Source of the DNA: Parabacteroides sp. PH5-46
Lineage (GTDB): Bacteria > Bacteroidota > Bacteroidia > Bacteroidales > Tannerellaceae
Direction of reading: 5' to 3'
Length of the DNA stretch: 63,055 nucleotides
Assembly (NCBI RefSeq): GCF_029892785.1
Contig: NZ_JARXXA010000022.1
Span: forward strand, 1-63,055
The notes under the pieces were generated by a model, which was given only the letters and a program-made list of their open reading frames with translations, was not told the DNA's origin and did no database searches. A program made the position numbers and the translations under genes. Each line of letters starts with the position of its first letter. Within the stretch, counting starts at the first letter, position 1. Of the stretch, positions 1 to 63,055 are shown in pieces.

Positions 1-1998
1 AAACAGCGTTTGGTGCTGGTCGCCAACATGCCTTCGGACATAAGTATACCCTCTACGGGACAGGAAGGAAAAAGTCTGACAGAACTCTTTAACAGTAAAG
101 ATTTTTCAGCGGCTTCATGGAGAAAAAATTCGCTATCATCATCCGATCCTGCTTTTCCCATGTGGGGGCAGATGAAGGATTCGATCGTTATCAATGAAAG
201 CACGGGAGCTATTACAGTCAATATGTTCCGGGCAATGGCACGGGTAGACGTGGGAGTTGATATGGATATTACAACATCATCACTGGCCGGTGACTTTAAA
301 ATCAACGAAGTATATGTATGCAATGCGGCAGACAAGGGTTACCTCACACCGCACAGTGATTATATGAAAGAAAGCGGTATTGACGTTACCACGATAGCAA
401 AGCCAAGGCCACATGCTGACAGGCATGCAGAGCAAAGTTACACTGTAAGCGATCAGCGCAAGCTTCTTGGGGCTATTTATATTCCCGAGTCAGACATCAA
501 ATCGTCGACTAATGACCCGGCTTTCCTGGTCGTAAAAGCAACTTACAAGGGACAGGCTAATTGTTATTACCGTATCGACTTTGCCAACAGCGGCAGTTTT
601 ATACCGGTTAAAAGAAACCATGCCTACCGTATCAATATTACTAATGTAAAGAGTTACGGTTACGGATCTCCAGAGGAAGCCAAGGATGCAGAACCATCCA
701 TCATCGGTAAAGACCTTATTGTGGAGGACGTAAATTCCGAGATCAATGAAATAGCCTACAATGATACCGATATGTTTGGTATCAGTGCCAGTGAAATCCT
801 TTTCGACTGGGACGAGGTACTAGTGGGCAAGAGTATGGAAGCTTCGGCAAAAGATCAATATGAACTCAAGCTATTCACCACTTATGCAAGCTGGACAGCT
901 ACCATTGACGGATCACCCTCTTGGTTTACCCTCTACGATGGTTCCAATAAAACCTCGGTAAGTAAAACAGATGTTGCAGGAAAACTTTCCTCGCTCATCA
1001 TCCGTGTGACGGAGGAGAACCTTAACGGTACGGAGCGCTCAGGAAGTATTACCCTCAAATCGGGCATGCTTACCCTGACAGTCAAGGTACGTCAGAGCGG
1101 GGGAGCCAACAGCCACCTGATACGCTTCGGGACAGGCAATACGGCATCCGTCAGGCTTCCTGTGCCCTTTGCCAAAGCAGCCCTGGGAGGAGGGGCGATC
1201 AACCCGACCGCTGCCCGCGTCTTATGGTATGAAGCCAAAGGGTCATCACCTGTTACTTTTACGGCCTCGCTTAGTGGCAACTATGTAACCGTAACGGCTA
1301 CTTCCGATGGTACACAATTCGACGGCAATGCCGTGATTGCCCTGGTACAGGGTAGTGGCATTGGCTGGGTAGGTAGTGATACCCCTATGGAAGTAATCTG
1401 GAGCTGGCATGTATGGTCCATGGCGGGCACATCGGATATGGATGCAAGTTTCCACGACCCAAACCGATCTAAACTCATGCGTTCGGTACTGGGTAAATAC
1501 ACGGCAAACAATGGTATGTTCTATCAGTGGGGGCGTAAAGACCCCTTCCCGAAAGAACTAACTGACGCATCGCCAAGAGCAGTCGTGCGTGAGGCCATGA
1601 CAACAGCCAATACAGAACCCTATGTTATACAGAACCCTACGGTATTCTATACCGGTACCCATTGGCTGACAGGTTCCTTTTCTGCTACACGCTGGACGGC
1701 AACAGGAGACAAAAGCAAAGCCGAATACAACGACCCTTGCCCCACCGGATGGCGCATACCCGTAGCCACTGACAGCTACGAGTGGACATTACCTGCTACA
1801 ATCAACGAGTTCCAGAACGGTATCCTTGATGGCTCAACAGGAATACCGGATACATCGAAGAATTACCTGTGGATCAACTCAGGGACAAACTATCCTTACT
1901 GGACGGCAAGCGGCACTACGGTTAACGCTTCTACATCTACAGCTACAACTCCCGGTGCCAATATTCGCTGCGTGAAGGATATCAAACTGGTGAAATAA
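1..1998 (+). CDS. FISUMP-type fimbrillin-like protein, 5' end cut by window edge
   Basis: The reading frame is open to base 1, so the apparent TTG start at base 10 is not a real start. The first visible residues (KQRLVLVANM) align with RLVILANATT near residue 111 of the 783-aa protein at 34993-37344, so about 110 N-terminal residues, including the lipoprotein signal, lie outside the window. Visible parts are a fimbrillin-like region with a PMWGQ motif, a BACON-like beta-sandwich ending in VKVRQSGG, and a C-terminal FISUMP-type domain (DPCPTGWRIP, YWTASG, IRCVKD). It is probably a surface pilus or tip component. It heads the visible part of an operon with five further genes plus an AraC gene. 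Function is inferred from homology to the right-hand copy. Confidence 0.8.
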   Translation, partial: KQRLVLVANMPSDISIPSTGQEGKSLTELFNSKDFSAASWRKNSLSSSDPAFPMWGQMKDSIVINESTGAITVNMFRAMARVDVGVDMDITTSSLAGDFKINEVYVCNAADKGYLTPHSDYMKESGIDVTTIAKPRPHADRHAEQSYTVSDQRKLLGAIYIPESDIKSSTNDPAFLVVKATYKGQANCYYRIDFANSGSFIPVKRNHAYRINITNVKSYGYGSPEEAKDAEPSIIGKDLIVEDVNSEINEIAYNDTDMFGISASEILFDWDEVLVGKSMEASAKDQYELKLFTTYASWTATIDGSPSWFTLYDGSNKTSVSKTDVAGKLSSLIIRVTEENLNGTERSGSITLKSGMLTLTVKVRQSGGANSHLIRFGTGNTASVRLPVPFAKAALGGGAINPTAARVLWYEAKGSSPVTFTASLSGNYVTVTATSDGTQFDGNAVIALVQGSGIGWVGSDTPMEVIWSWHVWSMAGTSDMDASFHDPNRSKLMRSVLGKYTANNGMFYQWGRKDPFPKELTDASPRAVVREAMTTANTEPYVIQNPTVFYTGTHWLTGSFSATRWTATGDKSKAEYNDPCPTGWRIPVATDSYEWTLPATINEFQNGILDGSTGIPDTSKNYLWINSGTNYPYWTASGTTVNASTSTATTPGANIRCVKDIKLVK

Positions 1999-2005
1999 CG
2001 GGTGA

Positions 2006-2033
2006 ACGATTAGTGATTAACGATTAACGATTA
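2006..2033. repeat. Four 7-bp tandem repeats (ACGATTA) before a start codon
   Basis: ACGATTA, GTGATTA, ACGATTA and ACGATTA lie end to end in the gap between the FISUMP gene stop and the next start, followed by a diverged unit. They occupy the place of the ribosome-binding region of the next gene, so a change in copy number would alter spacing there. No function is proven. Confidence 0.6.
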
Positions 2034-2039
2034 ATGATC

Positions 2040-4046
2040 ATGAATAAAACTAAAATAATATATTCTCTGGCTTCTCTCTTCCTATTCTCGGCTTTGCCCC
2101 TGACGGGACAGGCACAGGTGGTGCTCCGGAACAGTGGGGAGATGTACGTGGGAAGAGTTGCTTCTGATACGGCTCTCTATATCATGGGAAACTTCAAGGC
2201 ATACGACGTATCGGATATTGCACATCCGGGAAAGACCATCCTGACAGGTGATTTTATAAATGATGTGACCGGTACTTCCAAGGTCTTTAATTCCGGCACT
2301 CGCGCCGGCACCTTTGAGTTCAGGGGGACAGCGGCACAAACCGTATCCTTTGGGAGCAATGCCAGCAAACAGAACAATTATATACTCTTCCCAAACAACG
2401 TTGTTATAAAGAACACTAGTTCAGCGGGAACAGTAACGATTACCCCCTCGGCGGCTGCACAGGTGAAGAACGTGACCTTCCCAAACGGAAGGCTGGTGCT
2501 TGATTCAGATACTGTAAACGGAGACAGTAATGAGAGCCGCATAGCCCATTTATGGATAGAAGACGGGGCTTCGGCTATTGCCAATACCAATGCCAAAGCC
2601 AATATACAGGTAAACCTTGCCCTGGGCGAACGCCAGGGGCACCTGATTGGCTTTACCTCTCCATTCAAAACCATGTATGCGGATTATTTCTTTTTCCATT
2701 TCCTGTCTATCCCCTCGGAAACGGAACTGTTTAAAGGTAATAGTTATGAACTTTGGAACACCAATCCCAAACGCCCCCTGACAGCCGGGACAGGCTACAT
2801 ACTGGGGCAGGAGTTGGTGCCATATACTAACGATACATATTATGGCGCAGCACCCGGAGGTATCCTCCACAGCGACTATAATACCGCCCAGTTGGCAGAC
2901 GCTGTACAGGATGGTAACTTTACCTTCAACCGTCATACGATTGCCTCAAAAACGATTGGAGCCTTCGTTGGCGAAACAGACCGTTTTACAGGCGAAGAAT
3001 TGGTAAAAGACGATGTTACCATGACCCTCCAAAAAGGATACAACTACCTGGGGAATCCCTTTATGGTACCCCTTAACCTGGCAGACCTCATTACAACCGA
3101 CCGCTCAGCATGGGGTATTACCGGCACGGATGTGGCACAGCAATACTATGTATTGTCACCCGGAGCTTACGGAAACAGCACAGACGGAGTTACCTTCAAA
3201 TTCGGTGCCACCTACCTGGTAGGGCAGACCGAAGGAGCAACGACCCTCCACGAAAGGGGTAACCTTATTGCTCCCATGCAGATGTTCGTACTCAAAAATA
3301 ATGGTGCGGCTTTAAGTACCTTTAAGATACCCGAAAGCAAACGTACCCACGGTGCAACACTATACCTCAGAAGCAGCAATACGGCATACGAACCCGTAGA
3401 CGAACTGCTGCTCGAAGCACGCGATATGACAACAGGCGGTTTCGATCGCATGTGTGTAGTCTTCCGTAATGGAGCTACCCTCAAAGCAACCGACACCTAC
3501 GATGCAGAGAAGCTGTTTAACCGTACCGGCGGCGTAAACCAGCTATACACTCGCTCGGCAGACGGCAAGGAGCTGACAACAAATGTGCTTCCGGCTACTA
3601 CCACGAAGTTGCAAATGTACTTCGAACCTTCACTCGAAGCACAGGAGGTAGAGCTCGAAGCCAGCCGTCTGGAATCGCTCCGCTCGGTGTATGATGTTAC
3701 CATAGAAGACAGTAAAACAGGCAAGAAAAGCAGCTTCTTCCGTAGTCCGGTATACCGCTTTACCTCTGCTCCCGGCGATAGCCCTACGCGTTTCGTCCTT
3801 CACTTTAGCGGCAATCCTACAGGAACGGAAGAAATAGTTGGTAGCGAACTGTCAGCCTGGTATGAAAACGGCCTTACAAATATTAAAGGCCTTGAGGGAG
3901 AAAATCTCTGGATTTACAATGCCCAGGGCTTACTCATAACAAAAGAAAAGGTAATAGCCCCTACTATGCAGATCAAGAGAAGACTGGATACAGGAGTATA
4001 CTTTATCCGCACAGAGAACAAGTCAGTAAAACTATATGTAAAATAA
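2040..4046 (+). CDS. Secreted protein with type IX sorting-like C-terminus
   Basis: This is a 668-residue exported protein. It has an N-terminal signal peptide ending near GQAQ, then a beta-rich region (HPGKTILTGDFIND, NYLGNPFMVPL). The last 65 or so residues resemble a type A type IX secretion sorting domain (WIYNAQGLLI, LDTGVYFIR, final VKLYVK). The start at 2040 is preferred over the ATG at 2034 because the paralogue at 32976-34973 begins MNK at the equivalent place. The paralogue shares the whole architecture, including the MQMFVLKN and EKLFNRTGGVNQ-type segments. It follows the FISUMP fimbrillin gene by about 40 bp. Likely role: an extracellular protein attached to the pilus or cell surface. 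The molecular function is not known to me. Confidence 0.8.
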   Translation: MNKTKIIYSLASLFLFSALPLTGQAQVVLRNSGEMYVGRVASDTALYIMGNFKAYDVSDIAHPGKTILTGDFINDVTGTSKVFNSGTRAGTFEFRGTAAQTVSFGSNASKQNNYILFPNNVVIKNTSSAGTVTITPSAAAQVKNVTFPNGRLVLDSDTVNGDSNESRIAHLWIEDGASAIANTNAKANIQVNLALGERQGHLIGFTSPFKTMYADYFFFHFLSIPSETELFKGNSYELWNTNPKRPLTAGTGYILGQELVPYTNDTYYGAAPGGILHSDYNTAQLADAVQDGNFTFNRHTIASKTIGAFVGETDRFTGEELVKDDVTMTLQKGYNYLGNPFMVPLNLADLITTDRSAWGITGTDVAQQYYVLSPGAYGNSTDGVTFKFGATYLVGQTEGATTLHERGNLIAPMQMFVLKNNGAALSTFKIPESKRTHGATLYLRSSNTAYEPVDELLLEARDMTTGGFDRMCVVFRNGATLKATDTYDAEKLFNRTGGVNQLYTRSADGKELTTNVLPATTTKLQMYFEPSLEAQEVELEASRLESLRSVYDVTIEDSKTGKKSSFFRSPVYRFTSAPGDSPTRFVLHFSGNPTGTEEIVGSELSAWYENGLTNIKGLEGENLWIYNAQGLLITKEKVIAPTMQIKRRLDTGVYFIRTENKSVKLYVK

Positions 4047-4061
4047 GGGAATACACAGCAT

Positions 4062-4736
4062 ATGAAACGATTAATAATAACAATATTCCTGGCAGCCGTT
4101 TTTGCCGGTGCCGCTTCGGCACAGGTGACCATAGGCTCAACTGCCGCACCCGACAAGGCGAAACTGCTACAGATAGACAACTCCGGTGGCCTCGGACTAC
4201 CAAGGGTAGCCTTAGTATCATCAACAACCTTACAGCCCTTTATCACCGAAACCCTTTCCGCAGACGATAAGAAAGCCCATACCGGACTGATGGTCTACAA
4301 CCTCACCACAACAAGCCCTTTCAAAAAAGGCATCTATGTATGGGATGGAGAAAAGTGGACAGAAGCAGCCGAAGGAGCCGATAGCGGCTCAGGTGGTGGC
4401 AAGAAATGGTTCTACATGCCCGCCTTTAACCTGCCGATGACAAGCGTCGGAACGGGTAAAACTTTCAACCTATACACCGAATACCAGAAACAGTTCACCC
4501 AGTCATTGAATACTACGCTATACAAAACCAGCAATTCATCGGTAACGACCGTCCCCGCACCTGAGATCGGCACACTTTACACCCCGACACAACTGGATTA
4601 TGTAGTCGTAAACTACGATGCCAGCGTGATAACGGTAAACAGCATCAGCCCTACCGGCCTTATGACCTACGAAGTACTCGACACCGACCCATCACCCACT
4701 TCGTTTATGACTATCGTTTTTGTAGTTAAAGAATAA
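4062..4736 (+). CDS. Small exported VTIG-type protein of fimbrial module
   Basis: A 224-aa protein with a clear signal peptide (cleavage near ASAQ), followed by QVTIGSTAAPDKAKLLQI, GGLGLPRVALVS, GLMVYNLTTT and KKGIYVWDGEKW. This series resembles the widespread Bacteroidetes module read as VGIGTxxP..ALLDI..GLLLPR..GLMVYNT..YVWDGTKW, seen in many secreted proteins. The C-terminal half contains YMPAFNLPM and ends in FVVKE. Paralogues are at 6560-7288 and 32249-32941, each directly upstream of a propeller/PKD gene. The constant pairing suggests the two products act together. Function unknown; structural or adhesive role inferred. Confidence 0.8.
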   Translation: MKRLIITIFLAAVFAGAASAQVTIGSTAAPDKAKLLQIDNSGGLGLPRVALVSSTTLQPFITETLSADDKKAHTGLMVYNLTTTSPFKKGIYVWDGEKWTEAAEGADSGSGGGKKWFYMPAFNLPMTSVGTGKTFNLYTEYQKQFTQSLNTTLYKTSNSSVTTVPAPEIGTLYTPTQLDYVVVNYDASVITVNSISPTGLMTYEVLDTDPSPTSFMTIVFVVKE

Positions 4737-4752
4737 ATCAAAAATCAGCAAT

Positions 4753-6333
4753 ATGAAATACAGAATAATATATATAGCCTGCCTGCTCTCGATTATCGCC
4801 CTTTCCGGGCAGGCACAACAAGAGACCTGGACCTGGACCTTTGGGGACGGAGCTGGTTTAACCTGGAATAATATATGTACATTGAATGGACAAGGTGTAT
4901 ACGGCACAACAGAAAATAGTCCTTTAATCATGCCTATACAAGCAAGATCAGGGATGAAGACAAAAGAAGGTTGCTTTACAATCTCGGACCCACAAGGAAA
5001 TTTACTTTGTTATTCAGATGGTAGTAAGGTGTGGGATAGAACACATGCAATCATGCCGGGTGGCGAAGCAGGCAACTTCTCTGGGGATGAGGACTCTGCT
5101 CAGAGTGGAATATTTTTTCCTTACCCAGGTAGTTCAAGTAAATATGTGATGATAACAATATCGCCATATTCTGATAATATTATGATGTATGGGATTATTG
5201 ATATGAATCCGGCCACAAATGGCGGACATGAAAACGGAGCCGTTACTAGTACGGGTACATTTTCAGGACAGACAGGAAAACTGGGAGAATCTGTAAGTGC
5301 TATCCGTCATTCAAATGGTAGCGATTATTGGGTGGTCGCGCCAGGAACAGGAACAGGGACAACCGCTTTCAATGCCTGGCGGGTTACATCTTCCGGGGTG
5401 CAAGCCACAAGCCCTGTTAAATCCACGTTGCCCATTAACATTAAATCTTTTACTGATGGTGGAACGTATGGATATGTGAAATTTTCAAAAGATAGCCGTA
5501 CGATTTTATGGGGTTCAGGTTATGCTACAATAACAGGTGGTTATGGTTGTTTCTTTTTGGGTGATTTTAATCCGTCAACAGGTAGCGTAACTAATATTAA
5601 ATACAGGACACTAAAAAAAACAATTACACCTACACCGATGGTGCATCAGCCGGTATATTTTTATTCTGCAGAATTCTCGCCTTCCGGAAAATACCTGTAC
5701 ACAACTTCTAATGGTGTCGCTATCTATTCTTCCAGTCAAGATTATTGGGGGCTAATGGAAGTTTTTGATTTTGAAGAATTGAAAAACGACCCCGAAAACG
5801 CCATACCTAAAGCGTCTTATACAAGTAATATGTACATGGGAGCTGCTCAACTAACACCTGATGGAAGAATATTCATTTCTGAAAATAAAGAAGGGTTGGA
5901 TATTATAGAAAATCCGGATGAGGCTGAAAACTTACGAATTTATCATATATCCAACACATCTCTTTTTTCAGATTATATTAGTGCGAGAGCCGCACTACCG
6001 AACTTCCTTGCTAATTATTTTTACGATTCCAATTTAATAGGGAATCGGCATTTTTGTCTCAATACCAATCAGTTATTTATCTTAAACATCACAAACACAG
6101 GTATTGATTTATCATATACCAAGTGGGATTTCGGAGACGGCAGTTCAATAGAAACTGGCGGTAGCAGTCTCATGCAGTCAAAGCCACATATATATACGGA
6201 AAGTGGATCATATACTATTTCTGTAAAATGTTATGATGCCAATGATACGGAAATACCCCATGGCTCTAAAACGCTGCAAATATATGTGGATCACTGCTCC
6301 ATGCCGGTAAACCCGAATATACACCTGTATTAA
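4753..6333 (+). CDS. Beta-propeller-like protein with C-terminal PKD domain
   Basis: A 526-aa exported protein (signal peptide ending near SGQAQ). The N-terminal 400 residues carry motifs known from the propeller-like head of large secreted Bacteroidetes PKD proteins: GDGAGLTWNN, EGCFTISDPQGNLL, YSDGSKVWDR, QSGIFFPYPG, HSNGSDYWVV, FSPSGKYLY. A PKD domain follows (YTKWDFGDGSS, GSYTISVKCYDAND). The protein ends in CSMPVNPNIHLY, a tail shared with its two paralogues. The first roughly 100 bases are G+C-richer than the body, which may reflect recombination at conserved ends. It lies 16 bp after its partner gene. Likely extracellular adhesion or structural role. Confidence 0.75.
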   Translation: MKYRIIYIACLLSIIALSGQAQQETWTWTFGDGAGLTWNNICTLNGQGVYGTTENSPLIMPIQARSGMKTKEGCFTISDPQGNLLCYSDGSKVWDRTHAIMPGGEAGNFSGDEDSAQSGIFFPYPGSSSKYVMITISPYSDNIMMYGIIDMNPATNGGHENGAVTSTGTFSGQTGKLGESVSAIRHSNGSDYWVVAPGTGTGTTAFNAWRVTSSGVQATSPVKSTLPINIKSFTDGGTYGYVKFSKDSRTILWGSGYATITGGYGCFFLGDFNPSTGSVTNIKYRTLKKTITPTPMVHQPVYFYSAEFSPSGKYLYTTSNGVAIYSSSQDYWGLMEVFDFEELKNDPENAIPKASYTSNMYMGAAQLTPDGRIFISENKEGLDIIENPDEAENLRIYHISNTSLFSDYISARAALPNFLANYFYDSNLIGNRHFCLNTNQLFILNITNTGIDLSYTKWDFGDGSSIETGGSSLMQSKPHIYTESGSYTISVKCYDANDTEIPHGSKTLQIYVDHCSMPVNPNIHLY

Positions 6334-6382
6334 TGGTTAATTATTAATGATAAAACCATTAACCATTAATAATTAACCATTA
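6331..6382. terminator. 19-bp perfect inverted repeat after propeller gene
   Basis: Arms at 6331-6349 and 6364-6382 are perfect reverse complements (TAATGGTTAATTATTAATG) separated by 14 nt, starting at the stop codon. The stem is A+T-rich and no T-run follows directly, so it may be a weak terminator, an mRNA-end stabiliser or a protein site. Confidence 0.55.
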
Positions 6383-6401
6383 CAAAAACGTTCTTTGACA
6401 T

Positions 6402-6500
6402 ATTGGCTTACACCCTGCTGTGTTTCAGCACAATAAGGCTGTGAAGGAAATACAAGTCCTTTCGGATTTCTTGTCTTTCTATAAAAGTGTGTAAGCCAAT
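6402..6500 (+). ncRNA. Structured leader: three-stem RNA-like element
   Basis: A closing stem pairs ATTGGCTTACAC (6402-6413) with GTGTAAGCCAAT (6489-6500). Inside are two hairpins: TGCTG/CAGCA (6416-6420 with 6426-6430) and a longer one built from GAAA/TTTC, ACAAG/CTTGT (6452-6456 with 6470-6474) and TCC/GGA around a TTTC loop. The layout is that of a three-way junction. It is preceded by TTCTTTGACATATTGG and followed at once by a terminator-like hairpin, then the 242-aa gene. No known riboswitch class was recognised. A short invertible segment is the main alternative reading of the 12-bp inverted repeat. Confidence 0.5.
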
Positions 6501-6503
6501 TAA

Positions 6504-6527
6504 AAGAAAGCCTTATACGCTTTTTTT
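6504..6527 (+). terminator. Intrinsic-terminator-like hairpin in operon leader
   Basis: AAGAAAGC (6504-6511) can pair with GCTTTTTT (6519-6526) around a 7-nt loop, and the 3' arm runs into a T-tract to 6527. Its position between the three-stem element and the next gene is that of an attenuator. The stem is weak, with one G-T pair. Confidence 0.45.
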
Positions 6528-6559
6528 ACGTGTAATTTTTAAAATAAAATAAATAGATT

Positions 6560-7288
6560 ATGATACAGAAATTGAAACTTGTTTTACTGCTTGTAGCTGT
6601 GGCCGGAATAGGATCGGCTTACGGACAGGTAACGGTAGGCTCGGACGTAGCTCCGGCCAAAGCAGCGCTGCTGGAAATCAAAAGCCAGGCAGCCGATGCA
6701 ACTACGAATGTAACGTCTACCAAGGGAGGCTTGGGTTTGCCAAGAGTGAACTTAGTGTCTACAACTACCTTACAGCCTTTCATCGGTACCAGCGATACGG
6801 AATGGAATAGTACCAATCAAGCTGCTACTAAGGCAGCGCATGCCGGACTGGTAGTGTATAACCTTACCACAACAGGCGACTTTAAAAAAGGTGTCTACGT
6901 ATGGGACGGTGCCAAGTGGGCACAGATAGGAGCCGGAGGAGGTGATGCCACCGCTGCCGAAAAGTACTTCTACATCCCTTCGTTCAACATCCCACTCAAA
7001 GCAGTAGGACAAACAGACCAGATAAACCTGTATGCAGAGTATGTAAGACAGTTTACCCAGACAGGTAATACGACCTTTGTAAGCAGTAATGCTTCACTAA
7101 CAAAAATACCTTCAAAAGCAGCAGGTACGTTATATACAGCAAGTGAACTGGATTATGTAGTAACCTACTACGACCCAAATACAATTGAAAACGTAACTGT
7201 TAGCACTGCAGGAAAGCTAAGCTACAAAGTGAAGTCACAAATCACCAGTCCCGCATCATTCCTCAATGTAGTGTTCGTAATCAAATAA
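6560..7288 (+). CDS. Small exported VTIG-type protein, second left copy
   Basis: A 242-aa paralogue of the protein at 4062-4736. It has a signal peptide ending near SAYGQ, then VTVGSDVAPAKAALLEIKS, GGLGLPRVNLVS, GLVVYNLTTTG and KKGVYVWDGAKW, then a C-terminal region with YIPSFNIPLK and a final NVVFVIK. A short insert (AADATTNVTSTK) follows the first motif. It sits downstream of the structured leader and 7 bp before the larger propeller gene, so this pair may be expressed separately from the preceding pair. Probably a surface structural or adhesive protein paired with its neighbour. Confidence 0.8.
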   Translation: MIQKLKLVLLLVAVAGIGSAYGQVTVGSDVAPAKAALLEIKSQAADATTNVTSTKGGLGLPRVNLVSTTTLQPFIGTSDTEWNSTNQAATKAAHAGLVVYNLTTTGDFKKGVYVWDGAKWAQIGAGGGDATAAEKYFYIPSFNIPLKAVGQTDQINLYAEYVRQFTQTGNTTFVSSNASLTKIPSKAAGTLYTASELDYVVTYYDPNTIENVTVSTAGKLSYKVKSQITSPASFLNVVFVIK

Positions 7289-7295
7289 AGAAAAT

Positions 7296-9356
7296 ATGAA
7301 GCGAATTATATATATAACTTGCCTGCTGTTGACAGTCATCTTTGCTTCCCATGCCCAGAAAGAGACCCACAACTGGTATTGGGGGATTGGAGCAGGCTTG
7401 ACTTGGAATTCGACACGAAGTTTTAACGCTACAGCTGCTATACCCGGAGTGGCAGACTCTACACTAGTTGGACTTCCTGCACTTTTATCCGGAGGTCAAA
7501 TGAATCAATTGGAAGGTTGCTTTTCTCTGTCTGATTCGGAAGGAAATCTACTAATGTATTCCGATGGTGTGACACTATGGAATAAGAATCATGGAATAAT
7601 GGCTGATGATTTAAAAGGTCATCTGTCATCACCCCAATCGGGTATTATTTTTCCTTATCCGGGACACCCCAATCAGTATGTAGTTGCTTCTATAGGAGCT
7701 CAACCTAATGTAGATCAACTAATACCAATAGTTGCTTACTCAATTGTAGATATGAATCTGAATAGCGGATTAGGGAGCGTAGTTGAAAAAAACATTCAAT
7801 TATTGAATGGAGACCCGGGAGTGAACGTGCATGGCATGAAAATGAGTTTGTCTGAAAGTATAACAGCGATACCGCATGCAAATAAACAAGATTATTGGGT
7901 TATAGTGCCTGGAAGTGGAAAGATGAATGCCTGGTTAGTCACAGCGGATAGTGTACACAAATCAACACCTATAATTAGCACAATTGGACCATCACTTACT
8001 TATAATGGTGCAAAAGGATACATAAAGATGACTCCAGACGGTAAACATTTTGCTTGGGGAACTTGGGTAAGTGGTAATTCTTTACTGTTTGGTGATTTTG
8101 ATAATAATACCGGAATATTCAGTAATAAACATCTCTATAATAGTGCTAATTTCGCACCCTATGGTGTAGAATTTTCCCCGTCCGGAAAATATTTATATGT
8201 AATGAATATTGAGATGGGGAGCAAGAAACTACATGTGATTGACATGGAGGCCACTTTGGCTATTCCAGAATCTTATGGCCAATTCATGTACCCTCCTCAA
8301 AAGGTTTATGATTTAGATTTGCACGGAGGACTTCAATTAGGAGCTGATGGTAGAATTTATTGCTCATACTTAGCATCTCCGGGAGGGGATGAATCTGCAC
8401 GAACCCGGGATCTTCATGTGATTGATAATCCTGAAGAATTTGATAATCTGAGAATTTACAAGTTGGAGAATTTTCTTTCGGAAGGGATGCAGTCGGGAAT
8501 GGGATTGCCTTCATTTTGCGCCAGCTGGTTTTCAGTATCCATACAAGGGCCTAAATCATTCTGTGCAAATACTTCACAGACATTTGAATTAACTGTTAAA
8601 GGGAATTACGGGCTGAGTTATACAACATGGGATTTCGGAGACGGAAGCACTCTTATAACAGATAACACAAATACCACAGGTACGCAAACACAACCTCATA
8701 CCTATGCAACTGCAGGAACCTATACAATTACTGTAAAATCGTTCCAGGCTAACGACACAGAAGTAGCGGACAAACGACAAACCTTAGAGGTAACCGTACT
8801 CTCTGCCCCAACTATATTATCCGTCGCTACTTCCGGTGCTTGTGAAACTCCAACTCTGACGGCCTCTTCGAAAGATAACAAAGCTACCTTCAAGTGGTAT
8901 AGTACATCAACAGGTACAACTGCGGTTCATACGGGGAGTACCTATTCGCCGACCTTTAGTGGGTCAGCATCTTATTGGGTAGAAGCTGTCAACGAAGCAG
9001 GCTGCGAATCTTCGCGTGTAAAAGTAGATGTGGGTAATTGTGGATCACTTACAACCTCTTTGACAGGTTCAACCGATCTGATCATCAACAAAGAAGGATC
9101 GTATACAGTAACCATCGACGACACGACCGGAGAAGTAAATTCCAGCAAGTGGGATTTCGGTGATGGCAGTGCTTTGGTGGATGGAACAAGTAGCAGTCAC
9201 TCCAAAAATCATACCTATCCCAAACGGGGTAACTATGTTGTTACAGTATCGTTCTACGATGCCGAGGGTAATAAGATAGGTGAGGAGACACTGCGGGTGA
9301 AGGTAGGAAGCGGTATGCTGCCCGTAAACCATAACATATCCGTAATGGGATATTAA
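7296..9356 (+). CDS. Beta-propeller-like protein with two PKD domains and Ig-like domain
   Basis: A 686-aa exported protein, the largest of three paralogues. Signal peptide ends near ASHAQ. The propeller-like head shows GIGAGLTWNS, EGCFSLSDSEGNLL, YSDGVTLWNKNHGIM, QSGIIFPYPG, QDYWVIVPG and FSPSGKYLY. Next come a PKD domain (TWDFGDGS, TYTITVKSF), an Ig-like segment (CETPTLTASS, STYSPTFSGSASYWVEA) and a second PKD domain (SKWDFGDGSALV, NYVVTVSFYDAEG). The tail GMLPVNHNISVMGY matches the PVNP-type ends of the paralogues. The additional Ig and PKD units suggest lengthening by domain gain. It is separated from the AraC gene by only 14 bp. Confidence 0.78.
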   Translation: MKRIIYITCLLLTVIFASHAQKETHNWYWGIGAGLTWNSTRSFNATAAIPGVADSTLVGLPALLSGGQMNQLEGCFSLSDSEGNLLMYSDGVTLWNKNHGIMADDLKGHLSSPQSGIIFPYPGHPNQYVVASIGAQPNVDQLIPIVAYSIVDMNLNSGLGSVVEKNIQLLNGDPGVNVHGMKMSLSESITAIPHANKQDYWVIVPGSGKMNAWLVTADSVHKSTPIISTIGPSLTYNGAKGYIKMTPDGKHFAWGTWVSGNSLLFGDFDNNTGIFSNKHLYNSANFAPYGVEFSPSGKYLYVMNIEMGSKKLHVIDMEATLAIPESYGQFMYPPQKVYDLDLHGGLQLGADGRIYCSYLASPGGDESARTRDLHVIDNPEEFDNLRIYKLENFLSEGMQSGMGLPSFCASWFSVSIQGPKSFCANTSQTFELTVKGNYGLSYTTWDFGDGSTLITDNTNTTGTQTQPHTYATAGTYTITVKSFQANDTEVADKRQTLEVTVLSAPTILSVATSGACETPTLTASSKDNKATFKWYSTSTGTTAVHTGSTYSPTFSGSASYWVEAVNEAGCESSRVKVDVGNCGSLTTSLTGSTDLIINKEGSYTVTIDDTTGEVNSSKWDFGDGSALVDGTSSSHSKNHTYPKRGNYVVTVSFYDAEGNKIGEETLRVKVGSGMLPVNHNISVMGY

Positions 9357-9370
9357 AAGAGAAATATAGA

Positions 9371-10234
9371 ATGAATGTAATGCAGCCTGCTACATCAGTT
9401 TGTCATAAAACAAATAAAAACCTTTTTCTAAAGGCGGAAGGCTTCAGGTTACTAAACCTGAAAGCCGATGCCTTGTATGCTCCCGCCGGACGGGAATATA
9501 ACCACCTATTATTGCTTATGGAAGGAAGCCTACAGGTGAGCTGTAACCAGTTTGTACAGCAGATAATACAGGCTAATGAATGTATATTGATACCCCTGGG
9601 GGCAAATGTAAAATGCAAAGCATTGTCGGAATGTAAGCTGGTGTGCTTCTCTTTTTACAGCCTTCCGGCAGACTATAATGGTCCCTATATGGCAGATTTG
9701 CACCATGCTGCCAGCGAGATGGAATATACCTTAAAACCCATCCCTCTGCGCGAGCCAATGCAGAAATTCCTGACATTGCTATTGGGATACTTTAACGCAG
9801 GAATAGACAATTTAGACTTGCAAAGGGTGAAGTATCAGGAGTTTTTCCTCTTGCTACAAGCCTTTTACAGCATACAGGAAGTGGCTGCTCTACTCTATCC
9901 GCTGGTAGGTAGCGACCCCACTTTTCGTCTGGAAGTATTGCGCTACTACCGGAAAGTAAACAAGGCTGAAGACCTTGCCGCCTTGCTGGAAATGGAGAGC
10001 CGCGCCTTCAGCCGCCGGATCAAGGAAGAGTTCGGACTCTCTCCTTACCAATGGCTACTCAAACAGAAAGCCGGACATATCTACTTCAGCCTGAAAGAAG
10101 AAAAAGAGAAGCCCCTGGAAACGATCTGGCTGGAACACGGTTTCCACTATGCCGGACACTTCAGCCGCTTCTGCAAAGAACAGTTCGGGGTTTCCCCGCT
10201 AAAAATACGAAATGCCTCACGCCGCAAAGCGTGA
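9371..10234 (+). CDS. AraC-family regulator ending the left fimbrial operon
   Basis: A 287-aa protein. The N-terminal half looks like a cupin-type sensor (YNHLLLLMEGSLQVSCN, ECILIPLGANVKCKA). The C-terminal 100 residues form two helix-turn-helix units typical of AraC proteins (FSRRIKEEFGLSPYQWLLKQKA, FHYAGHFSRFCKEQFGVSP). It is closely related in length and layout to the regulator at 29702-30550, which likewise ends the right-hand module. It follows the propeller gene by 14 bp and is followed by a hairpin/terminator element conserved after the other copy. It probably controls fimbrial genes, possibly including its own operon. Confidence 0.88.
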   Translation: MNVMQPATSVCHKTNKNLFLKAEGFRLLNLKADALYAPAGREYNHLLLLMEGSLQVSCNQFVQQIIQANECILIPLGANVKCKALSECKLVCFSFYSLPADYNGPYMADLHHAASEMEYTLKPIPLREPMQKFLTLLLGYFNAGIDNLDLQRVKYQEFFLLLQAFYSIQEVAALLYPLVGSDPTFRLEVLRYYRKVNKAEDLAALLEMESRAFSRRIKEEFGLSPYQWLLKQKAGHIYFSLKEEKEKPLETIWLEHGFHYAGHFSRFCKEQFGVSPLKIRNASRRKA

Positions 10235-10240
10235 AAGAAG

Positions 10241-10331
10241 ATATCTTATCTTTCTTAAGTTAACGCCAAGTTAATTTAAGGTTAGTCTATGGAGAAGGGA
10301 CGCCTGTGAAGGTATCCCTCTCATTTTTTTT
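10241..10331 (+). terminator. Tandem hairpin and terminator, copy 1
   Basis: CTTAAGTTA (10254-10262) pairs with TAATTTAAG (10272-10280). A second hairpin follows: GAGA-A-GGGA (10292-10300) with TCCCTCTC (10315-10322), containing CCT/AGG around a GTGA loop, and then eight T residues. The same segment occurs on the other strand after the second AraC gene (29602-29684) with few changes. The second hairpin is a convincing intrinsic terminator. The role of the first is unknown. Confidence 0.8.
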
Positions 10332-10382
10332 GTAAAGAGATAAAATATCATTCATACGTGCATTATTTACGCTTCTTGTAGT

Positions 10383-10390
10383 TATCTTTG
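10383..10390 (+). promoter_or_regulatory. -7 box (TATCTTTG) for branching enzyme gene
   Basis: TATCTTTG matches the Bacteroidetes -7 consensus TAnnTTTG. No clear -33 element stands out. Its distance favours translation from the ATG at 10417. Confidence 0.5.
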
Positions 10391-10416
10391 CAGCAAACCA
10401 ATTCATGCTGACAATT

Positions 10417-12423
10417 ATGCAATCACTCCATTTAATTAAAAATGATCCCTGGTTATCTCCTTATGCAGCAGCGATTAACGGACGGCATCAATACTACCTT
10501 GAACGGAAAAAGTGCCTGACAAATAACGGTAAGCAAACGATAAAGGATTTTGCTTCCGGGCATCTCTACTTCGGATTGCATAAAACACCCTCCGGATGGG
10601 TTTTCCGCGAATGGGCACCCAATGCCACAGCTATTTACCTGATAGGTGACTTCAATGGCTGGCAAAAGGATGAACGATATCGCCTGACGCGACTGGAACA
10701 TGGCAACTGGGAAATCACTCTGGGCGAGGAAATGCTCCGCCACGGAGACTTATTCAAACTGCTGATGGAATGGGACGGCGGATGTGGAGAACGCATCCCG
10801 GCCTGGATACGCCGGGTAGTACAGGATGAACACACGAAAGTATTCAGCGCACAGGTATGGAACCCTGAGCATACTTATACCTTTAAACATACGGATTTCA
10901 AACCGGACACCTCTCCCCTACTCATTTACGAATGCCATATCGGCATGAGCACAAATGAGGAGAAAGTAGGATCGTACAGCGAGTTTCGCACAAACATACT
11001 GCCCCGGATACAGAAAGACGGCTATAATGCCATACAGATCATGGCTATACAAGAGCATCCTTATTACGGATCGTTTGGCTACCATGTGAGTAGTTTCTTT
11101 GCCGCCTCTTCCCGCTTCGGCACGCCCGAAGAACTGAAAGAGCTGATAGACGAAGCCCACTCGATGGGTATTGCCGTGATAATGGATATCGTCCACAGCC
11201 ATGCTGTTAAAAACGAAATAGAAGGCTTGGGGCGCTTCGACGGTTCGTATAATCAGTATTTTTACTCCGGTTCGAGACGCGAACATCCGGCATGGGACTC
11301 TCTGTGTTTCGACTATGGAAAGGACGAGGTGCTACATTTCCTGTTGTCTAACTGCAAATTCTGGCTTGAGGAGTATCAGTTTGACGGATTCCGCTTCGAC
11401 GGGGTTACCTCCATGCTGTACTATAGCCACGGACTGGGTGAAGCCTTTTCCAACTACGGGGATTACTACAACGGCCATCAGGATGGCGATGCCATTATGT
11501 ATCTTACACTAGCCAACCAACTGATACATGAGGCAAAGCCACACGCCATTACCATTGCCGAAGAAGTAAGCGGTATGCCCGGCCTGGCCGCTAAAATAAG
11601 CGACGGAGGCTATGGCTTCGATTACCGTATGGCAATGAATATTCCCGATTACTGGATCAAGACTATAAAGGAAAAGAAAGACGAAGACTGGCACCCTTCG
11701 TCCATTTGGTGGGAAACAACCAACCGCCGCGCCGACGAAAAGACAATCAGCTATGCCGAAAGTCACGACCAAGCGCTGGTAGGAGACAAAACCATTATCT
11801 TCCGCCTGATTGATGCCGATATGTACTGGCACATGTCTGCCAACGACCATAACTTTGCAGTAGAGCGCGGAATGGCTTTGCACAAAATGATCCGGCTGGT
11901 TACGGCAGCTACCATCAATGGCGGCTACCTCAACTTTATGGGCAACGAATTCGGACATCCCGAATGGGTGGACTTCCCACGTGAAGGGAACGGATGGTCG
12001 CATAAATATGCCCGCCGCCAATGGGATCTGGTAGACAACCCGGATCTGAAGTATCATTTTCTGGGAGACTTCGACCGCGAAATGATTGAAATTATCAAGA
12101 GTGTAAAAGACTTCCAGTCTACCCCCATCCTTAAAATATGGGACAGCGATGGCGACCAGACATTAGCCTTTATGCGTGAGGATTTAGTATTTGTGTTCAA
12201 CTTCAGCCCCAACCGTTCTTACACGGATTACGGCTTCCTTACCCCTAAAGGCGAATACGAGGTGGTATTGAATACAGACGATCTTCGCTTCGGAGGATTC
12301 GGTTTAGCGGATGATAATATCCAACATTTTACTAACTTTGACCCCTTGTATAAAAAAGAGGGAAAAGAGTGGCTGAAACTATACATCCCTGCCCGCAGCG
12401 CAGTAGTATTAAGAAAGAAATAA
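10417..12423 (+). CDS. glgB: 1,4-alpha-glucan branching enzyme (GH13)
   Basis: Forms alpha-1,6 branches in glycogen. A CBM48 domain (WVFREWAPNATAIYLIGDFN) precedes a GH13 barrel. Counting from the upstream ATG at 10405, the nucleophile is D332 (FRFDGVTS), the acid/base is E386 (IAEEVSGMP), and the third acid is the Asp in SYAESHDQALVGD. The layout resembles the eukaryote-like branching enzymes common in Bacteroidales rather than the E. coli form. The ATG at 10417 is chosen because the protein then begins MQSLHLIKNDPW, as I expect for relatives, and it leaves a usable leader after the -7 box. The mannose-6-phosphate isomerase gene follows by 4 bp, suggesting co-transcription. Confidence 0.92.
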   Translation: MQSLHLIKNDPWLSPYAAAINGRHQYYLERKKCLTNNGKQTIKDFASGHLYFGLHKTPSGWVFREWAPNATAIYLIGDFNGWQKDERYRLTRLEHGNWEITLGEEMLRHGDLFKLLMEWDGGCGERIPAWIRRVVQDEHTKVFSAQVWNPEHTYTFKHTDFKPDTSPLLIYECHIGMSTNEEKVGSYSEFRTNILPRIQKDGYNAIQIMAIQEHPYYGSFGYHVSSFFAASSRFGTPEELKELIDEAHSMGIAVIMDIVHSHAVKNEIEGLGRFDGSYNQYFYSGSRREHPAWDSLCFDYGKDEVLHFLLSNCKFWLEEYQFDGFRFDGVTSMLYYSHGLGEAFSNYGDYYNGHQDGDAIMYLTLANQLIHEAKPHAITIAEEVSGMPGLAAKISDGGYGFDYRMAMNIPDYWIKTIKEKKDEDWHPSSIWWETTNRRADEKTISYAESHDQALVGDKTIIFRLIDADMYWHMSANDHNFAVERGMALHKMIRLVTAATINGGYLNFMGNEFGHPEWVDFPREGNGWSHKYARRQWDLVDNPDLKYHFLGDFDREMIEIIKSVKDFQSTPILKIWDSDGDQTLAFMREDLVFVFNFSPNRSYTDYGFLTPKGEYEVVLNTDDLRFGGFGLADDNIQHFTNFDPLYKKEGKEWLKLYIPARSAVVLRKK

Positions 12424-12427
12424 AACT

Positions 12428-13393
12428 ATGTACACATTTAGACCAATATTAAAGAAGATAATCTGGGGTGGATCTGATATCTGCCCCTTTAAGGGAATTA
12501 CGCCTCTACAAGACGGTATAGGCGAGAGTTGGGAGCTATCGCACGTAGAAGACAATTATTCGGTAGTGGATAATGGCCCGCTGGCTGGCAAAAGCCTGGA
12601 CGAGCTAATCAATATGTTCGGGAAACAGTTGGTGGGTGGAAAAGTAATGGAGCAGTTTGGACATACATTCCCCTTGCTGATTAAGTTTATTGATGCTAAG
12701 GACAACCTGTCTATCCAGGTACACCCCGATGATGAGCTGGCCAAGAAGCGCCACAACTCTTTCGGAAAGACGGAAATGTGGTATGTGATCAATGCTTCTG
12801 AAGGAGCTACCCTTTATTCCGGCTTTTCCCAACCGATCCAGGCCGACGAATATGTGAAGCGCGTAGAAGACAACAGCATTATGGAAGTAATGCAGCGCTA
12901 CGAAGTACAGCCGGGTGATGTCTTTTTCCTTCCCGCCGGACGGGTACATGCCATCGGCGCGGGTTGCTTTATTGCCGAAATCCAGCAGACAAGCAACATT
13001 ACCTATCGTATTTACGACTATAACCGGAAAGACGCCAACGGCAATGGTCGCGAGCTACATACCGAACTGGCAAAAGACGCGATAGATTATACGTATCATG
13101 CTGATTACCGAACGTCTTACGAAACACGCAAAGATGCCCCCGTGCCTTTGGTGGACTGTAAATATTTTACCACCAATTTGCTGGACCTCGATACCGAAAT
13201 CGTACGGGATTTTTCTTCGTTAGATTCATTTGTAGTCTATATCTGTATGGCCGGAAAAGCCATGCTGCGTGATAACAAAGGAGAAGCTCTAGAGGTACAT
13301 CAGGGACAAACGGTATTAATTCCTGCCGACACAAAGACTGTAACGATTAATCCTTCACCGGATGCCAAATTTATGGAGACATATATTGGATAA
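12428..13393 (+). CDS. manA: Mannose-6-phosphate isomerase, class I
   Basis: Interconverts mannose-6-phosphate and fructose-6-phosphate in the cytoplasm. The 321-aa cupin protein shows the zinc-site motifs QVHPDDELA, GKTEMWYV and PAGRVHAIG, and the EIQQTSNITYRIYDY segment typical of class I enzymes. The length fits the short bacterial form. It is coupled to the branching enzyme gene, giving a small sugar-phosphate/glycogen operon. Confidence 0.92.
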   Translation: MYTFRPILKKIIWGGSDICPFKGITPLQDGIGESWELSHVEDNYSVVDNGPLAGKSLDELINMFGKQLVGGKVMEQFGHTFPLLIKFIDAKDNLSIQVHPDDELAKKRHNSFGKTEMWYVINASEGATLYSGFSQPIQADEYVKRVEDNSIMEVMQRYEVQPGDVFFLPAGRVHAIGAGCFIAEIQQTSNITYRIYDYNRKDANGNGRELHTELAKDAIDYTYHADYRTSYETRKDAPVPLVDCKYFTTNLLDLDTEIVRDFSSLDSFVVYICMAGKAMLRDNKGEALEVHQGQTVLIPADTKTVTINPSPDAKFMETYIG

Positions 13394-13400
13394 TTTTTTG

Positions 13401-13408
13401 TACTTTTG
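13401..13408 (+). promoter_or_regulatory. -7 box (TACTTTTG) upstream of PHP gene
   Basis: TACTTTTG fits TAnnTTTG and lies 44 bp before the start of the PHP-domain gene, just after the manA stop. It suggests a separate promoter for the next two genes. Confidence 0.5.
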
Positions 13409-13452
13409 AAAGCAAAAGAAGAGACTGCCTTATAATACAAAAAGAGAATATC

Positions 13453-14517
13453 ATGAAAAAGATCGCCTTGTTAATGCTATGCTTTGGATTTCTATCGGCT
13501 CATGCTCAGTTAAGGAATAATGACGTGTATGAAGAAACAGAGATGAATCACTCTATCGTCAGAGACATCATCCGTATTCCAGATATTGGGGGATATCAGA
13601 CGCTCAAATGCGACTTTCATACGCATACCGTATTCTCAGACGGCAAGGTATGGCCGGATGTTCGTGTGAATGAAGCCTGGCGGGGAGGACTGGATGCCAT
13701 TGCCATTACAGACCATATTGAATACCGCCCCCACAAGGATATCGTGAAAGGCGACCTGAATGAATCATTCAAGATTGCCCGGAAACGAGGGGATGAGATC
13801 GGTTTTATCGTCATACAGGGAACGGAGATTACCCGCTCCAAACCATTAGGGCACCTTAACGGACTATTCATTTCGGATGCTAATCCGATGGATGTTGAAG
13901 ACCCACTGGAGGCAATTGATATAGCCATCAAACAAGGAGGCTTTGTGATGTGGAACCATCCGGGCTGGCCCGATGATAAATCAACCCTCTACCCTGTTCA
14001 TGAGCAACTGATTAAAGAAAAGAAAATCCACGGGATAGAAGTCTTCAATTACATGGAGTATTACCCTGTTGCCTTTGATTGGTGCAAAGAGACAAACCTG
14101 GCTTTCATGGGAAATACGGATATCCATGAGTTGATATCCGAGGATTATGGAAGTCATAAGCTGTCCAGGCCGCTTACATTGGTTTTTGCTACGGAATATT
14201 CTGAAAAAGGAATCAAGGAAGCCCTGTTTGCCGGACGTTCCGCCGCTTATTTTAACGGACAACTGGCCGGAAAAGCCGAACATCTGACGGCTCTGTTCAA
14301 AGCCTCTCTGGTGTGGAAAGTCAAACACGCAGACATGGGGGCCTATGAAGTATCCAATATGTCGGATATTACCTATAGATTTACATGCAATAACAAATTA
14401 TACATCCTCCCGGCCGGAAAAGCGGTAGGACTCGTGTTGCCTAAAGAAGGAAAGATTACCATATTAAACTGTTATACAGGAATGAACGAACACCTGGAGA
14501 TTGATTTACCGCTATAA
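13453..14517 (+). CDS. Exported PHP-domain phosphoesterase (Sb-PDE-like)
   Basis: A 354-aa protein with an N-terminal signal peptide ending near SAHAQ, so likely periplasmic. PHP metal-site motifs are CDFHTHTVFSDG, AITDHIEYRP, QGTEITRS, WNHPGWPDD and GNTDIHE. It resembles the Sb-PDE phosphodiesterase group found next to polysaccharide genes in Bacteroidetes. That assignment is by memory of the family, and the substrate is not deducible. The last 80 residues form a small C-terminal beta domain. It is followed by a surface protein gene after 12 bp. Confidence 0.78.
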   Translation: MKKIALLMLCFGFLSAHAQLRNNDVYEETEMNHSIVRDIIRIPDIGGYQTLKCDFHTHTVFSDGKVWPDVRVNEAWRGGLDAIAITDHIEYRPHKDIVKGDLNESFKIARKRGDEIGFIVIQGTEITRSKPLGHLNGLFISDANPMDVEDPLEAIDIAIKQGGFVMWNHPGWPDDKSTLYPVHEQLIKEKKIHGIEVFNYMEYYPVAFDWCKETNLAFMGNTDIHELISEDYGSHKLSRPLTLVFATEYSEKGIKEALFAGRSAAYFNGQLAGKAEHLTALFKASLVWKVKHADMGAYEVSNMSDITYRFTCNNKLYILPAGKAVGLVLPKEGKITILNCYTGMNEHLEIDLPL

Positions 14518-14529
14518 AGTTGCTTATAC

Positions 14530-16323
14530 ATGATGAAAAAGTGTTTTACCGTTTTATTGCTTTTACTATTTTTTGCCGGTCATACCCTTGCTCAAAAGGG
14601 GGATTGGTATAACGATGAAGGAGAACATACCTATAAAGGAAGCGGAACAAAAGAAAACCCCTTCCTGATATCGTCTGTTTCCGGTTTAACCTTTCTGGCC
14701 GACCAGGTAAATATGACACCCGGAAATCCTTATCACGGAGTTTATTTTAAACTGACAGAAGACCTTGATTTGGGAGCGCATTACTGGATTTCGATTGGCT
14801 GCGATGCGGCCCACCCGTTTCAGGGTAGTTTCGACGGAAACGGAAAAGTAATACGAAACCTGTATATAAACAATTCCAATTCGGAAGGCTATCCTGCCTC
14901 CGGCTTGTTTGGCTACCTGGGCAATGGCGCCCGGATTGAAAACCTCACCATCGAAGGAGGTAAAATCACCGGGGATGCCAGTCAGTCTATTTCGTACACG
15001 GGAAGCCTGGCGGGTTATATGTTCTGTAATGCCGTTAACGGAGAAGATTCCATCATTATACGAAATTGTCACAATAAAAACGTCACAATCATCGGCGGGG
15101 AAACCGAACATTCCAACACCGGTGGACTTATTGGTGAAGGATATGCTTTCTGCGACGGTGACGGTTCAGTTTATATCCTGATCGACAAATGCTCAAATAA
15201 TGCCGAGATATCTGCCGGTACTTCCAACCTATCATATACCGGGGGGATTATCGGCAAAGGACGTGGGCATGGCTACTGTGACGGTACAGTGTCTTCCGCT
15301 GCTTCCTTTGTTATCACTTCATGTGTTAACAACGGATCTATCAGTGGCGGAAACACCCGGGGTGAGGAAGCTGTTTGTGCTACCGGAGGGGTGTTCGGAT
15401 ATGGAAATGCTTCGGGAGACGGCTATGGCTATAGCGACGGATCCGGCGTATTCACCGCTCATTTATGCGTAAACAACGGATTCGTTAAAGGTGGAAATGC
15501 GATCAGTGATAACGCTCTTTCATTTACCGGAGGGATATTTGGGTATGGAGATGGATATGGATATGGCGACAAATCAAGCATCAGCGATAATATTAACGAC
15601 GGAAACGGATACGGCTCCGGGAAATTCATCATAACCTCCAGCTGTAACCGGGGTATGATAGCCGGAGGAAAGAACAGCGGGAAGAACAGCACGATAGCAA
15701 CCGGAGGGGTCTTTGGTTTTGCATCCGGTTCTGCATCCGGAGACGAACAGGGAAAAGGCTACGGATATGGTTCTTTCAGCATGAGAAACTGTTATCATGC
15801 AGGAGATATCACTGCCGATAGTGGTTGCCTGGGAGGAATGGGAGGCTGGATAAGCACAAACGGAAATGGTCCCAACCACACCGTATCAGCCATCATACAA
15901 GACTGTTATGCAGCCGGAACTATCAACAAGAATGAACAACCTTCTGTTGCCATTACCGGAGGAATTGTAGGCCGGATCCATAAAGTGGACGAAGCAAAGA
16001 CAAGCCCTGTGGTAGACCATTGCCTGGCTGTCCTTTCCTATATGGCAGGAGACCCACCTACAACCTATCGTATTGTAGGACAACTGATGCACGCAGAGAC
16101 AAGCTCGCGCGTTTTATCAGGGAATTATGCTTATATACCTGAAGGTAATTGGGTAGATATTAATTCGATCCGCAACGGTAGCGAATGGGGTAGCTTTATG
16201 GATCTTCCCCCTATGGATTCGTGGAACAAAGCTGAAAATGCCTGGCAATTTCCCCGTTCTAATAATGTAATGCCTCGACTGAGAGGTATCCCGGGGCAAA
16301 CAAATGTGGCAGTTCCCCAATAA
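14530..16323 (+). CDS. Glycine/tyrosine-rich GLUG-like repeat surface protein
   Basis: A 597-aa exported protein (signal peptide ending near TLAQ). It opens with a module seen in many Bacteroidetes beta-helix proteins (GTKENPFLISSVSGLTFLADQVN, FQGSFDGNGKVIRNLYI). About seven imperfect repeats follow, each with a turn like TGG(I/V)(I/F)GxG and a CxNNG(x)I segment. Several repeats carry an insert rich in Gly, Tyr and Asp (GDGYGYSDGSG, GYGDGYGYGDKSS, GKGYGYGSFS). No C-terminal sorting domain is obvious. It probably forms a right-handed beta-helix on the cell surface. It is probably co-transcribed with the PHP gene. Function unknown. Confidence 0.72.
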   Translation: MMKKCFTVLLLLLFFAGHTLAQKGDWYNDEGEHTYKGSGTKENPFLISSVSGLTFLADQVNMTPGNPYHGVYFKLTEDLDLGAHYWISIGCDAAHPFQGSFDGNGKVIRNLYINNSNSEGYPASGLFGYLGNGARIENLTIEGGKITGDASQSISYTGSLAGYMFCNAVNGEDSIIIRNCHNKNVTIIGGETEHSNTGGLIGEGYAFCDGDGSVYILIDKCSNNAEISAGTSNLSYTGGIIGKGRGHGYCDGTVSSAASFVITSCVNNGSISGGNTRGEEAVCATGGVFGYGNASGDGYGYSDGSGVFTAHLCVNNGFVKGGNAISDNALSFTGGIFGYGDGYGYGDKSSISDNINDGNGYGSGKFIITSSCNRGMIAGGKNSGKNSTIATGGVFGFASGSASGDEQGKGYGYGSFSMRNCYHAGDITADSGCLGGMGGWISTNGNGPNHTVSAIIQDCYAAGTINKNEQPSVAITGGIVGRIHKVDEAKTSPVVDHCLAVLSYMAGDPPTTYRIVGQLMHAETSSRVLSGNYAYIPEGNWVDINSIRNGSEWGSFMDLPPMDSWNKAENAWQFPRSNNVMPRLRGIPGQTNVAVPQ

Positions 16324-16327
16324 AAAA

Positions 16328-16345
16328 GGCATCCTTCGGGATGCC
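16328..16345 (-). terminator. Intrinsic terminator for lipoprotein gene
   Basis: GGCATCC (16328-16334) pairs with GGATGCC (16339-16345) around TTCG. The A-run at 16322-16327 becomes a T-run on the minus strand, just after the stop of the lipoprotein gene at 16350. It may also stop the opposing transcript. Confidence 0.85.
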
Positions 16346-16349
16346 CTTA

Positions 16350-16730
16350 TCAGAGACTTTTCTCAACTGTAACTTTAATCTTTATACGTTCTCTATTAAC
16401 CTGAAGCTCGGAGTCGTACGAATAAGTATGCTTTTCTAACTCTACTTCCTCTACACCGACAAAACCGTCTGCAGGCTTAAAAGTGTACACGCCATTCATA
16501 GTTACCGAATCTTTTTTCAACTCACTTATTTCAAAATTCGATGCCTGTTTAGTAATAAATGCACTACCTTCACCGGCTACAGTAACTACAAATTTATATG
16601 TATCTCCGCTTCCGATAACGACATTCAGGTCGGCCATCGTCCTAATGTCGCTTCCATCATCATCACATCCTCCTATAAACAAAAACAGGAACAGGATGAA
16701 AGGTAGTAATAACAACTTTATTTTACCCAT
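16350..16730 (-). CDS. Small hypothetical lipoprotein
   Basis: About 126 residues with a lipoprotein signal (hydrophobic run then FIGGC), an acidic stretch (DDDGSD) and a single predicted beta-rich domain with YKFVVTVAGEGSAFI, GVYTFKPADGFVGVEEVEL and a final INIKVTV-like strand (ERIKIKVTVEKSL). The start at 16730 is chosen over 16739 because MGKIK gives a standard signal peptide. It is a single gene with its own terminator. No function is recognised. Confidence 0.65.
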   Translation of the reverse strand: MGKIKLLLLPFILFLFLFIGGCDDDGSDIRTMADLNVVIGSGDTYKFVVTVAGEGSAFITKQASNFEISELKKDSVTMNGVYTFKPADGFVGVEEVELEKHTYSYDSELQVNRERIKIKVTVEKSL

Positions 16731-16835
16731 CTGTAACATTGTTTATATATTATAGACGGTACAGCTAGGCAATTTGTTGCATTAATTAATCTTTTTTAAA
16801 TCAAAACAGATTAAAGTGAGTCCATAAAAGGTTGC

Positions 16836-17057
16836 TCATGCAGCACGTCCGTAAAAGAAAAACAGAATACCAGCCACAATCAATCCCAGCCCCAATAGTC
16901 CATAGAATATACGGGCTCCGCCACGCCCCAGTAAACGGACAACTGTTGCTGCCTTTCGACTATTAAAATACCAGTCAAAATTTAAAAGAGACGACACAAA
17001 TGAAAATAATCCGGCTAACACAAAGATGGCTAACACTAATAATTCTGAGGTTTCCAT
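16836..17057 (-). CDS. Small two-helix membrane protein, Imm17-like
   Basis: A 73-aa protein with two hydrophobic helices flanking a charged loop (NFDWYFNSRKAATVVRLLGRGGARIFYGLLG). The WYFNSRKA and GRxGARIFYGxLG segments recall the family annotated as immunity 17. That name was assigned in polymorphic-toxin surveys, but here there is no toxin gene beside it. It lies 4 bp downstream of the tsaE-like gene and is probably co-transcribed with it. Its cellular role in this position is unclear. Confidence 0.65.
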   Translation of the reverse strand: METSELLVLAIFVLAGLFSFVSSLLNFDWYFNSRKAATVVRLLGRGGARIFYGLLGLGLIVAGILFFFYGRAA

Positions 17058-17061
17058 AATC

Positions 17062-17481
17062 TTACTTTATTATTACAGAACGAGAACCGTCCGCTTCCTC
17101 TGTAATTGAAACATTCACAACGTCTGCAGGAAGGAAATCGTCAATTTTTTCCGGCCATTCGATAAAGCAGAGCGCTCCGCTATAGAAATAGTCACTTACG
17201 CCCAAGTCTTCAGCCTCTGCCGGTTTGTTAATTCTGTAAAAGTCAAAATGATAAATTAATTCTCCGTTTTTCTCGCTACGGTATTCATTAATGATGGCAA
17301 AGGTAGGACTATTAATCACATCTTCTACCCCCAACTCTTCACAAATTGCCTTTATAAAGGTGGTTTTACCAGCTCCCATATTCCCATGGAAAGCGAAAAC
17401 CGTTTTGTCATCCATCTGGACAATAAACTCTTTTGCCGCATCACGGATGGTATCTAAACTTTTAATCTCTATATTAATCAT
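17062..17481 (-). CDS. tsaE: tRNA threonylcarbamoyladenosine ATPase TsaE
   Basis: A 139-aa P-loop protein of the family needed for the t6A37 modification of tRNAs reading ANN codons. Walker A is GNMGAGKTT, followed by [30 protein letters not shown] and the CFIEWPEKI segment typical of TsaE. Size is normal. It lies between the PorX-like gene and the Imm17-like gene in one orientation. Confidence 0.93.
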
Positions 17482-17503
17482 TCATTTATAAACTTAATCG
17501 TTC

Positions 17504-19054
17504 TTATTTGGGCGTCATGGTTATAAACGGCACCATCATCTCTTCCATGGAGACTCCCCCATGCTGGAAGGTGTTTTTATAATAAGAAACGTAATAATTG
17601 TAATTATTGGGATACGCAAAGAAGTGTTCGTTCAATGCGAAAATATATTTGCTGCTCAAGTTAGGAGAAGGAAGTCCCACAGTCTCCGGATCCCGTATTT
17701 CAAACACCTCTCTGGGATTGTAATTCAGATTTTTCCCTACTTTATACCGTAGATTGGTATTTGTATTTTTATCTCCTATTACTTTAAGCGGCTCGTCTAC
17801 ACGAATCGTACCATGGTCGGTGGTCAGTATCACTTTATAGCCCTTGTCTGCTATGCGACGAAACAGTTCAAGCGTTGTAGAATGCTGGAACCATGACTTG
17901 GTCAGGCTTCTGTAGGCTGCTTCGCTCTGTGCCAATTCACGAACCATCTTCATTTCGGTACGGGCATGTGAAAGCATATCTATAAAGTTTATAACAATAA
18001 CGTTAAGCTGGTTCTGAGTAAGCGAGTTCACACTATTAAGTAGTTTCTCTCCATACTGCGAATCGTTTACCTTATTGTATGAAAATGAATATTTCTTGCG
18101 AAACCGATCTATCTGTGTCTGGATAAGCGGTGCTTCATTCAGATTCTTCCCTTCTTCACTTTCTTCGTCTACCCACAAATCTGGGAATAGTTTCTCTATT
18201 TGCACGGGCATTAAGCCTGAAAATATAGAATTACGTGCATACTGTGTAGCTGTTGGTAAGATAGCATAGTACATGCTTTCATCGAAGGTAAAGTAGTCTA
18301 CCAACAAATCTTTTACGACCCTCCACTGGTCAAAGCGGAAATTGTCTATCAATATAAAAAACAGTTTCTCGTCGTTATCCAGGAGGGGAAATACTTTCTT
18401 TTTAAAAAGATCCGGACTCATCAGGGGACGGTTGTCGGGCTCCTTAATCCAATTTACATAATTTTTCTTTACAAATTTCCCGAAAGAATTATTTGCTTCT
18501 TGTTTCTGCATGCGAAGCATCTCGGACATTTGGGTTTGTCCGCTTTCCAGCTCCAGTTCCCAAAATACAAGTTTCTTATATACATCCATCCAGTCTTCCG
18601 GAGTGAGCGAGTCATTAATCTTCATGCCAATCCGGGCAAATTCCTGCTGATAGCTTACAGTTGTTGTTTCGGTGATAAATGTGTTTTTATGCACATTCTT
18701 TTTAATGGAAAGAAGAAGCTGGTTCGGGTTCACCGGTTTTATCAGATAATCAGCTATTTTATTGCCTATTGCCTGATTCATGATGCTTTCTTCTTCACTC
18801 TTTGTCACCATGACAACCGGGACATTGGGATTGATTTCTTTGATGAATGACAAGGTTTCCAATCCGGTAAGGCCCGGCATATTCTCGTCCAGGAAAATAA
18901 TATCAAAGTCTTCTTCCTTGCAATAATCCAATGCGTCTTGCCCGCTGATTACCGGCACAACTTCGTATCCTTTATCCTGCAGGAAAAGAATATGGGGCTT
19001 CAGTAAATCTATCTCATCATCCGCCCAGAGTATTCTGTCTTTCTTTACCACCAT
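17504..19054 (-). CDS. porX: PorX-type response regulator with PglZ domain
   Basis: A 516-aa protein. Residues 1-125 are a receiver domain (ILWADDE, phospho-acceptor D56 in FLDENMP, VTKSEEE, LIKPVNP). The rest is a PglZ/alkaline-phosphatase-like domain (FILIDNFRFDQWR, ILPTATQYARNSIFSGL, VIVINFIDMLSHAR, ILTTDHGT). In Porphyromonas and relatives PorX, with PorY and SigP, controls type IX secretion. The family link is strong; the regulon here is inferred. Two proteins in this window carry type IX sorting-like tails. The antiporter gene lies just upstream on the same strand. Confidence 0.9.
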   Translation of the reverse strand: MVVKKDRILWADDEIDLLKPHILFLQDKGYEVVPVISGQDALDYCKEEDFDIIFLDENMPGLTGLETLSFIKEINPNVPVVMVTKSEEESIMNQAIGNKIADYLIKPVNPNQLLLSIKKNVHKNTFITETTTVSYQQEFARIGMKINDSLTPEDWMDVYKKLVFWELELESGQTQMSEMLRMQKQEANNSFGKFVKKNYVNWIKEPDNRPLMSPDLFKKKVFPLLDNDEKLFFILIDNFRFDQWRVVKDLLVDYFTFDESMYYAILPTATQYARNSIFSGLMPVQIEKLFPDLWVDEESEEGKNLNEAPLIQTQIDRFRKKYSFSYNKVNDSQYGEKLLNSVNSLTQNQLNVIVINFIDMLSHARTEMKMVRELAQSEAAYRSLTKSWFQHSTTLELFRRIADKGYKVILTTDHGTIRVDEPLKVIGDKNTNTNLRYKVGKNLNYNPREVFEIRDPETVGLPSPNLSSKYIFALNEHFFAYPNNYNYYVSYYKNTFQHGGVSMEEMMVPFITMTPK

Positions 19055-19079
19055 AGTTTGTTTTGCAATAATAACGGAT

Positions 19080-20600
19080 TTAATTCTTTTTCATTGTATA
19101 ATCCGTAATGCCTAAGGCTTCATACGATTGCAATAAAGCTTCGTCATTATCCGAAATCATCAGCAGAATATCCCCTTCTTTCAATATCGTATCTCCTTTC
19201 GGAATAAAATAACGTCCTTCGCGCATGACCATAACCGCCAGTGTATGGTCGGGAAGCGTCAATTCCATCAGCTTGTTGCCATGCTCCAATACAGCTGATG
19301 TGACTTCTATTTCACTCATGGCACTTTTAATTCCGTCGGGTAGTTCGATACCGAAAACATCCTTTCGTTCCGGTTCATCAACCATTCCCAAAACTTTAGC
19401 AGCTGTCGTTACAGTTGTGCCCTGAATCAAGAGAGAAAGAATCGTAATAAAAAATACGACATTAAAAATCAATCCGGCATGTTCAATCCCGGCCGTTAAC
19501 GGATACGTAGCAAAAATAATAGGGACAGCACCACGTAATCCGACCCACGATATATAACATTTCCCTTTAAAAGAGAAGTTCTTAAACGGAAGCAAAGAGA
19601 GGAATACGCTAACCGGGCGAGCTACAATAATCATAAAGACACCGACCGTTAAACCAATCACCGCAACAGATAACAGTTCATGAGGATTAACCAGTAATCC
19701 CAGCGTAAGGAACATCACAATCTGCCATAACCAGGTAAAACCGTCTAGAAAGGTACCGATACTCTTCTTATGTATCAGTTTACTGTTCCCCACCACAAGG
19801 CCAGCGATATAAACAGCCAGGTAGCCATTCCCTTTCAGTAAGGTAGTTATCGCAAAAATAAAGAATGTACCGGCCAATAATAATATCGGATACATGGAAG
19901 CATTATCCATATTGATATGATTAATAATCCATACCAACAGTCTGCCAAGTAAATAACCGGCAGCAGCCCCCCATACCAACTGTACCACTAAACTTAACAC
20001 AGCTTCACCCAGGTTCATCCCTCCTGTTTGAATATATGAGATCATCAGCAAGGTGAGCATATATGCCATCGGGTCATTACTACCACTTTCCAACTCCAAG
20101 GTAGGGCGTAATTTCTCCTTCAGGTAAATTCCTTTACTACGCAGAATAGAGAATACGGAAGCCGAATCTGTAGATGACATCACCGCTGCCATCAACAGGG
20201 ACTCAGGAAAGGTTAATATCGGCTGTTTTGTTGCCCAAAGTGCCATATAATAAATAAAGCCTCCGGTAATAAATGTTGTAGCCAATACGCCGAACGTAGC
20301 TAAAATAACCCCCTGGGTGGCAATGGGCTTAATGTCGGAAAATTTAGTATCCATCCCCCCGGAAAACAGTATAATAGACAACGCCAACATACCAATAAAC
20401 TGAGCCGCATTCGGGTTGCTGAATTGAATACCCAGACCATCACTTCCGAATAACATACCGACTCCTAAAAATATAAGCAGAGAAGGAAGTCCTACGCGAA
20501 AGCCGGCTTTCCCTGCCACAATACTAAAAAACAAAATAACCGAAACAATCAACAATATTGATTCAGCACTATCAAACAATGCCTGTAAATCTTGCAACAT
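19080..20600 (-). CDS. Potassium/proton antiporter, CPA1 type
   Basis: A 506-aa inner-membrane protein with about 12 hydrophobic segments of a cation/H+ exchanger (PSLLIFLGVGMLFGSDGLG, SIILFSGGMDTKF, SSTDSASVFSILRSKG, ELESGSNDPMAYMLT, SWVGLRGAVPIIFATYP). A C-terminal TrkA-C-like regulatory domain follows (TLPDHTLAVMVMREGRYFIPKGDTILKEGDILLMI). The architecture matches the NhaP2/CvrA group, which moves K+ out in exchange for H+. It is divergent from the transglutaminase gene. Confidence 0.9.
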   Translation of the reverse strand: MLQDLQALFDSAESILLIVSVILFFSIVAGKAGFRVGLPSLLIFLGVGMLFGSDGLGIQFSNPNAAQFIGMLALSIILFSGGMDTKFSDIKPIATQGVILATFGVLATTFITGGFIYYMALWATKQPILTFPESLLMAAVMSSTDSASVFSILRSKGIYLKEKLRPTLELESGSNDPMAYMLTLLMISYIQTGGMNLGEAVLSLVVQLVWGAAAGYLLGRLLVWIINHINMDNASMYPILLLAGTFFIFAITTLLKGNGYLAVYIAGLVVGNSKLIHKKSIGTFLDGFTWLWQIVMFLTLGLLVNPHELLSVAVIGLTVGVFMIIVARPVSVFLSLLPFKNFSFKGKCYISWVGLRGAVPIIFATYPLTAGIEHAGLIFNVVFFITILSLLIQGTTVTTAAKVLGMVDEPERKDVFGIELPDGIKSAMSEIEVTSAVLEHGNKLMELTLPDHTLAVMVMREGRYFIPKGDTILKEGDILLMISDNDEALLQSYEALGITDYTMKKN

Positions 20601-20633
20601 AAATTGGGTAAGTTTTTAGTTCATTTGGTGGTT

Positions 20634-20641
20634 CAAAGTTA
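20634..20641 (-). promoter_or_regulatory. -7 box (TAACTTTG) for antiporter gene
   Basis: The minus strand reads TAACTTTG here, fitting TAnnTTTG and lying 33 bp before the antiporter start. It faces away from the plus-strand box at 20663. Confidence 0.5.
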
Positions 20642-20662
20642 ACAAAAATAGAAAAAAGAACG

Positions 20663-20670
20663 TACTTTTG
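20663..20670 (+). promoter_or_regulatory. -7 box (TACTTTTG) for transglutaminase gene
   Basis: TACTTTTG fits TAnnTTTG. It overlaps the upstream TTG at 20668, so that codon is unlikely to be a start, and the ATG at 20692 is favoured. Confidence 0.55.
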
Positions 20671-20691
20671 TTGTCTATAAATTATATTGTA

Positions 20692-23355
20692 ATGACTAAA
20701 ATATACTTAATTATCAGCCTGACTATACTCTTTTTGGGAACAGGATGTAACAAATGCCAAACACATTTCATTTCAGATGCGCAAATCCGCAAACAAATAA
20801 TGACTGATCTGCAATCTAAACGTTCTTTATTACCGCATGGTGATCTCTTCACAATATTGGACGAATCAATGACAGCGCAGGAGAATGAAGCCTTGTCTTT
20901 TCTCTATGCGTATATGCCCATTGGAGATATAACAGACTACAGTGGAGAATTTTACCTAAAGAACATACGCTCTTCCTTTCAGGCAAAAGAAGAAATGCCT
21001 TGGGGTAAGGATATTCCCGAAATGATATTCCGCCATTTTGTTTTACCGGTACGGGTGAATAATGAGAATCTGGACGAAAGTCGCCTGTTGTTTTATAACG
21101 AATTGAAAGAACGGGTAAAGGGTTTGTCATTATATGACGCTGTATTAGAAGTGAACCATTGGTGTCATGAGAAGGTGATTTACACTCCCTCCGATGCACG
21201 TACCAGCTCACCGCTTGCATCTGTGAGAACCGCATACGGACGTTGCGGAGAAGAGTCTGTTTTTACAGTTGCAGCGCTTCGCGCAGTAGGAATACCCGCC
21301 CGCCAGGTTTATACGCCGCGCTGGGCACATACCGATGATAATCATGCTTGGGTAGAGGCCTGGGTAGATGGTAAATGGAATTTCCTGGGAGCTTGCGAAC
21401 CGGAACCGACACTAAACCTGTCATGGTTTAACGGACCTGCTTACCGAGGCATATTGATGCATACCAAAGCATTCGGCAGCTACCATGGCCCCGAGGAGAT
21501 TATGACTTCAACAAACTGCTATACGGAGATTAATATAACGAACAATTATGCCCCAACGGCTAAATGCATCGTTTCTGTTGTAAATAAGGCAGGAGAACCC
21601 GTTAACGGAGCTGAAGTAGAGTTCAAGTTATATAATTATGCCGAGTTTTATACCGTTGCAAAAAAAGTATCCGATAGCGAAGGTAAGGCTTTCCTGACAG
21701 CCGGCAAAGGGGATATGCTTGTTTGGGTTACAAAGGATCATTCTTTTGGTTTCGGGAAAGTATCTTTCGGAAAAGATGAATTAATAAATATTACATTGGA
21801 CAAGAAACCGGGAGATATCATTGATTTGCCATTAGATATTATTCCTCCGATAGATGGTGTAATTCCAGCCAATGTAACAGACGAACAAAAGGAAGAAAAC
21901 AGCAAACGTTTACAAGACGAAGATCTTATCCGCAATAACTATGTAGCAACATTTTACACGGAAGAAAAAGCAGTAAAACTTGCCGACGAGCTGGGACTGG
22001 ACAAGGACAAATTGGTATGGATGATGCAGGGAAGCCGGGGGAACTGGATGGAGATAGAACAATTTTTGCGTTCTTTACCAAGCAAACAACTCCCCTCTGC
22101 CATGATGTTACTGGAATCGATATCAGCCAAAGACTTACGCGACACACCCGCTTCTGTTTTAAGCAACCATTTGCTACAAACGAATGAAGAAAACAGCAAA
22201 CAATTCTACGATTATGTGCAAAATCCCAGAGTTAGTAATGAGTTACTAACGGCCTACAGAGGTTTCTTCAGAGATGCCGTTCCTGCGGATTTAGCTTCAC
22301 AATACAAAGAAAATCCTGAAAAGCTGGTTGACTGGGTCAAGATGAATATTACAGTAGATGATAATCTTAACCCCCAACAAATACCGGTAATGCCTGTAGG
22401 TGTGTGGAATGCCCGCGTGGCCGACACACATTCCCGCAATATATTTTTCGTGGCCGTAGCTCGTAGCCTGGGTATTCCTTCACGTATTGAGCCTGTTGCC
22501 GGAAAAGTGCAATATGCAAAAGGTCTCCATTGGGCAGACGTCGATTTTGAAACGGCTTCTTCCATGAATGTTGTACAAGGGAAAGTCGAAGCAAGCTACA
22601 AAGCAATAAAAGCACTAGATGATCCTAAATACTACAGGCATTTTACAATCGCAAAAATCCTGCCTGACGGACAATTACAAACATTAAATTTTGAAGATGG
22701 AAGCCATGCAGACATGGGCTTGGGAGATAGCTGGAGTCGTTTGCTCAAAAAGCCACTTCCATTGGATAAAGGGCACTATCTGTTGGTTACCGGAAACCGC
22801 ATGGCTAAAGGTAATGTATTAGTTTCTATCACCTCTTTCAACGTAGAAACCGATAAAACAACAAAGATTGATTTAGCCGTACGTGAAAGCGAAGACGATA
22901 TACAGGTTATTGGTAATATCGATGCCGAAGCAAAATTCCGTTTGGCTGAGACGGGTGATGCGACAAGTATTTTAGCTACTACCGGACGAGGTTATTTCAT
23001 TGTAGGAATTCTAGGATCCCGACAAGAACCGACCAATCATGCCATGCGTGACATCGCTACTGTGGCAAAAGATCTTGAAGCATGGAACCGCAGCATGATA
23101 CTCCTCTTTAAAGATGAACAAGGATGGAAGAACTTTGATACAAAGGAGTTTGGCACCCTCCCCGACACAATCACCTATGGTATTGATATGAATAATAACA
23201 TCACAAATATGCTGACATCCGCCATGCAATTATCTGATGCTAATACCTTACCGATCTTTGTTATTGCCGATACGTTCGGACGAGTTGTTTTTGTTTCGCA
23301 AGGATATACAATCGGATTAGGAGAACAAATGATGCGTGTCATACACAAATTGTAA
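20692..23355 (+). CDS. Transglutaminase-like lipoprotein
   Basis: An 887-residue protein with a lipoprotein signal (FLGTGC). A transglutaminase core shows C185 in YGRCGEESVF and H218 in DDNHAWVEAW. The usual third-acid position falls in FLGACEPEP, where a standard Asp is not evident. A beta-sandwich follows (VVNKAGEPVNGAEVEFKLYNYAEF), then a second transglutaminase-like segment without an obvious catalytic triad (VADTHSRNIFFVAVARSLGIPSRIEPV). The C-terminal 200 residues look beta-rich and end in a thioredoxin-like stretch (LPIFVIADTFGRVVFVSQGY). Probably periplasmic or surface-tethered; a peptidase or cross-linking role is possible. Substrate unknown. Confidence 0.82.
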   Translation: MTKIYLIISLTILFLGTGCNKCQTHFISDAQIRKQIMTDLQSKRSLLPHGDLFTILDESMTAQENEALSFLYAYMPIGDITDYSGEFYLKNIRSSFQAKEEMPWGKDIPEMIFRHFVLPVRVNNENLDESRLLFYNELKERVKGLSLYDAVLEVNHWCHEKVIYTPSDARTSSPLASVRTAYGRCGEESVFTVAALRAVGIPARQVYTPRWAHTDDNHAWVEAWVDGKWNFLGACEPEPTLNLSWFNGPAYRGILMHTKAFGSYHGPEEIMTSTNCYTEINITNNYAPTAKCIVSVVNKAGEPVNGAEVEFKLYNYAEFYTVAKKVSDSEGKAFLTAGKGDMLVWVTKDHSFGFGKVSFGKDELINITLDKKPGDIIDLPLDIIPPIDGVIPANVTDEQKEENSKRLQDEDLIRNNYVATFYTEEKAVKLADELGLDKDKLVWMMQGSRGNWMEIEQFLRSLPSKQLPSAMMLLESISAKDLRDTPASVLSNHLLQTNEENSKQFYDYVQNPRVSNELLTAYRGFFRDAVPADLASQYKENPEKLVDWVKMNITVDDNLNPQQIPVMPVGVWNARVADTHSRNIFFVAVARSLGIPSRIEPVAGKVQYAKGLHWADVDFETASSMNVVQGKVEASYKAIKALDDPKYYRHFTIAKILPDGQLQTLNFEDGSHADMGLGDSWSRLLKKPLPLDKGHYLLVTGNRMAKGNVLVSITSFNVETDKTTKIDLAVRESEDDIQVIGNIDAEAKFRLAETGDATSILATTGRGYFIVGILGSRQEPTNHAMRDIATVAKDLEAWNRSMILLFKDEQGWKNFDTKEFGTLPDTITYGIDMNNNITNMLTSAMQLSDANTLPIFVIADTFGRVVFVSQGYTIGLGEQMMRVIHKL

Positions 23356-23377
23356 ACGATAAATTGTAAGCAATAAA

Positions 23378-23407
23378 TTGTCTACTATTATTATTTGATT
23401 ATTTTTG
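23378..23407 (+). promoter_or_regulatory. Bacteroidetes-type promoter for Lrp gene
   Basis: A TTG (-33 element) at 23378-23380 and TATTTTTG (-7 element) at 23400-23407 are separated by 19 bp, the usual spacing, 28 bp before the regulator start. Confidence 0.6.
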
Positions 23408-23435
23408 CAGTAACTTACTTATAAAGAAACAGATT

Positions 23436-23918
23436 ATGGCACATCACCAATTGGATGCACTAGATGAAAAGATATTAAAGTTAATCATAAATAATGCCCG
23501 TATGCCATTTCTTGAAGTGGCAAGAGAATGTAATGTTTCCGGCGCGGCCATCCATCAACGCATTCAAAAACTGACCAATTTAGGAGTAATAAAAGGTTCG
23601 GAGTTTATCATTGACAACACAAAAGTTGGCTATGAAACCTGTGCTTATATGGGATTATTCCTAAGTTCTCCGGGACAGTTTCCTGCTGTGACGGAAGCCT
23701 TGCAAAACATCCCTGAAGTGGTTGAATGCCACTATACCACCGGACAATATGATTTGTTTATAAAGATTTACGCAAAAAACAATCAACACTTACTAAGCAT
23801 CATACACAAAAAACTTCAGCCTCTGGGATTAGCTCGTACCGAATCACTTATTTCATTCAAAGAAGCATTCAGAAAGCAAATACCCATCGACTTGAATGAG
23901 GAAGATATAATTGAATAA
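23436..23918 (+). CDS. Lrp/AsnC-family transcriptional regulator
   Basis: A 160-aa protein with an N-terminal winged helix (LDALDEKILKLIINNARMPFLEVA, VSGAAIHQRIQKL) and a C-terminal RAM ligand-binding domain (GYETCAYMGLFL, VVECHYTTGQYDLFIKIYAK). Such proteins respond to amino acids or related metabolites. It converges with asnS, and a shared hairpin lies over both gene ends. Target genes cannot be read from the sequence. Confidence 0.9.
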   Translation: MAHHQLDALDEKILKLIINNARMPFLEVARECNVSGAAIHQRIQKLTNLGVIKGSEFIIDNTKVGYETCAYMGLFLSSPGQFPAVTEALQNIPEVVECHYTTGQYDLFIKIYAKNNQHLLSIIHKKLQPLGLARTESLISFKEAFRKQIPIDLNEEDIIE

Positions 23919-23943
23919 TTGCGAATTAAAATTCGCAATTATT
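23914..23943. terminator. Bidirectional hairpin between convergent genes
   Basis: AATAATTGCGAAT (23914-23926) and ATTCGCAATTATT (23931-23943) form a perfect 13-bp stem with a TAAA loop. It covers the last codons of both the Lrp gene and asnS, which end only 7 bp apart. The stem is A+T-rich with no distinct T-run, so terminator function is probable but not certain. Confidence 0.6.
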
Positions 23944-25332
23944 CGGAGTCCGTGGGAATGGTATTACATCACGGATATTAGCCATACCGGTAACAAACAG
24001 TAACAAACGCTCAAACCCAAGACCAAAGCCGGAGTGAGGCGCAGTTCCGAAACGGCGTGAATCCAAATACCACCAGATATCTTTTGTAGGAACACCCATA
24101 TCTTCTGCATGCTTAGACAATTTATCAAAATCTTCTTCACGCTGTGACCCTCCGATAATCTCGCCGATCTTCGGGAATAAAACGTCCATTGCACGTACTG
24201 TCTTACCATCATCATTCTGCTTCATATAGAATGATTTGATTTCTTTCGGATAATCTGTTAATATAACCGGGCACTTGAAATGCGCTTCAACCAGATAGCG
24301 TTCATGCTCTGCTGCTAAATCTGCTCCCCAGAAAATAGGGAATTCAAATGTATGCCCGTTAGCTACCGCTTCTTCCAGAATCTTTACACCTTCCGTATAC
24401 GACAGACGGATAAAGTTCTGCTTCAATACAAAATTCAAGCGCTCAATCAGCTCTTTATCAATCATATTGTTCAAGAACTGTATATCATCCATACAGTTAT
24501 CCAAAGCCCACTGAATACAGTATTTGATGAAATCTTCGGCCAGTTGCATGTTTTCTTCTATTTCATTAAATGCAACTTCCGGTTCAATCATCCAGAATTC
24601 AGCCAAATGGCGGGGAGTATTTGAATTCTCAGCCCGGAAAGTCGGCCCGAAAGTATAAATCGCTCCTAAAGCCAAAGCTGCCAGTTCTCCTTCTAACTGT
24701 CCGGAAACCGTAAGGCTAGACTGCTTACCAAAGAAATCGTTGGTGTAATCAATAGAGCCGTTTTCGTCTTTCTTCAGATCATATAAGTTCATGGTTGTAA
24801 CCTGAAACATCTGTCCGGCTCCTTCACAATCCGAAGCTGTCACGATAGGGGTATGGAAATAGAAAAAGCCTCTGTCGTGAAAGAATTTGTGAATAGCAAT
24901 AGCCATGTGGTGACGAATGCGGAAGATGGCACTAAACGTATTCGTACGAGGACGAAGGTGTGCTATCTCACGAAGAAACTCAAACGAGTGTCCCTTCTTT
25001 TGTAACGGATAAGTTGCCGGGTCGGCTGTTCCGTATATCTGAATTTCCTTTGCCTGTATCTCTGCATCTTGCCCTTGTCCCTGAGATTCTACCAATATAC
25101 CATTTATGCTAACGCAAGCTCCGGTAGTTATCGGTTTCAGAAAATCTTCCCCAAAGGTATCTACATCTACCACAATCTGAACATTATTTATCGTAGACCC
25201 GTCATTCAGCGCGATAAAATTAACCTGCTTGCTGCCTCTACGGGTTCTCACCCACCCTTTCACATTAACGGTTGTGCCGAAAGCTTTGCTTCGCAACACA
25301 TCTACAATTCTTGTTCTTGCAATTGATTCCAT
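23926..25332 (-). CDS. asnS: Asparaginyl-tRNA synthetase
   Basis: A 468-aa class IIb enzyme charging tRNA-Asn. The N-terminal OB-fold anticodon domain ([24 protein letters not shown]) is followed by class II motif 2 ([21 protein letters not shown]) and motif 3 ([27 protein letters not shown]). It ends in NCEF as expected for the family. Size is normal. The upstream gap holds a strong terminator for the pseudouridine synthase gene. Confidence 0.96.
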
Positions 25333-25355
25333 ATTTGTATGCTTACTTTAAAAAA

Positions 25356-25385
25356 GCCTCTCCCAACCTCCCCCAGAGGGGAGGC
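25356..25385 (-). terminator. Strong terminator downstream of pseudouridine synthase gene
   Basis: CCTCCCC (25367-25373) pairs with GGGGAGG (25378-25384), inside a wider GCCTC/GAGGC pairing. The A-run at 25350-25355 reads as T residues on the minus strand. The neighbouring segment (25395-25440) is purine-rich with further small complementarities, resembling a short intergenic repeat. Confidence 0.75.
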
Positions 25386-25448
25386 TTAGAGAGACTAAGA
25401 AATTATTCCTTTGTTTTCCCACGCAAAGGAGGGAGTTGTAGGAGGCAG

Positions 25449-26870
25449 TTATTCAAATGCCCCCATGCGAAGTGCATTCACTTCTCTTTCGTTCAGATAA
25501 CGCCATTTGCCACGAGGCAAATTCTTCTTAGTCAGACCGGCAAAGTATACGCGATCTAGTTTCATCACGTGATAACCCAGTGATTCAAAAATACGACGTA
25601 CGATGCGGTTGCGCCCAGAGTGTATTTCAATCCCAACCTGACTCTTATCTTCTTCACTTGCATAACTGATAGCATCAGCATGGATCTCGCCATCTTCCAG
25701 GTCAAGACCATTTGCTATCTTCTCCATATCTTCAATAGCTACATTCTTATCCAGCCATACATGATATATTTTCTTTTTCTTGTATGAAGGATGTGTTAGT
25801 TTTGAAGCCAGGTCGCCATCATTCGTAAGAAGCAAGACTCCTGTTGTATTACGGTCAAGGCGTCCTACCGGATAAATACGTTCCTGACAGGCATTTCTAA
25901 CTAAATCCATAACGGTTTTACGTTCTTTCGGATCGTCGGAAGTTGTCACTGTATTCTTCGGTTTATTCAATACGATATAGAGTTTACTTTCTATCTGCAC
26001 CACACGTTCGTTGAACATCACTTCATCCTGACGCGTAATTTTAGTACCCAATTCAGCAACTACTTCTCCGTTTACCTTAACTGCACCATTCTGGATGAAT
26101 TCGTCAGCCTCTCTACGTGAGCAAACACCTGCATTAGACAGGAATTTGTTCAAACGAATCGGTTCATTCGGATCCGTAAGTACTTCTTTGTACTTCAACT
26201 GTTTTTGTACACTGTACTTCGCATTCGGATTGTAATCGGAGGTTCTCCGTCTTGGTTGTTGCGGACGACCATAGCCACCGCCTCCACGGTTGTTACCATA
26301 AGACGGTCTTCCGCCGCCTCCACGATTATCATACTGACTTGGTCTTGCATCACCTACACGAGGACGTCTTTTCTTCAAACCTTCACCCGGCATTCCGTCT
26401 CCCGAAGGAGTTGCAGAGTATGCCCTTGCAGGTCTGTCGTCATATCCACCCTGCTGGCGTGGACGAGAATACTGGCGTTGATCATTACCATAAGGACGGT
26501 CGTAACCACCACCGCCACCATAAGATGAACGGTTGTTGTTTCCATATGATGGTCTGCCTCCGTAACCTCCGTCACGATTTGAGCTACCATAGCCACGGTT
26601 TCCATCGCGGTTATCATAGCGGGGACGGGGTTGGCGATCGCCATAAGAACGATTGTCACCATAAGAGCGATTGTCATCATAAGATCGGTTATATCCGCCA
26701 CGGTCATCCTGCCGGTTGTATGATCTTCGTTCATAGTTTCCATCAGGTCTATTATTATATCCCTGATTGTAAGGTCTTCTATCACCTTCCTGGTCTGTGT
26801 TTTCCCTTCGGATACTTGGTATCACTTTTCTGGGGCGCGGTTGAGATTCATCTCTTTCTTCTGTGCTCAT
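25449..26870 (-). CDS. RluB-like pseudouridine synthase with long RGG/YN-rich N-terminus
   Basis: A 473-aa protein. The first 215 or so residues are low-complexity, rich in R, G, Y, N and D, with many short repeats such as YDNRGGGG, SYGDNRSYGD and GGYGRP. After this come an S4 RNA-binding domain (IRLNKFLSNAGVCSRREADEFI) and an RsuA/RluB catalytic domain with the active Asp in PVGRLDRNTTGVLLLTNDG, ending with GRNRIVRRIFESLGY. It should make a pseudouridine in 23S rRNA (RluB site likely, RluE/F possible). The disordered arm resembles RNA-binding RGG tails and may drive RNA or condensate interactions. That role is an inference. Confidence 0.88.
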   Translation of the reverse strand: MSTEERDESQPRPRKVIPSIRRENTDQEGDRRPYNQGYNNRPDGNYERRSYNRQDDRGGYNRSYDDNRSYGDNRSYGDRQPRPRYDNRDGNRGYGSSNRDGGYGGRPSYGNNNRSSYGGGGGYDRPYGNDQRQYSRPRQQGGYDDRPARAYSATPSGDGMPGEGLKKRRPRVGDARPSQYDNRGGGGRPSYGNNRGGGGYGRPQQPRRRTSDYNPNAKYSVQKQLKYKEVLTDPNEPIRLNKFLSNAGVCSRREADEFIQNGAVKVNGEVVAELGTKITRQDEVMFNERVVQIESKLYIVLNKPKNTVTTSDDPKERKTVMDLVRNACQERIYPVGRLDRNTTGVLLLTNDGDLASKLTHPSYKKKKIYHVWLDKNVAIEDMEKIANGLDLEDGEIHADAISYASEEDKSQVGIEIHSGRNRIVRRIFESLGYHVMKLDRVYFAGLTKKNLPRGKWRYLNEREVNALRMGAFE

Positions 26871-26933
26871 TTGTTACAAATTAAATAATAAATTAACATA
26901 ACTGAAGCCTCACGGCTTCCTCTTTATTTAACA

Positions 26934-28277
26934 CTATATACCTGTATAAGTATGTGGCGATATCGCCTTTAATTCTACCTTTACTCTATCATTTACGTTT
27001 AAATTATCAATAAAGTTATTAATCGATTTTTCCGTTATCTCTTCGTTTGTCCTGGTCAAAGCTTTCAGGGCTTCATAAGGCTTCGGATATCCTTCACGTC
27101 TTAAAATGGTTTGTATCCCTTCGGCCACTACGGCCCAACATTGATCCAAGTCTTTATATAATGCTTCTTTATTTAATAACAATTTCCCCAGGCCTTTTGT
27201 TAAACTCTTGAACGATATTTCAATATGAGCCATAGGAACTCCTATATTTCTTAACACTGTAGAATCTGTCAAATCTCTTTGCAAACGAGAAACCGGCAAC
27301 TTGACTGCCAGGTGTTCTAATATTGCATTAGCTATTCCCAAATTACCTTCCGCATTCTCGAAATCTATCGGATTTACTTTGTGCGGCATTGCAGATGAAC
27401 CTACTTCTCCTTCTTTAATCTTCTGTTTGAAGTATTCCATAGAGATATACTGCCAGAAATCACGACTCAGATCTATCAGAATCGTATTAATACGTTTCAA
27501 AGCATCAAAAATAGCTGCCAAGTTGTCGTAATTTGATATTTGAGTAGTATATTCTTCGCGAGATAAACCTAATATGTTATTAACAAAATTATTCCCAAAA
27601 GCTTTCCAGTCATAGGCGGAATAAGCTACGTTGTGTGCATTGAAATTACCCGTTGCTCCACCAAATTTGGCTGATACGGGTATGGTTTTCAATAAACTCA
27701 ACTGTTGCTCTAAGCGATAGACAAACACTTTAATTTCTTTTCCCAAACGAGTAGGAGAAGCCGGTTGTCCATGCGTACGCGCCAGCATGGGTATATCTTT
27801 CCAATCTTCGGCATATTTATCCAACAGGCTTATCAATTTCTCTATGCCCGGATAATAGACCTCATGCAGAGCGTCTTTTAAAGACAAAGGTATAGAGGTA
27901 TTATTTATATCCTGCGAAGTAAGTCCGAAGTGAATGAATTCCTTGTACTCTTGTAAAGACAGTTGGTCAAATTTTTCTTTTAAAAAATACTCAACAGCTT
28001 TCACATCATGATTAGTTACCTCCTCGATTTCTTTTATTTGCAAAGCATCGGCCGGAGTAAAATCACGATACACAGACTGGAGCGCCTCTTTATTCTCTTT
28101 CGTTAACAGGGGTTTCAGCTGTGGCAGGAAATCTGCAAGAGCAATAAAGTACTCGATTTCAACCTGCACCCTGTATTTTATCAGAGCATATTCCGAAAAG
28201 TAAGACGCCAGTTCCTCTGTTTTATTCCTATATCTACCATCTACAGGCGAAAGGGCTGTTAGTGTCGACAACATCAT
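26934..28277 (-). CDS. purB: Adenylosuccinate lyase
   Basis: A 447-aa enzyme acting twice in purine synthesis (SAICAR to AICAR, and adenylosuccinate to AMP). Family signatures are TNHDVKAVEYFLKE, GLTSQDINNTS, RTHGQPASPT and the flexible-loop signature SSAMPHKVNPIDFENAEG. It resembles the E. coli PurB type in length and layout. A second ATG at 28274 is equally possible. Upstream, a minus-strand TAACTTTG box at 28299-28306 suggests its own promoter. Confidence 0.95.
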   Translation of the reverse strand: MMLSTLTALSPVDGRYRNKTEELASYFSEYALIKYRVQVEIEYFIALADFLPQLKPLLTKENKEALQSVYRDFTPADALQIKEIEEVTNHDVKAVEYFLKEKFDQLSLQEYKEFIHFGLTSQDINNTSIPLSLKDALHEVYYPGIEKLISLLDKYAEDWKDIPMLARTHGQPASPTRLGKEIKVFVYRLEQQLSLLKTIPVSAKFGGATGNFNAHNVAYSAYDWKAFGNNFVNNILGLSREEYTTQISNYDNLAAIFDALKRINTILIDLSRDFWQYISMEYFKQKIKEGEVGSSAMPHKVNPIDFENAEGNLGIANAILEHLAVKLPVSRLQRDLTDSTVLRNIGVPMAHIEISFKSLTKGLGKLLLNKEALYKDLDQCWAVVAEGIQTILRREGYPKPYEALKALTRTNEEITEKSINNFIDNLNVNDRVKVELKAISPHTYTGI

Positions 28278-28298
28278 ATTATTTTCCTAATAGGAGTG

Positions 28299-28306
28299 CA
28301 AAGTTA
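28299..28306 (-). promoter_or_regulatory. -7 box (TAACTTTG) for purB
   Basis: The minus strand reads TAACTTTG, matching TAnnTTTG, 22 bp upstream of the purB start. Confidence 0.5.
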
Positions 28307-28388
28307 ATGTTTTTATCTGAATTAAAAGCAATCACTTCGTATTTAATCAATTAAAAAACAATAAATATAAAAAGAGAGGCACTATTCA

Positions 28389-29237
28389 TTAATTATTCAA
28401 GTGTATATCTACGCTAAAAGAATCCGCAAGTTCAAAATTACCCGGTAGGGAGGCCGGCAATAAAAGTTCGAGAACAGGGATATTTACTAGCTCCCGAACT
28501 TTCCCGTCTTCCTGTTCGTTTTCGGTAATAATCAAACGAGAATTTGAATTATCATTGGAGAGCAAAAGAACAAAATTCACCATATATTCACCCTCATCAC
28601 TAATCCCTGTACGGGGATGGTATACCAATTCTTCCGAACGTAAAATGGTATTATTAAACGTATATCCTCTGTCGAAAGAGGTAATCTTACATCCATACGG
28701 CATTTTATCCGGGCTTTCAACTGTTGAATTAACAGCTGTTATATGAATTGATTTCGTTTTCTTAACCATATCAATAGAAAATTCATTTGAGCTTGCCGGC
28801 AAAACTTCAACATTAAACGACGAACCATAAAACAAATGAGGCAGACAATCGGATACTACATTTCCCTGACACTTTATCGAAAGATGGCAATCTTCTATAT
28901 TCGTTACACCTTTTTCTAAAGCACAAAGGGAATAAGAATCTGTTAGATTACCCCAGACTACAAAACTATACACACCCGGCTCAAGATCCAGGTCTATTAC
29001 ATTTTTATTCCGAAGCTCGCTTACATTTAAATAATACTCATCCTCCAGTCGACCGGCCGAGTTAAATATATACAGATTCACTTTATCAACTTCTGAAGCG
29101 AAGTTATCAGAACCATCTATGCTTTTGGAATATTGAAAACTGAGGCTTACGGTATTCTCTGTTTCATCTTGCGTATTACATGAAAAACACATAAAAACGA
29201 ATAATAACACGACTAAACGATAAATAAATAATTTCAT
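28389..29237 (-). CDS. Mfa2/FimB-type fimbrial anchor lipoprotein, lone copy
   Basis: A 282-aa lipoprotein (FMCFSC lipobox) of the Mfa2/FimB family. Family-like segments are VDKVNLYIFNSAGRLEDEYYL, GVYSFVVWGNL and LLLPASLPGNFELADSFSVDIHLNN. In Porphyromonas, Mfa2 and FimB anchor the pilus to the outer membrane and limit its length. It is the same family as the gene at 38802-39770 but sits alone, beyond the AraC gene that ends the right-hand operon. A long gap with repeated motifs precedes it, so it may be controlled separately. Confidence 0.85.
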   Translation of the reverse strand: MKLFIYRLVVLLFVFMCFSCNTQDETENTVSLSFQYSKSIDGSDNFASEVDKVNLYIFNSAGRLEDEYYLNVSELRNKNVIDLDLEPGVYSFVVWGNLTDSYSLCALEKGVTNIEDCHLSIKCQGNVVSDCLPHLFYGSSFNVEVLPASSNEFSIDMVKKTKSIHITAVNSTVESPDKMPYGCKITSFDRGYTFNNTILRSEELVYHPRTGISDEGEYMVNFVLLLSNDNSNSRLIITENEQEDGKVRELVNIPVLELLLPASLPGNFELADSFSVDIHLNN

Positions 29238-29468
29238 TGTTATTCAGGATAATTAGTTAAACAAACACTTAGCTTTATGTCTTTTGTAAAAAACATCTGC
29301 AATAATAGTAAATATTACCGACCAAAAAAAATATTTAGACTTAAATAACAGTAGTACGGTATTTTTCAGCATGTTAAAAAAGGACCTTATTGTATTTTTC
29401 TCATCCATATACCTTCTTTACAAAGAAGATTATACTTTATTATCTATCAGATAATTACAGAGGAGTAA
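29238..29468. other. A+T-rich upstream gap of the lone Mfa2-like gene
   Basis: This part of the 464-bp gap holds no gene I can support. It is A+T-rich, with no TAnnTTTG box placed convincingly. The rest of the gap holds the repeat array and the hairpin/terminator element annotated separately. Confidence 0.5.
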
Positions 29469-29554
29469 AAAACGCACGTATGCATTCTTCCAATCGCATG
29501 CATGCGTTTTCCGGATTGCACCCATGCGTTTTGTAAAATGTACGCATGCGTTTT
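29469..29554. repeat. 22-bp-period motif array (GCATGCGTTTT type)
   Basis: Three direct copies of a 15-bp unit lie at 29496-29510 (GCATGCATGCGTTTT), 29518-29532 (GCACCCATGCGTTTT) and 29540-29554 (GTACGCATGCGTTTT), exactly 22 bp apart. A fourth, inverted copy (GCATACGTGCGTTTT on the minus strand) lies at 29469-29483. The even two-turn spacing places all direct copies on one DNA face, as expected for a regulator-binding array. It lies 230-320 bp upstream of the Mfa2-like gene. Confidence 0.75.
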
Positions 29555-29601
29555 AAAACACTCAATAGTTATTGTTTTGTGTAGCTAAATTGGGTAATAA
29601 C

Positions 29602-29684
29602 GAAAAAGGGATACCTTCACAGGCCTCCCTTCTCATAGACTAACCTTAAGTTAACTTGGTGCTAACTTAAGAAAGATAAGATAT
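29602..29684 (-). terminator. Tandem hairpin and terminator, copy 2
   Basis: On the minus strand this repeats the element at 10241-10331. CTTAAGTTA/TAACTTAAG (29663-29671 and 29645-29653) is followed by GAGAAGGGA...CCT-GTGA-AGG...TCCC and a T-run. Most positions agree, including both hairpin loops. It follows the AraC gene stop. Confidence 0.8.
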
Positions 29685-29701
29685 TTTCAGTTTCTTTATT
29701 T

Positions 29702-30550
29702 TTATTGGTTTAGTTTTCTACGTAAATGACGTGGCGAATCTTTAAAGTATTCCTTACAAAAACGGATGAAATGCGCCTGGTACTTAAATCCCATCTTTTG
29801 GTAGATGCATTCCATTGATTTTGACGTATCACGTAAACTAAAAAGAATATGCTTTGCTTTTTGATCAAGTAGCCATTGATAAGGAGGAATCCCAAACTCT
29901 TCTTTGAATTTACGGGAGAAGATTCTTTTCTCCATATCAGATGTATGGGCCAATTCTTCCACGTTGTTTGCTTTCCTGTAATTCTTCAAAATATGTAATC
30001 TGAAGTGAGGAGACTTTCCTATCAGCGGGTGAAAAAAAGAAGCTACTTCCTTATCTGTGTAAAAATATTTCAGGATAAGGAACAATTCCTTTTGTTTCAA
30101 TTCCAGTAAAAGTTTTTCATTTATTTCAAAATCATGATCGTACGTTTGTAATAGACGAAAGAAATGAGCAAAAGGACTCTTAATAGTAAGCGGGGCAAAA
30201 CTGTACGGGATAGAAGAACTAATACGCAACAATTTATTCAAATAAGTATAATCAGAACTATACGGTACATTTTCGAATGTAACAAACATGACACGTACAT
30301 CTGATAATGATTTACATATTACATCTGCAGCTATGGGAATAAAAACGAATTCGTCTTTTTTTAGTGATACGATTGATTCGTTACAATTCACTGTCATAGA
30401 GCCTTCAAGTAAGAAAATAATATGGTTATAATCTCCGCTCCCGGCTGTAAAAGTCAGCCCTTCTCCTACTTCCCTATACTTGAATCCTGTTTGAGAAGGA
30501 TGTGTTCCTAGCAGAGGCGATTCTGCAATATATGATTGAAAACTACTCAT
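29702..30550 (-). CDS. AraC-family regulator ending the right fimbrial operon
   Basis: A 282-aa protein parallel to the regulator at 9371-10234. The sensor half includes YNHIIFLLEGSMTVNCN and EFVFIPIAADVICKS. The C-terminal AraC domain includes FSRKFKEEFGIPPYQWLLDQKA and FKYQAHFIRFCKEYFKDSPRHL. It starts 14 bp after the propeller gene, the same gap as in the left copy, so it is probably the last gene of the operon and may feed back on it. Confidence 0.88.
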   Translation of the reverse strand: MSSFQSYIAESPLLGTHPSQTGFKYREVGEGLTFTAGSGDYNHIIFLLEGSMTVNCNESIVSLKKDEFVFIPIAADVICKSLSDVRVMFVTFENVPYSSDYTYLNKLLRISSSIPYSFAPLTIKSPFAHFFRLLQTYDHDFEINEKLLLELKQKELFLILKYFYTDKEVASFFHPLIGKSPHFRLHILKNYRKANNVEELAHTSDMEKRIFSRKFKEEFGIPPYQWLLDQKAKHILFSLRDTSKSMECIYQKMGFKYQAHFIRFCKEYFKDSPRHLRRKLNQ

Positions 30551-30564
30551 ATTTAACTATTTAC

Positions 30565-32244
30565 TTATTTACCAACTATTCCTCTTATATGTGGATTAAC
30601 CGGAATACTACAATCACTTACATTGACTGTAAGCGTTTGTCGCAGATCAGTTATTTCACTAGCTCCATTATAAAACTTAACAGTTATCGTATAGCTTCCT
30701 GGTGTTGAATATTTTATATTAGAATACTCTTGTATAGCACCCTGGCTAACATTCGTATTCGGAGATTCATTGGCTCTTCCGTCACCAAAATTCCAAACAG
30801 TATGTGTTATATTAGTAGCTGCTCCCCCTCTTGAAACTGTTAATCTATAACTTCTCGGAACATCGGCACAAATATCTGTTTCTCCTGTTATATCTGCCGA
30901 AAACCAGGATGGAGAAAAAGAAGGCAAGCCCACATGTCCACCTGTTCCAGTGAGAAGAAAACTGTAAAGTTTATAAATTTTTAATGTTTTATTTGCACTC
31001 GTTCCAGGCGATTCGGGGTTGGTTATCAACAATATGTGCCTCGTTATCGCACCTGCCAACCTAGTAACTTCCACACTTGATCCCGCCGTAGCAGGTGTTT
31101 CAATATAATAATAAGTCAGATAAAGATATCCATCCGGTCCCATTTGAACACCACCCACTCCTATATAGCTTCCACTATTACCTTCTCTTATTCGCTGACC
31201 ATAAAGAGGTCCTGTGCCAGGATTAATTTTGAGTGCTTCGAAATCAAACACATATAGACTTGGGGGAGCTGTCATATATAAATACTTACCCGACTGAGAA
31301 AATTCAGCCCTACTAGGACTACCTTGACCGCCAGGAAGAGACCACAAGTTTATATTAGAAAATAGTCCCGTCGCACTATCAAAATCTCCAAAAATAAGGC
31401 TCGTGCCTGCAGCTCCTGCTCCAGCACCACACCAAACAAAAGAATCCCCCTTAGGAGAAAATTTAAATGCTCCTCCAACCGTAGGGTCAACACCAATGCC
31501 CCAACCTGTATCTATATTCACAAACGTTTTTACCGGAGTAGATGTATGAATACCATCTTTCGTAACCAGCCAGGCATTAAAACAGGTTGCCCCGCTAACC
31601 CCATGTCCTGGAGCTACAATCCAGAAATCCCGTTTGTTTTTATGAGCAATTACATTTAGACTCTCACCTAAGATTCCACTATGCCCTGTTAATGGTATGT
31701 TTTTTATTGGCTGATTATTACTATCTGTAACAACACGTCCTCCATTTTGCATATCTATAACAGTATATCTTACAGATGTAGTAGTTGACAGCAAGGGTAT
31801 AGATAAGGCAATAAATTTACCAGCATTAGCTGATCCCGGAAAAGGCAATACCACACCAGACTGATTGGAAGAATGATGACCTGAAAGCTCTGTAACCGTA
31901 GACAGGTTTTGAGGGAAATGTATCTTCATCCCATCCGAATAAACCATAAACTGTCCGGTTTGAGGATCTGATAAAGCAAAACAGCCTTCGTATGTAGTAA
32001 TATCTGTCTTTATTGGCTTAGGTATAGATAATGAATTTATTTCATTAGTAGGAGTACTGGCAAAAGCCTCAGTAATAAAATTAAATTTATATACCGCCAT
32101 CCCGGTCATTGATGCTGGTGTAGTAGGCGTGTTCCAACTCAACCCTGCATTGTACCCAAACGCCCAGTTATAAGCCTCTTTTTGTGCCTGAATGCCTACA
32201 CATAGAAAGACAAACAGAGCTATTAATACAATTCTTTTTATCAT
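30565..32244 (-). CDS. Beta-propeller-like protein with PKD domain
   Basis: A 559-aa exported protein (signal ending near GIQAQ). The head shows GYNAGLSWNTP, EGCFALSDPQTGQFMVYSDG, QSGVVLPFPGS, AHKNKRDFWIVAPGHG and FSQSGKYLYM. The C-terminal PKD-like domain has HTVWNFGDGRA and GSYTITVKFYNGA. The tail CSIPVNPHIRGIVGK matches those of both left paralogues. It begins 4 bp after its small VTIG-type partner gene. Likely an extracellular part of the pilus accessory module. Ligand unknown. Confidence 0.76.
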   Translation of the reverse strand: MIKRIVLIALFVFLCVGIQAQKEAYNWAFGYNAGLSWNTPTTPASMTGMAVYKFNFITEAFASTPTNEINSLSIPKPIKTDITTYEGCFALSDPQTGQFMVYSDGMKIHFPQNLSTVTELSGHHSSNQSGVVLPFPGSANAGKFIALSIPLLSTTTSVRYTVIDMQNGGRVVTDSNNQPIKNIPLTGHSGILGESLNVIAHKNKRDFWIVAPGHGVSGATCFNAWLVTKDGIHTSTPVKTFVNIDTGWGIGVDPTVGGAFKFSPKGDSFVWCGAGAGAAGTSLIFGDFDSATGLFSNINLWSLPGGQGSPSRAEFSQSGKYLYMTAPPSLYVFDFEALKINPGTGPLYGQRIREGNSGSYIGVGGVQMGPDGYLYLTYYYIETPATAGSSVEVTRLAGAITRHILLITNPESPGTSANKTLKIYKLYSFLLTGTGGHVGLPSFSPSWFSADITGETDICADVPRSYRLTVSRGGAATNITHTVWNFGDGRANESPNTNVSQGAIQEYSNIKYSTPGSYTITVKFYNGASEITDLRQTLTVNVSDCSIPVNPHIRGIVGK

Positions 32245-32248
32245 AGTC

Positions 32249-32941
32249 TTATGGTTTTACTACGACAATTACATTGATATATGATGAAGTAGTTGAAGGA
32301 TCATCACTATACGTGCTATAAGTTAATTTACCAGCATTCGCGCCGGTAAGCATAGTGAATGAGCTAAATAATGCAGGATCATAATAAGTTACAATAAACT
32401 CAAGTTTAGCGCGATCATATAAGGTACCTCCTATAGGATTTGTACTACCTGTACCACCATCACTACTTATCCAACTTGTTTGTCTGCTAAAGTTTTTCAC
32501 ATATACATCGTTATACATATCAATTGTTTTCTGTGCTATTGAAGGTTGAATATTAAAAGAAGGTAAATAAAAATAAGAGGGTGCCGAAGTACCGCTACTG
32601 CCACTATCTTCACCTACTTTTATCCATTTTGCTCCATTCCAAACATAAATACCATCTGATAAAGGAGATGTAGCATTTACATTATAAACAGTTGCCCCTC
32701 TGTAGTAAGTTGCAGCTACACCTGTCGAAGTACTCAACGGCTCAAGACTATTCACATTCTGTAACGATACACGTGGTAACACAATTCCTTTTGTAGAAGT
32801 ATCTGCATTATGACTTTCTCTCTCTTTCAAATCTAAAATAGCACCTGATAAAGGCTCAAGTCCAGACCCTATTGTTACCTGTGCTGATACTCTTAACACC
32901 AAAAGAGTAAAAAATGCTATTAATAATACTTTCTTTTTCAT
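32249..32941 (-). CDS. Small exported VTIG-type protein, right copy
   Basis: A 230-aa protein with a signal peptide ending near RVSAQ, then VTIGSGLEPLSGAILDLKE, KGIVLPRVSLQ, GATVYNVNATSP and SDGIYVWNGAKW. The C-terminal half contains YFYLPSFNIQPS and ends in NVIVVVKP. It is the third member of the set at 4062 and 6560, and again lies directly before a propeller/PKD gene. Function unknown; a structural partner of the next gene is inferred. Confidence 0.8.
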   Translation of the reverse strand: MKKKVLLIAFFTLLVLRVSAQVTIGSGLEPLSGAILDLKERESHNADTSTKGIVLPRVSLQNVNSLEPLSTSTGVAATYYRGATVYNVNATSPLSDGIYVWNGAKWIKVGEDSGSSGTSAPSYFYLPSFNIQPSIAQKTIDMYNDVYVKNFSRQTSWISSDGGTGSTNPIGGTLYDRAKLEFIVTYYDPALFSSFTMLTGANAGKLTYSTYSDDPSTTSSYINVIVVVKP

Positions 32942-32975
32942 ATTTATTATTTTTATTTTATTTCCTATTTTTTAC

Positions 32976-34973
32976 TTATTTATAAACCGAAAACTTAATC
33001 GCTTCATTTCTACCATTTACTTTAATCAAATAAACACCTGTTTCCAAACGTTTATTCATCTGGCAAGGAGCTATTTCCGTTATACGTGTTTGATAAAGTT
33101 GTTGCCCTTTCATATCATATACCGTAACAGTATTCCCTAAGTCTTTCTCATTCAATCCATATAAAGAAATAAAACCGGTATGATAAGAGGCATACATATG
33201 GTTACTCTTTATCTCCTCTATACTTGTAGGAATTGAACGGAAATGAAGAACAAACCGGTCCGCTCTGTCTGATGGATGAGAAGCAAATGTATAAGATGCT
33301 GTTTGGGTTAAATCTGTTTTTTTTCCTGTTTTAATATCTTCCAAAACAACCTGGCCTACAGAATATAATGTGTTCAGACGATGTGCATTCAACTCTATTT
33401 CCTGAGATTGCGATGGAGGATCAAGATACATGATGATATCCTTCTCTTCGGGTGAAATCACACTTGTAGTTAGCAGTTTGCTATCAGCAGAGCGAGTATA
33501 TATCTGATTGACTCCTCCGGTTCTGTTGAATATTTTCTCGGCATCATATTGATCTGTAGCAGCCAAACTTGCATTACTTCTGAAGACAATACAGATACGA
33601 TCGTAACCTCCTGTTTGTAAATCTTTTGTTTCGATCAACAATTCGTCAACCGGCTCATTTTCCATACTACGAAGGAATTGAGTCACACCATGTGTTCGTT
33701 TCCCTCTAGGAATAATCATATTGGTAGCCACGCCATCGTTCTTTAATACGAACATCTGCATTGGAGCAATCAGGTTTCCTCTTCCATATAAAGTTGTTGT
33801 ACTTCCTTCAGCTTGTCCCACCAAATAGCTTGTGGTAAAAGTAAAAGTGCTACCATTATCTGTACTGCTCCCTTTGCTTCCAGAAGACAGAACATAATAA
33901 TTCTTTCTGATGTTAGTAGATGTAATTCCCCAATCAGAGCGATTATCTGTTAGTAAATCAGACAAATCTAAAGGAACCAGGAATGGGTTTCCCAAATAGT
34001 TATATCCATTACTTAAAGAGACAGGAACACTTGCATTTATCAATTCTTCGCCGGAAAAGCCATCAATAGCTTTACTAGCCAGTATGGCAGCAAAAGAAGA
34101 AGGCGCTGCGTGGCGACCAAATTTGAATTTATCCTTTATAACCTGATTAAAATCCGCCTCCGGATTAGGCGATTTCCAATCAGCATGCAATGTATTTGCA
34201 TAATAACTGCTTGAATAAGGAACCAAGCCTTGTCCTAATATATAACCGGTACCCGCTTTCAGTTCTCTTAGTGGATTTGTGATCCATAAGTCTGCATTAT
34301 ACCCATTAAACAAATCTACTTCAGAAGGAACTGAGAGAAAATTGAAAAAGAAATAATCAGCATGAAGCGTTTTGAAAGGAGGGGTAAATCCTGCTAAACG
34401 CCCTTGAGACGTTACATTTCCTAAATCCAAATTCACCTGTATATTCGCCTGAGACGAACTATTTTTAATCGTTGTCGCTCCATCTTCCAGCCATAAGTGG
34501 GCTATTTTAGTTTCATTATTCGCAGCCGTTTTTGAGTCAACAACAATAGTTCCGTTATAATAAACGACATTTTTTATATTCGCCCCCATATCAGCATCTA
34601 TAGTTACGGCTTTATCTGTTATCGCTCTATTATCTATTTCTATATTTTCAGGAAACTTGATATAATTGACAGCTTTGTTTGCCGAGCCGCGAATCGTCTG
34701 TTTTTGTGCTCCTTGGAATCTAAAAGCGCCGTTGCGTGTCTGAAAAACATTCCCACTGGTTACATTATTAATAAAATCACCAGTTAATATAGTCTTACCT
34801 ACATGGTCTATTTTTGAATCGCCTCCTACCTGAAGTGCGCCACTTATATATAAACTTGCATTAGTGCTACTGCCACCTACATATACATGACCCATATTGT
34901 ATAATACCTGAGCATGCAGGAATGAAACCGACAGCAAGCACAGACCAAGTAATATTACTCTATATTTATTCAT
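32976..34973 (-). CDS. Secreted protein with type IX sorting-like C-terminus, right copy
   Basis: A 665-aa exported protein (signal ending near FLHAQ) parallel to the product at 2040-4046. Shared segments include HVGKTILTGDFINN, HADYFFFNFLSVPSE, NYLGNPFLVPLDL, MQMFVLKNDG and EKIFNRTGGVNQIYTRSAD. The C-terminus has VTVYDMKGQQLY and LETGVYLIKVNG, as in type A sorting domains. It lies between the FISUMP fimbrillin and the VTIG-type gene, exactly as in the left module. Coding sequence here is A+T-richer than in the left copy. Confidence 0.8.
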   Translation of the reverse strand: MNKYRVILLGLCLLSVSFLHAQVLYNMGHVYVGGSSTNASLYISGALQVGGDSKIDHVGKTILTGDFINNVTSGNVFQTRNGAFRFQGAQKQTIRGSANKAVNYIKFPENIEIDNRAITDKAVTIDADMGANIKNVVYYNGTIVVDSKTAANNETKIAHLWLEDGATTIKNSSSQANIQVNLDLGNVTSQGRLAGFTPPFKTLHADYFFFNFLSVPSEVDLFNGYNADLWITNPLRELKAGTGYILGQGLVPYSSSYYANTLHADWKSPNPEADFNQVIKDKFKFGRHAAPSSFAAILASKAIDGFSGEELINASVPVSLSNGYNYLGNPFLVPLDLSDLLTDNRSDWGITSTNIRKNYYVLSSGSKGSSTDNGSTFTFTTSYLVGQAEGSTTTLYGRGNLIAPMQMFVLKNDGVATNMIIPRGKRTHGVTQFLRSMENEPVDELLIETKDLQTGGYDRICIVFRSNASLAATDQYDAEKIFNRTGGVNQIYTRSADSKLLTTSVISPEEKDIIMYLDPPSQSQEIELNAHRLNTLYSVGQVVLEDIKTGKKTDLTQTASYTFASHPSDRADRFVLHFRSIPTSIEEIKSNHMYASYHTGFISLYGLNEKDLGNTVTVYDMKGQQLYQTRITEIAPCQMNKRLETGVYLIKVNGRNEAIKFSVYK

Positions 34974-34992
34974 ACTATGCTATTATGTATAA

Positions 34993-37344
34993 TTATAAAC
35001 CTTTTACTAATTCTATATCTTTAATGCAGCGAACAGAATTACCCATAGTAGAACTGGCCGATCCTGCAGCTCTACCGATAGAGCCATCACTTTCCACAAG
35101 CCATACAGGATAATTACTTCCACTTTCCGGTGATGTTACATACCACAAAAATCCTTTATAACCTGGTCCACTTTGTTCCCAGTTGCCGTTTAAATGGCTT
35201 AAGCGTCCATTTTCCAGTTCTGACACCGTAGGAGGATTAAGCGTCCATTCATCTTGATCACTCCTTATAGGTACACGCCATCCTGTGGGGCATGGATCAT
35301 AGTGAGTTTTGATATCGGTTTTCCAATAGTCTCTTTCCGGCGCATTAGGAGTAGCCAGCCAACTACTGTTGTATCTATTTTCTGTTGTATTATGAAAGAA
35401 GGTAGTAGGACGCTGAATTACATAATCTATAGTATTTAAATCCGATACTTCCGTAATCTTGATTACATGTGGCGAAACATTTGTATAGGATCGAGGGAAG
35501 GGATCTTTCCGTCCCCATTGATAGAACAACCCATTGTTATTGCTATGTTTACCCAGCACTGTATACATAAACTTATTCGTATTCGGATCATGGAATCTTA
35601 TATCTGTATCTACACTTTCAGGCATACTCCATATATGCCAACTCCATAAAATTGTTTCAGAAGAACTTCCTCCAACCATACCGATACCATTGCCAACAAA
35701 GAGGGCAACAACTGCATTACCATAATATGAACCATTTGAAGTTGCTGTTACTTCTATATAGCGATTGGATGCATTTCCGGTTCCCTTGATCTCAGCCTTA
35801 AAATCAACCGGAGTTCCAACTGTCACTTCCTTCCATAAGATTTTTGTACGTAAAGAATTTGGATCTATCCCATCCAAATCAGAACCACTTGCTACTTTAG
35901 CAAAAGACAATGGTATTTTTGTTGTTGCTGTATTATTCTTAAACCGCACCATGTAACTATTAGCTCCTCCACTCTGACGAACGTTTACCGTCATAGTCAA
36001 ATCACCTGCTTTAATCGTAACGAGACCCGAACGCTCACTCCCTGTTAAGTTGTTACCTACCATACTAATACGAAGTGTGTTTTTATCTACTTTTTGAATA
36101 TTAAACCAGCTGGATGCTTTAGCTGCTATCCAATCGTTTCCATTTCCATAAGTAGTTAACACCCGGATATCGTAATAGTTATTAGCATCTGTAGACGTTT
36201 TTCCTATCCAAGGCATATTCCAGTCAAAAAGAACTTCAGCAATGCTTACTCCTAACATGTGTTGATTATTATACACAATGTTATGGATGGGTGCATTATT
36301 TTCACTATCAATTGTCAATTCGGATACGATACCGGAAGATGGCGCATCAGCGTCTTCAGCTTCTTGTATTGTTGTAAAGCCGTCACCTTGCACAGAAAGG
36401 ATATTAAAAACATACTTGTAATTTCTTAAAACGGATATATAATTTCCATCCTTCACAAAATCCAAACGGTAGTACGTATAAGCCCCTTTATTATATTTTG
36501 CTTCTAATACTATATATGTTGGTGTTGTATTAGAAGCTGATTTTGCACTATTTTCTCCTATATACATCTCTCGTATTATACCTCCGCTTACGTAGGGCAA
36601 ATTAAAATTAAAGTTGCCTTGTCCTGTAGTCGGAATATTCGGACTTGTTACTTTTGTATTATCATCGATTGTCAGGCTGCCTGACGGAGCTATAAAGCCT
36701 TTTTGTTTTGCGTTGTAGACATATACCTTATTAATCTCAAACTTATCATTGGACAAACTTGCGCTTTTTATTACATCAACCCCTGCCGTTGCACGTAGTA
36801 AATAAATATCCGGCACCTGAGTTGTTGAAGAGGAACTCAAATCTACCAATGTAGCAGATTGCCCCCACATAGGAAAACCGGTAACTGGCGTAGTTGGCTT
36901 AAAGCTTTCCGCATTAAAAATTAAGTTATCTATCAGATATTGCTTGGAGGTTGTGCCCTCTGTAAGGGTTAACCCGTTTATTAACGTTGTAGCATTAGCC
37001 AGAATAACTAAACGGACTGTTTCACTTTGCTTTGCAAGTGTGATCGTAAATGTTTTCTCCCGTCCGGTTCCATTAATAGTTGTTGCCGTTGCTCTTTGCA
37101 GAAATATTTCATTGCCTTGCGTATCTGGCACTCCTTTCTTAAATACCAGAACATCTATCGTTGAAATAGCATTTTCTTGTGACTCGGTCAATGCGTAAGA
37201 CTCTGGAGTCTCTGTCCCCGGTATCAACACTTTCAACGTTAAATTTTTGTCACCACCTTCTTCTGGTCCGGGAGGATCAATATTGGTTTCCGAGGTACAG
37301 GAAATCAGCAACAACAATGATATGAGTATAGTCCATGTCTTCAT
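34993..37344 (-). CDS. FISUMP-type fimbrillin-like lipoprotein
   Basis: A 783-aa protein with lipobox LLISC. Residues 30-360 are fimbrillin-like (RLVILANATTLINGL, GFPMWGQSA, RATAGVDVIKS). Residues 380-480 form a BACON-like domain (SWFNIQ, LTMTVNVRQSGG). The C-terminus is a FISUMP-type domain (DPCPTGWRVP, NYPVWLVES, VRCIKDIEL). Its N-terminal part is related to the lipoprotein at 37391-38758. A pilus tip or accessory subunit is the best guess. It gives the full length missing from the left-edge copy. Confidence 0.8.
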   Translation of the reverse strand: MKTWTILISLLLLISCTSETNIDPPGPEEGGDKNLTLKVLIPGTETPESYALTESQENAISTIDVLVFKKGVPDTQGNEIFLQRATATTINGTGREKTFTITLAKQSETVRLVILANATTLINGLTLTEGTTSKQYLIDNLIFNAESFKPTTPVTGFPMWGQSATLVDLSSSSTTQVPDIYLLRATAGVDVIKSASLSNDKFEINKVYVYNAKQKGFIAPSGSLTIDDNTKVTSPNIPTTGQGNFNFNLPYVSGGIIREMYIGENSAKSASNTTPTYIVLEAKYNKGAYTYYRLDFVKDGNYISVLRNYKYVFNILSVQGDGFTTIQEAEDADAPSSGIVSELTIDSENNAPIHNIVYNNQHMLGVSIAEVLFDWNMPWIGKTSTDANNYYDIRVLTTYGNGNDWIAAKASSWFNIQKVDKNTLRISMVGNNLTGSERSGLVTIKAGDLTMTVNVRQSGGANSYMVRFKNNTATTKIPLSFAKVASGSDLDGIDPNSLRTKILWKEVTVGTPVDFKAEIKGTGNASNRYIEVTATSNGSYYGNAVVALFVGNGIGMVGGSSSETILWSWHIWSMPESVDTDIRFHDPNTNKFMYTVLGKHSNNNGLFYQWGRKDPFPRSYTNVSPHVIKITEVSDLNTIDYVIQRPTTFFHNTTENRYNSSWLATPNAPERDYWKTDIKTHYDPCPTGWRVPIRSDQDEWTLNPPTVSELENGRLSHLNGNWEQSGPGYKGFLWYVTSPESGSNYPVWLVESDGSIGRAAGSASSTMGNSVRCIKDIELVKGL

Positions 37345-37390
37345 TATACCTGTCTTTTTATTTTCAAATCAATTTTATCGTAACTTAAAA

Positions 37391-38758
37391 TTATGGATTA
37401 ATCATTATCTCCTTAGTCAGATTTCCGGCTGTAATCTCTATCAACCTACGATTAATATTCCCGGGATTAAGCGGAGTTAGTGTCAATGTATTCCCACTCC
37501 TGCTTATAGTCAGATCAGTAGCCGGAATAGTAGTTGAATAGTTCCATCCATCATAATAATCCGTATTGATATTAATCTTTCCTATATTCGCTGTAGAAGC
37601 TAATGTTATAATACTCTTATCTATATTTAAATAATAGTCTCCCATTTGAACCGGAGGCATTTCGCTGTCTGACCATGAAACGATAATAACCTTCATGTTC
37701 TGATCTTTATTATTTTGCTCAAATGCCTCATCAGGAGTGGAGTATCCTTCCCCCAGTACGTCGCTGATTATAATTGCATACTTATGGTTGCGTAATATCG
37801 GTTCATAAGCGCCATTATCCAAGAAGTCTACACGATAATAGGTTGTCGTCTGAGAGCCATTAAACTTTCCTCCGATCACCAGACATGTAGCCTCCAAGTG
37901 GTTATCAGTTGCTGGGGCAGCAGCTTCGTGCAAATAGATCTGATAAACCAATTCTTGCAGGTAAGCAGTTGGTTTATATAATCCAGTAGTGAGTTCTTTG
38001 TACTTACAGGCATCATTATAAGGAGCCCTGTCTGTTGGAAGCGCCCCCGGATAAGTAATTATATTAGGTATGGCAGGAAGAGACGGAGCAGTTGCAATCA
38101 AATTTGTTATATTTGCAGATATGGGAGCAATACGTCCGTTTGTATATCGGTTATAAACATACGCCTCCTTTAATTTAAATTTTGTTATTGAAAGATTAGA
38201 TACAATATCAACACTTGCTACTGCCCTAAGCATGCTTACAGAAATAGACAAGCTCTTTTCTATCGGATGTGTTGTTGAAGATTCGCCCCACATGGGTAAT
38301 GGTTTAAAATTGATACCTGTATCCCACTTTCCGGTATTCTCAGCAATAAGTTTTGGCAACAATACATCTTTTTCAACCCCCAAAGTATTAATATGTTGAG
38401 CAATTGAAGAATTAGCATTTGCAATTAATACAAAACGATGACTATCCGTTGTTTTTTTTAACTTCACTGTAAATTGTTTATCCTCCCCAACCATAATAAA
38501 CTCATTGGTTGATGCAGCTTGAGCAAATGTCTCGGAACCACCACTGACTTTAAAAGCCAAAACTGTAACCTCTTTTAATTCGCCTTCCTTGGTATTATTT
38601 AAAGCATATGTAGACGGCTCTTTAGAGAAACTGATTACAAAATCGGCTTCCACATCTCCTTTTTTCAACTCTCCCCCACCAGTGGGTATCTCTGACTGTA
38701 CACAGGATCCTAATATCAGCAGTGATAAAAGAATATAATATGCAAGGCCTACTTTCAT
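37391..38758 (-). CDS. Minor fimbrillin-like lipoprotein
   Basis: About 455 residues with lipobox ILGSC and fimbrillin-like segments (RFVLIANANSSIAQ, PLPMWGESS, MLRAVASVDIVS, EAYVYNRYTNGRIAP, TTYYRVDFLDNGAYEPILRNHKY). The end (LIEITAGNLTKEIMI) resembles a shortened BACON-like strand set. The ATG at 38758 is preferred because it starts a normal lipoprotein signal; the upstream ATG at 38782 adds eight residues. It lies between the Mfa2-like anchor and the FISUMP fimbrillin. It probably equals an accessory tip subunit such as Mfa3-5 or FimC-E by position, not by clear sequence match. Confidence 0.75.
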   Translation of the reverse strand: MKVGLAYYILLSLLILGSCVQSEIPTGGGELKKGDVEADFVISFSKEPSTYALNNTKEGELKEVTVLAFKVSGGSETFAQAASTNEFIMVGEDKQFTVKLKKTTDSHRFVLIANANSSIAQHINTLGVEKDVLLPKLIAENTGKWDTGINFKPLPMWGESSTTHPIEKSLSISVSMLRAVASVDIVSNLSITKFKLKEAYVYNRYTNGRIAPISANITNLIATAPSLPAIPNIITYPGALPTDRAPYNDACKYKELTTGLYKPTAYLQELVYQIYLHEAAAPATDNHLEATCLVIGGKFNGSQTTTYYRVDFLDNGAYEPILRNHKYAIIISDVLGEGYSTPDEAFEQNNKDQNMKVIIVSWSDSEMPPVQMGDYYLNIDKSIITLASTANIGKININTDYYDGWNYSTTIPATDLTISRSGNTLTLTPLNPGNINRRLIEITAGNLTKEIMINP

Positions 38759-38801
38759 ATAATTATTTATTAAATGAACCATTTCTCTATAGTTTTAATA
38801 G

Positions 38802-39770
38802 TTAATACAAGACGATACCGTCCTGCTTCACAATCCGCCAACCATTAACATAAATAATAATTGTACCCGGAACTTCTGGATTCAGTTCATAGCGAATATC
38901 GAATGTGAAATGTTTTTCAAAATCTATATTTGCTCCAGCGGAACTTGCTGCCAAAATAAGTTCCACCAGGTTATCTTCAACAAGAGGGAAATCGGCATCA
39001 CTTCTGCTCACATTTAACATTGGGCTGCGATTACCGGCTATGCGCATGACTGTCAAGCCTGAGAATAATTCATCATTATTCATATTTCTTGAACAGTTGG
39101 CTGTATATTTAAACTTCTCACAAGAAGCAAAAGAATTATCAAAATTATATCTTCCGTTATCATCGGAAATGTTAAACTGGTATGAGTTTAGTAAAGATAC
39201 TTCATCCAAACCAGCTACTTCTACATTGATCCTGTATGTATTCTGCACCATATCCAGATCAATTGTTTGTGATTTCATTGCTGAAATCGGATAGGTATTA
39301 TTGTTATTATAAGTCGCAAAAAACAATGGAGTAATCGAATCAGTCACCAGACCATTCTTTATTGTATTCAAATAAACCTCCACCTCATTAAAAGACGTTT
39401 CACCAGGAATAAATTTTTCAGACGAAATAGAATAAATATCTTTCAAACTTCCCCAGGCAATGAATCGATAATCACCTGTCGACAAACCCGATACGGTCAT
39501 ATAATAGTCGAAACTCATCTGAGGGTACTCATCAATAATTTCTGTAACATACTTTCCGTCCTCATCGAAGATGAATAAATTCATACGTGTTACCTCATCC
39601 GGATTTATCCCTTCTTTATATTCAATACCGTATGTAGCAGGCGTATATTTAAAATATACACGTTTCTCTGTAAAGCAATCTGACAAATCATCGTTAACAC
39701 AGGATTGCAGAAGAAAGAAGAATACCAATGCTAGCGGGAATAAATATATTATTTTATATAATCGTCTCAT
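38802..39770 (-). CDS. Mfa2/FimB-type fimbrial anchor lipoprotein
   Basis: A 322-aa lipoprotein (LLQSC) with family segments CFTEKRVYFKYTPATYGIEY, VTRMNLFIFDEDGKYV, GDYRFIAWGSLKDIYSI and ELILAASSAGANIDFEKHFTFDIRYELN. It sits directly after the major fimbrillin gene, as mfa2 follows mfa1 in Porphyromonas. It should be the outer-membrane anchor of the pilus. A hairpin between the two genes probably lowers its expression relative to the major subunit. Confidence 0.87.
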   Translation of the reverse strand: MRRLYKIIYLFPLALVFFFLLQSCVNDDLSDCFTEKRVYFKYTPATYGIEYKEGINPDEVTRMNLFIFDEDGKYVTEIIDEYPQMSFDYYMTVSGLSTGDYRFIAWGSLKDIYSISSEKFIPGETSFNEVEVYLNTIKNGLVTDSITPLFFATYNNNNTYPISAMKSQTIDLDMVQNTYRINVEVAGLDEVSLLNSYQFNISDDNGRYNFDNSFASCEKFKYTANCSRNMNNDELFSGLTVMRIAGNRSPMLNVSRSDADFPLVEDNLVELILAASSAGANIDFEKHFTFDIRYELNPEVPGTIIIYVNGWRIVKQDGIVLY

Positions 39771-39832
39771 TTTCTTTCTGTTGTTTGTTTTCTGTAGTCA
39801 GAAAGGTATTTAGTCAAAACAATAGAGTAAAA

Positions 39833-39861
39833 GACAAAGGCAAGGCAATCTTGCCTTTGTC
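39833..39861 (-). terminator. Hairpin between major fimbrillin and anchor genes
   Basis: GACAAAGGCAAG (39833-39844) and CTTGCCTTTGTC (39850-39861) form a perfect 12-bp stem with a 5-nt loop. On the minus strand it is followed by TTTTAC, so it may act as a partial terminator, giving more major subunit than anchor mRNA. Confidence 0.75.
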
Positions 39862-39879
39862 TCTATATCTGGTTAATAA

Positions 39880-41289
39880 TTATTTTTGCAGAGTGACATC
39901 TTTAGTAACACCATTCCACTCAACAATATTAACAGTAACTGTTAATTTACCATCGCCATCAACATCATCCTTCTTATCATCTAGAATTTCACCCTGAGGA
40001 TATCCTAATGAGTTAATTTTAGTAACATTTAGCTGGTAATAATCATTACGGATTGTTTGCTTAGTATCAGCCGCACCAGTAAATACCCAATAGAAGCAAG
40101 TCTGATCTTTAAACAACTCAACCTCAACATTATGAGGAGTGCCTAGAGGTACAACATCAAATACTTCGTTTCTAAAGGCAATAGCTTCTGACTCATTCTT
40201 AAAGAAATAAACCTCAGACGCATTACGTACAACATATAAGTTGTTAGGGCTAGGAACCGACCAAGCTACCTGTGTTGGCGCTACAAGAGAACCTGCTGTA
40301 TAAGTAACAGTGAAAGGAGGTTCAAATTGAACTTTTATACAAGCGTAAGTAGATGCACCATACGCTGCCACATCAGAAGTATTTTCAAGAACATATTTTG
40401 AATTCGTTTCTGTAAAATTAGTAGTTACCGGTTTAAATTGAGATATTTCCCAAGTAGCACCTCTTCTTGTTACAAATTCATTTGCAAAATTCTTTCTGAA
40501 AGCTGCATCTAGATTTGGTTTTGAACCACTCATTGGGGTAGTATAATTCGGGTCATGATTACCTGGGTTAGGCAAATAATAAGTAGACATATTAGCTTGT
40601 CCCATAGCAAATGCCATTGTAGAGATATTATACTTAATATCTTTTTCTGTAACAGTACCACTTAAAGTCGTTTTTACATTAACCTTGGCAACCAAACGCT
40701 TAACATCTACAGTAATGCTTGTTTCTGTATCTGCTATAATCTGAGCCTGAACCCCTGAAGTAGCTGAAGAAAACATATGAAATCCTTCATTCGTTGGAGT
40801 AGCATTTATACCGGCAAACATAGGATATGTCAGCTTAAATGTATCTAGAGCATTTGACAAAGAAGAAGTAGGACGCAAATCCAACATCTTTCTTGATGCT
40901 GCAGGAAGAGCTGCTGTATAGTAATTTGAACTAGCTGGAGCACCAAAAACTCCATTTCCTAAGTTAACTCCTACATAAACAGTTACTGCTCCTGAGGGTA
41001 ATGGAATTTTTTCAACAGTTAGCTGAGATGCGTTTACTACAGTATCCTTTATTGTTCCATTCTGGTGTACAATCGAAACTAACACATTCTTTACTTCTTT
41101 TTCTGAAGCAATAGCTGGAACATCAGCGTAGGTCTCTGCTCCATTGACGAATTTTAATTCCAAAACACCCATTTTGTCAGCTTTCTGAATCTCAGTCGGC
41201 CCATTCGTTTCTTCACTGGAGCAACCAGTAAAACCTGCTGCTACAATAGCAGCCATCATAAAAAACTTAAACGTCTTTTTCATTTTCAC
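39880..41289 (-). CDS. Major fimbrial subunit, Mfa1/FimA type
   Basis: A 469-aa lipoprotein precursor (GFTGC lipobox) of the Mfa1-type fimbrillin group. Segments include MGVLELKFVNGAETYADVPA near the N-terminus, VYVGVNLGNGVFG, MFSSATSGVQAQI, RLVAKVNVKTTLSG and a C-terminal TVTVNIVEWNGVTKDVTLQ strand typical of the family. Type V pilins are exported as lipoproteins and assembled on the surface after proteolytic trimming, with donor-strand exchange. That mechanism is established in relatives and inferred here. The start may be the second Met (41283). It lies between DUF3868/OmpA and the Mfa2 anchor. Confidence 0.85.
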   Translation of the reverse strand: MKMKKTFKFFMMAAIVAAGFTGCSSEETNGPTEIQKADKMGVLELKFVNGAETYADVPAIASEKEVKNVLVSIVHQNGTIKDTVVNASQLTVEKIPLPSGAVTVYVGVNLGNGVFGAPASSNYYTAALPAASRKMLDLRPTSSLSNALDTFKLTYPMFAGINATPTNEGFHMFSSATSGVQAQIIADTETSITVDVKRLVAKVNVKTTLSGTVTEKDIKYNISTMAFAMGQANMSTYYLPNPGNHDPNYTTPMSGSKPNLDAAFRKNFANEFVTRRGATWEISQFKPVTTNFTETNSKYVLENTSDVAAYGASTYACIKVQFEPPFTVTYTAGSLVAPTQVAWSVPSPNNLYVVRNASEVYFFKNESEAIAFRNEVFDVVPLGTPHNVEVELFKDQTCFYWVFTGAADTKQTIRNDYYQLNVTKINSLGYPQGEILDDKKDDVDGDGKLTVTVNIVEWNGVTKDVTLQK

Positions 41290-41354
41290 TTGAATTTTTA
41301 ATTAATAAAAAAAGTCTATTTAATTGTGAATTGTTAATTGTCAGCTGTTTATAA

Positions 41355-42851
41355 TTAATTGCGAAGCAATTTCTCCGCTTCTTCTTTCCTTCTTAGCTCT
41401 TCCAGGTTCTTCAAGGCTGTATCCAGATTGCCTTCCGATGCTCTCTGGAACAAACTCTTCGCCCTGGCGGTGTTACCTCTCATCATTTCCAACAAGCCCA
41501 GGTTGTTGTAATATTCGGCAGTGTTACGCTCTGCACGTTGAAGGTAACGTTCAGCTCTTGTCAGGTCTTTCGTCAACAAGGCTAAAGCTGCTGCATTCAG
41601 GTTTGCCACAGGATCATCCGGAAAGACCTTTACTGCCGTATCAAATACTTCCATGAACTCTTTGCTACCCTCCGGATAAGTGTTCGCCACCATAAACATT
41701 TCGTTCAAGCTCAATTGCTTCGGATGAGTCTTGATTACCTGCTTGGCTTCCTCTACATTGAAGTTCCTAGCATTGTAATCGATCCGGGATACTACACGTC
41801 TTAACTGAGGATACAGCGTGTGTAACAACTGCTGGTAAGTTCTGCCGCCATTCAAGGCTTTCAAACGGTTCTTGCGTTCATTGCCACCGTAATAGTTGAT
41901 GATCGACAGGATAGTCCCCTTCGGCTCAATATAAGACTGTTGTACCAATCTGGGCAAACCTTCCCAATCTTCACCGCCATAACCTACCTGGTAGAGGTGT
42001 GAAGGTACACCGGCTCTCATTGACAAATAGTTTCTGAGGGCTTCGGCTCTGCCTCTTGACAACTGGTTGTTGAAATTCACATCACCTTCCGGCGAAGCGT
42101 AACCGGTGATTAACACTCCTGTTACGGTCAGGTTCTTATCCGTACGGATTTCGTTGATGATCTGTTCTATCTTCGCCAACTCCCTGGGGTTGTTACCAAA
42201 GCTGGGGTTGATCTCTGTTCTGGCTACAGGGAAATCAAGGAAGATATCGCTCGACTCGTTTCTGGCCTTCACTTGTTCTACCTCCGGGCGGATATAAGCT
42301 ACATTAGGAAGCGTACGGTACTCTTTTGCTCCTTCCAGGATGATACGGTTTGCCACCTTGTCTGAGCCTAATACTTCAGCATAGCCGGCACAGCCGCATA
42401 AGTCCGTTTCAACTTCCATACGCGCATCACGCATCCAGGGTTCAAACGCTAGAGACTGACGGTAGCGGTAGACCTTACGGTTTTCCGGTGTTAGTGGGAT
42501 TACGGCATAATGCTTGTTCTTTATCTGGCGTTCCCAGCCATTCAGGGCTACTTCCCGTTCGAAGGCCTTCTGCCGCTGGCGGCCATTGATAAGCAGGTTC
42601 TTCATCTTTACTTCACGCCCCTGCGAACTGATCAGTTTAGGAGTCAGCACCAGATAACGCTGGGTGTTCAACTCCAAGTCTGTCAGGTCAAGGTCCATTA
42701 CCAGTTGAACGGAATCTTCCACCTGACGCAAGCGCTGGATCTTTACCGGTAACTGACCATCAAAGATCACTGATTCGGTTTGAGCTTCTGAGGGAGTTAT
42801 TAATACAAAGGACAGAACCCCTACACATATACTATATATTAGCTTCTTCAT
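41355..42851 (-). CDS. DUF3868/OmpA-domain protein with TPR-like tail
   Basis: A 498-aa exported protein. An N-terminal DUF3868-like domain (residues 25-190) is followed by an OmpA-like peptidoglycan-binding region (NPRELAKIEQIINEIR, GYASPEGDVNFNNQLSRGRAEALRNYL). The last 100 residues include TPR-like helices (NLNAAALALLTKDLTRAERYLQRAE, YYNNLGLLEMMRGNTARAKSLF). Such genes commonly precede fimbrillin genes in Bacteroides and Parabacteroides. It may link the pilus base to the cell wall. That role is an inference from domain content and position. Confidence 0.83.
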   Translation of the reverse strand: MKKLIYSICVGVLSFVLITPSEAQTESVIFDGQLPVKIQRLRQVEDSVQLVMDLDLTDLELNTQRYLVLTPKLISSQGREVKMKNLLINGRQRQKAFEREVALNGWERQIKNKHYAVIPLTPENRKVYRYRQSLAFEPWMRDARMEVETDLCGCAGYAEVLGSDKVANRIILEGAKEYRTLPNVAYIRPEVEQVKARNESSDIFLDFPVARTEINPSFGNNPRELAKIEQIINEIRTDKNLTVTGVLITGYASPEGDVNFNNQLSRGRAEALRNYLSMRAGVPSHLYQVGYGGEDWEGLPRLVQQSYIEPKGTILSIINYYGGNERKNRLKALNGGRTYQQLLHTLYPQLRRVVSRIDYNARNFNVEEAKQVIKTHPKQLSLNEMFMVANTYPEGSKEFMEVFDTAVKVFPDDPVANLNAAALALLTKDLTRAERYLQRAERNTAEYYNNLGLLEMMRGNTARAKSLFQRASEGNLDTALKNLEELRRKEEAEKLLRN

Positions 42852-42863
42852 TTTCGGTACGGT

Positions 42864-43451
42864 TTATTTGATGATATAAATAATACTGATTCCTGCTTTG
42901 GTAGGGCCAAAGTAGTTCTTCGTATAATCGTCTATCTTCTCGGCACATTTCTCACAAGGGTACTTGGCGTGATCCAGGTAAGCATAACCCACACCAACCG
43001 TAGCCTCAATGCTCCAACGTTTACTGAGTATCCACTGGTAACCGTAAGAAATACCGCCGCCGTACAGGTTACCCTCATAGCGGTGATCGTTCAGACCAAA
43101 AATCTTCAGACCTCCGACATTATAGCCGGCTACATGTGCATGCAAACCAAAGAAGTGGCCGTTGAACTTTTCGCATAACCAATAACGGACTTCAGGCTGT
43201 CCACCCCAATGCTTCAACTTACGATCCTTCGGGAAATCCCATGGGTTATAGTTGACAGGCAATTCTAGCGTCCACTGAGGAGCCAAGCCGATCTCAAGAC
43301 CCAGGTTGATCGTACTGGTTGCATCGTACAGTAAGTTCGTCTTTAGGGCTATGCCCTGAGATTTTATAAAAGGGGAAAAAAACATTAGCAATAGCACAGC
43401 TATGGCTGTTCTTTTTATCCACTTAACGGTTATCCAATTCCTAGTTTTCAT
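42864..43451 (-). CDS. DUF3575 outer-membrane-like protein
   Basis: A 195-aa exported protein with DUF3575 features (GIALKTNLLYDATSTINLGLEIGL, WTLELPVNYNPWDF, WLCEKFNGHFFGLHAHVAGYN, GISYGYQWILSKRWSIEATVGVGYAYL). It looks like a small beta-barrel. It opens the fimbrial operon, 12 bp before the OmpA gene. The upstream gap holds a 21-bp near-palindrome and no clear -7 box. Confidence 0.82.
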   Translation of the reverse strand: MKTRNWITVKWIKRTAIAVLLLMFFSPFIKSQGIALKTNLLYDATSTINLGLEIGLAPQWTLELPVNYNPWDFPKDRKLKHWGGQPEVRYWLCEKFNGHFFGLHAHVAGYNVGGLKIFGLNDHRYEGNLYGGGISYGYQWILSKRWSIEATVGVGYAYLDHAKYPCEKCAEKIDDYTKNYFGPTKAGISIIYIIK

Positions 43452-43497
43452 CAGTTAGTCATAAAAATTACACGATTCATCTTAGATATTCTTTATC

Positions 43498-43518
43498 CTG
43501 TCTCTTACTAAGTGACAG
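43498..43518. promoter_or_regulatory. Palindrome upstream of fimbrial operon
   Basis: The core GTCTCTTACTAAGTGAC (43500-43516) sits in a 21-bp palindrome with CTGTC/GACAG ends, a central C and one mismatched pair. It nearly matches the palindrome at 44700-44716, 1,200 bp away. It lies about 50 bp upstream of the DUF3575 gene. Confidence 0.7.
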
Positions 43519-43608
43519 ACTCAATAGTGAAATCCAATAAATTTTTACAAATGTCCATCATTTTTAGATATGTATAATTCTTAATTTCCGTAAAAAAATT
43601 CACAATTA

Positions 43609-44469
43609 TCAATAGTTTCCATTTTTGAGAAAATAACTCCTCAGTTTTCCGGGAGGCATACCAAATTCCTTTTTGCAGAAATCATTCATTTGAGAAGAAG
43701 AAGTAAAACCACATTCTTCACTAATTTCTTTCATGGATTTAGAGGATTGCCTGATTTCTCTAACTAAGTGATCCGTTCGCTTTTCCTTCATCCATTTATA
43801 AGGAGATGAATTAAAGGCTTTTCTGAACTCTTTTTCAAAGCCAGAGAGGCTTAAATTAGCCTTTTGAGCAAATTCTTTTACTGTCTTTATCCTAGAGTAA
43901 TTTTTGAGTATAAAATAGGTGAAACTAGTATTAGAACTCAATATAGGTGCAAACAATGCAGTTAACTCCTGCTTGAAGTAGCATAACTTCATCAATAAAA
44001 GTAACTCCTTTATTTTCAACTCAAAAACCTTTGGGCAATTTATTTTCGAATCAAGATATGTTAGCAGGCAGCGAATATAATCTTGCATAGGCTCCTTTAT
44101 TCTTAAAGGTGTAGAATATGGTGTATCAAGTATTTCTTCGTTGCTGTTTACCACGTTATATAAAAGAGATTTGTCTCTAAGTATTTGTTCTCCAATAGAG
44201 AAACTTAACAAGTTAGTATCTTTATCGAATTCTACTTTATAAATATTGCCGGGAGAAAGAAATATAATATCTCCTTCTTTAAGATATATAGGAGGAGCGG
44301 CTCCTATGAATAACCTGGCTTCTCCTGAAAGTAAAATTAAAATTTCCCCTTCATTTAATAGCTTCTCAACGGACTCTCTTTTAACATAATTTAGAGATTT
44401 TACGGTATGACTGCCCACCTTATCTTTACAGTGGCAGTCTTGCTCTTGTTGTTTACAAAATAGCCTCAT
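43609..44469 (-). CDS. AraC-family regulator upstream of fimbrial operon
   Basis: A 286-aa regulator. The N-terminal sensor half shows LNEGEILILLSGEARLFIG and EGDIIFLSPGNIYKVEF. The AraC domain at the C-terminus shows LSGFEKEFRKAFNSSPYKWMKEKR and FTSSSQMNDFCKKEFGMPPGKL. It starts with an unusual Cys/His-rich stretch (CKQQEQDCHCK), which could bind a metal or sense redox state. It is transcribed toward the fimbrial operon and flanked by two near-identical palindromes. It probably controls that operon. Confidence 0.88.
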   Translation of the reverse strand: MRLFCKQQEQDCHCKDKVGSHTVKSLNYVKRESVEKLLNEGEILILLSGEARLFIGAAPPIYLKEGDIIFLSPGNIYKVEFDKDTNLLSFSIGEQILRDKSLLYNVVNSNEEILDTPYSTPLRIKEPMQDYIRCLLTYLDSKINCPKVFELKIKELLLLMKLCYFKQELTALFAPILSSNTSFTYFILKNYSRIKTVKEFAQKANLSLSGFEKEFRKAFNSSPYKWMKEKRTDHLVREIRQSSKSMKEISEECGFTSSSQMNDFCKKEFGMPPGKLRSYFLKNGNY

Positions 44470-44699
44470 AAAATATTGTTAGTCAATGTGTTTATAAAAA
44501 GTTTTCCATTTCTCTTTTTCTTTTTGTTTCTTTTCTATTCTACAAAAGTCTTTGAAACCAGCGCCTCTGCGTGATTTCTTTCATATTCCAGTTAATTTTT
44601 TGTTTTCTTTTTTGTTTTCTCTTCTTGGAAAAGTAAGAATTAGTAATAATTTAATCACAACACATATAGAGTGTTACACTCATGAAATCTAAAAATACC

Positions 44700-44716
44700 G
44701 TCACTTAGTAAGTGAC
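44700..44716. promoter_or_regulatory. 17-bp palindrome GTCACTTAGTAAGTGAC
   Basis: Perfect 8-bp arms surround a central G. It lies 30-50 bp downstream of the predicted AraC -7 box, so inside the leader, and partners the near-copy at 43498-43518. The central base is G here and C there, so the two sites face opposite ways. Confidence 0.7.
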
Positions 44717-44745
44717 AGTCACGTTCACCAACAGCTAAATCTTCA

Positions 44746-44753
44746 CAAATATA
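44746..44753 (-). promoter_or_regulatory. -7 box (TATATTTG) for upstream AraC gene
   Basis: The minus strand reads TATATTTG, fitting TAnnTTTG. It gives a predicted leader of about 270 nt before the AraC start at 44469. No matching -33 element was seen. Confidence 0.4.
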
Positions 44754-44876
44754 CCAAAAATAATTCATCATCTTGCTATTTTTATATTAAACTTGGTTTT
44801 GCTTAAATTTTGTTGGCCAAAATTCAAGTAATAAACCTCTATATTTTATTAAATTTTCCTTTATTTGCATAGCAAT

Positions 44877-44906
44877 ACATATAAGAAAAGCGTTTTTCTT
44901 ATATGT
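44877..44906. terminator. 13-bp hairpin downstream of recombinase gene
   Basis: ACATATAAGAAAA (44877-44889) and TTTTCTTATATGT (44894-44906) are perfect arms with a 4-nt loop, 70 bp past the recombinase stop. There is no following T-run beyond the arm itself. It could be a terminator or a recombinase site. Confidence 0.55.
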
Positions 44907-44973
44907 TAATTGTAATCAGAAGAAAGCATGTGTAACTTCTGTTGAAGTTAACACTATGCCTTAATGGAATATT

Positions 44974-46215
44974 CTATACGTGACGTATAGCACGTACTAC
45001 TTCTTCGTTTGCTTTATCCAGTATTGTACGATTAAATGAGGCTAGATAAATCCGCGTTGTCTTTTCGGAAGTATGTCCAAGCCCTTCACTAATAACGGCT
45101 AAAGGAAGATTTGTCTCCTTGGCTATGGATGCCCAGCTATGACGCGCCACATGTGTGGTTAGTTTATTATCAAGCTCCAACATGCGTGACAGAGCCGCCA
45201 AACGTTTGTTTTGCAAACGAAGTCCGCTTTCATATTGAAGACGAGGAGAAACATCCTTGTTTGTGATAATAGGGAGTAAATAAGGCGAGTCTGTTGTCTG
45301 AGATGAAAATAGTTGAAGTATTTCGTTCAATGTATCGGTTACTTTCATTTCTATTAACTGACCTGTCTTCTTTCGCCTGTATGACAGTATTCCGTCATGG
45401 AGGTTCTCTTTACTCAGATACGCCATATCAACAAAGGCCATACCACGGGCATGAAAACTAAAAAGGAACAAATGTAGCGCCTGTTTAAACCGGTCGGGCA
45501 TGGAATTTATAGTTGTTTGATCACATTCCAGATCATTCAATATAGCCATTTCTTTACGGCTTAGAGCCCTTTTCCGAGTCGAGTCCAGACCCGTATATAC
45601 ATGCTTAAACGGAAAATGGTGAACCGGAGAAAATATACCTTCGTAAATAGCCTTGTTGTAGATTGCCCGAAGGTTACGCATATAAAAGGAGATCGTATTT
45701 AAAGTAAGACCTTCATCGCGTAAATGAGACTCAAAGTTTTTCAACAAGCGGGGAGTTATATCTTCAAAGGTTATTGAAGGGTCACCTGAGAAACTAATAA
45801 ACCTGTCAAAGGTTGTATGATAAGCTCTCGCTGTGCGCACCTGTCCATTGGACAGTAATGCGTCTGAATATTTTTTTACATAAATAGCAAGATTATTCCC
45901 TTGCTTATATTGACGGTAAGCAGAAGCCAACGCCTCTGAGCTTAGAGATCCTTCGCTTTTCAGACTGTTAATTGTATTAAACAGATGTTGGCGATCAGCG
46001 GCTAATTCTCCTCGTGCCCATGTCAAATATTCAATACGCTCCGGATTATTATATAAATTAATAATTTCCTGCTTTTTAGAATCCCATTCATTAGGATATA
46101 AACGAATGGATGTAGAGACATTACGGACAGTCCGGCGACAAATTATTCGAATAAAAATGCGACTCATATGTTCTTCAATAGAAGAGGAGCGCATTACAAA
46201 TTTAATAGAGACCAT
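44974..46215 (-). CDS. Tyrosine site-specific recombinase
   Basis: A 413-aa recombinase. An N-terminal arm-type domain (ICRRTVRNVSTSIRLYPNEWDSKKQEI) and a SAM-like core-binding domain (residues 105-195) precede the catalytic domain. All key residues are present: R257 (HARGMAF), a candidate Lys in YRRKKTG, H355 and R358 (HVARHSW), H381 (GHTSEKTT) and nucleophile Y390 (RIYL). An alternative start is 46194. No excisionase, mobilisation or other element genes are nearby, so it fits a local DNA-inversion enzyme like those beside Bacteroides surface loci as well as a stranded integrase. Confidence 0.9.
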   Translation of the reverse strand: MVSIKFVMRSSSIEEHMSRIFIRIICRRTVRNVSTSIRLYPNEWDSKKQEIINLYNNPERIEYLTWARGELAADRQHLFNTINSLKSEGSLSSEALASAYRQYKQGNNLAIYVKKYSDALLSNGQVRTARAYHTTFDRFISFSGDPSITFEDITPRLLKNFESHLRDEGLTLNTISFYMRNLRAIYNKAIYEGIFSPVHHFPFKHVYTGLDSTRKRALSRKEMAILNDLECDQTTINSMPDRFKQALHLFLFSFHARGMAFVDMAYLSKENLHDGILSYRRKKTGQLIEMKVTDTLNEILQLFSSQTTDSPYLLPIITNKDVSPRLQYESGLRLQNKRLAALSRMLELDNKLTTHVARHSWASIAKETNLPLAVISEGLGHTSEKTTRIYLASFNRTILDKANEEVVRAIRHV

Positions 46216-46512
46216 ATTTTCTCATCTTATAGGGTTAGACCACGAATTCAAGAATAAAAACAATATTATTTCACATTAACACTTAAAAACAATGCAAAGA
46301 TATGGAAACAGATTGAAATAATATGAAATTATAAACAGTAACGCATCATTTTATTCGTAAAAAATGAAAATTCAGACCTAATTTTACTATTCTTTTCACA
46401 TATCGAACAGTTTTGTTTTCTTTTTTAACCTAAAATGCGAATATTTTAAAATTGCGGTTTAATTGTTAGAAAAACAGGATAACTATTCTTGTCGGTTTTC
46501 TTTAAAAATATC
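46216..46512. other. A+T-rich gap upstream of recombinase
   Basis: No gene seen. A minus-strand -7 box TATCTTTG lies at 46295-46302, about 80 bp upstream of the recombinase start. The remainder is A+T-rich without clear repeats. Confidence 0.5.
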
Positions 46513-46514
46513 AA

Positions 46515-46559
46515 AAAATCGGCTGAGATAATACCTACAGTAATATCTCAGCCGATTTT
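46515..46559 (-). terminator. Strong terminator ending the xylan operon
   Basis: AAAATCGGCTGAGATA (46515-46530) and TATCTCAGCCGATTTT (46544-46559) form a perfect 16-bp stem with a 13-nt loop. A-rich sequence before the stem (46513-46518) reads as T residues on the minus strand after the GH43 gene. Confidence 0.9.
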
Positions 46560-46586
46560 AAAAGATACTGAAAGTTCGTTTGTCTA

Positions 46587-47549
46587 TTACTGCGGGCGAC
46601 CTGTCTGGATTACTTTTTGTATGGTTCCGTCGGGATTGTAGTATAGTTTGTCTACGCAGATAGAGCGGAGGTTGCCTTGACCGGAGAGTACTTTGTTGTG
46701 GTAGAAGGCATACCATTGGCCTTTGTATTCTACTATTGAGCCATGATTGGTGTCGCAGCCTGTCGGATCCATGTAGATGCCTTGGTATTTCCAGGGGCCT
46801 AAGGGGCTGTTGCTGGTGGCATAGTTCATGCGATTGCCTTCTTTGGGGTTGTGATTGTCTGAGTACGAGAGGTAATAGACACCGTTTCTTTTGTGTACCC
46901 AGGTGGCTTCGTGGAAATCCTGCAGGCCTTCCATAAAGGTTAATGGCTGAGCAAGCTCCATCATATTGTCGGCAAGGGGAGCTCCGGCGCATCTGCCGCC
47001 TCCGCCATAGTAGAAGTATACAGTTCCGTCGTCGTCGGTAAATACGCAGGGGTCTATCATGGCGAATGTATCGTCACCTAAGCCTTCTACGTAGCCTTGA
47101 ACAGTGAAGTCGCTGGCCGGATTCTTACTGGTTGCTACGCCTACTTTCCATGTATTGTTCCAGTCTGTTCCGCTCGGGTGAGGGAAGTAATAGTAATAGG
47201 TTCCGTCTTTATAGGCGCAATCAGGAGCCCACATAAAACCACCTTCTGGCCTTCCCCAAGGCACCTGGCTTGAGTTCAGGATTTCGCCATGATCCGTCCA
47301 GTTGAGCATATCGTCTGTTGAGAATACATGGTATCTGTCCATCAAATCACAGCCACGCGGAGGGTCTATATCGTGGGAGGCATAGACATACAGCCTGCCG
47401 TCGTCCCATACATGGGCGGAGGGGTCTGCTGTGTACAGATGACGAATGAAAGGGTTTTCTGCCAAAATTACCTCTTCTGTCTGAGGTTTTACTTTGCAAG
47501 CTGTCAATGCTACGAAGACAGCCAGGATTGAGAATACTACTTTTTTCAT
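46587..47549 (-). CDS. GH43 glycosidase lipoprotein
   Basis: A 320-aa lipoprotein (ALTAC lipobox) with a five-bladed propeller of family GH43. The three catalytic acids are likely the Asp in YTADPSAHVWDD (general base), the Asp in AMIDPCVFTDDDG (pKa modulator) and the Glu in DFHEATWVHK (general acid). Other blade motifs are WAPDCAYKDGTYYYYFP and TNHGSIVEYKGQWYAFYHN. Activity is expected on xylo- or arabino-oligosaccharides. Subfamily cannot be fixed by eye. It ends a three-gene operon with a CE7 esterase and a GH3-GH30 protein. Confidence 0.88.
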   Translation of the reverse strand: MKKVVFSILAVFVALTACKVKPQTEEVILAENPFIRHLYTADPSAHVWDDGRLYVYASHDIDPPRGCDLMDRYHVFSTDDMLNWTDHGEILNSSQVPWGRPEGGFMWAPDCAYKDGTYYYYFPHPSGTDWNNTWKVGVATSKNPASDFTVQGYVEGLGDDTFAMIDPCVFTDDDGTVYFYYGGGGRCAGAPLADNMMELAQPLTFMEGLQDFHEATWVHKRNGVYYLSYSDNHNPKEGNRMNYATSNSPLGPWKYQGIYMDPTGCDTNHGSIVEYKGQWYAFYHNKVLSGQGNLRSICVDKLYYNPDGTIQKVIQTGRPQ

Positions 47550-47579
47550 ACTTGTGTGTTGTAAATTAATTATTTCGTT

Positions 47580-48866
47580 CTATTTTACATTTAGTTTGTT
47601 CAGCACCCATGCCTCTACGGCCTGCATCTGTTCGTTAAAGTGCCAGTGGGCTGTTTCGGTATATAGCATTAGTGTTTTTTCTGCCGTAATCACATTATAA
47701 GCCGAGTACATCGTTGTGGGAGGACAGGCGGGATCGTTATATCCCCAAGTCAGACAGCCGGGCACCTTGATTAAGCGGGCAAAGTTCACCACATCATAAT
47801 AGCGGGATGTTTCCAGCTTTTGCTCCCATCCAATCATCTTCGGATCTTTCAAGCCCGGCGAGCCTCCTGCGCGTCCGTGTTTATATCCGGTGATGTCGCA
47901 CATGCCCGGATGGCGGGAGGTAAAGCAAGTAACCCTCGGGTCGAGAGCAGCCGTTATAATAGACAAGGCTCCCCCCTGGCTTCCGCCCATGCTTGCCAGA
48001 TTTTTCTTATCGAAGTCATTTAATGTGAATAGGAAATCAATGGCTCTTACACAGCCTGTCAATACCCTTTTGAAGTAATAGGTATCCTTATTATCCAGGT
48101 TGTAATGCGAATAGCCTCGCAAGGCTCCGGCTGCCAGATTATTGTAAACCTCCTGTTGCATATTCACCGGGATTCCGTGTATGCCTATCTCCAGGGTTAT
48201 CACTCCCCGGCTTGCCAGCGATTTATAGCCCGAAAACGAATGGAGGCCTGCGCCGGGCAGTTGCAATACTGCCGGATACTTTCCTTCTTTCTTCGGGACA
48301 CATAGCATGCCGTAGATATAGCTTCCGGGCGCATTGTTCTGAAACCTTACATGGTACACATTCAGATCCGGAGTACAATACTCGGGCATCAGTGTCATCA
48401 GAGGCTCTAGGGGCACATTGGCGGCTTCCTGTTTTGCCTGATTCCAGAAATCCATAAAGTCGGCCGGTAGCGTGGTGGTCGGTTGTATTTTTGCAGGTTC
48501 ATATCCCAGGTTTACATACTCCGAGTAGTTTCTGCCGTCTACTTCTGTGCTAACGCGGACGGTCTGAAAGCCGGGTGTTTTCATACCCGGCACTTTCATA
48601 CTTACTTCCTTTTTCTTTATGTCCAGCGATGTTTCTTTTTTAGGGGGGAACATTTCCGGGCCGTACGAGCACTTGACTGTGATATTACTTAAGCGTACGT
48701 TATTTTTCAATACATAGATACTGACTTCCGCCTCCTCTCCTACCCGATATGTCCAGTCCGCATGATTGGGCTCGATGATAATCCTGATTAATTTCTGCGA
48801 AGGCTGGGCAAATAAGCCCGAAGCAAACAGAAAAGCAGAGAACAAGGCTACTATAACTGTTTTCAT
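47580..48866 (-). CDS. CE7-type acetyl xylan esterase
   Basis: A 428-aa exported protein (signal ending near GLFAQ). An N-terminal beta domain of about 120 residues precedes an alpha/beta hydrolase of the AXE1/CE7 group. The nucleophile Ser lies in GGSQGGAL, the Asp in TWGYNDPACPPTT and the His in ETAHWHF. The RGxxxLEIGIHG-like loop and the long CVRAIDFL segment fit this family. It should remove acetyl groups from xylo-oligosaccharides, helping the neighbouring GH43 and GH3 enzymes. Confidence 0.88.
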   Translation of the reverse strand: MKTVIVALFSAFLFASGLFAQPSQKLIRIIIEPNHADWTYRVGEEAEVSIYVLKNNVRLSNITVKCSYGPEMFPPKKETSLDIKKKEVSMKVPGMKTPGFQTVRVSTEVDGRNYSEYVNLGYEPAKIQPTTTLPADFMDFWNQAKQEAANVPLEPLMTLMPEYCTPDLNVYHVRFQNNAPGSYIYGMLCVPKKEGKYPAVLQLPGAGLHSFSGYKSLASRGVITLEIGIHGIPVNMQQEVYNNLAAGALRGYSHYNLDNKDTYYFKRVLTGCVRAIDFLFTLNDFDKKNLASMGGSQGGALSIITAALDPRVTCFTSRHPGMCDITGYKHGRAGGSPGLKDPKMIGWEQKLETSRYYDVVNFARLIKVPGCLTWGYNDPACPPTTMYSAYNVITAEKTLMLYTETAHWHFNEQMQAVEAWVLNKLNVK

Positions 48867-48870
48867 CTCT

Positions 48871-51800
48871 TTAATTATTAATGATGATTGTATGGAACGA
48901 TTGCGGTTTCAACTCCACAGAAATCACGTCCTCTCCTATTTTAATGGCAGGAGACTGTACTTTATTTTCTTTATTCTGCATTACCAGGACAATACTGCCA
49001 TCCGTATTCTCAAACGCTAACATATTTGTGTATTCACCGGAAACGTTCAAGCGCTTGGCACCGGGGCGTACATAGTGGCTGAAGTGCTTCATCAGGTAAT
49101 ATTCGTAGTTGTATTTGTACGTCCGGTTGGCGGGATTAACAGTAACCAACGAATTCTGGCTCCATCCCCAACGGCTAATGCCTCCTTCCTCAAGCGAGGT
49201 ATTCCAGTAGGTATATACATTTGTCCCGTTAGACAGGTAATGCTTCATCAAATCCCAGGCGTAACAGCAATACTCCCAGTCGTTTTTGCCGTTACCACAT
49301 TCCTGTTCGGTCTGGTAGAGCTTCAGCGACGGATAGTCGGTATGTACTTTCTCAATGGCGCCTTTTCCGGCCCACTGGAAACCAACTCCCTCCAGGTAAC
49401 GTTTGCTCAGTTTGTCTGTCAGCAAGGTATCTGTCAGCAAGGTGTTGGCTCTCTCCATGGTTCCGAACATAAGGTCTACGCCTATGCCTTTCATCTGTGG
49501 GCCGAGGTATTCGCCTACAAAGCGGCTGATACCTTTGGCTGTCCAGGTGCAACTTGGGAATATCTGGCAAGAGTTAAACTCATTCTGGGGCATTACCATA
49601 AAGATGTTGATTCCCTCTTTCCTGTAGGCCTCAACGAACTTGGAGAAATACAAAGCGTATGCTTTGAAGTATTTTTCCTCCTGAATAAACATATTGCTGC
49701 CCTCGGCTCCCTGTTGGTCTACAGCTAAACCATTCCTGTATTGCTCTGCCAGACCGGCATCCGGTACGGCGCAGGCATAATGCTTGTTGTATTTCATCCA
49801 GCTGGGGGGCGACCAAGGCGAAGCCCATACCTTAACGTCGGGATTATATTTCTGAGCCTCTTTAATAAAGGGGATCAATGTCTCGTAGTCGTTGGCTATA
49901 GAGAAGTTCTTCATCTCAAAATCACCTTCCGTCTCATTGTACGAGTACCAGTTACGGGAGAAATCATTCGCGCCTACAGGCATCCGGCAGATGGTAAAGT
50001 TCGCACCATAGCCGGGCGTAAACAATTCACGCATGATGGTGAAGCGGTCGTATTCGGACAGCATACTCAAAGAAGTCCAGCCCAACTCATTGAAGCAGGT
50101 TCCGAAGCCTTCGATGGTCTGCAAAGGCTTGTTCCTGTCTACAACAGTAGAGGCATTTCCTTTCTTCCAGGCGATGCCTTGGGCGTCTTGAAGCTGCCAG
50201 GATGCATCCTGTGTAGAAGTTACCCACTCGGCTTGTCCGGCTTTCAGCGGCTGAGGCACAGGAGCCAGGCGGGTATCTTTTGTCAGACGGATATCGGCAG
50301 AAGAAGAACCTACCATGATCTGATATGTACCTGAAGGCACGATAAAGCGTTCTTTCCCTTCATCCCAGTAGCGTAGGTTGTCTTTCTTTACCTCTATCTC
50401 GATAGCTACCGTTTCGCCCTTGCGAATGTGTGTCCGGCGGAAGCCTTTCAATTCCTTCATTGGTCCGTTCTCAATCGGCAGTTTTACATAGAGTTGGGAT
50501 ACTTCATCGCCATCCAGTTTTCCGGTATTCTTTACCTGGAAACGAACGCTTACGGTCTCTCCCTTATCTTCCACTTGCAGGTTGCTATATTTATATGTAG
50601 TATAACTCAATCCATAGCCAAAGGGATATAACGGTTTACCTTTGAAGTATTGGTAGGTCCGGCCTTTTGCCACATCGTAATCGTCAAAGGGAGGCAATTC
50701 ATCCAGGCTATTATAATAGGTAAGCGGCAGACGCCCGCCGGGGTTATAGTCGCCAAACAATACTTCGGCAACGGCTGTACCTCCCTGCTCGCCCGGATAC
50801 CAGGCATTCACGATGGCGGGGACATGTTCTTCCATCCAGTTGACAGCCAGTGAGCTACCAGCTACCAACACGACTACGGTATTCGGATTTACTTTATATA
50901 TTTCTTCGATAAATTCCTGCTGATCGGCAGGCAGATGTATATCGTAACGGTCTTGCCCTTCACGCTCGATGGATTTGTTGATACCCATTACAGCTATCAC
51001 CATATCGCTGGAACGCGCCGCCTTACCCGCTTCGCCATACATATCGATCCGTTCTTTTTTGGCTACTTCCGGAACGCGCCATTGCAGGCGGCAAACGGCA
51101 TAGTCCCTGTTATCCCAGTACTCCGCACGCAGGTCATAGGTCTGCCCGGCTACTAAGTTTACTACCGCCGTATCTGTCTGCACAGCATGTCCGCCCCAGC
51201 TATCGATCAGCATCTTGCCATCCAGGCTTAAGCGGGCGCCATCGTCAGACATCAGGCTAAAGGTATAACTTCCCGAAACCGTTGGGCGCAATTTCCCTGT
51301 CCAGCGAATAGAAAGCGGAGACTTGGGCAAGAAAGGACCCGGCGCCTGGTTGGCAGGTTCAAAATTAATCCATTCTTCTTTTCGTACCACAGGCGTACCT
51401 TTCAGTTCCGTATTGTCGAAGTATTCCACTTGTAAGCCTTCGGGGAAATTTGCTCCCTGCACAAGCTCCATACCGTCTTTTGCCGATTTCCAGGAGGCGT
51501 AATTAATCTCTATCCCTTTGTCTGCTACCCGGCGGCGAATCCCTTCCAATATAGAGATCGGTTCGTTTACCGGCGCTCCGCTATAATCGCCAAATTCACT
51601 GCTTCCGGCATTAATACCTACTACGGCAATGGATTTTACCTTTTGGGTATTAATAGGCAATGTGTTATTCTTGTTCTTCAGCAATACGATGCTCTGACGG
51701 GCAGACTCCAATGCCAGTTCTTTATGCGCTTCGGAGCCTACAACAGCAGGCGATAGCTTGGTATAGGGATTCAAGGCAGGATCATCAAACAAGCCCAGAC

Positions 51801-52842
51801 GCATACGGGCATGCAACACCCGGTAAGCCGCCCGGTCGATATCTTCGTTCGATACCATCCCCTGATAATACGCATTCACAAGGAGCTGACGATATACATC
51901 GTCGCCACACTCCAAATCGAGCCCTGCTTTGATAGACAGGGTAGCGGCGGCTTCCTTGGTCTTTACATATTTATGAGCCGACACCAGCAGGCTGGGACCT
52001 CCACAGTCGGACACTACATATCCGTCGAATCCCCACTCTTCCCGCAGTACTTTGTTCAATAGCCAGGGGTTGGCGGTACAAGGTACATCGTTCAAGGCAT
52101 TGTATGCCGACATGAAGGAGGCAGCTTTGCCCTCTTTCACCGTCATTTCAAAAGCGGGGAAATAATATTCCCTCAACTGTTTCTCGGATATCTGCGGGTT
52201 GCAAACAAAGCGGTTATGCTCTTCGTTATTGGCTGCAAAGTGTTTGGGCGTAGATACTACCTTCAGGTAGCGCGGATCGTTGCCTTGCAATCCTTGCACA
52301 AAGGCAGCGCTCAATACGCCGGACAGGTAAGGATCTTCGCCGTAGGTTTCCGGTGTACGTCCCCAACGAGGGTCACGCGCCATATTAACCGTCGGCGACC
52401 AGAATGTAAGCAAGTCGCTGAACTGCATGTTCTGTAGCCTGCCTCCGTCTAACTCGTTCCAACGGGCACGAGCCTCGTCCGAAATGGCAGTAGCTATCTT
52501 GTAGTGAAGTTCCGGGTTCCACATACTGGCCATCCCGATAGCCTGCGGAAAAACGGTGAACCTACCCGGACGCACCACGCCATGCAAGGCTTCGTTTCCG
52601 TGGTAGTAATGCGGAATACCCAGGCGGGAAATGCCGGGCGAAGTAGCCGTTAGCAAACTAATCTTTTCTTCTACCGTAAGTTTTGACAATAAGTCTGTTA
52701 TTCGTTCATGTACAGGAGCCTTCTCGTCCAGATATACTTCTTTTTTCTGGGCGGAAAGCGCCAAGGGAATAATGAGTAACAAACCAATAAAAATCCTTCT
52801 CAAACTTTTCACATTAAACTCCATATCTTTTCTGTTTTTCAT
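48871..52842 (-). CDS. GH3-GH30 fusion glycosidase with PA14 domain
   Basis: A 1323-aa exported protein (signal ending near LALSAQ; an alternative start at 52824 drops six residues). Residues 40-350 are the GH3 barrel with nucleophile D279 (GYVVSDCGG). Residues 400-740 hold the GH3 C-terminal domain, interrupted by a PA14 domain (470-590). A FnIII-like domain follows (750-850). Residues 870-1323 are a GH30 enzyme with acid/base E1088 (MPQNEFNS) and probable nucleophile E1179 (YQTEQECG). GH3 members of this layout are often beta-xylosidases or beta-glucosidases; GH30 members include xylanases and beta-1,6-glucanases. The fusion joins two exo/endo steps in one secreted protein. The short TLLTDTLLTDK segment is a 15-bp tandem duplication. 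Confidence 0.9.
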   Translation of the reverse strand: MKNRKDMEFNVKSLRRIFIGLLLIIPLALSAQKKEVYLDEKAPVHERITDLLSKLTVEEKISLLTATSPGISRLGIPHYYHGNEALHGVVRPGRFTVFPQAIGMASMWNPELHYKIATAISDEARARWNELDGGRLQNMQFSDLLTFWSPTVNMARDPRWGRTPETYGEDPYLSGVLSAAFVQGLQGNDPRYLKVVSTPKHFAANNEEHNRFVCNPQISEKQLREYYFPAFEMTVKEGKAASFMSAYNALNDVPCTANPWLLNKVLREEWGFDGYVVSDCGGPSLLVSAHKYVKTKEAAATLSIKAGLDLECGDDVYRQLLVNAYYQGMVSNEDIDRAAYRVLHARMRLGLFDDPALNPYTKLSPAVVGSEAHKELALESARQSIVLLKNKNNTLPINTQKVKSIAVVGINAGSSEFGDYSGAPVNEPISILEGIRRRVADKGIEINYASWKSAKDGMELVQGANFPEGLQVEYFDNTELKGTPVVRKEEWINFEPANQAPGPFLPKSPLSIRWTGKLRPTVSGSYTFSLMSDDGARLSLDGKMLIDSWGGHAVQTDTAVVNLVAGQTYDLRAEYWDNRDYAVCRLQWRVPEVAKKERIDMYGEAGKAARSSDMVIAVMGINKSIEREGQDRYDIHLPADQQEFIEEIYKVNPNTVVVLVAGSSLAVNWMEEHVPAIVNAWYPGEQGGTAVAEVLFGDYNPGGRLPLTYYNSLDELPPFDDYDVAKGRTYQYFKGKPLYPFGYGLSYTTYKYSNLQVEDKGETVSVRFQVKNTGKLDGDEVSQLYVKLPIENGPMKELKGFRRTHIRKGETVAIEIEVKKDNLRYWDEGKERFIVPSGTYQIMVGSSSADIRLTKDTRLAPVPQPLKAGQAEWVTSTQDASWQLQDAQGIAWKKGNASTVVDRNKPLQTIEGFGTCFNELGWTSLSMLSEYDRFTIMRELFTPGYGANFTICRMPVGANDFSRNWYSYNETEGDFEMKNFSIANDYETLIPFIKEAQKYNPDVKVWASPWSPPSWMKYNKHYACAVPDAGLAEQYRNGLAVDQQGAEGSNMFIQEEKYFKAYALYFSKFVEAYRKEGINIFMVMPQNEFNSCQIFPSCTWTAKGISRFVGEYLGPQMKGIGVDLMFGTMERANTLLTDTLLTDKLSKRYLEGVGFQWAGKGAIEKVHTDYPSLKLYQTEQECGNGKNDWEYCCYAWDLMKHYLSNGTNVYTYWNTSLEEGGISRWGWSQNSLVTVNPANRTYKYNYEYYLMKHFSHYVRPGAKRLNVSGEYTNMLAFENTDGSIVLVMQNKENKVQSPAIKIGEDVISVELKPQSFHTIIINN

Positions 52843-52890
52843 ACGTACAAAACCTTCATTCCATGCGTGCTTTCTATTGGTCGATAGCTA

Positions 52891-52964
52891 TCGGTCAGTT
52901 GGCTGACGGCCGTAGGCCAATTAACCGACAATTGTCAACCAATTGACTGACGGCTATCAGTCAA
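52891..52964. repeat. TTGAC(C/T)GA motif cluster upstream of GH3-GH30
   Basis: Copies include TCGGTCA (52891-52897, inverted), TTGACTGA (52943-52950) and TCAGTCAA (52957-52964, inverted); the last two form a hairpin with a 6-nt loop. Similar TTGGCTGA and ACCGACA variants lie between them. The same motif recurs at 56316-56410 upstream of the DUF4270/kelch pair. Confidence 0.55.
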
Positions 52965-53020
52965 CAATTTGCACGCTTGTCTTGTTCTGAAATAGGTTGT
53001 CATTCAACTGAAGTATACTT

Positions 53021-53242
53021 ATGTCAGAAACGAAACATGGAGGCGGTATTAGTTTTGATGCGATTCGGCGCTATGCAACTCAGTATAAGGCTGAAGCTTT
53101 GCGTTTGTTTTTCTCAAATGATTTATCTTTGACCCGTATGAAAAAGGAAAAAGACACAAAATCGTTGGAGAAAGAGATCTTGCGCTTGCAGCAGGAGTTA
53201 AAATCGGCCAACATCAAAGCTGAAGGGCTACTGTATACGTGA
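53021..53242 (+). pseudogene. Remnant of IS3-type transposase OrfA
   Basis: A 73-aa frame with a helical N-terminus (FDAIRRYATQYKAEALRLFFSND) and a heptad-like region (SLEKEILRLQQELKSANIKAEGL) that resembles the end of IS3-family OrfA proteins just before the usual xxMIDIAE segment. It then stops, and neither OrfB nor inverted ends were seen. This looks like an old IS fragment. The exact family is uncertain. Confidence 0.5.
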
Positions 53243-53369
53243 GCCCTGCTTTTGTCAGTCCCTTGAAGATATCGAAGGAAGGATCCATTGCCGGTTGTGC
53301 GTAGCAGCTTAGGACAATAAAAGACATCAGAAGGTAGGCTACAATCCTTCCCTTTGCCTTGCTTTCCAT
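53236..53369 (-). pseudogene. Truncated exported-protein gene start
   Basis: A signal-peptide-like N-terminus (MESKAKGRIVAYLLMSFIVLSCYAQPA) continues for about 20 residues (MDPSFDIFKGLTKAGLTYT) and then runs into the IS-like fragment. Nothing with a matching C-terminus follows. It is probably the beginning of a gene cut by the IS insertion or a deletion. Confidence 0.45.
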
Positions 53370-53700
53370 TGTTTCCAAGGGCGAACTGCTGCCGAACATT
53401 CAGACTGAGTGGATAGACTCATTTAAGTCTGATTTGTCCAATCAGTTGGTCGATATCCTCTTAGATATCTATGCGCAGTCCGAAATACGGAGGCATTCAC
53501 ACTTCAGCATCCTGTTGGCTGATACCATCTTTATCCATGACTCCCTGAACGAAGATGCACTAAGCATCAAGTGTGCCCATCTGGTGCAAATGGGTAAATA
53601 CGGACTGGCTCAGAAGGCCTATACCCTCTTCCAAAAAGAATACAAAACCCTCTTCAACTCCTCTTTCCCTCACTCCTTTGAACAGGTAATCAACAAGTGA
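53365..53700 (+). pseudogene. C-terminal fragment of a BTAD/SARP-like regulator
   Basis: About 110 residues (KGELLPNIQTEWIDSFKSD, IFIHDSLNEDALSIKCAHLVQMGKYGLAQKAYTLFQKEY) match the end of a helical repeat region seen in large Bacteroidetes regulators with a bacterial transcriptional-activator-like domain. There is an upstream in-frame stop at 53335 and no DNA-binding part. It lies beside the OMP/DUF4270/kelch genes, where I recall such regulators in Bacteroides. It is probably a decayed local regulator. Confidence 0.5.
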
Positions 53701-53713
53701 GAGTCGTAGTACA

Positions 53714-54916
53714 TCAAAGTTTTACTTTGTAGAAGTTCTCGCTCAGGGTATAGCTTACAGTGAGCCCGATGACGTCTTTCTGGAGGGTATTACCCTTTAG
53801 CTGTAACTTGTCGTAGAAGAAAGAAGCACTAATCTGCCCATTCGACACCGGAAACCCTAATCCAAGTGTTGCCCGCCAACCCAGACCTCCCTTTCCGTTG
53901 ATGTTATAGTACGGCGTGGAGAGGTTAAAACCGGCCTTATAGCTCATCCGCTTCCAGTAATTTTTGATTCCATAGCCTTGGGGCGAATAGCAAAGGCCGG
54001 AACGAAGCTCGTGCGCATCTTTGAACACAACCCGGCTGGCGCCCGACTTCAATGCACTGTACTTACGGAAGGTATAGTCGAGGCCATACGTCATATGTTT
54101 ATATTGTAAAGAGCCACCCAGTCCGGCAAACTGAGGTAGATACTGCGTGATCTTTCTGTTCGTCGTTTCTGTTTCGGATAGCGAAGAGGTGATGGTCTGC
54201 TTATTCTCCAGCTTTATCTTTTGCTCATAGCCGTATACGGCACCAAGCGTTACTCTTGTATGTTTATTCAGGGCACGCTGATACTGCAAGCCGAAATCCG
54301 CATAGAAAGCGCGTGCGTCCATGTACTGCTTGAGGGACATATTGTCTTGCGTTTCCTTCTGGGTCATCGTCCCGAAGATATAGCTGATATTAACGCCCAA
54401 TGAGAGATTCCAGGGGAGTAAAAACGCATTAGAAACAGAGGCTTTGGATAGTCCGCCGTCCCCCTCAAAGGTACTTTCAATCGTACTCGAGGCAGTACCT
54501 TCCAATGGCTGGGAGCTTTTGAAGTAATAGCCCACCGTAGAGTAAGGCGTAAGGCTTGCTGCCATATACCAGCGGGGTATAATGCGACCTCCCATCATAA
54601 AGGCAGACACATTGCCGGTAAAAGCGTTGTTCGATTTACCTCGCGACTGATAGTTTTCACTCTTCAGGAAGGCTGAGACCTCTGCTATCAGCCGGCAGCT
54701 ATCCATCCCCGTCAGTCCGGCAGGGTTTTCTACATTAATCAGCATCGGCTGGCGCATCCCGTAGGCCACGCCTCCCATAGCTGCATTCTGTCCGTATAGC
54801 CCGGATACCATCTCTCCAAGGCCAAACATGGAATAGGGCGACGAGGTCATTGTATTTTGTGCTGCAACAGGCAAGGCCGGAAGCAACAAGAGGAAGATAT
54901 ATTTAATAGCTTTCAT
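53714..54916 (-). CDS. Outer-membrane beta-barrel protein
   Basis: A 400-aa exported protein (signal ending near PVAAQ) starting NTMTSSPYSMFGLGEM, with repeated aromatic beta strands and NVENPAGLTGMDS. It resembles FadL/OmpP1-like barrels of Bacteroidetes. It ends with a strand TVSYTLSENFYKVKL. Its start overlaps the DUF4270 gene by 14 bp, suggesting translational coupling. The transported substrate is not known. Confidence 0.78.
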   Translation of the reverse strand: MKAIKYIFLLLLPALPVAAQNTMTSSPYSMFGLGEMVSGLYGQNAAMGGVAYGMRQPMLINVENPAGLTGMDSCRLIAEVSAFLKSENYQSRGKSNNAFTGNVSAFMMGGRIIPRWYMAASLTPYSTVGYYFKSSQPLEGTASSTIESTFEGDGGLSKASVSNAFLLPWNLSLGVNISYIFGTMTQKETQDNMSLKQYMDARAFYADFGLQYQRALNKHTRVTLGAVYGYEQKIKLENKQTITSSLSETETTNRKITQYLPQFAGLGGSLQYKHMTYGLDYTFRKYSALKSGASRVVFKDAHELRSGLCYSPQGYGIKNYWKRMSYKAGFNLSTPYYNINGKGGLGWRATLGLGFPVSNGQISASFFYDKLQLKGNTLQKDVIGLTVSYTLSENFYKVKL

Positions 54917-56219
54917 ATATTTTGTATACTAGTTGTAAGACGATAGGGTTTTTACTCTGCTGATCACCTATAAGCAGGTTGTTGATTGTTTTGGTATAGC
55001 CATCCGTATCGAATACCAGTTGCAAATTATGTTTGTACATACCCTCCGCCCCCATTTCTTCTTTGATAAAGTCGGTTATATCAAAGTAGTAATAGGTTTC
55101 ATCATCGTACGTGTCATTTTTTAGTAAAGTTCCGGCCTGTACTTCTTCGCCCAGGTAGTCTGTTACCGCATTGGTTATCACATTGTTTTCGTCGGCGATG
55201 TAGAGATAGATATTCTCAGGTAGCGGGTTATAAGTAGAATAGGTGCCCTTCGCCGGGTATATCTTCAGGTATGCTGCTTCTACCAAGACCTGCTCCCCTT
55301 GAGTCCTCAGGTTATTCAGATACGGAAACTCTACACGCGTGTACCAGCCCATACCTCCGGCCAGCAATGCCATATTGTCAAGGGAATCAGACGGTATCAC
55401 AGCGCCTTTGGCGGGATAGGACTCCATGCGGGTGCCACTACGGTCTTGGGTGATGTGGTTAAACTGGTCGCTCGTTTTAGGCCAAAACATTAGCTCCTGA
55501 CTATTCTCCAGCTCATCGGCTATCCGGTAACGCAGCGAGAGGCTAGCCGAGGTATCCGCCAGCGAGAAACCTAATAGTGACTGGTTCGCATCGCCCTCCG
55601 GAACGATTGCAATACCCTTAAAATAGTCCTCAAAGCGGTCACTCGATACTGCCTGATCCCGCGCGTGGAACTTTTGGAGCAAATCCTTACCCAGTTCGTC
55701 TGAAAGGCGGATCTCAATGAGAGTCGTATCGTTTGGTTTCGGTTTGAAGGTATAGGTACCGAGAGGCTCGGAGCTATAAGTTACCGAGTTATGATTGTAC
55801 AGGTAGCCATTACTATTCAGGATAATCTTTTGGGTGAGGGCATAGATATTCAGTCGTAGTTGTTGAGTTGTGTCGCCCAGAAAATAGCGATTAGGTGAGA
55901 TCTGCAACATCAGCGAATCAAGCCGCACGCTTTCATCCGAGTCCAGATTATACGAGGGGCGGTTGTAAGGGATAAAGGCAGCGGCTGAAACCGTTCCCCA
56001 CACCGGATGACCGTAACACCCCACCAGTGCCACTTCCTTGCCGGAGGTCTCCAGCGAATCAACCGAGATCGAAGCCAGCCTCACGGTACAGGTGTCGACA
56101 CTCACGTTTCTGAAAACTGACTCTACCAGAGAGTCACCGTAGCTATTATTCTCATCATAACAAGAGGCCAGCAGTCCGGCCGTCAGCAGCAATATTACAA
56201 TAGATAGGTGTTTGTACAT
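54903..56219 (-). CDS. DUF4270-family lipoprotein
   Basis: A 438-aa lipoprotein (GLLASC lipobox). Segments fit the DUF4270 family: SVDTCTVRLASISVDSLETSG, ALVGCYGHPVWGTVSAAAFIPYN, LDSLMLQISPNRYFLGDTTQQLRLNIYAL and DTDGYTKTINNLLIGDQQSKNPI. Family function is not established. It is divergent from the kelch gene and coupled to the barrel gene, implying a shared surface process. Confidence 0.83.
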   Translation of the reverse strand: MYKHLSIVILLLTAGLLASCYDENNSYGDSLVESVFRNVSVDTCTVRLASISVDSLETSGKEVALVGCYGHPVWGTVSAAAFIPYNRPSYNLDSDESVRLDSLMLQISPNRYFLGDTTQQLRLNIYALTQKIILNSNGYLYNHNSVTYSSEPLGTYTFKPKPNDTTLIEIRLSDELGKDLLQKFHARDQAVSSDRFEDYFKGIAIVPEGDANQSLLGFSLADTSASLSLRYRIADELENSQELMFWPKTSDQFNHITQDRSGTRMESYPAKGAVIPSDSLDNMALLAGGMGWYTRVEFPYLNNLRTQGEQVLVEAAYLKIYPAKGTYSTYNPLPENIYLYIADENNVITNAVTDYLGEEVQAGTLLKNDTYDDETYYYFDITDFIKEEMGAEGMYKHNLQLVFDTDGYTKTINNLLIGDQQSKNPIVLQLVYKIYESY

Positions 56220-56312
56220 AAAATTATACGTTCATTAGTACTACATAGAAGCGGGTACAAAGAAGAGCCAAAAGTTTGCATCCTCCAAGTGTATCCTGTC
56301 AACGCCCCGTTT

Positions 56313-56410
56313 CAATCGGTCAGTCCCCATCCTGTGGTCTTTAAGTGCATAAGGCCTATGATTACCCCTTGTATCTGCGCGTTGACCGAGGCAAATGGCT
56401 CGTTGACCGA
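56313..56410. repeat. TTGACCGA repeats in divergent promoter region
   Basis: GTTGACCGA occurs at 56381-56389 and 56402-56410, 21 bp apart, and its reverse complement TCGGTCA at 56316-56322. All lie between the DUF4270 and kelch starts. They match the motif cluster upstream of the GH3-GH30 gene. Confidence 0.55.
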
Positions 56411-56481
56411 TTTAATTTGCCGGGTAAGTAAAACTCTTGTTCATTTGCCCTCAAAACAACCCATAAATACATATAACGAGT

Positions 56482-57489
56482 ATGACACAACACAAACTGA
56501 TAGCTCTGTTGATTGCCTTATTCCCGGCATTTTTTTCTTCATGTGGTGATGACGATGACGACGACTTGATCGGAAAGTGGTACCGCGTATCCGACATGGA
56601 CGGATTGGCACGCAGCGATGCCTCCTCATTTACGATAGGCAACAAAGGGTACCTCGTTTGTGGTTACACCGGCTCAGAACGCCTCACCGACCTGTGGGAA
56701 TATGACATTGCGCAGGATTTTTGGACACAAAAGGCAGCCTTTCCGGGTACAGCACGTAATTCTGCCGTAGGATTTAGTGTAGGGAGCAAAGGATATCTTG
56801 GAACGGGCTTCGACGGCGAGAATTACCTCAATGATTTCTGGGAATACGACCCCGCCTCGAACAATTGGACACAAAAAGCAGACTTCCCGGCCTCCGCAAG
56901 GATAGGCGCCGTAGCCTTCGGACTATCAGGCAAAGGATACATAGGATGTGGATATGATGGAAACTACCAGAAAGATTTCTATGCCTTTACTCCTTCCACC
57001 AACAGCTGGGAGCAGATCATAAGCATTGGAGGTAGTAAACGTCAGGGCGCTACAGCTTTTGTAATGAATGACAACGTGGCGTATGTCTGCTGCGGACAAA
57101 ATAATGGCGATCACATCTATGACTTCTGGAAATACGACGCTTCAACCAAGCAGTGGACCCAGTTGCGCGATATCGCCAACACTTCAGACGATGATTATGA
57201 CGATGATTATAACATAGTACGGGCAAACGCAGTAGCTTTTGTCATTGATGGTGCGGCTTACATAGCCTGTGGTGAAAACAGCGGAAGCTTGCGTACCGAT
57301 ACCTGGAAATATTACCCCACAACGGATCTGTGGGAGAACGTTTCCAAATTCAAGGGATCCGCCCGTACAGTAGCGGCTTCTTTCTCCACTGGCGAGAGAG
57401 GATTCGTGGTATCAGGAAAGAGTGGCACCTACCGTTTTGATGACATATGGGAACTACACCCTTATGAATACGACGATGATGAATATTAA
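56482..57489 (+). CDS. Kelch-repeat lipoprotein
   Basis: A 335-aa protein with a lipobox (AFFSSC) followed by an Asp run (DDDDDD) that should favour surface display. Five or six kelch repeats follow, each with a GYL/GYV-xCG turn and a DFWEYD.....WTQ strand (NDFWEYDPASNNWTQKADFP). They form a beta-propeller. Its 3' end overlaps the DUF4907 gene by 14 bp. It belongs to the same cluster as DUF4270 and the barrel. Binding partner unknown. Confidence 0.85.
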   Translation: MTQHKLIALLIALFPAFFSSCGDDDDDDLIGKWYRVSDMDGLARSDASSFTIGNKGYLVCGYTGSERLTDLWEYDIAQDFWTQKAAFPGTARNSAVGFSVGSKGYLGTGFDGENYLNDFWEYDPASNNWTQKADFPASARIGAVAFGLSGKGYIGCGYDGNYQKDFYAFTPSTNSWEQIISIGGSKRQGATAFVMNDNVAYVCCGQNNGDHIYDFWKYDASTKQWTQLRDIANTSDDDYDDDYNIVRANAVAFVIDGAAYIACGENSGSLRTDTWKYYPTTDLWENVSKFKGSARTVAASFSTGERGFVVSGKSGTYRFDDIWELHPYEYDDDEY

Positions 57490-57811
57490 AGGCAAGAAGA
57501 TTGCAGTAGGATTGCTACTATTCCTGATGCTCATTCTATCATTTACACTTCACCGGGGATATATGGGAAACCCCGGTGGCCGGCAACCGGAGTTGCAAAC
57601 GTTTCAATCGGGGGACGGATGGGGCTATCGCATTATGTTTGATACCAAGGTACTAGTCTATCAGCCCACCGTTCCTGCGATTGATACAATTATGACATTC
57701 CCTACTGAGTCTTCCGCCCGCCAACTGGGCTCATTAGTACTCAAGAGGATCAAGAAAGGAGAAAATTTTACAGTAACATACAATGAAGTAAAACATTCAC
57801 TCTCTCATTAA
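57476..57811 (+). CDS. DUF4907-family small exported protein
   Basis: About 111 residues: one N-terminal membrane/signal helix (IAVGLLLFLMLILSFTLH), then a small domain with GDGWGYRIMFDTKVLVYQPTVPAIDTIMTFPT and LVLKRIKKGENFTVTYNEV. This fits the DUF4907 family. The start at 57476 gives the helix a normal position and a 14-bp overlap with the kelch gene. It is the last gene of the cluster before a terminator. Confidence 0.78.
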   Translation: MMNIKGKKIAVGLLLFLMLILSFTLHRGYMGNPGGRQPELQTFQSGDGWGYRIMFDTKVLVYQPTVPAIDTIMTFPTESSARQLGSLVLKRIKKGENFTVTYNEVKHSLSH

Positions 57812-57840
57812 GGACAATAAATAGTTCTTATTCATTCGGG

Positions 57841-57869
57841 GAAGGCTGGCTATTGATTAGTCGGCCTTC
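57841..57869 (+). terminator. Terminator after DUF4907 gene
   Basis: GAAGGC (57841-57846) and its partner in CGGCCTTC (57862-57869) form a stem around a loop with further weak pairing. T-rich sequence follows. Confidence 0.6.
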
Positions 57870-57918
57870 TTTGTTTGTCTCTCATTGTTTAGTTCTACAT
57901 TCATGTACAACTAAACAC

Positions 57919-58599
57919 CTACTCTTTTACACTTTTCAAGTGGCTGGCGTCGCAGAAAGGTTTGTTCTTACTCTTTCCACAGCGACAAAGCGTTACCCTG
58001 TTACGCGTCGGATAAGGATCGCCGGCATCACTTTCTATCAAAATACCACCCTTTACCCATAAAGGCCCCATTACGCCGGCTCCCGGGTCTTCCAGGGCGC
58101 TTATCTCCTTCCTTAATTTGGGCTCCAGGTGTAAGCCTTCTTTGTTCACAGCTGTAAGTCTACCACTCGGGCATGCCTTGGTTTGGTGTTTTACAATCCT
58201 TTTGGCATCCGGATGATTGGACGTTTCTACCAAATTCCATGTGCCGCTCTTTGTATCGCAGAAACGAGCACCTGCACATAATTCTTCAGCATCCAGCAAG
58301 TCTATCTGCTTACCTTCGATAAACTTTGCCATTTCCTCATAGGTAGTCGTAGGGGCTGTTTCCGTACCATCGAAACCCTTATTGTGAGAACCGTCACAAT
58401 AAGGCTTATCTTTACTCATCCCACAGCGGCAAAGATGCACTATTTCATCCGTTTCGTACTTCTCCAACTCTTCATATTCAAGTGAAAACTTCCGAGCGTT
58501 GGGCACATAGCGCAAATGATTTAATGGAATATTCCCCATTGCTTCATAAGGACCGTCTTCTAATACTTTAATCTTTTTGTAACTTGAGTAAAATACCAT
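57919..58599 (-). CDS. Double-CDGSH iron-sulfur protein
   Basis: A 226-aa protein with two CDGSH-type motifs (CRCGMSKDKPYCDGSH and CRCGKSKNKPFCDASH), each expected to hold a [2Fe-2S] cluster with 3 Cys/1 His ligands. Between them is a domain with further conserved cysteines (CAGARFCD, ACPSGRL) that may bind another cluster, as in the divergent 4Fe-4S mono-cluster group. No signal peptide is present, so it should be cytoplasmic. It is probably co-transcribed with the acetyltransferase gene 6 bp upstream. Role likely redox or Fe-S handling; partner unknown. Confidence 0.88.
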   Translation of the reverse strand: MVFYSSYKKIKVLEDGPYEAMGNIPLNHLRYVPNARKFSLEYEELEKYETDEIVHLCRCGMSKDKPYCDGSHNKGFDGTETAPTTTYEEMAKFIEGKQIDLLDAEELCAGARFCDTKSGTWNLVETSNHPDAKRIVKHQTKACPSGRLTAVNKEGLHLEPKLRKEISALEDPGAGVMGPLWVKGGILIESDAGDPYPTRNRVTLCRCGKSKNKPFCDASHLKSVKE

Positions 58600-58605
58600 A
58601 ATAAT

Positions 58606-58917
58606 TCATCCTTTAAATTTACTTTCCCACTCATTGGGTACCAATAGATCTTTATAAGCAGGCGTTTTCCTGAAAACATAGTTGGCAAAATGGCATAACG
58701 GAACAACATAGACTCCCTTCTCGCGGGCAAAATCTGCAATAGCACCTATCAACGCCTTGCCCACGCCCCTACCGCCATATTCATGATTTATTTCTGTATG
58801 ATAAATAATGACTGTATCATCATCATCGTTGATGTAGATAATCATACCTGCTTCCTTTCCACCTATAAAAGCCCTAAAAATACCTCTATCTATGTGCTCT
58901 TCGTGTTTAATTTCCAT
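58606..58917 (-). CDS. Small GNAT-type N-acetyltransferase
   Basis: A 103-aa protein of the short YjdJ-like GNAT group. Motif A is TEINHEYGGRGVGKALI, followed by FAREKGVYVVPLCHFANYVFRK. The size is normal for this compact group. Substrate unknown. It forms a two-gene unit with the CDGSH protein. Confidence 0.83.
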   Translation of the reverse strand: MEIKHEEHIDRGIFRAFIGGKEAGMIIYINDDDDTVIIYHTEINHEYGGRGVGKALIGAIADFAREKGVYVVPLCHFANYVFRKTPAYKDLLVPNEWESKFKG

Positions 58918-59278
58918 CTTTCTGTCTTTTAAACGTTAGTCTTTTTCATATAAAACATCAAACGGCTTCATATAGTTGTCAAAAGTAATAAATAAAATAC
59001 AGAAAAAGAAGAATCAATTGCCACTATTTGATTTCCAAACACCCCTTTTTAACATAAAGGGAGTGACTCTTAGAGTTTCAATCGTTTCGTTTTGCACACA
59101 AAGAGTGGCTCCTGGATATTCGCCCACATGGTTTGAGAACGTCCGAGTGGCTCCTCGTCCGTAAAACGAAACTCACGAAGTTTTAATTGTTGCGTATTCC
59201 GCCACAATTTTATGTAGCAGAAAGAAAAGATACTCTGGGATATTATTCATAAATTTGTAGCTTATAATAATCGTTTCA
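58918..59278. other. Gap with inverted and direct repeats
   Basis: No gene is supported in these 361 bp. GTTTCGTTTT (59084-59093) and AAAACGAAAC (59163-59172) are a 10-bp inverted repeat 69 bp apart. GAGTGGCTCCT occurs twice between them. A -7 box TAAATTTG lies at 59252-59259 before the kinase gene. The repeat pair could be a degenerate small mobile element or an RNA feature. Confidence 0.5.
59252..59259 (+). promoter_or_regulatory. -7 box (TAAATTTG) for pyridoxal kinase gene
   Basis: TAAATTTG fits TAnnTTTG and lies 19 bp before the start codon. A good -33 element was not seen. Confidence 0.45.
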
Positions 59279-60136
59279 ATGGAAAGTACATCACTTCAGA
59301 GGGTTGCTGCGATACACGATCTTTCCGGTTTCGGAAAGTGTTCGCTTACGGTAGCACTCCCTATTTTATCGGCAGCAGGCATAGAAGTAAGTGCCATGCC
59401 AACAGCAGTATTGTCTACTCATACGGGAGGCATTACAGGTTTTACATATCTGGATACCACCAGTGAGATGCGTCCCTTCATGGACCATTGGAAGTCTTTA
59501 AACATTCAGTTTGACGCCATCTATAGCGGATTTCTGGGTTCTTTCGAGCAGTTGGATATCGTAAGTGACTTCTTTGATACATTCAGACAAAAAAACAACC
59601 TCATCCTTGTAGATCCTGTAATGGCCGACAATGGTGAGCTATATAAAATATTCACACCCGAGTTTGCCCTCGGTATGAAGGAACTCTGCCGGAAGGCCGA
59701 CATCATCGTACCTAATATAACGGAGGCTACCCTCTTACTGGGAGAACCTTACCAACCCGGCCCCTACTCCAAAGCCTACATAGAAGACTTGCTGAAGAAG
59801 CTGAGCCAACTGGGTCCGAAACAAGTAGTGCTAACAGGCGTTTACTTTGAAGAGGAAGAGCTGGGCGCCGCTACTTACGACCGGACAACGAACCAGACCG
59901 GCTATACCTTCGTACCCAAAATACCGGGATACTACCACGGAACAGGAGATGTATTCGGCAGCGCATTACTGGCGGCATTGATGAATGGCTTCAGCCTGGA
60001 GCAATCAGCCGGAATTGCCGTCCGCTATACAGCAGGCAGCATCCTGCGGACCTACGAGGCCAAAGCCGACTACCGCTTCGGAGTAGATTTTGAGCATGGC
60101 TTCCCCGAATTGCTCCGCGAACTTAAAAAGGTATAA
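59279..60136 (+). CDS. Pyridoxal/pyridoxamine kinase
   Basis: A 285-aa ribokinase-fold enzyme that phosphorylates B6 vitamers. Motifs are AIHDLSGFGKCSLTVALP, PTAVLSTHTGG, YSGFLGS, VDPVMADNGELY, PNITEATLLLG and YYHGTGDVFGSALLAALMNG (ATP site and catalytic Asp in GTGD). The PdxY/PdxK group is clear; exact vitamer preference is not. Its 3' end overlaps that of the convergent MBL gene by 14 bp. Confidence 0.9.
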   Translation: MESTSLQRVAAIHDLSGFGKCSLTVALPILSAAGIEVSAMPTAVLSTHTGGITGFTYLDTTSEMRPFMDHWKSLNIQFDAIYSGFLGSFEQLDIVSDFFDTFRQKNNLILVDPVMADNGELYKIFTPEFALGMKELCRKADIIVPNITEATLLLGEPYQPGPYSKAYIEDLLKKLSQLGPKQVVLTGVYFEEEELGAATYDRTTNQTGYTFVPKIPGYYHGTGDVFGSALLAALMNGFSLEQSAGIAVRYTAGSILRTYEAKADYRFGVDFEHGFPELLRELKKV

Positions 60137-60986
60137 AGGAATAACCTCCTGAGGCTTGCCTTTTGATACTTCCCATTGCCGGGTAGGCTACGTGCATACC
60201 CGCTATGGGTATATTATACTTGGATACATATTCGAGTACTTGCTTGCGGGCAGCAATTGCATCGTCGGGGTTCACATCGTAGGTGACTGCTACTTGCGGA
60301 TAAGGCATTTGTAGAGCCATCGCATGAGTCAGATCGCCCCAAACCAGTAGTTTTTCACCGCCCGACTCCAACATATATATCGTATGACCGGGGGTATGTC
60401 CGTAAGCGGCATAGGCTGTGAGTCCGGGGACCAAATCGGTAGTTGATTTGCCCAGCTCACAGGGTTGGAATAAATGTAGTTGGTCTTTGTAGGCGGCAAT
60501 GATCTGTTGCTGCTGCTTGAATTTTTCATCACCCATCCAGTAGTCGTACTCCGGCTGCGAAAGATAGAGCTTGGCATTGGGGAACATAACGACTCCTTCA
60601 CGAAGGAGGCCGCCTGTATGGTCGCCATGCATGTGTGTAAGCAAGATAATGTCTATCTGAGAGGGGGAAACGCCTAGTGATTCGAGGTTATTGAATAACT
60701 CGCGGCCAAGACCGGCATCTACCAGAACTGTTTGGGAGGGCATTTGCACAAGAAAAGCATTCATTGCATTGGGAAAGGTACCTTCAGGGGCGCATGCAGC
60801 GATCATTTCATCTGTTGCGCCAATTAAAATGCCTTTATTACCTTGTCCCTGAGATTCAGCCAACAGGTTGATGATGGAAGTTCCTACCGGGTAGGAATAG
60901 ACGTGGTTCGCGTTTTGAGCAGTTGAGTTTCCTGCTGATAGCAGGAAACCCAGGCTGATGATAGTGGTTGCTATTATATTCTTCAT
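60123..60986 (-). CDS. Exported MBL-fold metallohydrolase
   Basis: A roughly 287-aa protein with a signal peptide ending near GNSTAQ (start at 60986 chosen; an upstream ATG at 61037 would put a poor leader before it). Metallo-beta-lactamase metal motifs are LTHMHGDHTGG, YGHTPGHTIYM, WGDLTHA and GMHVAYPAMG. It is probably periplasmic. Many such proteins are lactonases or unknown hydrolases; the substrate cannot be read here. It converges with the kinase gene, and their ends overlap. Confidence 0.83.
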   Translation of the reverse strand: MKNIIATTIISLGFLLSAGNSTAQNANHVYSYPVGTSIINLLAESQGQGNKGILIGATDEMIAACAPEGTFPNAMNAFLVQMPSQTVLVDAGLGRELFNNLESLGVSPSQIDIILLTHMHGDHTGGLLREGVVMFPNAKLYLSQPEYDYWMGDEKFKQQQQIIAAYKDQLHLFQPCELGKSTTDLVPGLTAYAAYGHTPGHTIYMLESGGEKLLVWGDLTHAMALQMPYPQVAVTYDVNPDDAIAARKQVLEYVSKYNIPIAGMHVAYPAMGSIKRQASGGYSFIPF

Positions 60987-61051
60987 ATTCATATAATTTG
61001 AACAACAAATATATGAATAAAAAGAAATGGAAAGCAATTAGTGCAAATTAG

Positions 61052-61282
61052 TTAGTTCATTTTGTTGTCCAGAGTCTTCAGTTCCTGAAGTTTCTGTTCA
61101 ATTTCTTCTTTTTCTTTGATCAGACGAAGTTCTTCGTTTCCTAACTTTTCTTTCTTATACCGAAGTGCGTACGCAATTACATCCTCCAATTCGGAGAAGC
61201 TAAGATACTTCAAATGATTCTTTACTTCTTTGTACGCTGTCTCTTTCTTGACCATATTGGTCTGTCCTTTTGGTCGTGCCAT
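61052..61282 (-). CDS. Small coiled-coil hypothetical protein
   Basis: A 76-aa basic protein with an N-terminal RPKGQTN segment, a middle helix (YKEVKNHLKYLSFSELEDVIAYALRYKKEK) and a C-terminal coiled coil (ELRLIKEKEEIEQKLQELKTLDNKM). No family is recognised. It could be a small DNA-binding or structural protein. It follows the LytTR gene on the same strand. Confidence 0.6.
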   Translation of the reverse strand: MARPKGQTNMVKKETAYKEVKNHLKYLSFSELEDVIAYALRYKKEKLGNEELRLIKEKEEIEQKLQELKTLDNKMN

Positions 61283-61362
61283 ATTCTTGTTGTTTAAATG
61301 ATTTTCTAATATAACATAGAAAGGATTAAATTTGTTTTCAACATGTGCTGAAATGAATAAAT

Positions 61363-61800
61363 CTACTCCTGCAAGACCAACTGTTTCATTAAATTCGGGA
61401 GGTAGGAATCGCTGATGGGGATCAAGTCGTTATTGATACGTATGCGTTTGCGTTCAATGTAGTTAATATGCTGGATCGCGACGATGTATGAGCGGTGCAC
61501 ACGGCTAAATTCTTTGCCCGTAAGGATGGATTCAAAGCGCTTGAGGCTCACTTGGGATAAGAGGCATTTTCCGTTGGTTCGATGTATCTTCACGTAATCA
61601 CCGTAACCTTCGAGATAGAGGATTTCTTCTCTGCGCACGCGAATTATTTTGCTTCCTTCTTTCACAAAGAGGGGCATCTCGGGCTGGTCCTTGTATAAAA
61701 CTTCATGTACGTCTTCCAATGCTTTGTCGAGCTTCTCAAAATAACTCATCAAGGAATCCAATGTGGCTGAGTCGCCATCAAAAGTGATACATTTTAGCAT
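61363..61800 (-). CDS. LytTR regulator with shortened receiver domain
   Basis: A 145-aa protein. The C-terminal 95 residues are a complete LytTR DNA-binding domain (LFVKEGSKIIRVRREEILYLEGYGDYVKIH, FSRVHRSYIVAIQHINYIERKRIRI). The first 25 residues (MLKCITFDGDSATLDSLMSYFEKL) look like the start of a LytR-type receiver (normally MLKCIIVDDEP...), which then jumps to the linker (KALEDVHEVLY). An internal loss of most of the receiver would explain the length. The protein would then be free of phosphorylation control. It lies beside a second, intact LytTR regulator. Confidence 0.78.
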   Translation of the reverse strand: MLKCITFDGDSATLDSLMSYFEKLDKALEDVHEVLYKDQPEMPLFVKEGSKIIRVRREEILYLEGYGDYVKIHRTNGKCLLSQVSLKRFESILTGKEFSRVHRSYIVAIQHINYIERKRIRINNDLIPISDSYLPNLMKQLVLQE

Positions 61801-61933
61801 AATGATTGGCTTCTTTTTAATTGTTTGAGAAGCAAAGTAAAACGGAAAGTCCGTGAAGAAAGGTTAACGATCGGTGAGTAGTTTCATTTTGGCGGTGAAA
61901 CGCCCTGCTAAAAGGGTGAAACGCCACGGGTAT

Positions 61934-62692
61934 TTATGGCTCCAGAAGGATCCACTTCTTGAAGAGGGGGGACTTTACTTTGCTGATAATGATTCGCTCC
62001 GGGACGGGGAGGATGAGGTTAACCGACAGTCGACTTCCAAACCAAAGGTCGACGTCTTTAATGGCCTTCCTGGAGATGATGAACTGACGGTTGGCTCGGA
62101 AGAAAAGAGCCTCATCGAGTTGTTCGCTTAGGGCGTCAAGTGTACGATCTACCGGATGTTCTTTGCCGTCTGCGGTGTAAGCTGTCACCTTCTCATTAGC
62201 GGTGTAGAAGAATAATACTTCCTCTACGGATAAGGGATAGAACTTGTCGGGTAGCATGACTAACAAGCTCTTGATAATGTGCCTGTCCTGAATAGTCTGG
62301 TTGGTCTGCCGGATATGCTCCCGGCGTTGCTCGATGTCAAAGAGTCGCAATTTATTAAGCGCCCGTTCGAGGGCTTCCAGTGTGACTGGCTTCAGGAGGT
62401 AGTCAATACTGCTTACCTGGAAGGCTTGCAACGCATACTCATCATAAGCCGTAGTGAAAACGACAGGCGCCCCTATTTCCACCTGCTCAAAGATGCTGAA
62501 AGCGGAACCGTCGGCGAGGTGGATATCCATGAATATAATGTCGGGGTGAGGGTAGCTCTTAAAGTAATCAACACTCTCTTTGATGCTCTCAAGTTCGGCA
62601 ACAACTTCTACCGGCGCTACTTTGTTCTGCGCAAGTACAGCCTTGAGCGTATGGGTGGCAACGGTTTCGTCTTCAATGATAACTGCTTTCAT
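61934..62692 (-). CDS. LytR-type response regulator
   Basis: A 252-aa protein with a receiver domain (AVIIEDE, phospho-acceptor D56 in IIFMDIHLADG, VVFTTAYDEYAL, YLLKPV) and a LytTR DNA-binding domain (VEEVLFFYTANEKVTAYTADG, FFRANRQFIISRKAIKDVD). It overlaps the kinase fragment by 4 bp (ATGA), so the pair is translationally coupled as usual for LytS/LytR systems. Confidence 0.92.
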   Translation of the reverse strand: MKAVIIEDETVATHTLKAVLAQNKVAPVEVVAELESIKESVDYFKSYPHPDIIFMDIHLADGSAFSIFEQVEIGAPVVFTTAYDEYALQAFQVSSIDYLLKPVTLEALERALNKLRLFDIEQRREHIRQTNQTIQDRHIIKSLLVMLPDKFYPLSVEEVLFFYTANEKVTAYTADGKEHPVDRTLDALSEQLDEALFFRANRQFIISRKAIKDVDLWFGSRLSVNLILPVPERIIISKVKSPLFKKWILLEP

Positions 62693-62976
62693 ACCTTAGA
62701 GGGTTTATTGAGTAAAGGAAGGGACACCTTGAAGTATTCTTTTCGGTCGGAGATGTGGATATCCTTGCCTGTGAGCATACGATAGCGTCCCCAGAGGTTC
62801 TTCAGGCCGATCCCGCTGCTGTTATTCTCTTCGTTCTTGGGCTGAATATGGTTGGAGACAACCAACTGATCCTCATTCGTAGTATAAATATCGACTCGTA
62901 AAGGGTACTGCTTGCTGATCACATTGTGCTTGACGGCATTTTCGATCAGCGGCAAGATACTTAGTCTATCCTTAAA
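62689..62976 (-). pseudogene. C-terminal fragment of LytS-type histidine kinase
   Basis: The last 88-95 residues of a sensor kinase: N-box LPLIENAVKHN, IQPKNEENNSSGIGLKNLWGRYRML (G-box) and a normal end. Reading back from the Leu, the frame gives FKDRLSI and then a TGA stop at about 62980, so the sensor, membrane and dimerisation parts are missing. The sequence from there to the window edge is A+T-rich and does not resemble a kinase. Either an insertion or a deletion has cut the gene. Confidence 0.7.
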
Positions 62977-63055
62977 AGCATTTCATTTATTTGATTGACA
63001 ATATATTAGTTTGATTATTTCTTGTTTATATCTGCAAGAATTAGTATCTTTATCT

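Follow-up and report, generated by a model that had tools for sequence, protein, structure and literature searches.

Two related operon ends and their surroundings

The window analysed here, 63,055 nucleotides in length, is the whole of contig C22 in the genome of Parabacteroides sp. PH5-46 (4.42 Mb in 39 contigs, 99% complete). Within it one gene order is found twice, at 1-10330 on the plus strand and at 37344-29607 on the minus strand: a tip fimbrillin, a protein referred to below as the T9SS-tail protein, a small protein termed VTIG, a propeller/PKD protein, an AraC-family regulator and a terminator-like element. In the left copy, the tip gene (1-1998, its 5' end cut by the contig start) is followed by the T9SS-tail gene (2034-4046), a first VTIG gene (4062-4736), a propeller/PKD gene (4753-6333; PKD_4, 34.5 bits against a cut-off of 27) whose product ends in CSMPVNPNIHLY, and then, as the first-pass annotation had also reported, a second such pair at 6560-9356. 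That pair consists of a VTIG gene (6560-7288) and a propeller/PKD/Ig gene (7296-9356; PKD_4, 54.8 bits, and Ig_7, 52.7 bits) whose product ends in MLPVNHNISVMGY; the AraC gene (9371-10234; HTH_18, 56.9 bits) and the terminal element (10237-10330) complete the copy. The right copy, read on the minus strand, comprises the tip gene (34993-37344), the T9SS-tail gene (32976-34973), a VTIG gene (32249-32941), a propeller/PKD gene (30565-32244; PKD, 27.8 bits, cut-off 23.5) with the ending CSIPVNPHIRGIVGK, the AraC gene (29702-30550; HTH_18, 57.1 bits) and its element (29607-29688). The first left VTIG gene and the right one were assigned through alignment A8 (and A12 for the left) and a gene-family search across Bacteroidales.

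The right copy proved to form the 3' end of an Mfa-type operon that is complete (29607-44469). Upstream of it, across 37391-44469 on the same strand, lie a minor pilin (37391-38782, named by its place and its similarity to same-placed genes in relatives, with no Pfam match), an Mfa2/FimB-type anchor (38802-39770; PF08842, 148.6 bits against a cut-off of 21.2), an Mfa1-type fimbrillin (39880-41289; PF15495, Fimbrillin_C, 35 bits, cut-off 27), two outer-membrane-type genes whose positions are conserved in relatives, and an AraC-family-like regulator (43609-44469) that, in an alignment with both AraC proteins encoded downstream, is 22% identical to the left one. The two outer-membrane-type genes are ones that we take to be OmpA/DUF3868-like (41355-42851) and DUF3575-like (42864-43451). 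The operon therefore holds both the anchor and the fimbrillin stalk by which a type V (Mfa/Fim) pilus operon is recognised. Since contig C22 begins within its tip gene, the left copy starts there, and only for that reason lacks upstream pilus genes.

The label of FISUMP fimbrillin originally given to the tip genes proved weak: for Fib_succ_major (PF09603), where the cut-off is 33.9 bits, the left tip scores 15.1 and the right tip has no match up to an E value of 0.1. The left tip instead matches the FimD tip adhesin model (FimD_tip_adhes, NF052322) at 49.1 bits, below the curated cut-off of 170, and has Pfam matches to Mfa2, BACON and Fimbrillin_C that are all sub-threshold; the right tip has no NF052322 match and a sub-threshold one to P_gingi_FimA (19.3 bits). 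A search of PDB sequences with the tip returned 0 matches.

Comparison of the two copies demonstrated paralogy, far above chance, in every one of the five gene pairs, with protein identities of 43% for the tip, 53% for the T9SS-tail protein, 38% for VTIG, and 37% for both the propeller and AraC proteins. The first-pass annotation had further pointed to matching intergenic spacings. According to the gene coordinates, 14 bp do precede the AraC gene in both copies, but the other three of the four gaps disagree (35 versus 19, 15 versus 34 and 16 versus 4 bp), and in a related copy on contig C5 the AraC gene is preceded by 4 bp; the 14-bp match is accordingly taken to be a coincidence, and equal spacing was discarded as evidence.

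The shared end element fared better. The same element does close both copies, over 55 and 28 bp at 93 and 96% identity (93% for the right element against the left), and it folds into a pair of hairpins with a T run behind them, with a z-score of -3.81 and none of 200 shuffled sequences folding as well; the left element is not among the plus-strand entries of a simple terminator scan. Seven strong copies (93-100%) were found in the genome, every one directly behind an AraC gene, together with a weaker copy on contig C20 (79%, with no AraC gene adjoining) and a partial one that follows an apparent pilus gene on C2 (81% over 47 bases). Across the 18 genomes of the genus the element occurs in three, namely the window genome, G001 (once, directly behind a T9SS-tail gene) and G004 (weakly). 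By their family membership, the AraC proteins would be regulators.

Related operon ends are found on at least five further contigs of the genome (C5, C6, C12, C13 and C16). Two VTIG genes, each paired with a gene in the slot that the propeller occupies here, are present on both C5 and C6, the first C6 VTIG gene being cut by the contig end; on C12, C13 and C16 the slot holds other genes, which by eye include FISUMP-like and thioredoxin-like proteins. Between the left copy and C6, the second VTIG gene and the AraC gene are 97% and 93% identical in DNA sequence, and the slot gene between them is of a different kind, an FG-GAP protein on C6; BLAST homology stops at the VTIG stop codon (7290) and is found again from the PVNHNI codons (9321) onward. 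Between the left copy and C5, protein identity is 86% for the T9SS-tail protein, 79 and 81% for the VTIG proteins, 81% for AraC and 59% for the tip, and only 44 and 51% for the propellers, so that in this comparison the propeller slot changes faster than any other part.

Distribution of the tip and T9SS-tail genes

The T9SS type A tail model (TIGR04183, cut-off 23) is matched by the right T9SS-tail protein at 24.9 bits and by the left at 20.1 bits, just below the threshold. A profile of the family matches the RemZ chain of PDB entry 8gl8 over its C-terminal part (1.8e-9), RemZ being a type A substrate whose trapping in the T9SS translocon has been reported (PMC10994853). Neither protein has a von Willebrand match in Pfam, and modelling gave a poor structure for the T9SS-tail protein.

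A profile search at 1e-20 placed the family in 18 of 123 Tannerellaceae genomes: 16 of the 18 members of the window's genus (its own genome included, and hence 15 of the 17 others), G320 and G324 (Parabacteroides sp. PF5-9). Genomes G005 and G016 are Tannerellaceae bacterium MAGs. The surroundings of 25 of the 28 matches (20 in relatives and five in the window genome) were taken into the comparison, two G011 fragments and one G320 match being left out. At 22 of these 25 loci the T9SS-tail gene lies directly behind a tip gene (18 of 20 in relatives and four of five in the window genome, the exception there being C12); of the two exceptions among relatives, L099 has two ORFs between the genes and L091, in G012, has no tip gene beside it. 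Mfa2 lies upstream at 17 of the 20 relatives' loci, an AraC gene directly downstream at four, and a VTIG/propeller pair at one. The tip gene with the T9SS-tail gene behind it is a stable component of the Mfa/Fim-type pilus operons of PF5-9 and of one Tannerellaceae genus.

The distribution of the family is not explained by the presence of the T9SS itself. The translocon gene SprA is present in the window genome (C20:45312-52526, 2965 bits) and, counting that genome, in 114 of the 123 family genomes, as against 18 of 123 for the T9SS-tail family, and this explanation was rejected. In a wider search, T9SS-tail profile matches were found in 102 of 295 genomes, most of the matches listed being confined to the model's C-terminal half. 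No pilus operon surrounds the distant relatives outside the family at L050, L056-L060, L063, L065 and L066; at L065 one ORF carries a 23-bit tip label.

The VTIG/propeller pair and its C-terminal tail

Copy numbers per genome in the propeller, T9SS-tail and VTIG searches are lower bounds. At a threshold of 1e-10 the propeller profile has matches in 90 of 295 Bacteroidales genomes; at the same threshold the 17 other members of the genus have none (G005 has weak, PKD-sized matches at 4.5e-4). As 15 of those 17 genomes have T9SS-tail matches and none has a propeller match, the pilus can do without the cassette. The VTIG C-terminal domain is rare, with at least 24 matches in four of 393 Bacteroidales genomes (alignment A12, 18 sequences): seven in the window genome (G000), at least 12 in G150, four in G433, which was absent from the sequences used for that alignment, and one in G297.

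Among the matches listed, 23 of 24 VTIG genes lie within one gene of a gene for a large protein. They are directly upstream of it in all seven cases in the window genome and all four in G433; in G150, all 12 listed are within one gene of it, often in the order VTIG-propeller-VTIG, with a 161-167-aa gene intervening in two cases, and the single G297 gene has no such neighbour. In G324, all four VTIG genes in the loci examined precede a propeller gene, and several tailed genes lack an adjoining VTIG. A simple rule identified a signal-peptide-like start in all eight VTIG partners looked at. Among the loci opened, the pair occurs inside pilus operons only in the window genome and in PF5-9.

These observations divide the five-gene module that had been proposed from the sequence. 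Its gene order and paralogy are real, and the linkage of tip and T9SS-tail genes is repeated; the block is a composite whose parts separate in relatives, VTIG and propeller keeping together and lying mostly away from pilus genes, so that the scattering named beforehand as evidence against the module was half encountered. A single five-gene module was rejected: the block is a pilus-operon core with an inserted two-gene surface unit, and VTIG and propeller form a separate two-gene unit. Searches of PDB sequences returned 0 matches for the VTIG C-terminal domain and one, at an E value of 0.73, for the whole protein. At mean pLDDT values of 57 and 60 the structure models are poor and establish neither the propeller fold nor any interface; Foldseek, run with the poor propeller model, gave two matches at E values of 0.001 or below, one of them over a PKD domain.

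Many of the large proteins linked to VTIG end in a short tail around PVN-P/H-x-I, often with a Cys before it. A degenerate DNA pattern for this tail, which also admits Gln at the fourth residue, has seven matches in the window genome, each of them at the end of a propeller gene of the window or of a slot gene on C5 or C6, as compared with none for the reversed pattern. In G324, six of nine matches lie at tailed gene ends (the other three were left out; reversed control, one), and in G150 three of four (one inside another gene; reversed control, none); eight further genus genomes have eight matches, their gene context being left out of the count. A later search gave 13 distinct genes in G324 (17 before overlapping loci L099 and L137 were merged) and six matches in G150, one of which, in what is by eye a probable outer-membrane barrel, is due to chance. 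The tail is also present on the C6 FG-GAP protein and on 964-968-aa proteins of G150, the one of these that was scanned having an SprB repeat. Of the four G433 partners, which include one propeller/PKD protein and one with SprB repeats, two fit the strict tail, one nearly does (PVNPKQR) and one does not, and the tails of the G150 propeller partners mostly deviate (Cys, then N-x-M).

Scans of 17 tailed or VTIG-linked proteins identified no T9SS type A, B or C tail in any of them. The three propeller/PKD proteins of the window (4753-6333, 7296-9356 and 30565-32244) have neither a CHU_C/TIGR04131 tail nor a type A tail, and no PorP/SprF gene (PF11751) is present among 20 window genes scanned. Distant propeller relatives outside the family, by comparison, carry T9SS tails in five of five cases scanned: CHU_C exceeds its Pfam cut-off in all four scanned from the ten listed loci L028-L037, the NCBIfam type B model exceeds its own in three of those four (L030 scoring 31.1 against 35), and the fifth relative (G244, L143) has a type A tail.

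Interpretation and relation to known systems

The reading that we favour, with a probability of roughly 0.6 on comparison of sequences, is that each of the two segments is the 3' half of a type V (Mfa/Fim) pilus operon, that these operons are paralogous and that they recruited diversifying adhesin cassettes. The core runs in the order DUF3575, OmpA/DUF3868, Mfa1, Mfa2, minor pilin, FimD-like tip and T9SS-tail protein, and is ended, in the window genome, by the AraC regulator and the common double-hairpin terminator-like element; in some copies one or two cassettes, each a small VTIG gene and then a beta-propeller/PKD gene, stand between the T9SS-tail gene and AraC. The pilins would assemble as in Mfa/Fim pili, and the T9SS-tail protein would cross the outer membrane via the T9SS and join the pilus as Mfa5 does. 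VTIG may serve as a dedicated carrier or anchor partner of the propeller protein, which would be displayed as a diversifying adhesin, with the local AraC protein setting expression. Against this reading stand the pairs without pilus genes in G150 and G433, the tipless locus L091, the distant T9SS-tail relatives that lack a pilus operon, and the presence of AraC behind the T9SS-tail gene at only four of 20 loci.

Those same pairs lend some weight to a less probable view, in which the VTIG/tailed-protein pair is a surface-display unit independent of pili, and its place in pilus operons reflects an insertion or the convenience of shared regulation. At the eight G150 and four G433 pair loci, in genomes of one family that is not the window's, the sole pilus label is a 13-bit tip match to a 140-aa ORF in L055, and only one of five propeller sites in G324 lies within a pilus operon. 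However, all seven VTIG genes found in the window genome sit at AraC/element-ended operon ends, at four loci, three of which have tip and T9SS-tail genes upstream (the fourth, on C6, is truncated where its contig stops), and a similar arrangement recurs in another genus on contig C22 of G324, in the order tip, two ORFs, T9SS-tail, two successive VTIG-propeller pairs and four more propeller genes. Somewhat more doubtful than either is a recombination store, in which the repeated operon ends would exchange tip cassettes in a manner resembling antigenic variation: the mosaic identity blocks, the swapping of the slot gene between near-identical flanks and the ending of four contigs inside the block all agree with it, but they come from one genome assembly, in which contig ends can be plain assembly breaks.

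The short tail invites a bolder and tentative proposal: that the tail (often Cys, then PVN-P/H-x-I) and VTIG form a new Bacteroidales surface-display pair, in which propeller, FG-GAP and SprB-repeat proteins exchanged the T9SS type A/B signal for the tail, VTIG, whose own C-terminal strand is conserved, acts as a dedicated carrier or anchor, and pilus operons are one vehicle. We regard as similarly unlikely that the tail is no signal, being instead the conserved end of a last Ig/PKD strand or a recombination footprint. In the poor model it falls within the 13 residues that follow the last strand predicted; because the paralogs are mosaic, a conserved end could reflect shared ancestry; and the G150 propeller sandwiches deviate, as does one of four G433 partners in having no clear tail. 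Its recurrence in two families on different bodies (propeller/PKD, FG-GAP and SprB-repeat proteins) speaks against this, as does the restriction of all seven pattern matches in the window genome to such gene ends, with none in the reversed control.

Viewed as pilus operons that recruited cassettes, the segments represent a genuine operon type that occurs repeatedly, namely a type V pilus operon containing a second element that is rarer and less expected. A literature search by titles and the beginnings of abstracts gave no description of this operon type or tail, and a text search for tail and motif strings gave no matching paper; the pilus genes of P. distasonis were catalogued earlier, in a text that does not contain the words PKD, T9SS or AraC (PMC9409006). 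The first-pass annotation, to which Mfa/Fim pili and type IX sorting were separately familiar, knew of no pilus operon to which such a module is added. A T9SS-secreted tip protein does have a precedent, as Mfa5 is described as T9SS-exported, encoded in a type V pilus operon and localised to the pilus tip (PMC7835359); the VTIG/propeller cassettes are additional to that precedent.

As in the Mfa1-5 and FimA-E type V pili of Porphyromonas gingivalis, the operon contains Mfa1, Mfa2, a minor pilin and a FimD-like tip, and, as in the Mfa system with Mfa5, it includes a protein that is probably T9SS-exported (PMC7835359). It differs from those systems in that its T9SS-tail protein lacks the von Willebrand Pfam match, and in having VTIG/propeller cassettes, a terminal AraC gene and DUF3575/DUF3868-like genes at the front. 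The locus connects type V pili with the T9SS in a clade other than that of Porphyromonas, and gives a pilus-linked family of putative T9SS cargo that is testable as a tip protein.

The cassette isolates a rare two-gene unit, whose large partners are without the usual T9SS signals and are often short-tailed. In pairing a substrate with a dedicated partner gene it resembles T9SS type B substrates and PorP/SprF (PMC9143113; PMC12618676), and in other Bacteroidales families all four of the propeller/PKD relatives scanned have CHU_C type B tails, one of them (L029) adjoining a PorP/SprF gene. It is unlike them in that no CHU_C or Por_Secre_tail domain is found in the 17 VTIG-linked or tailed proteins scanned, and in that VTIG, a small protein usually encoded upstream, stands as the partner rather than PorP/SprF; the VTIG gene may relate to the short tail as PorP/SprF does to type B tails (PMC9143113; PMC12618676). 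Should the tail prove to act as a signal, the A, B and C signals listed by a 2023 review (PMC10202324) would gain a further member. The nearest likeness to a shortened C-terminal signal is in the short T9SS CTDs of Prevotella intermedia, which are reported to measure 40-51 aa from cleavage site to end and to retain motifs B, D and E (PMC11969387), whereas the tail described here is about 12-15 aa in length and centres on PVN-P/H-x-I.

Other genes of the window

A solitary gene for an Mfa2/FimB-type anchor (28389-29237, minus strand; 113.2 bits in a Pfam scan) lies immediately downstream of the right pilus operon copy. The window also encodes, at 14530-16323 on the plus strand, a protein of 597 aa whose start resembles a signal peptide and which has Gly-rich stretches; the Pfam scan returned no matches for it.

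Variation at the operon ends

The operons of contigs C12, C13 and C16 of the same genome lack the propeller slot (the gene position behind the small partner protein VTIG), and in each a protein judged by eye to be thioredoxin-like immediately precedes AraC. In four contigs of this genome (C5, C6, C13 and the window itself, C22), the contig end falls within this one tip/VTIG stretch, a pattern suggestive of long repeats or of a sequenced population with mixed arrangements.

Related elements in other settings

A diverged copy (79%) of the pilus terminator-like element was found at C20:67174-67260, behind a gene that we take to be MiaB-like, and the element is therefore not confined to pilus operons. 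At loci L138 and L140 of G150, a genome of another family, VTIG occurs in triples with two further proteins, one of 161-167 aa and one of 964-968 aa that bears the short C-terminal tail; the single copy of the larger protein that was scanned contains a SprB repeat. At L140, three such triples stand in tandem.
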